From positions 1 through 35,364 of the forward strand of contig JASHSP010000026.1 in the NCBI GenBank assembly GCA_030038655.1: a stretch of 35,364 nucleotides of DNA, written 5' to 3'. The notes beneath the pieces are model-generated. The model did no database searches. It had not been told where the DNA came from and saw only the letters and a program-made list of their open reading frames with translations. The stretch comes from Thermoplasmata archaeon. GTDB lineage: Archaea > Thermoplasmatota > Thermoplasmata > Lutacidiplasmatales > UBA184. Both the position numbers and the translations under genes were made by a program. Below, one piece after another: positions 1 to 35,364 of this stretch; positions within the stretch are counted from its first letter, which is position 1; each line of letters begins with the position of its first letter.

Positions 1-137
1 ACCGAACGGTGGATATCGCGTTCACGAAGGGCCCTACGCCGACGGTGACGCTCCACGAGACGGGGCTCGCGGGCGGCTCGAAGTGGTCGGTGACCCTCGG
101 CGGGACCCTGACTGCCAGCTCGAAGACGGCGAACGTG
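1..137 (+). repeat. Exact copy of 7950-8086
   Basis: All 137 nt match by eye from accgaacggtgg to gcgaacgtg, then the sequences diverge. Confidence 0.9.
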
Positions 138-1673
138 ACGACGACACAGGTCGGCGGCTCGGTCACGTTGAGTGTCGGGCTATCGGGCGGTGTCGAACCG
201 GTAACGTACACGTTGCAGGCGGGCTGCGCGGGTCTCGCGGGCGACGTGTTCACCCCGGTGGCCGCGGGCAGCTGCACGATCTACCTGAACGCGACGGACG
301 CGGTGGGAAGCCACTCGGACACCTCGGTGACGATCACCGTGAAGGCGGCGCTCGTGGCGAGCCTCTCGCCGGGGACCGCGACGATCACCCTGGGTGACTC
401 GGTGACGTTCGTCGTGGGAACGACCGGGGGCGTCGCACCGGTGACCTACACGCTCCAAGCGAACTGCGCGGGGCTGATGGGTAACGTGCTCACGCCGACG
501 GCGACCGGGGTCTGCACGGTCTACCTGAACGCGACGGACGCCGTAGGGAGCCACTCGGACGTGACGTCGACGGTGACGGTCAAGCCCGCGGTGGTGGGTT
601 CGTTCCAGGTAACGTTCACGGAAGGCGGACTGCCGGCCGGGACGGAGTGGTTCGTGAACATCACCGGTGGCTCGTCGTACAGCTCGGAGACCGATTCGAT
701 CAGCTTCATGGCCGCGAACGGAGCGTACGACTACACGATCGGGACGGCGAACCGGAGCTACGAGGCCGCGCCCGGGTCGTTCACGGTCAACGGCGCGACG
801 GTGAGCGAGTCGGTGACGTTCTCCCTGGTCACCTACGCGGTGACGTTCACCGAGACCGGTGTTCCAACTGGCCTGACGTGGTATCTCAACCTCTCGAGCG
901 GGCAGATGTTCAGCACGACGACCGACTCGATCAGCATCATGGAGTCGAACGGCAGCTACGGCTACATCTTCGGCGCGACGCCCGTGTTCCCGAAGTACTA
1001 CTCCGCGCTACCGGGCACCGTGACGGTGGCCGGGCACTCGCAGATCGTGAGCGTGACCTTCGTGGAAGTCCGCCAGGTGATCGTGACGGAGAAGGGATTG
1101 CCGCTGGGGATGAAGTGGTGGGTCAACTTCACCGGCGGCGGACCGTCGTTCAGCTCGACAGGGGCGACGGACCTGTTCTATATGCCCGCGGGTACCTGGA
1201 CGTACACGGTCACCGCGGCGAACCACGACTACACGGCGAAGGGACGGACGTTCACCGTGCACAGCCCGCTCGCCCGGCCGCACGTGGCGCTGATGTTCGG
1301 TGCGAAGTTCAAGCTGAACACGTTCGAACAAACGTTCTCGGAAACGGGCCTGCCCCACGGATCGAAATGGTGCGTGGTGATCACGGGCGGAGCGACGCAC
1401 TGCACAACCCTCGCCTCGATGAGCTTCAAGCTCGCGAACGGGACCTACACGTACACGCTGACGACGACGAAGGCGGGCTACTCGGGAGCGGGGGCCTCGA
1501 TCACCGTGTCGGGAGTAGGATCGTGGTCGGTGACGTTCTCGGACCCGGGAGTCCCGGCGGTTCTGGTCGTCGGAGCGACTACAGCGAGCTCGAGCGGGGG
1601 GATGCTGGTTGGCCTGAGCGTGGTTCTGATCGGGCTAGGAATGGTCGGGTTCGCGCGCCAACGGAGGGCGTGA
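1..1673 (+). CDS. Large surface protein, 5'-truncated by window start: Ig-like repeats, FTETGLP-type modules, C-terminal TM anchor
   Basis: Frame is open from the window start. Repeats TTTQVGGSVTLSVGLSGGVEPVTYTLQAGCAG...YLNATDAVGSHSD are followed by several VTFTEtGLPxGtxWxV modules. C-terminus GGMLVGLSVVLIGLGMVGFARQRRA is a TM helix plus basic tail. The GTG at 9 is probably not the true start. Confidence 0.85.
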   Translation, partial: RTVDIAFTKGPTPTVTLHETGLAGGSKWSVTLGGTLTASSKTANVTTTQVGGSVTLSVGLSGGVEPVTYTLQAGCAGLAGDVFTPVAAGSCTIYLNATDAVGSHSDTSVTITVKAALVASLSPGTATITLGDSVTFVVGTTGGVAPVTYTLQANCAGLMGNVLTPTATGVCTVYLNATDAVGSHSDVTSTVTVKPAVVGSFQVTFTEGGLPAGTEWFVNITGGSSYSSETDSISFMAANGAYDYTIGTANRSYEAAPGSFTVNGATVSESVTFSLVTYAVTFTETGVPTGLTWYLNLSSGQMFSTTTDSISIMESNGSYGYIFGATPVFPKYYSALPGTVTVAGHSQIVSVTFVEVRQVIVTEKGLPLGMKWWVNFTGGGPSFSSTGATDLFYMPAGTWTYTVTAANHDYTAKGRTFTVHSPLARPHVALMFGAKFKLNTFEQTFSETGLPHGSKWCVVITGGATHCTTLASMSFKLANGTYTYTLTTTKAGYSGAGASITVSGVGSWSVTFSDPGVPAVLVVGATTASSSGGMLVGLSVVLIGLGMVGFARQRRA

Positions 1674-1720
1674 GGGCCCTGGCGGGGAGACCACGGGAAG
1701 AATCGAGGCAAGTCGGATCC

Positions 1721-1764
1721 GGGTCGGCGAGTCTCCGGGGGACGCCCCGGGGGCTCGCCGACCC
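1721..1764. other. Very strong hairpin: about 20-bp stem, GACG tetraloop
   Basis: GGGTCGGCGAGTCTCCGGGG-GACG-CCCCGGGGGCTCGCCGACCC; 18 Watson-Crick and 2 G-T pairs, 48 nt after the stop codon at 1673. Confidence 0.8.
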
Positions 1765-1884
1765 CGTGTAAGAGCCGCCAGCAACGGATTGAGTCACGAT
1801 TGTGCCCTCTGACCACCGCAACTAGACTGGCTGCGCCCGTATCATAATCCGTTTTGAAGGCGAGAATCGAGCTCTCTGACCCAG

Positions 1885-1893
1885 ATTTAAGTA
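1885..1893 (+). promoter_or_regulatory. TATA-like element for thermopsin gene with long leader
   Basis: ATTTAAGTA, a low-GC island about 240 nt upstream of ATG 2129. Confidence 0.4.
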
Positions 1894-2039
1894 GTTGATT
1901 TCCTTACCAACGCTCGCTCCGGGTGGCATCGTGCGCTTCGGTGGGTGGGACCGATCCGCGGCCTGCGTTGGCGCACGCCAATCTATCAAGTCGCTCGGTC
2001 GCGATCGGCCCTCTCCGCGAGAAGCCGGTACTCCTCGGG

Positions 2040-2109
2040 CGCCTTCGGGAGGATTCTTCCTCCCCGAAGGCGACGTTTACGCTCCACCGTCAGCGAGGCT
2101 TCGGTGGAG
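2040..2109 (+). promoter_or_regulatory. Structured 5' leader with two consecutive hairpins
   Basis: Hairpin 1, 2040-2072: CGCCTTCGGGAGGA-TTCT-TCCTCCCCGAAGGCG, 14 bp with one bulged C. Hairpin 2, 2082-2109: CTCCACCG...CGGTGGAG, 8 bp; its 3' arm overlaps GGAGG. Confidence 0.6.
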
Positions 2110-2128
2110 GAGAGAGTGATATCAGAGC

Positions 2129-5100
2129 ATGAAGGGGTACCGGGGAAGGAAGCTGGTTGCAATCGCGTTCGTCGCGGTCATGGTGTGTTCGGCGTTTGCG
2201 GTGTTGTCGACCGCGCTCGACGTTTCGGGTGCTACTGGCGCGTCCGCGTTCTCGTTGTTGAATCCCACCGGGTCGGCCTTGGCGAGTGCGCCTTCAAACG
2301 CGGCGGGAGCGACCGAAACAGCTGCCGACGCCGCGTATGTATCCTACCAGCAGGCCGAAGCATCGCTCCAAGCGGAGTATACAGCCGACGCGCAACAGCT
2401 TGAGGCCCACGGAGCCTTGGCCAAGTACATTCACCTTCCCTCAACACTCCCCTCCGGCGAAGTCAACGGGGCCGTGGTGCCAGGCCCGATGTACGCGGAC
2501 GAACTCCAAGCGGAGACAACCGGTACCACCTACGCGAAGTCCCCCTCCCCGACGGGTATCACCTACTACGGCGAGTCGGGTTCCACGACCAGCCCGACGA
2601 CCACGATCGTCGATACCACGAGCCTTGCCGGGACGATCAACGTCACCAACCTTTCCGCCCTCTACCTAGACACCGACAACCCGGACCAGTGGGGCGCCCA
2701 GCTGAACGGCGTCGTCACCAACGTGACACTGGACGGCGCGCGGGGGTCCGCCGCCGACGGCTACGCGTACTGGGTCCAGAACGTCATCGGCTACCAGCAG
2801 TTCAACAGCACCCTCCAGTTCGATGAAAACACCTGGAACTTCACGACCTCCCCGAGCGACACGTCGTTCCCGACGAGCGGGACGGCCACGATCGTGGCGA
2901 ACGACACGAACGACACCCTGGATGACGGCGAGGTCTACATCGGAGAGTCGCAGTACTTCTATGCGCCCACTCCGTTCAACCTGACATTCTACACGAACCT
3001 CTCGCTGCACAACAATCTCATCTGCAACGCGTGGAGCTCGCTGCACTCGAGCTCGGGGTGCACGAGCAGCCCGGCCGCTACGATCGCGGCCTATTACGGT
3101 GACCAGACGATCTTCTACAACTACAGCCTGAGCTTCCCGGCATCGAACACGAAGGTACCGCTAGGCACGCATTACTCGGGCAACTACGACTGGCTGACGT
3201 TCCACACAGCGTCCGGAAACGTTGAGGACAACGGAGCGAACACCCGGTCGGCGGGCATGGAGGCCTCGGGCAAGCACGCCGGGGTCGTCGAGGACAACGA
3301 CTTCGAGCTCGATTTCGGCATTGGGGCGTACGACGGGGCAACTCAGGACGTCTTCCAGGCAAACGGCACGGCTTCGCTGGATTACGTCAACGACTGCACC
3401 GCGAGCACGGGCAGCGTGGAAGAAAGCTGCACGATCCCGGCGTCTCCAACGTACAAGTCGGTTCCTGCGGCCCTCAACTTCGGGGCCGAGACCGGCGAAA
3501 CCGGGGCCGGGTTGTCGATCAATTATGAGTCGACCGCGGACGTCGCGACGTTCTCGGCGGGGCCGGGGGTCCTGCACTCGCTGTGGGGCTACACAACACA
3601 GAACAGCGCGGGTACGGTCGCCGTGACCAACCACATCACGGTTACCGGGTCTCCCCTGACCCTGACGGCGCAGCCGTACATCTTCATCTTTATCGAGGAC
3701 ACGTCGGTCACCACCCCGGCGGACGGCTTCTGGTGGTCCCCCGACGTGCCGGTATGGTACCTCAATGCGGGAACGTACGACTACGAAGCGTTCCTGTCGG
3801 ACTACACCGACGTGACAGGTGGAACGTTCACGGTGAGTACCTCGCCGGTGACCGTGACCGCCACTCTCCCCTACGCCAGTTCGAACGGAGTCTACACTCC
3901 GCTCTGGGCGTTGACTCCCTCCGGTACGGTCGCTAATGCGGAGCTGGCGGGAATATCCTCATCAGGGGCAGGGACCCAGTCGAGCCCTTACGTTCTGTTC
4001 GCCAACAACGACACCGCGTCCTCCCAGGCTTTGAACTCGGTGTTCGAGAGCGACAACGACTACGAATTCCCTACGTTTTCGGGCGTGCTGCTGTACAACA
4101 CGACTGCCTACGTCGAGGAAAGCCACGGGACCGAGTTCTACACCGGGAGCACCAGTCTCGAGTATCTGCAGCAGCAGTTTTACGAGACGCAGCACGTCAC
4201 GATCGCCCACACGGGGAACATCCAGGGGTATGGGGAGTTCACCTCGCTCTTCGAGACGACCCCCGCGCAGAACCCGATCCCCACGGCGAACGTGATGATC
4301 TGGAACTCGACCAACGACCTCGTGATGGGAAACACGTTCCTCTCCACGAAGGCCCACTCGAGCTCGTATGTCGCTCTCGACGACCTCCTGCTCTTCGGCG
4401 GCGGTTCGGGCTGTACCGCGGCGTACTCCGTCGCACCCGCCCCTCCCGTCACCGACCCGTGCGGTGGCACTTCCGGACCGGCTGCGGCGGGCTCGCGGAA
4501 TGTCGTGTGGGGGAATCTCTTCTACGACACCGCCACCACCTCCACTCCGAGCTCGCCCGGGACGTATGCGGGAATTGCCGAGGCCGAGGATGGCGATCTG
4601 ATCTACAACAACGAGTTCAAGGTCGATAATCCGGCCCCGCTGATGCCGTGGGACATCGCGACCGAGGAAGGTCCCGTCTTTTACAGCGACACCTGGAACG
4701 TCTCCGAGCAGGCCGCGAGCAACGTGGCCGAGACCGTCAACGGTTTCGCTCTCTCGGGGAACGTCTTGGGTTCGGCCTACGCACTCCAGGGCGGTAACTA
4801 CTGGTGGAACTTCGGGGGCCCGAGCGGCACCCACTGCGCCACCCCCTTCACGGCGAACCCAGGATGCCTGAATTCGTTCGCGAACGCGACCTACAACAAC
4901 CAGGTCGACTACACGGATGGAGCCGCCACGATCTTCCCTCCGCCCTACACCTCGAACTACGAGAACGGCCTGCTGGGAACCGGCGACGCCGCCCCGATCC
5001 CCTCGTCGTCGTCGGGGTCGTTCACCACGACGTTTAGCGAAACGGGCCTTCCCGCCTCGACAACCTGGTACGTCAACGTGACGCTCCCGGGACAAGTGGC

Positions 5101-8100
5101 CCCGTACACGCTATCGTCCTCCGCAGCCTCCCAGGCGGCGCTGTACATCTCCGACGGGTCCTACCCGTTCACGGTGGCGTCGGCGAACGCGGCGTACTCT
5201 GCGTCGGCTCCGTCGCCGCTGGTCGTCAAGGGCGTGACGCAGACCGTCACGATTGCCTTCTCGAAGATCTCCGTCTCACCATCGGCGACCCACAACCCGG
5301 TCGACGTGGGCCAGGCAACCACGATCTCGGCCGGGGCAAGCGGCGGCTCCGGCACGTACACCAGTTATGTCTGGTCGGGATTGCCTTCCAGCTGCGCGAG
5401 TCCCGGGAACGTGGCGTCGTTCAGCTGCACGCCCACCGTGACGGGTCCTTACACAGTCCAAGTGACCGTCACGGACTCGAACGGCGGGCATGCGAGCGGG
5501 TCGTTCACCCTGACCGTCGACTCAGCACTCGTGGTGTCGCCCTATTCGAGCCATAACCCGACCCAGGTGGATGGAGCGGTCACGATCTCGGCGGGCGCCA
5601 GCGGCGGATCCGGTACGTACTCGAGCTACGTCTGGTCGGGCTCGGTGCCCACGGGATGCACGCTGCCGTCGGGCACGGGCACGTCCTCGTTCGGATGCAC
5701 GCCGGGAAGCTCCGGCAACTTTCCGATCCAGGTCGCGGTCACGGATTCGAACGGAAACACCGTCACGAACTCGTTTACCCTGGGGGTCGACCCCGCGCTG
5801 TTCGTGACTCTCACGGCGAACGTGACGACAACCCAGATCGGCGGTTCTGTATCGCTGAGTCTCGGGTTCAGCGGGGGCGTGGCGCCGATCTCGTACACGC
5901 TCCAGGCGAGCGGGCCCGGCCTCTCGGGTGAGACCTTCACGCCGACGTCCCCCGGTGTCTACACGATCTACCTGAACGCGACGGACGCGGTCGGGAGCAC
6001 CTCGACCGCGACCGTGACGATCACGGTCGAACCGGCCCTGGTGGCGACGCTGACGGCGAACGTGACGACGACCCAGGTCGGCGGCTCGGTCTTGTTGACT
6101 ATCGGCCTTTCCGGCGGAGTGGCGCCGGTGACCTATACGCTCCAGGCGAGCGGTCCGGGGCTCGAGAACCCCGTGTTCACGCCGGGCGCTCCGGGGGTCT
6201 ACACGATCTACTTGAACGCGACCGACGCCGTCGGGAGCACTTCCGACGCGACGGTGACCATAACCGTCGAGCCGGCGCTATACGCCACCTTGACGGCGAA
6301 CGTGACGACGACCCAGGTGGGCGGGTCGGTCACGCTGAGCGTGGGGCTATCGGGCGGGGTGGAGCCAGTGACGTACACGTTGCAGGCGGGCTGCGCGGGT
6401 CTCGTGGGCGATGTGTTCACCCCGGTGGCCGCGGGCAGTTGCACGATCTACCTGAACGCGACGGACGCGGTGGGAAGCACTTCGGACGCGACCGTGACGA
6501 TCACCGTCGAGTCGGGATTGGTCGCCACGCTCTCGGCGAACGTGACGACGACACAGGTCGGCGGCTCGGTCTCGTTGAGTGTCGGGCTGTCGGGCGGTGT
6601 CGAACCGGTAACGTACACGTTGCAGGCGGGCTGCGCGGGTCTCGCGGGCGACGTGTTCACCCCGGTGGCCGCGGGCAGTTGCACGATCTACCTGAACGCG
6701 ACGGACGCGGTGGGAAGCACTTCGGACGCGACCGTGACGATCACGGTTGAGTCTTGGCTCGTGGCAACGTTGTCGGCGAACGTGACGACGACGCAGGTCG
6801 GCGGCTCGGTCACGCTGAGCGTGGGGCTATCGGGCGGGGTGGAGCCAGTGACGTACACGTTGCAGGCGGGCTGTGCGGGTCTCGCGGGCGATGTGTTCAC
6901 CCCGGTGGCCGCGGGCAGTTGCACGATCTACCTGAACGCGACGGACGCGGTGGGAAGCCACTCGGACACTTCGGTGACGATCACCGTGAAGGCGGCGCTG
7001 GTGGCGACGCTCTCGGCGAACGTGACGACGACGCAGGTCGGCGGCTCGGTCTCGTTGAGTGTCGGGCTGTCGGGCGGTGTCGAACCGGTAACGTACACGT
7101 TGCAGGCGGGCTGTGCGGGCCTCGCGGGCGACGTGTTCACCCCGGTGGCCGCGGGCAGTTGCACGATCTACCTGAACGCGACGGACGCGGTGGGAAGCCA
7201 CTCGGACACTTCGGTGACGATCACCGTGAAGGCGGCGCTGGTGGCGACGCTGACGGCGAACGTGACGACGACACAGGTCGGCGGCTCGGTCTCGTTGAGT
7301 GTCGGGCTGTCGGGCGGTGTCGAACCGGTAACGTACACGTTGCAGGCGGGCTGTGCGGGTCTCGCGGGCGACGTGTTCACCCCGGTGGCCGCGGGCAGTT
7401 GCACGATCTACCTGAACGCGACGGACGCGGTGGGAAGCCACTCGGACACTTCGGTGACGATCACCGTGAAGGCGGCGCTGGTGGCGACCCTCTCTCCCGC
7501 CACCTCGACGATTCACCTCGGCGGTTCGGTGACGTTCGTCGTCGGACACACGGGCGGTGTCGCGCCAGTGACGTACACGCTGCGGGCGAGCGGCCCGGGA
7601 CTCTCCGGTACCGTCTTCACACCGACGGCGACGGGAACGTACACGATCTACCTCAACGCCACGGACGCCGTCGGGAGCGTTTCGGACGTGACGGCAACCG
7701 TGGTCGTGGAGTCATCGCTCGTGACGAAGTATACTGTGACGTTCACGGAGACCGGGCTGCCGGTCAAGGGAGAGTCGTGGCAGGTGTCGTTCAACGGCTC
7801 GACGGTGAAGACTGCCGCGACGTCGAGGGCCCCCACCGTTACCTCGGTCGAGTTCAACGTGACCAACGGTACATACCCGTACCTCGTCACGGGTCCGTCC
7901 GGCTACGGCGCAACGGCCCCGGACGGTAGCGTGTTCGTGGCGGGGGAGTACCGAACGGTGGATATCGCGTTCACGAAGGGCCCTACGCCGACGGTGACGC
8001 TCCACGAGACGGGGCTCGCGGGCGGCTCGAAGTGGTCGGTGACCCTCGGCGGGACCCTGACTGCCAGCTCGAAGACGGCGAACGTGGTGTTCAAGAACCT

Positions 8101-8560
8101 CACGCCGGCATCGTATGCCTACTCGATCGGGTCGGTGGGGAGCGCGACGACGTTGGTGAAGGTCGGAACCACGTGGACGGTCACGTCGACCGGGACGGTC
8201 TCGAACGCGAAGGGTGTCACGGTCCCGGTGCGGTTCGCGTATCTGGTGACGTTCACGGAGACGGGTCTCGCGAGCGGTACGTCGTGGAGCGTCACGTCGC
8301 AGGGCCAGACCGTGTCGTCCACCGGCACCGCCCTCGGTCTGTACCTGACGAACGGGTCGGTCGGGTTCACGGTGCACAAGGTGACGGGCTACACGGAGTC
8401 GTCCTCGCCTTCCGGGCACGTTACGGTGTCCGGTGCCCCGGCGAGCGTCTCGGTCAAGTTCACGGCGAAGCCCGGCGGCGAGCCTGCGGTCGGTGTCCCG
8501 GCCACAGGCTCTGTGCTCCAGGAACTGGTGCGGGCGGTCGAGGCCGTCCTCCACCTCTGA
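2129..8560 (+). CDS. Thermopsin-family (peptidase A5) giant secreted protein with beta-helix-like region, PKD/Ig-like repeats and FTETGLP modules
   Basis: Signal peptide MKGYRGRKLVAIAFVAVMVCSAFAVLSTAL. Thermopsin-like block GITYYGESG...GAQLNGVVTNV...YWVQNVIGYQQFNSTLQFDENTWNF...NDFELDFGIGAYDGAT. NosD-like block NVMIWNSTNDLVMGNTF...NVVWGNLFYD...LQGGNYWWNFG. Then PKD-like and 80-aa tandem repeats. Confidence 0.88.
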   Translation: MKGYRGRKLVAIAFVAVMVCSAFAVLSTALDVSGATGASAFSLLNPTGSALASAPSNAAGATETAADAAYVSYQQAEASLQAEYTADAQQLEAHGALAKYIHLPSTLPSGEVNGAVVPGPMYADELQAETTGTTYAKSPSPTGITYYGESGSTTSPTTTIVDTTSLAGTINVTNLSALYLDTDNPDQWGAQLNGVVTNVTLDGARGSAADGYAYWVQNVIGYQQFNSTLQFDENTWNFTTSPSDTSFPTSGTATIVANDTNDTLDDGEVYIGESQYFYAPTPFNLTFYTNLSLHNNLICNAWSSLHSSSGCTSSPAATIAAYYGDQTIFYNYSLSFPASNTKVPLGTHYSGNYDWLTFHTASGNVEDNGANTRSAGMEASGKHAGVVEDNDFELDFGIGAYDGATQDVFQANGTASLDYVNDCTASTGSVEESCTIPASPTYKSVPAALNFGAETGETGAGLSINYESTADVATFSAGPGVLHSLWGYTTQNSAGTVAVTNHITVTGSPLTLTAQPYIFIFIEDTSVTTPADGFWWSPDVPVWYLNAGTYDYEAFLSDYTDVTGGTFTVSTSPVTVTATLPYASSNGVYTPLWALTPSGTVANAELAGISSSGAGTQSSPYVLFANNDTASSQALNSVFESDNDYEFPTFSGVLLYNTTAYVEESHGTEFYTGSTSLEYLQQQFYETQHVTIAHTGNIQGYGEFTSLFETTPAQNPIPTANVMIWNSTNDLVMGNTFLSTKAHSSSYVALDDLLLFGGGSGCTAAYSVAPAPPVTDPCGGTSGPAAAGSRNVVWGNLFYDTATTSTPSSPGTYAGIAEAEDGDLIYNNEFKVDNPAPLMPWDIATEEGPVFYSDTWNVSEQAASNVAETVNGFALSGNVLGSAYALQGGNYWWNFGGPSGTHCATPFTANPGCLNSFANATYNNQVDYTDGAATIFPPPYTSNYENGLLGTGDAAPIPSSSSGSFTTTFSETGLPASTTWYVNVTLPGQVAPYTLSSSAASQAALYISDGSYPFTVASANAAYSASAPSPLVVKGVTQTVTIAFSKISVSPSATHNPVDVGQATTISAGASGGSGTYTSYVWSGLPSSCASPGNVASFSCTPTVTGPYTVQVTVTDSNGGHASGSFTLTVDSALVVSPYSSHNPTQVDGAVTISAGASGGSGTYSSYVWSGSVPTGCTLPSGTGTSSFGCTPGSSGNFPIQVAVTDSNGNTVTNSFTLGVDPALFVTLTANVTTTQIGGSVSLSLGFSGGVAPISYTLQASGPGLSGETFTPTSPGVYTIYLNATDAVGSTSTATVTITVEPALVATLTANVTTTQVGGSVLLTIGLSGGVAPVTYTLQASGPGLENPVFTPGAPGVYTIYLNATDAVGSTSDATVTITVEPALYATLTANVTTTQVGGSVTLSVGLSGGVEPVTYTLQAGCAGLVGDVFTPVAAGSCTIYLNATDAVGSTSDATVTITVESGLVATLSANVTTTQVGGSVSLSVGLSGGVEPVTYTLQAGCAGLAGDVFTPVAAGSCTIYLNATDAVGSTSDATVTITVESWLVATLSANVTTTQVGGSVTLSVGLSGGVEPVTYTLQAGCAGLAGDVFTPVAAGSCTIYLNATDAVGSHSDTSVTITVKAALVATLSANVTTTQVGGSVSLSVGLSGGVEPVTYTLQAGCAGLAGDVFTPVAAGSCTIYLNATDAVGSHSDTSVTITVKAALVATLTANVTTTQVGGSVSLSVGLSGGVEPVTYTLQAGCAGLAGDVFTPVAAGSCTIYLNATDAVGSHSDTSVTITVKAALVATLSPATSTIHLGGSVTFVVGHTGGVAPVTYTLRASGPGLSGTVFTPTATGTYTIYLNATDAVGSVSDVTATVVVESSLVTKYTVTFTETGLPVKGESWQVSFNGSTVKTAATSRAPTVTSVEFNVTNGTYPYLVTGPSGYGATAPDGSVFVAGEYRTVDIAFTKGPTPTVTLHETGLAGGSKWSVTLGGTLTASSKTANVVFKNLTPASYAYSIGSVGSATTLVKVGTTWTVTSTGTVSNAKGVTVPVRFAYLVTFTETGLASGTSWSVTSQGQTVSSTGTALGLYLTNGSVGFTVHKVTGYTESSSPSGHVTVSGAPASVSVKFTAKPGGEPAVGVPATGSVLQELVRAVEAVLHL
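5798..7717 (+). repeat. Tandem array of eight 240-bp (80-aa) Ig-like units
   Basis: Motif LTANVTTTQVGGSV...YLNATDAVGS recurs exactly every 240 nt; units 3-7 are near-identical at DNA level; unit 8 is divergent. Confidence 0.92.
7950..8086 (+). repeat. Exact copy of 1-137
   Basis: See 1-137. Confidence 0.9.
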
Positions 8561-8607
8561 GCGGAGAAGGAGACCGATCGATCGACTGTCGGGGAGAAAC
8601 CGACCCC

Positions 8608-8638
8608 GGCCCGCCCTCCGAAGGAACGGGGGCGGGCC
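8608..8638. terminator. Hairpin after thermopsin gene, possible 3'-end structure
   Basis: GGCCCGCCC...GGGCGGGCC perfect 9-bp stem, 48 nt after the stop codon, followed by pyrimidine-rich CCCCTTCCTGTTGTTC. Confidence 0.4.
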
Positions 8639-8906
8639 CGAACCCCTTCCTGTTGTTCACCCCTAGTGGGGGTTCCTCCACCCCCTTGGCGAATCGTGGG
8701 AAACGCCCCGTGCCCGCGCTAAAACCGGTGCGCTGGCCGAGCCCGAGTTCGGGGCGTCGCTCGCCGTAATGGGCCGGCTCAGGCCAATATCGCGGGCTCC
8801 GGTGGCCTCCGCGGTCGGCCCCGAGGTCGCGCCGCAGCGGAGTCACGCGGGCTCGAACGGGACCGGCGACCGAGGGTTCTTGTAGTATAATTCCGTGCGT
8901 CCGTGC

Positions 8907-11900
8907 ATGGTGGGTAGGCTTCGCCTCCGGGGGTTTGTCGCCGTAGTGATCGTCTTGGTCATGGCGGGTTCGTCGCTTGCGGTGCTGACCGCGGCACCCG
9001 CTTCGGCCGTGGCTTCGCCGGGGACGTTGGCTTCGGCCAGCTCGTCGGCGCCTTCGAGTTCCGGATCCACGGCGTCCGGGAGTTCGGGAGCTGTCGCGGT
9101 CGGTTCAACGGCCACCGCCCTCTCGATCAATACGGGGCTGGCCGCGCGCGTGCAGGCGACCGAACAACAGATTCTGGCCAGTGGCGGCAACCTTTCCAAC
9201 TTCCATCCTCCCAATCTTCATCAAGCACCCCCTCTGCACGACACGCACGGGCTCGTGACTCCGCTCTACTACGTTGCACCGGCACCCATGGGTGTGGCGT
9301 ACTTCGGTCTCAACAACACGACCGGGACGATGCAGGGAACTACGGTCAATACGACCAGCATCGCCGGTACGTGGCAGACCACCGACCCCCTCGGCACGCA
9401 GTCGGAGCTGTTCGATACCAGCTCCGGTAACGCCGCGGGCTCGTTTGGGGCACAGCTGAACAGCGTGCTGGTCAACATTTCACTCAAGGGTGCTACGGCG
9501 TACGGGCCCAACAGCCCGAACGCCCCTACCGGCTGCTCAGGATTCTATACGGGCGTGGAGAGCGACTACTGCCCCAACGTGTTCTGGCTGCAGAACTACA
9601 TTCAGTACACGGTATCGTCGCACACCCTCACAATCAGCAACGAGATCTGGAACTTCTCGAATCCGACGGCGGACTGGGCGGGCACGGGTACGAACACGAT
9701 CGAGGGGTTCGGGAGCGTCGAAGACTCCGAGGTCTATCAGGGACCTACCACGGCCAGCATCGCCGCCACCCCACCGTTCACGGTTGAGCTGTTCATGAAC
9801 TACACCCAGGGGCCGTGTCACACGGATTCGGTGGCCGGCACGGGCGTTCCAAGCTGCGGCTCGCTCAGCACCACCGAGCCGAACAACGAGCTCTTCATGA
9901 ACTACACCGTCCTGAACTCGGCGGGCACCCGAGTCTGCCCCTCCTCGGAGCCCACGGGGAGGGTGTGCGGGGAGGACGACGACGTCTTCTTCAACTCGGT
10001 GAACCCGAGCACGCCCACGGTGGGCGTTCCCGAGTACGGCCCCCACAACCGGATCGGTTCGGCGACCATCCAGGCGAACGGGACGGCGTACGACCCGGTC
10101 GGGCTGACCAACGATTTCGAGTTCGACTACGCGATCGGCTCCGACGACGGTGCGACGAACAACATCGTCTACCAGGACGGTAGCGTGGGGCTCGATTACT
10201 GCAAGGACTACGGTTCCCTTGGGACGACCAATGCCCTGCCCAGCGGAACGTGCGCCCAGTACAGCGCCCCCCCTGCCGCGACGGATTTTGGTAGCGAAAC
10301 CGGCGAAACCAGCACCGGGGAGGGGACCTATTGGGCCCCCCAGAGCGTGACAACGCTGTGTCCCGGCGGCGGGACGTGCGCGCTAACCCAGGGGAGTTCC
10401 ACCCCCGTCGCCCACCTCGTCACCGGCCCTTCGAACCTCGTCGGGCTATGGAACATGACGGGCAGCCCGTGCGTCGGCGCCACCCCCAGCTGTCCGTACG
10501 TGGGCGACGAGCCGCTCAGCTACCAGAACATCGCCCCCGCGAACGCCTGGGTCGGCATCGCCCGGGACGTCCGTCCGGGAGTCGAGGTCACGAACCAGTC
10601 GTACTTCCAGATCGCTCCCACGTTCGGGTTCGACTCGTCTTGGGGTGGTTCCGGAGGCGTGAAGGCGGCGCACCCGACCGCCCTGGGAACGAACATCTAC
10701 CTCCCGACCGGGTGGTACACCATCGAGGTCCTCCTCAGCGGGTACACGCCCGTGATGGAGCAGATCGACCTCACCGCACCGGCCGCGCCGTCGATCCAGT
10801 TGACACCGAATTGGTCGACCGGCGCTTACACCCCCGATTGGGCGTTCAGCAACACGGACCTTGCGAACCTCTCGGTCTCGCCGTCGAATTCCGTCCCGAA
10901 CGGGGCGGGAACGTCCGGCAATCCGTACATCGTCTCGGCGCCGGCGCCCGACGTCGGGGCGCCGTATGGTGTACCTGGATCGATCGCCTGGGTCTTCTCG
11001 AACACCAACGACTACCTGTTCACTCAATGGATCGGGGCGTTCGTCAACAGCACGACCGCGGTGACGCAGTTTAACCCGGCACCCTCGTTCCCCATCATCT
11101 ATCCGGCGTGGCAGCAGGCCTCGTTCGGCCCCAGGTTCAACGTGCCGAGTACCGACGGTCTTCAGTACTATCTGCTCAACGCGCAGAACATCGCCGTGAT
11201 CGGCGCAACCGACATCACCGCGTGGGGGAACAGCGAGGCGACCACCATCTACGCCTTCGTGGTCAACAACGGCGCGAACATCCTGATCGCCGACAACACG
11301 TTCCAGGTGTCGAACCGTGGGATTGATTTCACCGGCGGGGGAACGGCGGATTCGCGTACCATCAACGGGGTCGTCGTTCACGGAACGCTCGCCCCGGCGA
11401 TCAACGTGGTTTGGGGCAATACGTTCGTCCCGGACCCGCAGTCGCAGCGCTACTCCGGGCTCGAGCCGTTCACGGCGCAGGACTCGCTGACGATCGCCGA
11501 GGCGTACGACCGCGTGTACAACAACGCGTTCGACGCCTACGGGATCCCGACGGGCTCCGCGGTTCCCGCAGGTACCCTCAACACGACGGTGAACGCGGCC
11601 GCGGCGGACCTTACCATGTGGAACGCGACCTGCCAGGGTGGCTACGCCCCGCTCTCGTCGTCGGTCTACCCACCGACCACGGTCTGCGAGCCACTCAGCT
11701 ACTCCCAGACGCTCGACGGATACACGATGAGCGGCAGCATCCTTCCGGGGGCCACGTTCCAGGGCGGTAACTACTGGGCCGGGTACGGCACGTTGCCGGA
11801 CCCGTACGCGAACATTCCGTACAAGGCGCGTCTGACGACCCTCACGGGGACGGCCGAGATCGCCGCAACGACCGCCGGGTTCGCGGGCGATTACGCCCCC

Positions 11901-14900
11901 TTGATCGACCCGGTCTACAAGGTGCCGTTCACCGAGAGCGGTCTCGCGTCGTCGACGACGGCGACCGCGTTCGAGATCACGGTCACCAACGCCGCCGGCT
12001 ACACCGTGCTGAACGAGACGGCGACCAGCGCGGTCCCGGCGGGCTGTACGAGCGTGGTCTGCGTGAACTTCGACCTGCCGAACGGTACCTACAGCTGGGT
12101 CGCGTTGACCTCGCTGACCCTCACCGCACCGAGCCCGGCGGTAGGATCGTTCACGGTGAGCGGGGGCGCGGTCAGCGCGATCCCCATCACTTGGTCGACG
12201 GGGGCGGTACTGACGTTCACCGAATCCGGCCTTCACACCGGGGTCTTCTGGTATGTGAACATCACCGGTCAACGCCAGATCACATCGACAACGACCACGG
12301 CGACGATCACGCTCGCCAACGGGCTCTACAACTTCGCCTACAGCTTCCGAGATAACGTGGGGGCCTGCTACACCGGCGGTTCCGGGTCGGTAACGGTCAG
12401 CGGAACGACGGGCGAACCCGTAGCGTTCACAGCGGGGAACTACTGCGTGCTGTTCGGGGAGAGCGGCATAACGGCAGGATCCACCTGGCAAGTGACGCTG
12501 GGAGGCGTTCCGAAGTCCGTGACCACCGGCTCGGGCACGACGTACATCGGGTTCCTTGAATCGAGCAATGTGTATTCGTACTCCCTCGGCCCGGTCACGG
12601 GTTTCTCGGAGTCGGCGTTGCCCTCGAGCGGCACGGTGACCGTGAGCGGCGCGGCCGTCACGGAGACCACCGCGGCGTACTCGGCGTTCACGGTGTATCC
12701 GAACCTGTTCACCGTCCCGGTCGATGTGGGCGAGGCGACGTTCCTCTACACGATCTATTCGGGAGGGACGGCACCGTACACCGAGAGCTGGTCGGGGTTG
12801 CCGGACGGCTGCAGCAGCGCCACCGTCGCCTCGACCGGATACTGTACCCCCACGGACAACCTGGGCACGCCGTACTCACCGACCCTGACGTTCACCGACG
12901 CGTTCGGGAACGTTGCGACGGCATCGGTCAGGCTGCCGGTCGGTCCGGCGCTATCGGCCGGGACCGTTTCGGCGTCGACCAACCCGGTCGAGTCCGGTCA
13001 GCCGATAACGGTCTCAACGACCGGCGGCTCCGGTGGGGACGGTCAGTACTGGTATTCGTGGAGCGGTCTACCGAGCGGATGCAACAGCACCGCCCGGTCG
13101 TTCTCCTGTACCCCCCTGACCGCCGGGACGTACGACGTGGTCCTCAACGTGACGGACGGATACGGCGCCAACGTGACCTCGGCGTTCGCGCTCGTCGTCG
13201 ACTCGACGATCTCGACGAGCGTTTTGGCGACTCCCAGCCTGACCCAGGTCGGCGCCACGGTCGCGTTGACCGCCACGGTCTCGGGGGGCGTCGCACCGGT
13301 CCACTGGACGCTCGAGGCCAGCGGGTCGACCGCCAACCTCTCCAGCGGAACGTTCTCGCCCGCGTCGCCCGGCACGTACACGATCTACCTGAACGCGACG
13401 GACGCCAACGGCGACACCTCGGACGCGACCGCGGCCGTGACGGTCAATCCGGCCCTGGTCGCCACGCTGACGGCGAACCCGACGACGACCCAAGTCGACG
13501 AGGCGTCGCAGCTGTCGATCGCCCTGGCGTATGGGGTCGCCCCGTACGCCTGGACGCTCCAAGTGAACGGTTCGTCGGCGATCCTGGACTCCGGCTCGGG
13601 CGCGAGCAGCGCGTACTCGTTCGCCCCCGTCGGGGCAGGGACCTACACGTTCTACCTGAACTCGACCGACTCGGTCGGCAGCGTTTCGGACGTGACCGCG
13701 ACGGTGATCGTCAACCTGGCGCTCGGCGGCTCGCTGAGCGCGACCCCCAACCCCACGCAGGTCGGAACTCCGTCCGTTGTCTCCGTCAACCTGGTGAATG
13801 GAGTACCACCGTACTCCTGGACGCTTCAGCAGGGCGGAGTGACGGTCGATTCGGGCACCGGCGCGAGCGGGAGCTACAGCCTCCCGGCGTCGGCAGCGGG
13901 TTCGTATGAGTTCTATCTGAACGCGTCGGACTCCGTGGGCAGTCCGTTCAGCACGACGCTGACGGTCGTGGTCAACGCGGCCCTGTCGGGCTCGCTGAGC
14001 GCGACCCCCAACCCTACACAGGTCGGGACGCCATCGGACGTGTCGATCGGCCTGGAGAACGGGGTAGCTCCGTACGCTTGGACGCTCCAGGTCGGAGGAG
14101 TGACGGTCGACTCCGGCTCCGCGGCCAGCGCGACCTACAGCTTCAGTCCGGCCTCGGCGGGGAGCTACGAGATCTACCTGAACGCGAGCGACTCGGTCGG
14201 CAGCACGTTCTCTGCGACGACCACGGTGGTCGTCGACACGGCGCTCTTGGGAACGCTGAGCGCGACGCCGAATCCCACGCAGGTCGGCCAACCCGTACTG
14301 GTATCGGTCGACCTGTCGAACGGAGTAGCGCCGTACTCGTGGACCCTGCAAGAGGGCGGGGTGACGGTCGATTCGGGCACCGGCTCGAGCGGGAGCTACA
14401 GCTTCCCGGCGTCGGCGGCGGGTTCGTATGAGTTCTATCTGAACGCGTCGGACTCGGTCGGCAGTCCGCTCAACACGACGGTGACGGTCGTGGTCAACGC
14501 GGCCCTGTCGGGCTCGCTGAGCGCGACCCCCAACCCGACGCAGGTCGGGACACCATCGGACGTGTCGATTGGCCTGGAGAACGGGGTAGCACCGTACGCG
14601 TGGACGCTGCAGGTCGGTGGAGTGACGGTCGACTCCGGCTCCGCGGCCAGCGCGACCTACAGCTTCAGTCCGGCCTCGGCGGGGAGCTACGAGATCTACC
14701 TGAACGCCACGGACTCGGTGGGAAGCACGTTCGGCACGACCGTTACGGTCGTGGTCGATGCGGCGCTCACGGGGTCCCTGGGCGCGACGCCGAACCCGAC
14801 CCAGGTCGGCCAAGCGGTGCTCGTATCGGTCAGTCTATCGAACGGAGTTGCGCCGTACGCGTGGACTCTCAAGGAGGGGGACGTGACGGTCGACTCGGGA

Positions 14901-16364
14901 ACGGGCGCCAGCGGGAGCTACAGCTTCCCGGCGTCGGCCCAAGGGTCGTTCGTGTTCCACCTGGACGCGACGGACGCGGTCGGCAGCACGTTCGGGGCTA
15001 CGGTGACGGTCGTGGTGAACGCGGCCCTATCGGCCTCGCTGAGCGCGACGCCGAACCCGACGCAGGTCGGAAAGCCGGTGCTGGTATCGGTCGACCTGTC
15101 GAACGGAGTAGCGCCGTACTCGTGGACCCTGCAGGAGGGCGGGGTGACGATCGACTCGGGGACGGGCGCCAGCGGGAGCTACAGCTTCCCGGCGACGGCC
15201 CAGGGATCGTATGTGTTCTACCTGAACGCGACGGACTCGGTGGGGAGCGTTTCGGACGTGACGGCCACGGTGATCGTGGACGCGGCGCTGGTCGCTCACC
15301 TGTCGCCGGCAACGGCCACGATCCACCTCGGTGGGACCGTGACCTACGTGCTCTCGCACACCGGCGGGGTCGCCCCGATCACCTACACGCTCCAGGCGAG
15401 CGGGCCGGGGCTCTCCGGCAACGTGTTCACGCCGACGGCGCCCGGGACGTACACTATCTACTACAACACGACCGACTCGGTCGGCAGCGTCTCGGACGTA
15501 ACGGCGACCGTGACGGTCGAAGCGAAGGCTCTCTACTCCGTGACGTTCACGGAGACGGGTCTTCCGAAGAACGCGAAGTCGTGGTCCGTGACGTTCAACG
15601 GCACGACGGTGACCACGAAATCGATAGCGCACACGGCGACCACGGCGACGATCGAGTTCAACGTGACGAACGGAACGTACGCCTACCTGATCTGGGGTGC
15701 GGCCGGCTACGACACGGGATTCCCGGATGGGAGCGTGGTCGTAGCAGGATCGCTCCAATCGGTGAGTGTCCCCTTCTCGAGGGGCTCGACGCCGACCGTT
15801 AGCTTCCACGAAGTGGGGCTCGCGACCGGGTCGAAGTGGTGCGTGGAGCTCGCCTCGACGCTGACGACCTGCTCGACGACGGCCAAGGTTTCGTTCCTGC
15901 ACCTCAGCTCGGGCCAGATGTACTCCTACGTGATCGAAGAGGTGGGTTCGGCGAGTACGCTCGTGAAGGTCGGGACCTCGTGGGTCCTCCAATCGAGCGG
16001 CACCGTGACGGACCCGACGGGCGTCACGGTCCAGGTGCGGTTCGCCTACCTGGTGACGTTCACCGAGACCGGACTCCCGGGCGGAACGTCCTGGAGCGTT
16101 ACGTCGGAGGGCCAGACGGCGTCGTCCACGGGAACGACGATCGGCCTCTACCTGACGAACGGGACGGACGGGTACACCGTCCATGCGGTCCCCGGCTACA
16201 AGGAGACGTCCACCCCTCACCACGTGGTGGTGGCGGGCGGGCCGGCGAGCGTGTCGGTGACGTTCACACCCAAGCCGGGCGGAGCGCCGGTGGCCGGAGG
16301 GCCGGCCGTGGGCGCGACCCTGAGCGAAGTCGTGCGGGCGATCGAGGTCGTCCTGCGCCTCTGA
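8907..16364 (+). CDS. Thermopsin-family (peptidase A5) giant secreted protein, paralog of 2129-8560
   Basis: Same layout: signal peptide MVGRLRLRGFVAVVIVLVMAGSSLAVLTAAPASA; VFWLQNYIQYTVSSHTLTISNEIWNFS and NDFEFDYAIGSDDGAT; beta-helix-like middle; 87-aa repeats; FTETGLP modules. The ORF track starts at GTG 8895; ATG 8907 fits the signal peptide better. Confidence 0.87.
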   Translation: MVGRLRLRGFVAVVIVLVMAGSSLAVLTAAPASAVASPGTLASASSSAPSSSGSTASGSSGAVAVGSTATALSINTGLAARVQATEQQILASGGNLSNFHPPNLHQAPPLHDTHGLVTPLYYVAPAPMGVAYFGLNNTTGTMQGTTVNTTSIAGTWQTTDPLGTQSELFDTSSGNAAGSFGAQLNSVLVNISLKGATAYGPNSPNAPTGCSGFYTGVESDYCPNVFWLQNYIQYTVSSHTLTISNEIWNFSNPTADWAGTGTNTIEGFGSVEDSEVYQGPTTASIAATPPFTVELFMNYTQGPCHTDSVAGTGVPSCGSLSTTEPNNELFMNYTVLNSAGTRVCPSSEPTGRVCGEDDDVFFNSVNPSTPTVGVPEYGPHNRIGSATIQANGTAYDPVGLTNDFEFDYAIGSDDGATNNIVYQDGSVGLDYCKDYGSLGTTNALPSGTCAQYSAPPAATDFGSETGETSTGEGTYWAPQSVTTLCPGGGTCALTQGSSTPVAHLVTGPSNLVGLWNMTGSPCVGATPSCPYVGDEPLSYQNIAPANAWVGIARDVRPGVEVTNQSYFQIAPTFGFDSSWGGSGGVKAAHPTALGTNIYLPTGWYTIEVLLSGYTPVMEQIDLTAPAAPSIQLTPNWSTGAYTPDWAFSNTDLANLSVSPSNSVPNGAGTSGNPYIVSAPAPDVGAPYGVPGSIAWVFSNTNDYLFTQWIGAFVNSTTAVTQFNPAPSFPIIYPAWQQASFGPRFNVPSTDGLQYYLLNAQNIAVIGATDITAWGNSEATTIYAFVVNNGANILIADNTFQVSNRGIDFTGGGTADSRTINGVVVHGTLAPAINVVWGNTFVPDPQSQRYSGLEPFTAQDSLTIAEAYDRVYNNAFDAYGIPTGSAVPAGTLNTTVNAAAADLTMWNATCQGGYAPLSSSVYPPTTVCEPLSYSQTLDGYTMSGSILPGATFQGGNYWAGYGTLPDPYANIPYKARLTTLTGTAEIAATTAGFAGDYAPLIDPVYKVPFTESGLASSTTATAFEITVTNAAGYTVLNETATSAVPAGCTSVVCVNFDLPNGTYSWVALTSLTLTAPSPAVGSFTVSGGAVSAIPITWSTGAVLTFTESGLHTGVFWYVNITGQRQITSTTTTATITLANGLYNFAYSFRDNVGACYTGGSGSVTVSGTTGEPVAFTAGNYCVLFGESGITAGSTWQVTLGGVPKSVTTGSGTTYIGFLESSNVYSYSLGPVTGFSESALPSSGTVTVSGAAVTETTAAYSAFTVYPNLFTVPVDVGEATFLYTIYSGGTAPYTESWSGLPDGCSSATVASTGYCTPTDNLGTPYSPTLTFTDAFGNVATASVRLPVGPALSAGTVSASTNPVESGQPITVSTTGGSGGDGQYWYSWSGLPSGCNSTARSFSCTPLTAGTYDVVLNVTDGYGANVTSAFALVVDSTISTSVLATPSLTQVGATVALTATVSGGVAPVHWTLEASGSTANLSSGTFSPASPGTYTIYLNATDANGDTSDATAAVTVNPALVATLTANPTTTQVDEASQLSIALAYGVAPYAWTLQVNGSSAILDSGSGASSAYSFAPVGAGTYTFYLNSTDSVGSVSDVTATVIVNLALGGSLSATPNPTQVGTPSVVSVNLVNGVPPYSWTLQQGGVTVDSGTGASGSYSLPASAAGSYEFYLNASDSVGSPFSTTLTVVVNAALSGSLSATPNPTQVGTPSDVSIGLENGVAPYAWTLQVGGVTVDSGSAASATYSFSPASAGSYEIYLNASDSVGSTFSATTTVVVDTALLGTLSATPNPTQVGQPVLVSVDLSNGVAPYSWTLQEGGVTVDSGTGSSGSYSFPASAAGSYEFYLNASDSVGSPLNTTVTVVVNAALSGSLSATPNPTQVGTPSDVSIGLENGVAPYAWTLQVGGVTVDSGSAASATYSFSPASAGSYEIYLNATDSVGSTFGTTVTVVVDAALTGSLGATPNPTQVGQAVLVSVSLSNGVAPYAWTLKEGDVTVDSGTGASGSYSFPASAQGSFVFHLDATDAVGSTFGATVTVVVNAALSASLSATPNPTQVGKPVLVSVDLSNGVAPYSWTLQEGGVTIDSGTGASGSYSFPATAQGSYVFYLNATDSVGSVSDVTATVIVDAALVAHLSPATATIHLGGTVTYVLSHTGGVAPITYTLQASGPGLSGNVFTPTAPGTYTIYYNTTDSVGSVSDVTATVTVEAKALYSVTFTETGLPKNAKSWSVTFNGTTVTTKSIAHTATTATIEFNVTNGTYAYLIWGAAGYDTGFPDGSVVVAGSLQSVSVPFSRGSTPTVSFHEVGLATGSKWCVELASTLTTCSTTAKVSFLHLSSGQMYSYVIEEVGSASTLVKVGTSWVLQSSGTVTDPTGVTVQVRFAYLVTFTETGLPGGTSWSVTSEGQTASSTGTTIGLYLTNGTDGYTVHAVPGYKETSTPHHVVVAGGPASVSVTFTPKPGGAPVAGGPAVGATLSEVVRAIEVVLRL
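13716..15281 (+). repeat. Tandem array of six 261-bp (87-aa) Ig-like units with alternating higher-order pattern
   Basis: SLSATPNPTQVG recurs every 261 nt; the type-A unit at 13977 recurs at 14499 (522 nt). Confidence 0.9.
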
Positions 16365-16415
16365 GCGAGGTCGTGAACCGGTAGAACGGGATCCCGGGGC
16401 GACCCGGAGTGGCCA

Positions 16416-16444
16416 ACCCTTTCCTTCCTTTCCCTTCTCTCTTC
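16416..16444 (+). terminator. Pyrimidine-tract candidate terminator
   Basis: ACCCTTTCCTTCCTTTCCCTTCTCTCTTC after the second thermopsin gene; archaeal terminators are T-rich tracts. Confidence 0.45.
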
Positions 16445-16518
16445 GCCGTGCGAAGATCGATGACCGCTCCCGGCCTCTACCGCACGGGCCGGGTCCTGGC
16501 ACGGAGGGCCAAGAGCGA

Positions 16519-17298
16519 ATGAGCGGAATCACCGCACCTTCCTCGGCCGACGCGGCAGTCTCGCTCCGGTCCCTGGGCAGCGCGTCGGAGGTGGACGAGC
16601 TCGCCGTATCCGACCTGTCCGACGAGTTCGGGCCGTTCCTGTCGCACTTCATGCGGGAAACCCTGCGCGCGGCCGGCGACGTCCGGCTGGCCCGCGTCGG
16701 CCCGGATCTGAAAGGCGTCTACCTGTACGATCCGGTCGAGCGGGTAGCCTCGATCTTCACTCGCACCGCCGCGGTCGCCGAGACGCTGTTCGCGCTTCGA
16801 GACCATCTCAGCGTCTTCTCGGAGTTCCCGCTCGGGCCGCCGCGCGAGCGGTACGACGTCTTTTCCCTGTCGCTTCCGACACCGGCACCCGTCCCGCCGT
16901 TCCGACACCCGGTGCGGGCGGCCCGCGAGGGCGACCGCGCCTCGCTGCTCGATCTGATGAGCGGAGTGTACGAGCGGTTCAACGCGGGCTGGCTCGACTC
17001 GACCCCGGCCGGCTCGGAAAAGTGCTTCGTGGTCGAGGCCGACGGGCGGATGGCGGGCGCTGCCTGGGTGAGCCGGGCGGGGTCCCACGGCCGACTGCAC
17101 TCGCTCTCCGTCAGCCCCCGATTCCGGGGGCTCGGTATCGGCTCCGATCTCTGGCGTGCGCGCGTCCTCTGGGCGGGCGGAGCGGGGATACTCCGCTTGA
17201 TCTCCGAGATCCCGGAGGCGAACGCCGCCTCTCGGGCGATCGCACGGCGCGGTGGGATGCGGCCCACGGGGCTCACCTTCCGCTACGACCGGCCCTGA
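16519..17298 (+). CDS. GNAT-family N-acetyltransferase with extra N-terminal domain
   Basis: C-terminal half has FVVEADGRMAGAAWVSR...LHSLSVSPRFRGLGIGSDLWRARV...NAASRAIARRGGM, matching the GNAT acetyl-CoA-binding motif (R-x-x-G-x-G). Confidence 0.85.
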   Translation: MSGITAPSSADAAVSLRSLGSASEVDELAVSDLSDEFGPFLSHFMRETLRAAGDVRLARVGPDLKGVYLYDPVERVASIFTRTAAVAETLFALRDHLSVFSEFPLGPPRERYDVFSLSLPTPAPVPPFRHPVRAAREGDRASLLDLMSGVYERFNAGWLDSTPAGSEKCFVVEADGRMAGAAWVSRAGSHGRLHSLSVSPRFRGLGIGSDLWRARVLWAGGAGILRLISEIPEANAASRAIARRGGMRPTGLTFRYDRP

Positions 17299-17303
17299 CG
17301 GTG

Positions 17304-18344
17304 CTAGTTCCTCGGCGCCCCACAGTTGGGGCAGCGGTCGAGCGTGGAGTCGATCAGGGTGCCGCAGTACTTGCAGTTTACCTTGACCGTGTCGCGGAGA
17401 ACGATCTGCTGGACCGCGGGTTGGTCGGACGGGTTCAACCGCACCGGCGGCGGTGACCCGGCGGGAGGATAGTACCGGACCTGACCGGTCGGCGAGTGGG
17501 CGGGGAGCCTGGGGCGCCGTCGCGACCGGGAGGCCGCCCAGGCGATCACGACCACGATCACCACGACCACGAGAACGAGGGCGACGATGACGTCGGGCGT
17601 GAACGGAGACGGTGTCATGGCCGCGGCCGGCGGGGTGCCGGCCGTCAGGGCATACGAGGTGCTCGTGACGTAAAGGTTGTCGGTCCAGGAGAACCCGTTC
17701 CCGTTGGAGGCGTTCGTATCCTGTTCCGTGTAGTGGTATCCGACGATGTAACCCGTGGTGGGGTCGAAGTACTCCTTCCAGTCGTAGCTCGCGTCGAAGA
17801 CGCCGTAGGCGTCGTTGCGCTCGTACGACCCGACCCCCTGGGCGTAGATGGTGGCGACCCACCGGCCCGGGTCGCTCCCGAGGAGGTAGCTGGTGTTGCG
17901 CGACTCGACCGTCATCGGGTAGGTGAGGACCGAGAAGTCGGCCCCCACGGCCAGCGCGTTGTCCATGTAGAACCAGACCTCCGAGCCGTTCAGGCCCGAC
18001 TGGTTGTCCGTGCCGTTCACGTAGAGGAACGATACGGCGGAGAAGGTGAAATTCCCCTCGGAAGTCCAGTGCAGCGGTCCCGAGTTGTTCGAGTAGTTGA
18101 CCGAGTAGTCAAAGCGGGCCGACTCCGTGCCGTTCGTCGCGGTCGCCGTCACCGTCTCGGTCCCGACCACCGAGTACTCCTCGAAGTAGCCGCCGTAGAC
18201 CGACCCCGTCCCGTTCGTCAGGGCGATCGATTCGTGGTACGTGAAACTGTCCCCCGTGTGCGGGTCGTAGTGGCCGGCGACGGGTACGTGACCGAGCGGG
18301 GCGAGCAGGAGGAGGAGGGCGACCGCGGTGACGGAGGAGCTCAC
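17304..18344 (-). CDS. Membrane protein: secreted beta-rich ectodomain, TM helix, cytoplasmic Pro-rich linker and C-terminal zinc ribbon
   Basis: Start reassigned to GTG at 18344 (VSSSVTAVALLLLLAPLGHVPVAG signal peptide), overlapping the upstream gene stop by 4 nt (GTGA). TM is DVIVALVLVVVVIVVVIAWAAS; zinc ribbon is CKYCGTLIDSTLDRCPNCG. Confidence 0.8.
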   Translation of the reverse strand: MSSSVTAVALLLLLAPLGHVPVAGHYDPHTGDSFTYHESIALTNGTGSVYGGYFEEYSVVGTETVTATATNGTESARFDYSVNYSNNSGPLHWTSEGNFTFSAVSFLYVNGTDNQSGLNGSEVWFYMDNALAVGADFSVLTYPMTVESRNTSYLLGSDPGRWVATIYAQGVGSYERNDAYGVFDASYDWKEYFDPTTGYIVGYHYTEQDTNASNGNGFSWTDNLYVTSTSYALTAGTPPAAAMTPSPFTPDVIVALVLVVVVIVVVIAWAASRSRRRPRLPAHSPTGQVRYYPPAGSPPPVRLNPSDQPAVQQIVLRDTVKVNCKYCGTLIDSTLDRCPNCGAPRN

Positions 18345-19879
18345 CCGGAGAACCCTCCCCCGCCCCCGTGAACGTGACCCGGGTGGACTCCCCCGATGCC
18401 GCTGAAGGTCGAGTAGTAGCCGCCGTGCATCACGATCAGCGGGCCGTAGAAGAACCCCGGCATGAACATCGGGCGGGGCCCGCCGTACCCGACGCCGGCC
18501 GCAGCGGGCGTCGGGACCTGGGTTGAATCCATTCCGGTGATTGTCTCGGTCCGAACCCCGTGGACCATCCGAACGGCCAGGCAGATCAGTTCGGCTTGGG
18601 AGGACGGCATCGCCCGCCGCCCGACGATGTCGTACGCCTCCTCGAGGAGGTTGAGGGACTCGTTCGCCTCGAGGACCGGGACCGACGCCAGGATCGCCGC
18701 GGCGACCAGGGGGTACTCGAGGTAGGTTCCGAGACCCCTCGCGAGGATCGCGAGCTTGGTGGAGATCCCCTCCACCGGGAGCTCCGAGATCGCAAGGTAG
18801 GCCGAAGCGAGCTCCACATCCTCGGAGGCTTGGTACCCCCAGCTCGCGAACATCGACCGAAGGGCAGTGAACTTCGAGGCTACGTCCGGGCGGTTGACGA
18901 TCGCCATCAGAGCGGCCGACTCGTACGAGAGGGTCATCTGGAGGAATTGGGCGAGCTCGCCGGTGGCGAACGTTCCGTCCGCGCGCTGCCCCAGCAGCAG
19001 GACCGAGGCGACCCCGAGCGAGGACTCCTTCGGGACCCGCGCCACATGCCGCGCGTCGTGCTCGAGTTGGGTGAGCGCGGGCATCGCATCCTCCACGCCA
19101 CGGGGAAGGCACGACAGGATCTCGGCGGCCATCAACTGGTTCTCCACGTTGTGGGCGAGCGAGCCGATGCGGCCGAAGGCGTCCAAGTAGACCCGCTCGC
19201 CCTGCCCGACTTCGGGCTGGAGCTTGGCGAGTCCAATGCCCACGGCCCAGAGGTTGGCCCGGTCGACCCGAGCGAGGGGTGCCGCGAGGTCTCCCACGTA
19301 CTGTGCTCCGCGGTCGGCCATGCCGTTCAGCTCCTGGTCGACGGACTGCCGTTGGGCGCAGTAGGCGGCGAAATCGACGTCCGACGCGCGGTACAGACGG
19401 AAGCCGAGGTCCCTCAGCTCCTTGGCGCCGAGCGCGGTGAGCGCGACGTACGCCCCGTCGCACGGGGTCAGCGTGTCGAGGAGCGATCTCTTGGCGATCA
19501 GGCTGTCGAGGCCTTGCTCGCGGGCCGCCAGGTCGCTGTCGGCCCTCCGGACGGCGCCTTCCTCCTGGGCTTCCTCTCGGAGGGCCGCGTCCCGCTTGTC
19601 CTTCGATTCCAGATGGAACAGGATGGAATGGGTCTTCCGGAAGTCGTCCTCCGCCTGCTGGGAGAGGCGGGCCCGTTCCTGGGCGCGCTGGGCGATGTCG
19701 CCCGAGACCTGGGCGATGGTGTCGATCTCGGAGCGCATCGCGGCGTACTGCTCGGCCGTGAGGTAGGAGATCAGCTGGAGCTGTTGGAGGGCGGTGATGT
19801 CGGCCGGGGCGAGGCTCGGGGTCGCCGAACGGTTCCGTACGTTGGTGAGGAACGTGAAGACGGCCTGACAGTTCGCCAT
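18341..19879 (-). CDS. Uncharacterised alpha-helical protein: central coiled coil, helical repeats, Gly/His-rich C-terminal tail
   Basis: Start reassigned to ATG at 19879 (MANCQAVFTFLTNVRNRS). Charged coiled-coil region RAQERARLSQQAEDDFRKTHSILFHLESKDKRDAALREEAQEEGAVRRAD; tail GGVHPGHVHGGGGGFSG. The downstream helical part loosely resembles DUF4003, unverified. Confidence 0.75.
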   Translation of the reverse strand: MANCQAVFTFLTNVRNRSATPSLAPADITALQQLQLISYLTAEQYAAMRSEIDTIAQVSGDIAQRAQERARLSQQAEDDFRKTHSILFHLESKDKRDAALREEAQEEGAVRRADSDLAAREQGLDSLIAKRSLLDTLTPCDGAYVALTALGAKELRDLGFRLYRASDVDFAAYCAQRQSVDQELNGMADRGAQYVGDLAAPLARVDRANLWAVGIGLAKLQPEVGQGERVYLDAFGRIGSLAHNVENQLMAAEILSCLPRGVEDAMPALTQLEHDARHVARVPKESSLGVASVLLLGQRADGTFATGELAQFLQMTLSYESAALMAIVNRPDVASKFTALRSMFASWGYQASEDVELASAYLAISELPVEGISTKLAILARGLGTYLEYPLVAAAILASVPVLEANESLNLLEEAYDIVGRRAMPSSQAELICLAVRMVHGVRTETITGMDSTQVPTPAAAGVGYGGPRPMFMPGFFYGPLIVMHGGYYSTFSGIGGVHPGHVHGGGGGFSG

Positions 19880-19881
19880 GG

Positions 19882-21054
19882 TTACCAGTCGATCGCCGGG
19901 AACCGCGTATAAAACGACGCTTCTTGACCCTTGTTGCGGACCTCCAGCTCGAGCCGGCGCCCGGTCTCCTCGAGCCGAACGATCGGATCCCCGGCGAGGG
20001 CCTCCCGCAAGACCCCCTCGAAGTGGCGTTTCCGCGAGCCCAAGGTGCCGAACCGGCGGGCCCGCTCCCCCTCGATCTGCTCGTACGCGAACATGAACTC
20101 GTAGAGCGAACGGAACATCTGGTCCTCCACCTTCTCGCGCACTCCTTCGGGCTCGACGGTCGCCTCGTCGATGCCTTCGAGATCCACGAAGAAGACGGCC
20201 CCGTCGGGGGCGATCACCGCGTCCTTGTCGAGCCATACGTCGTTGAAGTCGAGCCCGGTGTACCGTCCCCGAGCGAGGTCGGGGGTCAACGTCCGGGCAA
20301 AGAGGGTCATCATGGCCACGGTGGTCCGGACGTACTGGACCTCGAATCGAAGCGCCCTGGCGCTCGAGTCCAGCCCGAACCGGTCGAAGAGGTGGCGCAC
20401 GTCGTTGCCCACCGTGCTGCGGGCGTGGAAGTAGATCCGTACGTTCGACGGCACGAGGCGTAGCTCCTGCACGAACCGCCCGGTGTAGGTCCGGTACCAG
20501 TGGATCGTACGCAGCCGCTCCTCGAGCGCGGGCGGGAAGAGGCAGATCTTCACGAGCGGGGCGATGAGAAAGCCGTCGAGGGACGTGAGGTCGGCCCGCT
20601 CGGAGACCCGAAGGGCGACGGAGGCGTGCTCCAGACCCTGTCCGCCGTACGGGGAGCCGCGGAGCCACAGTTCGCCCGTGATGTATCGGTCGATCCCCGG
20701 CGCGGTGGGTCGCTCCAGGCGCGCCCGCACGTCCGGGTCGCCGACCAGCGCCGCGACCCGCTGGACGTCGAGGGGCTTCGAGGCGTACGGATCGATCGCC
20801 GAACCGACCCCCTTCACGGAGAGATAGAACTCCCGCCCGTCGAGGGTGGCCACCGGCTCCGGGGACACGGCCCCCCGGTTGTCGTCCTCGAGGAACACCA
20901 CCGTCTCCGCGGCCGGCTCGTCGAGGAGGGACGCCAGGGACGGGGGCAGATAGATCCGGTCCGCGATCGAGAGGGCGGCCCCCCCGAACCGCCGGTTGGG
21001 AATCGACGCGCATGGGTAGGTTCCCAGCGGAAGCGGTGACCCGAGCAGCCTCAT
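19882..21054 (-). CDS. Uncharacterised protein, possibly kinase-like fold
   Basis: Start reassigned to ATG at 21054 (MRLLGSPLPLGTYP). Ends 2 nt before the next gene start. Motifs EFYLSVKGVGS, YTGLDFNDVWLDKD and VFFVDLEGID resemble a beta3 Lys, a catalytic D..N loop and a DFG-like strand. Confidence 0.72.
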   Translation of the reverse strand: MRLLGSPLPLGTYPCASIPNRRFGGAALSIADRIYLPPSLASLLDEPAAETVVFLEDDNRGAVSPEPVATLDGREFYLSVKGVGSAIDPYASKPLDVQRVAALVGDPDVRARLERPTAPGIDRYITGELWLRGSPYGGQGLEHASVALRVSERADLTSLDGFLIAPLVKICLFPPALEERLRTIHWYRTYTGRFVQELRLVPSNVRIYFHARSTVGNDVRHLFDRFGLDSSARALRFEVQYVRTTVAMMTLFARTLTPDLARGRYTGLDFNDVWLDKDAVIAPDGAVFFVDLEGIDEATVEPEGVREKVEDQMFRSLYEFMFAYEQIEGERARRFGTLGSRKRHFEGVLREALAGDPIVRLEETGRRLELEVRNKGQEASFYTRFPAIDW

Positions 21055-21232
21055 CCGGCCCCCCCTGCCCCCGGGGCCCCACCGAGTCGGAACCGCATGC
21101 GCTTGTGCCTCCGATCGGCGCGGCCTCGAGTCGCTCGAGGCATTCCGCCGACTTGAGGGTGACCCCGGGTCGGCGGGCGCCCGGTCCGGTCGCCGGCTAG
21201 CGTCCCCGCGAGCGCGGGGCCGCCGCGCCAGC

Positions 21233-21239
21233 TTTATAT
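21233..21239 (+). promoter_or_regulatory. Archaeal TATA box for PadR-ABC operon
   Basis: TTTATATC in an otherwise GC-rich region, about 45 nt upstream of ATG 21280. Confidence 0.6.
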
Positions 21240-21250
21240 CGAAATCGATA
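21237..21250. promoter_or_regulatory. Candidate regulator operator, palindrome TATCG-AAAT-CGATA
   Basis: Perfect 5-bp inverted repeat overlapping the TATA box and the expected TSS region, directly upstream of a PadR gene. Confidence 0.5.
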
Positions 21251-21279
21251 CAGTGCCGAACCGCCCCCCGAGGAGGCGC

Positions 21280-21789
21280 ATGCCGGCCCGGATCATCGGT
21301 CTCTACTCGCTCGCGTGCATGGAGCGCGAGGGCCCGGTCTACGGTTACTTCATCTCCGACCGGATCTCGGAGCGGACCGGCGGCGCGTGGAGGCCGGGCG
21401 CAGGGGCGGTGTATCCGGCCCTCCAGGCGTTGGTGGCGCGGGGTCTCGCCTCCCGGAGCGGCCAGGGGCGCCGGCTCGAGTATCGGATCACCCCCGCGGG
21501 GCGTCGCGCGCTGCGGCGCCTGCGGTCGCAGACCGAGCCCGGGGGCCGGTCCGCTCCGGATCTCTCCGCCCTCTGGGGGGACGTCGTCGGGCGGCGGGAC
21601 CTGGGGCCGTTCCTGCTCCACCGAATGCGTCGGACCCTGGTCGGGATCGAGACCCATCTCGCCCGGACCGCCGGAACGGCCGCGGGTCGCGCCCTTCGGG
21701 CGCAGGTCGTCCGGGAGCTCGCCGGCGCGCGGACGCGGATCGCGACGGCGGGTCGCGCGCGCCGCGCGAGGGCCGGAGGGACCCGATGA
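21280..21789 (+). CDS. PadR-family transcriptional regulator
   Basis: Winged-helix motif GPVYGYFISDRISERTGGAWRPGAGAVYPALQALVARGLASR...RLEYRITPAGRRAL. AGGAGG lies just upstream of ATG 21280. Followed by ABC genes. Confidence 0.85.
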   Translation: MPARIIGLYSLACMEREGPVYGYFISDRISERTGGAWRPGAGAVYPALQALVARGLASRSGQGRRLEYRITPAGRRALRRLRSQTEPGGRSAPDLSALWGDVVGRRDLGPFLLHRMRRTLVGIETHLARTAGTAAGRALRAQVVRELAGARTRIATAGRARRARAGGTR

Positions 21790-22790
21790 ACGGACCCCTC
21801 AACGGCAGCGCGATCGTCGTGAAGGACCTGTCGAAGCACTACGGCTCGGGCGCGCGCCTGGTGCGGGCGCTCGACCACGTCACGCTGACCATCCCGTCCG
21901 GGACCGTCTTCGGACTGCTCGGTCCGAACGGGGCCGGCAAGACGACCCTCATCAAGGTCCTCACGGGCATCTCCGAGATCACGGACGGCGACGCGACCGT
22001 CGCGGGGTTCGACGTCCGGCGCCAGTCGATGGACGTCCGGGCCCGGATCGGCTGGGTCGCGGCCGAGGTGATCCTCGACGACGACTTCAGCGCGCGCGAG
22101 AACCTCTGGTTCCAGGCGAAGCTCCAGAGCCTCAAGGGATGGGAGTCCCGCGCCGAGGATCTCCTCAAGTTCTTCTCTCTCGCCGACCGCGCGGACGAGA
22201 AGGTCAACCAGTTCTCGACGGGGATGCGCAAGAAGCTCGAGATTGCCCTCGCGCTCCTCCACCAGCCCCTCGTGATCTTCATGGACGAGCCGACGATCGG
22301 CCTCGACGTCAGCACGCGTCGGATGCTGTGGGACATCGTGACGGGGGTCCACAAGGAGTTCGGCGTCACCGTGCTCCTCACCACGCACTACATCGAGGAG
22401 GCGGACGCGCTCTGCGACCGGATCGCGATCATCGACCAGGGCCGGATCCTCGCCGAGGGCACGCCCTCCGAGCTCAAGAGCCGCGTCCGGGCCGACATCG
22501 TCCAGCTGGAGACGGTCGAACCGCTCGACGCCGCGCGGCTGTCCCGCATCCCGGGAGTTCAGGAAGTACGGGCCCAGGGGAACGACTGGACCGTCCGCGT
22601 CGCCACCGCCGACGACTTCCTGCCGCGGCTGTTCGCCTCGGTGCGGACCGACCAGATCCGGCGGATCAGCGTCGAGAAGCCGAGCCTCGAGACGGTGTTC
22701 CTCGAGGTCACCGGGCGTCGGCTGGGCCAGGACGAGCCGATCCGCGACGTGCGGCGGTTCTACGCCCAGATGCAGAGGGCCCGCCGATGA
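21786..22790 (+). CDS. ABC transporter ATP-binding protein (DrrA-like)
   Basis: Walker A GPNGAGKTT, signature-like FSTGMRKKLEIALAL, Walker B LVIFMDEPTIGLD, switch His in LLTTHYIEEAD. ATGA overlap with PadR stop. Confidence 0.93.
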   Translation: MNGPLNGSAIVVKDLSKHYGSGARLVRALDHVTLTIPSGTVFGLLGPNGAGKTTLIKVLTGISEITDGDATVAGFDVRRQSMDVRARIGWVAAEVILDDDFSARENLWFQAKLQSLKGWESRAEDLLKFFSLADRADEKVNQFSTGMRKKLEIALALLHQPLVIFMDEPTIGLDVSTRRMLWDIVTGVHKEFGVTVLLTTHYIEEADALCDRIAIIDQGRILAEGTPSELKSRVRADIVQLETVEPLDAARLSRIPGVQEVRAQGNDWTVRVATADDFLPRLFASVRTDQIRRISVEKPSLETVFLEVTGRRLGQDEPIRDVRRFYAQMQRARR

Positions 22791-23563
22791 GACCCCAATG
22801 GAGCCCGCTCTGGGGGCTGTACTGGCGCGAGATCGTCCGGACGTTCCGGAACCCGTTCGTCCTGCTGATCACGGTCGTCCAGCCGTTCATGTGGCTCGCG
22901 TTCTTCGGGAGCAGCTTCTCGGAAGCCCCCGCGAGCACCCTGGAGGGGATCTTCGGGGCGTCGAACTACATCCAGTTCCTGCTGCCCGGCGTCCTCTCCA
23001 CGTCGATGCTGACCGTCGGGATGTTCGGATCGATGAGCACCATCCAGGACAAGCGGTTCGGATTCATGAAGCGCATCCTGATCACGCCCACGTCGAAGGG
23101 GACCGTCTTCCTCACGAAGGCGCTCGGCTCGGCCTCCCGCGGGCTCGTCCAGTTCCCCGTCATGGTGGCGGCGGCGCTGGTGTTCGGCGTGCCGTTCCAC
23201 CTTTCGCCGCTCCAGTGGGCGGCGTGGGTCGGCGCGCTCATGCTCCTCGCGATCGGCTTCTGCAGCCTCTTCCTCGCGATCACCGCCCGCGCGACCGACT
23301 GGCAGACGCCGGGCGTCGTTTCGAACTTCATCACCATGCCGCTCATGTTCTCGAGCGCCGCCCTGTTCGGCGCGAAGTACTTCCCGCCCTGGATGGTCGC
23401 GATCTCGGACGTCAACCCGATCACGTTCTCGGCACTCCTGGGCCGGAGCTTCGTCCTCGGGACGACCACGCACTGGGTGTACCTCGGCTACCTCGCGATC
23501 TTCGCGGGGCTCATGCTCGCGATCGGGTTCGTCGTCTCGAGCCGGTGGCTGCGGGTCGAGTAG
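22787..23563 (+). CDS. ABC-2 type transporter permease
   Basis: Start WREIVRTFRNPFVLLITVVQPFMWLAFFG, several hydrophobic helices. ATGA overlap with the ATPase gene. Confidence 0.9.
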   Translation: MRPQWSPLWGLYWREIVRTFRNPFVLLITVVQPFMWLAFFGSSFSEAPASTLEGIFGASNYIQFLLPGVLSTSMLTVGMFGSMSTIQDKRFGFMKRILITPTSKGTVFLTKALGSASRGLVQFPVMVAAALVFGVPFHLSPLQWAAWVGALMLLAIGFCSLFLAITARATDWQTPGVVSNFITMPLMFSSAALFGAKYFPPWMVAISDVNPITFSALLGRSFVLGTTTHWVYLGYLAIFAGLMLAIGFVVSSRWLRVE

Positions 23564-23569
23564 GACCGC

Positions 23570-26008
23570 CTACCTCGGGGAGGGGCTGCCGGCGGCGGTG
23601 GTAGGGCCTTCGGCCGGGGCCCGCACCTCGAAGTCCCGCCCTTCCCACCGGTCCGACTCGGGCCAGTAGAACGTGAACCGCCACGACCGGCTCGGCCGGT
23701 CGAGCGGCGGGAGGTCGACGTAGTGCAGCCCGAGACCGGTCCCCCGGGAGTCGAGGGTCTGCGGAGTTCGCCAGTCGTCGTCGCTCGCGCGCAGCCGGAA
23801 CGGGGCCCCCGCGATCACCCGGATCGTCGCGTCGGCCGGCGCGCGGACCGGTTGCCGGTCGAACTTCCATACCTCCAGGGTCGAACGCCGGCGCCCCCGC
23901 CGGAGGTACCGCTCCGCGACCGCCGGGACCCGGTCGAACACCGCGCCGTCCGACGCCGAGCGGAGCAGCGTGAGGTACTCGGCCTGCGCCCAGGCGAGCG
24001 GCATCGCGGCCTCGGTGGGACGGCCGAGCTCGAGGTGCAGGGACGGCCGGTCGGCCTCGTCCCACACCTGCTCGGTGAGGAGGCCGGTCGGCGTGGCGAA
24101 CTTCTCCATCGCCTCCAGATACGGGCCCGCGTCGCGGCCGGCCGCGATCTCGTAGTGGCCTCGCTCGCCCGTGAGGACCGGCCAGGCGCGGCCGGTGCCC
24201 CAGTCGGTGTACGGACCTCCGTCGTCGCGTTGCCCGTATCCGTCGTGGTTGTACCGGCGCCAGACCGGTCCGTAGGGCGTTTCCACGCGGAGGATCCGGT
24301 CGACGACCCGCAGCGAGTCGACCACGAGGGGGTCGTCGGGGGCCCGGACACCGTACCGCACGAGGTCGAGGAATCCGGCGTCGACCACCTCGCTCGCGGG
24401 GAACTCGTTCGGCGCCTCGGGAGGAAGGTTGGGGAGGCGCACCGTCCCGAGGTCCGTCCCGTCGACCGGTACAGGGACCGCCGTCGACGCCGGTCGGATC
24501 CGGACGTAGTGCTGGGGGATCCCCTTCACGAGGGTCCCCCGCCGGGTGACCGTCCACCGTTCGACGTGCGCCTCGAGGAAGTCCGCGTACTCCTGGATGA
24601 ACGTGGCGGTCCCCTCGTCGCCCCGCGCCCGGGCGAACCCGGCGGCGACCGTCAGCGCCGCGATCCCCGTCGCGAGGGTGGACGGCGAGTAGCCACCGAC
24701 CTCCTCCCATCGGTCCTGCTCGGTCGCGGGACCGCGCTCGATCAAGTACCGCGCCCCCTGCGACACCATCGGTCCCGAGTCGAACGGGGATTCCCGAGGG
24801 AGGGGTCCCAGCTTGGACGCGAGGAGGATCGGGAGCGCCACCTCGTCCAGCTGGATCCCCTGCCAGTACGGCGTCCCGTCGACCCAGAAGTTCTGAGGGA
24901 AGCCCCCGTCCGGACGCTGCTGCGTCGCCAGGTAGACGAGGGCGCGGAGTGCGGTCTCGGTCGCCCCCGACGCGAGGAGCCCGGTCGCGCAGTGCGCCAT
25001 GTCCCGGGTCCAGACGAGATGGTACCCGCCCCGATCCGAGTCCGATTTCGCCGCACCCCACGGGATCGAGAGCGAGGCGATGAACGCCCCGGCGAAGAGC
25101 TTGTCCTCGTGGGCCAGGAGCGTCGCCCGGCTCGCGCGGTACAGGCGCCCGCCGTCGTGCGAGCGACCTCCGAGGGGAAGCTCGTGGGCCGTGGTGCGCT
25201 GCCACTGCTCAAGGAACCGGCGGTGGTGGAGCTCGAACGGCGCGGCGAGCGACTGGTGCAGCGTCGTCACGGCCGACTGGAGGGAGTCGCCGAACGCGAG
25301 CCCGAGCGTGAACTCCGTGACCTCCGCGAGCGAGATCTCCCCCGTGAGCGCCACGTTCCCGTCGGGCGCCCGGTCGAACTCCCAGGCCATCGTGCCGTGC
25401 TGGGAGATGTCGGTGTACCCGTCGCTGGCCCCCACGTATCCGACGGAGGTCCGGACGAACGGCACGGTCGCCCCAACCGCCAGGGCGGTCCCGCCCTTCT
25501 CGGCCGCCAGGAAGGAGCGGCCCAGGAGCTCGTAGACCGCCGCGTGGTTGCCCCAGCCGCCGACCTCGAGGTGCGGCGCGACCAGGGCATACAGCCGGAG
25601 CTTCCCGACCAGGCGGCGGTCGAGGACCTCGAGCCGAGTCCGCACGAGGAGGCACGGCTGGTGCGGGTCGCCGATCACCCACTTGGTCAGCCGGTACCGG
25701 CCCTCCGGCTCCTCCGAAACGACGCGGAACCCGAGCGCGTGCTCGTGCGGCCGCTCGGTCCTCGGGACGAGGTGCCGCTTCTCCTCGTGGAACAGCGCAC
25801 CGCCGTCGGCGAAGAGGAATTCGAGGTCGCGCAGCTGGGGTCGATCGATGCGCGGATAGTAGACCTCGGTCACGGTCCCGCGCCAGAGGGTGTACCAGAG
25901 GCGGGAATCCGACGAGTAGGCCGTGCCGACGCCGTCCTTGTTGCTGTGCGACCAGCGGGGCTCGATGCCGGGACCGCCGAAGGCGAGTCGGTTCCCCCGG
26001 GGTTGCAC
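23570..26008 (-). CDS. Glycoside hydrolase family 15 protein (glucoamylase/glucodextranase-like)
   Basis: LVWTRDMAHCATGLLASGA...PDGGFPQNFWVDGTPYWQGIQLDEVALPILLA with N-terminal domain DGVGTAYSSDSRLWYTLWRGTVTEVYYPRID typical of GH15 enzymes. GTG start at 26008. Confidence 0.88.
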   Translation of the reverse strand: MQPRGNRLAFGGPGIEPRWSHSNKDGVGTAYSSDSRLWYTLWRGTVTEVYYPRIDRPQLRDLEFLFADGGALFHEEKRHLVPRTERPHEHALGFRVVSEEPEGRYRLTKWVIGDPHQPCLLVRTRLEVLDRRLVGKLRLYALVAPHLEVGGWGNHAAVYELLGRSFLAAEKGGTALAVGATVPFVRTSVGYVGASDGYTDISQHGTMAWEFDRAPDGNVALTGEISLAEVTEFTLGLAFGDSLQSAVTTLHQSLAAPFELHHRRFLEQWQRTTAHELPLGGRSHDGGRLYRASRATLLAHEDKLFAGAFIASLSIPWGAAKSDSDRGGYHLVWTRDMAHCATGLLASGATETALRALVYLATQQRPDGGFPQNFWVDGTPYWQGIQLDEVALPILLASKLGPLPRESPFDSGPMVSQGARYLIERGPATEQDRWEEVGGYSPSTLATGIAALTVAAGFARARGDEGTATFIQEYADFLEAHVERWTVTRRGTLVKGIPQHYVRIRPASTAVPVPVDGTDLGTVRLPNLPPEAPNEFPASEVVDAGFLDLVRYGVRAPDDPLVVDSLRVVDRILRVETPYGPVWRRYNHDGYGQRDDGGPYTDWGTGRAWPVLTGERGHYEIAAGRDAGPYLEAMEKFATPTGLLTEQVWDEADRPSLHLELGRPTEAAMPLAWAQAEYLTLLRSASDGAVFDRVPAVAERYLRRGRRRSTLEVWKFDRQPVRAPADATIRVIAGAPFRLRASDDDWRTPQTLDSRGTGLGLHYVDLPPLDRPSRSWRFTFYWPESDRWEGRDFEVRAPAEGPTTAAGSPSPR

Positions 26009-26119
26009 GACGCGCGGCCTCCGGGCGAACGAGGGAGCCCGACTCTTTGAGGTTTGACCCCGCCGGTGCCGGCCGGATTCCGCCGACGGGCTTTTCCGAC
26101 TCCGTCCCTACCGCGGGAC

Positions 26120-26974
26120 GTGGACCTGCTCGAGTTCGTCCTCCTCCTCGGGCTGACGGGGGTCCTCGCGGGTCTCCTCGGGTCGCTGACCGGGCTGGGG
26201 GGCGCGGTCGTGGTCATCCCGGTGCTGATCGTCGGGTTCGGCGCCAGCTTTCCGGTCGCGGCGGGGGCCGGACTGATCACGATCCTCGCGACCTCCTCGA
26301 CCACGGGGTCCGCGTACGTGCGGGACCGCCTGAGCGATCTACGGATCGGCATGTTCTTCGAGATCGCGACCGTGCCGGGGGCGATCCTCGGCGCCACCGC
26401 GACGGTGTTCCTCACCCACGCGAACCTGAACGACGCCCTCCAGATCGCCCTCGGCTTCGTCCTGCTCGCGATCCTGCCCGGTAGCCTCCGACGACGCAAC
26501 GAGGAGCTTCCTCAGGCGGTGGTGCCGGACCGACGCTCGACGAGGCTCGGGATGCGCGGCTCCTACCGGGACGGGCCGACCGGGAAGGACGTCGCCTACG
26601 TCGCCGCGGACACCAACCCTGCCCTCGGTGTGATGTTCGGGGCAGGCGTCGTCTCGGGGATGTTCGGGATCGGTGCCGGGGTGTTCAAAGTCCTGGCCCT
26701 CGACCACTACCTGCGGTTGCCGATGAAGGTCTCGACCGCGACCAGCAACTTCATGATGGGCGTGACGGCGGCGGCCGGCGCCGGAGTCCTCCTGGCCGCC
26801 GGCTACGTCAACCCGATCGTGGCGGCGCCGGCGGCGATGGGGACCGCGCTCGGCGCCTACTCAGGGTCGCGCCTGCTGCCCGCCCTGACGAACCAGGCGG
26901 TCCGGTACATCGCCCTCCCGGTCGTGCTCGCCCTGGCAATCGAAACGATCCTGCGGGGGGTGGGCCTGCCGTGA
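26120..26974 (+). CDS. Sulfite exporter TauE/SafE family membrane protein
   Basis: Hydrophobic protein with GSLTGLGGAVVVIPVL and internal repeat GVVSGMFGIGAGVFKVLAL. Start GTG 26120 chosen; the ORF track begins at TTG 26054. Confidence 0.82.
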   Translation: MDLLEFVLLLGLTGVLAGLLGSLTGLGGAVVVIPVLIVGFGASFPVAAGAGLITILATSSTTGSAYVRDRLSDLRIGMFFEIATVPGAILGATATVFLTHANLNDALQIALGFVLLAILPGSLRRRNEELPQAVVPDRRSTRLGMRGSYRDGPTGKDVAYVAADTNPALGVMFGAGVVSGMFGIGAGVFKVLALDHYLRLPMKVSTATSNFMMGVTAAAGAGVLLAAGYVNPIVAAPAAMGTALGAYSGSRLLPALTNQAVRYIALPVVLALAIETILRGVGLP

Positions 26975-27396
26975 CCGGGCCGGACACGGCTGGCCCGGCG
27001 CCCGAGGACGCCGGGGGCGCGCTGCCGGCCGAAGTCTACCGACGGATGTCGTTCGCCCTTCGCGCCGGGCTGGTGACAGCCCTCCTGCTCCTGGCCGCGG
27101 GGGTCGCGGCCTATCTCGCCGCCCATCCGGGGGGGACCGCCGCCGGCGTGCTCGCGACCAACCCGATCGCGCGGTTCCTCTCCGTCGGCGGCCTCGGGCA
27201 GGGGCTCGCCCGGGGGTCGCCCGAAGCGATCCTGACGCTCGGCACCCTCGTCCTGGTGGCAACCCCGATCGTCCGGGTCGCGTCCGGGTTCTACTACTTC
27301 CGCCGCGGAGGCGAGCGCACGATGGAGGCGATCACGCTCCTGGTGTTCGCGCTGATCCTCTTCGGACTGCTCGTCTTCGGACCGTTCGTGAAGTGA
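26971..27396 (+). CDS. DUF1634-like membrane protein
   Basis: Three TM segments, LATPIVRVASGFYYFRRGGERTMEAITLLVFALILFGL. GTGA overlap with TauE/SafE; the two families commonly co-occur. Confidence 0.72.
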   Translation: MTGPDTAGPAPEDAGGALPAEVYRRMSFALRAGLVTALLLLAAGVAAYLAAHPGGTAAGVLATNPIARFLSVGGLGQGLARGSPEAILTLGTLVLVATPIVRVASGFYYFRRGGERTMEAITLLVFALILFGLLVFGPFVK

Positions 27397-27433
27397 GCGG
27401 GGGGACCGGGAGCCGGGAACGCCCCACGCCCGG

Positions 27434-28813
27434 CTACGCCGAGGCGCCGAGCTCGGAAAGCGCACGGCGGACGCGTTCCAGGCCCAGATCGGCGAGCGCC
27501 CGGGCGCGTGCCGGCTCCTTCGCCTCCGCGGAAACCCGGAAGATCGGCTCGGTACCGGACGGGCGCAACAGGACCCACCCTCCCGGCAGGTACGCCTTGA
27601 TCCCGTCGATCGTCTCGACCCGCTCCGCCGTCGCGCGCATCGACTCGGAGACCTTGGCGATCACCCGGTCCCGATACTCGGCGGGGCACGCGACCTTCTC
27701 CTTGACGAGCGTGTAGCGCGGTATCTCCCGCACCAGGTCGGCGAGGGGGCGACCGGTCCGCGCGAGAACGTCGAGGAGGGTGGCGGCCGCCATCGCGCCG
27801 TCGCGCGCGAGCTGGAACCGCGGGAAGACGAGACCGCCGTTGTCCTCGCCGCCGAACACCGCCCGGCGCGCCATCATCTCGTGCGTGATGGACGGCGAGC
27901 CGACGCGCGTGTAGACGACCGATCCTCCGAGCGGTCGGACGGTGTCCTCCACCGCCTGCGACGCGGCGACCGGCACCACGACGGTCCCCCCGCCGTGCCG
28001 CTCGACCGCATCCCGCGCGAGGAGGGCCAGCATCTGCTCGCCGGGGACGTACCGACCCGCGGCGTCCACGAAGACGGCCCGGTCGGCGTCGCCATCGTGC
28101 GCGATCCCGAGGGCGGCGCCGACCGCGGGGACGGCGCGGCAGAGGTCGGCCAGGGCCGCTTCCGTTGGCTCCGACGGCCGGCCAGGAAACGTCCCGTCGA
28201 CATGCGCGTTCAGCGTGATCGTGCGGCACCCCAGCCGGCCGAGCAGTGCGGGGCTCGTCGGGATCGACGCGCCGTTGCCGCAGTCGAGGACGACCGAGAA
28301 GTTCCGGGCGGCGATCCGCGCGGGGTCGACCTGCGCGACGATCCCGTCGAGGTACCGCTCCGCCCCCGCCGGATCGGCCACGACGCTCCCAATCCGGGAG
28401 TACGGGACGGTCGGGCTGACGCCCCGTTCGACCGCGGCCTCGATCGCCTCCTCCGTCGCGCGCGTCACCTCCAGCCCGTCCGCTCCGATGCACTTGAGGC
28501 CGTTGAACTCGGGCGGGTTGTGGGACGCGGTGACGATGACGGCCAGGTGGGCCCCGACCCGGGGGACATTGTACTGGATCGCGGGAGTCGCCAGGAGGCC
28601 TAGGTCGATGACGCGATGGCCCGCGGCCGCGAGCGTCCCGGCCACGACCTGGGCGAACGCGGGGCTGGACGTTCGACCGTCGCGTCCCACCGCGAGGGTC
28701 GCCGGGGCGGGAACGATCGAGGCGATGGCGCCCGCCACCCGGGTCACGAACGGGGCGGTGAACGTTTCTCCGACGACCTCCCGGATGCCGTTGGTTCCGA
28801 ACAGTCGGGCCAT
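27434..28813 (-). CDS. glmM: Phosphoglucosamine mutase / phosphohexomutase
   Basis: MARLFGTNGIREVVGE start, catalytic serine loop VTASHNPPEFNGLK, metal site DGDADRAVFVD, EDNGGLVFP, phosphate loop LRPSGTEPIFRV. Confidence 0.9.
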   Translation of the reverse strand: MARLFGTNGIREVVGETFTAPFVTRVAGAIASIVPAPATLAVGRDGRTSSPAFAQVVAGTLAAAGHRVIDLGLLATPAIQYNVPRVGAHLAVIVTASHNPPEFNGLKCIGADGLEVTRATEEAIEAAVERGVSPTVPYSRIGSVVADPAGAERYLDGIVAQVDPARIAARNFSVVLDCGNGASIPTSPALLGRLGCRTITLNAHVDGTFPGRPSEPTEAALADLCRAVPAVGAALGIAHDGDADRAVFVDAAGRYVPGEQMLALLARDAVERHGGGTVVVPVAASQAVEDTVRPLGGSVVYTRVGSPSITHEMMARRAVFGGEDNGGLVFPRFQLARDGAMAAATLLDVLARTGRPLADLVREIPRYTLVKEKVACPAEYRDRVIAKVSESMRATAERVETIDGIKAYLPGGWVLLRPSGTEPIFRVSAEAKEPARARALADLGLERVRRALSELGASA

Positions 28814-28843
28814 CTCCGCTCGTCCGCCGAGAAGCGACCGCGC

Positions 28844-28850
28844 CTATAAG
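28844..28850. promoter_or_regulatory. Shared TATA-like element between divergent glmM-like and Mut7-C genes
   Basis: CTATAAG on plus (CTTATAG on minus) in the 76-bp divergent intergenic region. Confidence 0.45.
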
Positions 28851-28889
28851 CGCGGGAACCGTTATGCGCGGCGGTTCCCCGTACGGCCG

Positions 28890-29366
28890 GTGACGCCCCC
28901 GCGATGGCTGGCGGACGAGATGCTGGGACGCCTCGCAAGATACCTCCGGTTCGTCGGCTGCGACACCGAGTACGGGCGGGGGCTCTCCGACGACCAGCTG
29001 CTCCGTTCGGCGGAGGAGGGGGACCGAGTGATCCTCACGCGCGACCGGGGACTGGCGCTTCGTTCCCCCCGGGTCTTCCTCATCGACAGCACGGCGATCT
29101 CGGAGCAGTTCCGGGCCGTGCGCGCTCGGTGGCCCGAAACCCCCGCCGAGCCGCGGTTCGAGCGGTGCACCGAGTGCAACGGGGTGCTCGCCCCGTACCG
29201 GCTCGGCACCCACCCCGAACGCGAGACGTCCGTGCCCCGCCGTGAGGGGAGGACCGTGGGGAACGTGTTCGCGTGCGGCTCCTGCGGACACCTGTACTGG
29301 GAAGGGTCCCACACCGCCCGCGTACGCGAGCGCCTCCGAGCCTGGGCCGGGGGAGGTCCCGCATGA
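28890..29366 (+). CDS. Mut7-C RNase domain protein
   Basis: GTG start: RWLADEMLGRLARYLRFVGCDTEYGRGLSDDQLLRSAEEGDRVILTRDRGL, then zinc ribbon CTECNGVL...CGSCGHLYWEGSH. Confidence 0.88.
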   Translation: MTPPRWLADEMLGRLARYLRFVGCDTEYGRGLSDDQLLRSAEEGDRVILTRDRGLALRSPRVFLIDSTAISEQFRAVRARWPETPAEPRFERCTECNGVLAPYRLGTHPERETSVPRREGRTVGNVFACGSCGHLYWEGSHTARVRERLRAWAGGGPA

Positions 29367-30367
29367 TCTCGTGCTACGTCGAGCCGTCCGGGGAGTCGTC
29401 GCCGCTCGCCCGCGCCGAGACGGCCGCCGCCGCGGAGGCGGTCGGCGGAGGACTCGCCCCGGATCCTCTCGCGCTCTCTCCGCTGATCGCGGTCCGGCTC
29501 CCCGACCTCCCCTCGATCGGCGCGCTGTCGGCACGCCTCGCTCTGGCCCGCCGGTGCCTCCGGACCGTTCACCCCGGTCTCGACCCGGAGGCGGCGGCGT
29601 CGCTCGAAGGGAGGGACGGGCGGTCGGCGGTGTTCCGGCGAGTCGGTCGGTCGGAGGGCTCGAGCGACGCAGCGGTCCGGGCCGCCGGGAAGGCGTACCG
29701 GGCCGGCGGCGGCGTGATCGACCTCGAGAGCCCCGAACGACGCTACTGGCTCGCGACGTCGGCGTCCGGGGACGCGCGGCTGCTTCGGGAGGCGGCGCCC
29801 GTGGACCGGCGAGCGTCGGCCGCGCGCGCGATGCCGCGCCTCCCGTTTCAGCGACCGGTGTCGTTGGCACCGCGCCTGGCCCGGGCGGCAGCCAACCTGG
29901 CCCGAGCCCGGCCGGGGGATCGGGTGGTGGACCCGTTCCTGGGGACCGGTGCGCTGCTCGCCGAGGCCGCCCTGCTCGGCGCGACCGTGTTCGGGATCGA
30001 CCGCGACCCGACGATGGTCCGCGGCGCGCTCGCCAACTTTGCCCACCTCGGGGTCTCCGCAGCCGAACTCCTCGAAGGGGACGCGGGGGAGGTCGACTTC
30101 GCGGACCCGGGCCTGCGGTTCGCTGCCGTCCTGACGGACCCGCCGTACGGCCGAGCCGCCCGGGCGGGCCGAGAGGGCGCGGCCGCTGTCTGGCGCCGGG
30201 TCGTGCCGCGGTGGGCGGAGCGGGTGGTGCCCGGGGGCCGGGTGGTCGCCGTCGTTCCAACCGGATTCGAGCCGCTCGGGGAACCGTGGGTCCCCGTGCT
30301 GGCCGTTCCCGTGCGGGTCCACCGGAGCCTCACCCGCGAGTTCCGAGTCTACGAGCGGGCCCCCTAG
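29363..30367 (+). CDS. TrmG10-like tRNA (guanine-N2) methyltransferase
   Basis: PFQRPVSLAPRLARAAANLARARPGDRVVDPFLGTGALLAEAALLGA...GIDRDPTMV...VLTDPPYGRAA: SAM motif plus DPPY. ATGA overlap with Mut7-C. Confidence 0.82.
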   Translation: MISCYVEPSGESSPLARAETAAAAEAVGGGLAPDPLALSPLIAVRLPDLPSIGALSARLALARRCLRTVHPGLDPEAAASLEGRDGRSAVFRRVGRSEGSSDAAVRAAGKAYRAGGGVIDLESPERRYWLATSASGDARLLREAAPVDRRASAARAMPRLPFQRPVSLAPRLARAAANLARARPGDRVVDPFLGTGALLAEAALLGATVFGIDRDPTMVRGALANFAHLGVSAAELLEGDAGEVDFADPGLRFAAVLTDPPYGRAARAGREGAAAVWRRVVPRWAERVVPGGRVVAVVPTGFEPLGEPWVPVLAVPVRVHRSLTREFRVYERAP

Positions 30368-31941
30368 GGGAACGACGCCGAAAGGGAGATCGACGCGCTT
30401 CCACCGTTCGCGGGGGCGCAGACCTCGTTCGTGCTCAGGTCGACCACGACGAGGAGGGCCGGTTGCGGGTTCGAGAAGAGAACCTCGATCGCGGCGCTCG
30501 AGGAGGCTCCGATCGTGATCCAGTCGGATCCGGGGACGCTGGCCGACCCCCCGGTGAACGGCCCGACGGTCGCCGCGCCCGGGAGGACGAACGTCCAGCT
30601 GGCGTTCGCCTCCCATCGGGCGAGCGCGCTGCCGTTCAGCGGGGTGGCCACGCCCCCGGAGCCGTTCACCGAAACGGTCTGCACAGCGATGGAAAACAGG
30701 AAGCCGTGCGGTACCGGGTCCTTGTTTTGGACCGTGGCCGAGAAGTTGGCCGCGATGCCGGACGCGTGGGCCGGATAGGCGACGCTCGGGTTCTCGAACG
30801 CGACGGCTCCCGGTGCTGCCGCGAGCGGCACCACGACGAAACCGCCGATCAGGATCGCCGCCACGCAGACGCCGAGGGCGTACCGTTTCGTGTCGAGCGG
30901 GGTGAGGTCGTTGAGGGGCGGTGGGTGTCGCAGTCCGAGGAAGAGGACGAGGAACGCGAACAGCAGCCAGCCCGTGTAGAGGAAACCGATCCCGAACAGC
31001 AGGATCGCGGCGGCGTAGCTGACGTACCGGGAACGGTCGCCGAGCAGGGCGCGGAAGATGTGGCCGCCGTCCAGCGACCCCGCCGGGAGCAGGTTGATCG
31101 ACGTCACCAGGATGCCGACCCATCCGGCGAACGCGAGCGGATTGTGGAGCGTGGCGATCGCGGGCGGGAAGAACAGGCCGAGCAGGTTCCAGAAGAACGA
31201 CGAGCCGAGGAGGAGGTTCCCGTACCCCTGGCCGAGGATCGTGATGCCGCAGTAGGTCAGCGGCGCGGACGGCGAGTGCGCCGAAAGGTACAGTCCGGCG
31301 AGGGTGATCGGGATCGCGGCGGCGAACCCGGCCAGCGGGCCGGCGGCACCGACATCGAAGAGCGCCTTGCGGTCCGGGAACGGCGAACGGATGCTGACGA
31401 ATGCCCCGAAGGTCCCGATCAAGAGCGGGGGCGGGATCGGGATGAAGTACGGCAGGGAGGCGTCGAGGTTCCGGCGGCGGGCCACGACGTAGTGCGCCGA
31501 CTCGTGGATCCCGAGGATGGCCATCAGCGGGGCCGCGAAGTAGATCGCGCCGAAACCGAGGTCGGACGGGGTCAGGGCCAGCTGCCCCTCGTAGGTGAGC
31601 CAGATGAGGCTGCCGGCGAAGACGGTGGTGCCGAACGTCGCGGCGAGCAGAGCGAGGTTCACCCAGAGGCGGCGCGGCCCGAGCTTCGGGCGTCGGACGA
31701 CCTCGATGAACTTCTCCCCCGCCGAACGTCGAAGGAACGGGACGTACCCTTGGCTCCAGAGTTGCTGGCGGAGCGCGTCGAACTTCGACTCGAGCGTCGC
31801 GCGGTCGGTGTGGACCGCGAGGAGCAGCGACTGCGGCGCGATTCGCGTCTCGTAGACCGGAAAGAACGACGTGACCGCCGTCCGGATCCGTTCGAGCTCG
31901 GTACCGCCGGAACCCCCGCGGGGGACCGACCGTCCTTCCAT
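30364..31941 (-). CDS. Site-2 protease family (M50) membrane metalloprotease
   Basis: HESAH zinc motif in MAILGIHESAHYVVARRRNLDASLPYFIPIP; distal NLLPAGSLDGGH motif; multiple TM segments; C-terminal beta-rich ectodomain. Confidence 0.9.
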   Translation of the reverse strand: MEGRSVPRGGSGGTELERIRTAVTSFFPVYETRIAPQSLLLAVHTDRATLESKFDALRQQLWSQGYVPFLRRSAGEKFIEVVRRPKLGPRRLWVNLALLAATFGTTVFAGSLIWLTYEGQLALTPSDLGFGAIYFAAPLMAILGIHESAHYVVARRRNLDASLPYFIPIPPPLLIGTFGAFVSIRSPFPDRKALFDVGAAGPLAGFAAAIPITLAGLYLSAHSPSAPLTYCGITILGQGYGNLLLGSSFFWNLLGLFFPPAIATLHNPLAFAGWVGILVTSINLLPAGSLDGGHIFRALLGDRSRYVSYAAAILLFGIGFLYTGWLLFAFLVLFLGLRHPPPLNDLTPLDTKRYALGVCVAAILIGGFVVVPLAAAPGAVAFENPSVAYPAHASGIAANFSATVQNKDPVPHGFLFSIAVQTVSVNGSGGVATPLNGSALARWEANASWTFVLPGAATVGPFTGGSASVPGSDWITIGASSSAAIEVLFSNPQPALLVVVDLSTNEVCAPANGGSASISLSASFP

Positions 31942-31944
31942 CGG

Positions 31945-32262
31945 TCAGTCACCGGCCGTCGCGGACTTTCGCAGTCGCTTGGCCCGTTCCTTCGCGGAGT
32001 AGCCGGTCGCCTCCTCGAGGAAGCGGTTGTATCGCGCGATCGTGTCGCGGGCGACCTCGTCCGGAACCTTCGGGTTCATCCGGAGATCGATGCCGAGCTC
32101 CTTGCCCTCGACCCGCGCGCGGAGTTGCTCGATCGCGCCGTAGGTGGCGGTCACGACGTCGCCGCTGACCGTCGCGGCGCCGAAGTGGGCCCGAAGGATC
32201 CGTTCGAGGGCGTCGGGGTTGAGGTTCGCTCGCGCCTGGGCCCGGACTGGGTAGTTCTGCAC
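31945..32262 (-). CDS. DUF5611-like protein
   Basis: Compact 105-aa ORF MQNYPVRAQARANLNPDALERILRAHFG..., in tandem with the M50 gene. Family name is from memory. Confidence 0.6.
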   Translation of the reverse strand: MQNYPVRAQARANLNPDALERILRAHFGAATVSGDVVTATYGAIEQLRARVEGKELGIDLRMNPKVPDEVARDTIARYNRFLEEATGYSAKERAKRLRKSATAGD

Positions 32263-32319
32263 GCTCGGCCGTCGAGCCGGGCGGCCGATAATAAGCCTGC
32301 CGGCCGAGGGGTCGCGGGC

Positions 32320-32541
32320 CTAAACGGTTTCCACTTCGAGGAGGACGCGGAACCCGCGCAGCTGCCGCGTCAGCTCGTCCGATAGGCCGAGGACCTGCTC
32401 CCGCGACGCGGTACCGCGCCAGTCGTAGACGAAATCGTAGTTTCCGTGGGTCGGCCGGAACCCGAACGATAGCAGGCGATCCGCGACCGCCGACGGTTTG
32501 GCCCCCTCGCTGTCGAAGGTGACCCGGATGTACGTCTCCAT
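32320..32541 (-). CDS. Small conserved-looking hypothetical protein (73 aa)
   Basis: METYIRVTFDSEGAKPSAVADRLLSFGFRPTHGNYDFVYDW...: balanced composition, alternating beta/alpha pattern, fits the gap between co-directional genes. Confidence 0.6.
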   Translation of the reverse strand: METYIRVTFDSEGAKPSAVADRLLSFGFRPTHGNYDFVYDWRGTASREQVLGLSDELTRQLRGFRVLLEVETV

Positions 32542-32565
32542 CGCCGACGGAACTGCCTCCGGGTA

Positions 32566-33378
32566 TCAAAGGGATTTCGGCCGAGACGGCCGCGCCAGTC
32601 GATAGACGGACTCCCGCAGCGCCGAGAGGCTCGCTCCCGGCACGCGCCGCGGGTCCAGCGCGACCGCCGACGACCGCTCGACCACCACCCACCCTTCCGG
32701 GGGGGTCGACCGCGCCACGCCGAACGCGAGGGACCGACGCCGCACGGCTCGATCGGCCAGCCGACGGGCGCGCCGTGTCGCCGTCGCCCTCGCCGGGCCG
32801 GCCCCCCGAACGAAGCGAACTCGGCCCCGGGGGAACGCCCGTCGAAGAGCGGCCGCTACCGCGGGGCGGTCGCCGTCGCTCTCGAGACCGACCCCGATCG
32901 AGATCGGCCCGCGGCGCCGTCCGCTCGGGTCGATCTCCCCCCACCGGATGCGGCGCGAGCTCACCGGCAGGAGATCCTGGCCGAGGACCAGGGGCACGAT
33001 CACGAGCGGGACCGGCGGGCGGCCGAGGCGCCGACGCACGGCGTTGACGGCCGCTCCCCCCGCCACCGTGTCGGCCGACACGACGAGCGCGTCCACGTCC
33101 GCCGCCGCGGAACCGCCGACCCCGTCGTTCAGCGGCACGGCCCGCCACCGGCGGTCCGGATAGTTCGATCGGATCCAACGGCGAACGGCCCGGGAGCGCG
33201 CGGAGTACGGTTGGATCGTTTCCGACCGGGGCTTCGGGTGGGCCGCCAGGAACCGGTCCGTCGTGATCCCGATCGAGACCCGGCGGCCGGACCGGAAGGC
33301 GGTGCTCAGCAGGGCCTGGTGCCCGACGTGGAACCGGTCGAACGTACCGCCGAGCACGACATGGCCGAACCGAGGCAC
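32566..33378 (-). CDS. coaD: Pantetheine-phosphate adenylyltransferase (archaeal type) with extra C-terminal domain
   Basis: GGTFDRFHVGHQALL nucleotidyltransferase motif, VSSRRIRWGEID; about 110 extra C-terminal residues. Confidence 0.85.
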   Translation of the reverse strand: MPRFGHVVLGGTFDRFHVGHQALLSTAFRSGRRVSIGITTDRFLAAHPKPRSETIQPYSARSRAVRRWIRSNYPDRRWRAVPLNDGVGGSAAADVDALVVSADTVAGGAAVNAVRRRLGRPPVPLVIVPLVLGQDLLPVSSRRIRWGEIDPSGRRRGPISIGVGLESDGDRPAVAAALRRAFPRGRVRFVRGAGPARATATRRARRLADRAVRRRSLAFGVARSTPPEGWVVVERSSAVALDPRRVPGASLSALRESVYRLARPSRPKSL

Positions 33379-33388
33379 CGGCGTCCCC

Positions 33389-33577
33389 CTAGACGAAGTG
33401 GGCCAGGAAGACGATCAGGAGGAGGGCGATCGAGCCGTACAGGAGGAGCGTGTAGTTCCGGCGGGTCCGTGCCTGGTTCTCCCGGACCTGGGCGCACGCC
33501 TTGCCGCACGTCTGCGACCCCGTCGCGCAGACGCGGCCGCACACCTTGCAGTGTCGATGGTCCCCTTCCGCAGCCAC
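33389..33577 (-). CDS. Small DUF2116-like zinc-binding membrane protein
   Basis: HCKVCGRVCATGSQTCGKACAQ Cys motif followed by one TM helix YTLLLYGSIALLLIVFLAHFV; 62 aa. Confidence 0.7.
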   Translation of the reverse strand: MAAEGDHRHCKVCGRVCATGSQTCGKACAQVRENQARTRRNYTLLLYGSIALLLIVFLAHFV

Positions 33578-33636
33578 GGCGGGCGGAAAAGGGCGGCCGT
33601 CCCCTTATCGTTACCCCGCCGAACGTCCGGGGGCGA

Positions 33637-35322
33637 TCAGGTCCGCCGGGGTCGGCGCCGGGGATCCTGGCTCGCCGGCTCGGAGGTGTCGGAAAGCTGC
33701 GGGTCCATCGGGTTCGGTGGGTCAAGGGGGTAGCCGCTCTCGTACGGATCCATCGGGTCGGCAGGTCGGCGCGCGGGAGGGATCGGGGCGGCGGACGAGC
33801 CGCCGCGGGTCCCCCGACGCGGCTGGCGGTGGGAGGTCGGGTACGCGGGCGGGGGCAGCCCGCCGCCGGGGGAAAGCTGGCGCAGGAGGCTGAGCCAGAT
33901 CCGCCCGTGGGTCGCGACGGACGCTTCCAGCCGGTCGCGGAGCTCCGCGGCCCGCTCGAGCGAGTCGCCCTCCAGGCGCCGGAGTTCGTGCTCGACCTCT
34001 TTGCGCAATGCGTCGAACCGGGCATCGAGCGACTTCTCCTGGTTCTCGGCGCCCGCGCCGGAGACCTTCAGCCAGGTCTGGCGGACGACCGGGAGTACGT
34101 GGTCGTTGACCACCATGAGCCGCCGCTCGAGGTCGTCGAGCTCGCCGCGCACGGTCAGCTCGACCCGCGCGAGGTCGTCGCTCCGCTCCTCGACCTTCGC
34201 GTCGATCGCTTCGATTCGCCCCACCGTCTGTTCGCCCTGCTGCCGGATGCGTTCCTCGGCGGCCTCGACCGCCTCGGCGAACACCTTCCGCTGTTCGACG
34301 CCCTTCGCCTCCACGATGCGGGCGAGGCGTTCGCGCAGCGAGGCGTCGAACTGGGGTGACGCGAGCGAGTGCTCGACGTTCTGCTCGAGGTCCGCCTTGA
34401 GGCGGGCCAGCAGCTCGACGTACTTCTCCTCGGCGCGAGCCTGGTCCTCGCGGATGCGAAGCTCGAAGAACGATTGCATCCGTACCTGGAGGCCCGCGAC
34501 CGCGGCCGTCTGCGCCTCGGAGATCTCGGCCAGCCGCGCGTCGCGCTCGACCGCGAGACGCCGTTCGGTCTCCGTGATCCGCGCGTCCTGCGCGGCGGCC
34601 AGGCGGCTCGACTGGGCCGCGAGCGTCGTGTCGAGCTTCGTTTCGAGCTCCTTCGCCCGGCCCTCGAACAGGAGTTGGGTTCGCTGTTCGGTGTCCCGGA
34701 TCTCCCTGGCGGTCGTCTGCGCCGCGGCGTCCAGGTGCTGCTTGAGGATCTCCCGGACCCGGCTCTCGATCTCTTCCCGGAGCGCGGTCCCCTGCTCCTT
34801 TGCCTCGAAGATCTCGAGGTCGAGCTGGGCGACCAGGGCCGCGCGGAGCTCCTCCTCGGCGTTCGCCGACTGAGCGGAGATCTGATCGGCCGTTTCCTTG
34901 AGCTCGCGCCGGAATCGCTCCGCCCAGCCTTCGGAGGTCGTGCGGACGGCTTCGGCGACGCGCGCGTCGAGCTGCCGGGAGAGCTCGTCCGTGATCGTGG
35001 GGGCGGGCGCCGGGGGACGGGCCGCGGCGGCCGACTCGGCCGCGCCGAGCCGGGATTCGAGGTCGGACCGGACGGTGGCCGCCGTACGGACCGCGGCCTC
35101 GGCGAGCTCGCGCGCTCGCGCATCGAGGGTCAGGTTCCATCGGGCCTCCGCGTCCCGCACCGCACGCGCCACGCGTTCGTCCACGGCGGCGAGGTCGATG
35201 GGGGGTCGCGCGGGCGGGGCCGATACCGGTGGTGAGGAGGGAGCGGTTACCGGGGGCCGGAGCAGGCCCGTCGGAGGCGCGGGCGCGGCCCGAGGTGGGG
35301 GGGGCACCGCGACCGGGGCCAT
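33637..35322 (-). CDS. Long coiled-coil protein with Pro-rich disordered ends; may extend beyond window
   Basis: Extended heptad-like Ala/Glu/Arg-rich region, Pro-rich N- and C-termini. No in-frame stop between 35322 and the window end, so the true start may lie outside. Confidence 0.72.
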   Translation of the reverse strand: MAPVAVPPPPRAAPAPPTGLLRPPVTAPSSPPVSAPPARPPIDLAAVDERVARAVRDAEARWNLTLDARARELAEAAVRTAATVRSDLESRLGAAESAAAARPPAPAPTITDELSRQLDARVAEAVRTTSEGWAERFRRELKETADQISAQSANAEEELRAALVAQLDLEIFEAKEQGTALREEIESRVREILKQHLDAAAQTTAREIRDTEQRTQLLFEGRAKELETKLDTTLAAQSSRLAAAQDARITETERRLAVERDARLAEISEAQTAAVAGLQVRMQSFFELRIREDQARAEEKYVELLARLKADLEQNVEHSLASPQFDASLRERLARIVEAKGVEQRKVFAEAVEAAEERIRQQGEQTVGRIEAIDAKVEERSDDLARVELTVRGELDDLERRLMVVNDHVLPVVRQTWLKVSGAGAENQEKSLDARFDALRKEVEHELRRLEGDSLERAAELRDRLEASVATHGRIWLSLLRQLSPGGGLPPPAYPTSHRQPRRGTRGGSSAAPIPPARRPADPMDPYESGYPLDPPNPMDPQLSDTSEPASQDPRRRPRRT

Positions 35323-35364
35323 AGGGCTCGAGGATGTCGCGGGGGGCGCGGCCGCCGGCGCCGG

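Follow-up and report, generated by a model that had tools for sequence, protein, structure and literature searches.

The NIS siderophore synthetases AcsD and DesD (IucA/IucC) are ATP-using enzymes; they activate a carboxylate by adenylation and go on to make an ester or amide bond (PMC3323832). SelO (YdiU, PF02696), an enzyme with a kinase fold, catalyses the transfer of AMP (PMC8097203). Together with protein kinases and pseudokinases, such as ALK2, BMPR2 and ROP5, and with the GNAT acetyltransferases (PF00583), these are the described families that come closest to parts of a four-gene unit, A-B-C-D, in the genome of a Thermoplasmata archaeon. The unit lies in a contig stretch of 35,364 nucleotides, the whole of which is referred to here as the window, and it almost certainly exists as a real entity. 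A search of the openly licensed part of PubMed Central yielded no description of it; of its protein families only GNAT, that of D, is known, whereas the other three and the combination are undescribed in the sources searched. The unit consists of the following features:

Gene A, 19882..21054 (stop included), minus strand: divergent protein of 390 aa with a predicted kinase-like fold.
Gene B, 18341..19879, minus strand: predicted helical protein of 512 aa with a His/Gly tail.
C-terminal tail of B, 18341..18436, minus strand: ends ...YYSTFSGIGGVHPGHVHGGGGGFSG-stop.
Gene C, 17304..18344, minus strand: protein of 346 aa, with a GTG start that overlaps the stop of B (GTGA).
Gene D, 16519..17298, plus strand: protein of 259 aa, with an N-terminal domain specific to the A-B-C-D system and a C-terminal GNAT acetyltransferase domain.

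A sequence-only reading of the window had described A, B and C as a tightly coupled three-gene operon. The coupling is exact, with a gap of 2 nt between A and B and with the stop of B and the start of C sharing GTGA, and the three genes are co-conserved; but the unit comprises four genes, and the convergent GNAT gene D, whose stop codon lies 5 bp from that of C, had been missed. Comparison with up to seven relatives gives, for codon positions 1, 2 and 3, per-site differences of 0.28/0.22/0.47 for A, 0.34/0.26/0.51 for B and 0.38/0.31/0.49 for C. This is the pattern of selection at the protein level, and A, B and C are genuine genes. That none of the three belongs to a nameable family was borne out by searches against Pfam and NCBIfam. 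A and B match no family above cut-off, and scanning their aligned relatives singly added nothing coherent; C shows only sub-threshold zinc-ribbon and transmembrane matches (DUF7577 with 20.2 bits vs a cut-off of 28). Sequence searches of solved structures likewise gave no significant match for A, B or C.

Among 84,980 species genomes, a profile-guided scan identified 71 archaeal loci that encode A; it was also used to test the co-conservation of the three genes across related genomes. B follows A in 67 of these loci and C follows B in 64, all misses being contig ends; the order and strand of A-B-C are thus kept at every locus where the contig continues. The spacing from B to C is -4 nt in 52 of 64 loci, which supports GTGA as the start of the window's copy of C. 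The hosts are archaea from soil and acid water and include Thermoplasmata (among them Candidatus Lutacidiplasma silvani), Thermoplasmatales, Bathyarchaeota and one Nitrososphaerales-labelled bin. In an unrooted tree of A, the sequences from outside the Thermoplasmatota form one well-supported branch within the wider set. The distribution is patchy: A is present in 21 of the 37 genomes of the window's genus and missing from several that are >90% complete, and it occurs in 15 of 390 genomes drawn across the phylum. Within the genus, B is found in the same genomes as A, except at contig breaks. A few copies are damaged. A frameshift splits B in a Bathyarchaeota bin (L123:6272-7812), reflecting either a sequencing error or true breakage, and C appears broken or truncated in L132 and L114, in both of which the other three genes are intact.

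A, B, C and D are the only frames of the window that recur among the loci, and no other flanking family occupies a fixed place across them that would indicate a larger operon. Upstream of A and divergent from it, a PadR-type regulator is followed by a DrrA-like ABC transporter ATPase and an ABC-2 permease (21253-23563, plus strand); the PadR gene and the ABC transporter were considered as members of the unit and rejected, these neighbours not being conserved. Directly before D, the plus strand encodes two giant secreted proteins of 2143 and 2489 aa (2129-8560 and 8895-16364), both of which carry PKD-like repeats behind a thermopsin peptidase domain. Further minus-strand genes encode a glucodextranase/GH15 glucoamylase-like protein with a strong Pfam match (23570-26008), a phosphoglucomutase/phosphomannomutase (27434-28813) and a family M50 membrane peptidase (30364-31941).

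The AlphaFold model of A is of high confidence (mean pLDDT 91.9, pTM 0.91). A Foldseek search against the PDB returned no match below E 0.001; the best is AcsD (2w04; E 1.3e-3, prob 0.96, TM 0.37/0.28), and TM-scores of the PDB matches reach at most 0.38. Among the best 50 PDB matches listed, all those with a description have a kinase-like shape or are siderophore synthetases; they comprise AcsD, DesD, receptor kinases and other protein kinases, ROP pseudokinases, a phosphatidylinositol kinase and a macrolide phosphotransferase. In a viral structure library, kinases take ranks one, three and seven among the matches, again with weak scores. The kinase-like character that had been proposed for A is thus echoed in two structure libraries, by weak matches of which none falls below E 0.001, and a kinase-like fold is supported by the predicted structure but not proven.

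Alignment with two distant relatives shows residues of A that are invariant down to about 30% identity: D57-D58-N59-R60, K81-G82-x-G84, D269, D272-V-W-x-D276-K277-D278, G285 and D291. The invariant K81 lies at the end of the third strand, and a D-x5-D motif is followed by a second aspartate 13 residues on (D278 to D291). In protein kinase A, 13 residues likewise separate the metal-binding asparagine from the aspartate of the DFG motif. By their position in the predicted secondary structure, K81, D278 and D291 can be assigned as putative strand-3 lysine, metal-site residue and DFG aspartate, respectively. A recognisable glycine-rich loop and an HRD motif are lacking.

Each of the described families shares some feature with A and departs from it in others. 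The NIS synthetases provide the best Foldseek matches, but they are fingers-palm-thumb proteins of about 575 residues, compared with 390 in A, and the genes around A are not siderophore genes. As an IucA_IucC Pfam match is missing, classification of A as an NIS synthetase is unsupported. The strands and helices of A follow one another in an order that would fit a two-lobed kinase, and many protein kinases and pseudokinases are matched in the PDB at E about 0.01; however, A matches none of the Pfam kinase families up to E 10, in addition to lacking the HRD motif and the glycine-rich loop, and without a sequence profile match its membership in the protein kinase family is unsupported as well. 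The absence of Pfam matches at E up to 10 applies to all families, and most of the 45 relatives give none at E 1. SelO offers a motif likeness that is striking at first sight, with DDNR-(20)-KGxG-x-DPFS in A and GDGR-(19)-KGxGxTPYSR in SelO, but its metal-site spacing is +9 as against +13 in A. Profile comparison with hhalign lands on the same DDNR...DPFS stretch, with a score of 23.7 over about 46 columns (probability 1%, p 0.05). A score this high was reached by 7 of 199 SelO alignments with shuffled columns, so that the resemblance is not significant. Owing to this weak score, to the shuffles that equal it and to the missing Pfam match, membership of A in the SelO family was rejected and the likeness kept as a lead only; the genome contains no PF02696 locus. 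At most, A may work like SelO, a protein kinase or an NIS synthetase, and it is filed under none of them. If the fold assignment is right, A represents a highly divergent, unannotated family near the kinase fold.

B is composed of N-terminal helices, a long coiled-coil hairpin, a strand pair, helical repeats extending to about residue 449 and a disordered His/Gly tail. The predicted structure (pLDDT 84.5) is helical throughout, with residues 450-512 disordered at pLDDT below 50, in agreement with the helical, Gly/His-tailed protein that had been read from the sequence. Searches against the PDB retrieved only designed alpha/alpha toroids (4yxx, prob 0.90) and unrelated helical proteins, with no natural protein below E 0.09. 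The toroids resemble B in their tandem helix pairs, but B adds the coiled-coil hairpin and the His/Gly tail. Shorter paralogues of B elsewhere in these genomes have neither hairpin nor tail, suggesting that the strand pair is part of a winged-helix-like start, which is interrupted by the hairpin in B. Such paralogues at L061-L066 (24-30% identity, lacking the coiled coil and the tail) lie between giant secreted proteins bearing carboxypeptidase-regulatory-like repeats and adjoin a conserved small membrane protein; this neighbourhood pointed to no function for them.

The tail of B ends in a motif of roughly GG[FM]xG, and every intact copy (63 of 63), like both distant homologues, has glycine as its last residue. 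Part of this pattern lies in the DNA: the GG at positions -5/-4 coincides with the expected position of the ribosome-binding site of C, and the overlap with the start of C constrains the third base of B's last codon. At codon -5, GGA or GGG is used in 81% of cases, compared with 50% of the glycine codons elsewhere in B. The glycine pattern as a pure protein signal was therefore partly rejected, the -5 codons favouring GGA/GGG as a ribosome-binding site would. This signal does not explain the terminal glycine itself, which is kept in copies without the overlap and in the fused lineages in which no C follows. For this reason, the terminal glycine is, with moderate confidence, read from the sequences as a protein-level feature.

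C is predicted to contain a signal peptide, an ectodomain of about 220 residues, one transmembrane helix (about 252-270), a Pro-rich linker and a C-terminal CxxC...CxxC zinc ribbon. The CxxC pairs C324-C327 and C338-C341 are present in at least 90% of relatives, and all 10 N-glycosylation sequons lie on the ectodomain side. The layout of secreted domain, membrane helix and zinc ribbon, as the sequence-only reading had it, is thus retained, and C can be classified from these features as a single-pass membrane protein.

D is a GNAT protein, containing a full-length Acetyltransf_1 domain (PF00583; E 8.7e-11, 42.6 bits vs a curated cut-off of 20.7). It adjoins C tail to tail in 56 of the 57 loci with DNA beyond C, as a full gene in 55 and as one truncated copy; the sole exception among the 57 testable loci is L081, which has A-B-C without D. 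In most loci, no more than about 60 bp separate the stops of C and D, and 19 of 55 loci have overlapping stops. Since D is encoded on the opposite strand, it may be expressed separately from A-B-C. D differs from other GNAT acetyltransferases in its extra N-terminal domain: these 125 residues, outside the GNAT domain, find a match in 17 of 61 related genomes and all 17 carry A, so that among the sampled relatives the domain occurs only in A-bearing genomes. D also differs in being fused to a membrane ectodomain in two lineages. In two distant relatives, one of the same class (G060) and one of another class of the phylum (G083), the gene order is C::D-A-B, and the ectodomain and membrane helix of C run straight into both domains of D within one protein. 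The zinc ribbon is missing from both fused proteins; that of L060 matches PF00583 with 46.0 bits (cut-off 20.7). The fusion, and a gene order permuted circularly from A-B-C-D to CD-A-B, would be difficult to account for if the four proteins did not act together. Taken with the co-conservation, this shows that the four genes belong together.

We give an even chance to A-B-C-D being one membrane-anchored, ATP-dependent unit for protein modification or signalling. C, with its secreted sensor-like domain, membrane helix and cytoplasmic zinc ribbon, would place the unit at the membrane and may sense signals there, in line with the membrane-sensing or signalling module tentatively suggested by the sequence-only reading. 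A would act as a kinase-like-fold enzyme, binding ATP and transferring a phosphate or nucleotide group. B would provide a cytoplasmic scaffold, the exposed tail with its invariant C-terminal glycine being a putative docking site or substrate. The acetyltransferase D would modify a partner, or share the target of A, beside the membrane helix of C, with which it is fused in two lineages, and the four proteins may form a physical complex. More specifically, an undescribed machine in which the kinase-fold enzyme, at the membrane and with a GNAT enzyme, has as its substrate an exposed protein tail that ends in an invariant glycine would constitute an archaea-specific tail modification; we consider this quite improbable.

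GNAT enzymes often act on amines. A cluster for the biosynthesis of small molecules or of the cell envelope could make use of this, with D acetylating an amine intermediate, B and C holding the enzymes at the membrane, and A serving as an ATP-dependent carboxylate-activating ligase like the NIS synthetases, since its best structure matches, AcsD and DesD, adenylate carboxylates (PMC3323832). Such a cluster is rather unlikely: conserved genes for other biosynthetic steps, for transport or for iron uptake are missing beside A-B-C-D, and the length of A and its missing IucA_IucC match speak against such a ligase. The carboxylate chemistry of these fold matches, together with the terminal glycine of B in 63/63 copies, including those without an overlapping downstream start, and in both distant homologues, would also suit a reaction analogous to ubiquitin-like conjugation, in which A adenylates the C-terminal glycine of B, or of another protein, and the unit attaches it to an amine. 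However, the glycine pattern is partly a nucleotide signal, as the -5 codons show, the predicted structure of B has no ubiquitin-like fold, and conserved neighbours resembling an E1, an E2 or a protease are missing, leaving this chemistry very improbable.

The missing glycine-rich loop and HRD motif could instead mean that A has lost catalysis and only binds partners, with D as the sole enzyme of a scaffold. D272, D276, D278, D291, K81 and DDNR are nevertheless invariant to about 30% identity, which suggests an active site and not a relic, and a pseudoenzyme is distinctly unlikely. The patchy presence, with absences from several nearly complete genomes, would be in keeping with a membrane-associated defence or conflict system, in which a modifying enzyme disables an invader or the host. 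This receives only a slim chance from us, as none of A, B, C and D matches PADLOC, no relative occurs in viral contigs or plasmids, and conserved defence neighbours are absent.

If the reading of A-B-C-D as a membrane-anchored modification or signalling unit is right, the locus represents a widespread, undescribed membrane module of archaea that links two enzymes, one with a kinase fold and one an acetyltransferase, to a single membrane protein. The general kind, a membrane protein with modifying enzymes, is already known. With four genes, A-B-C-D is compact and can be expressed whole, making its function directly testable, and it would extend membrane-linked, ATP-dependent modification in archaea.
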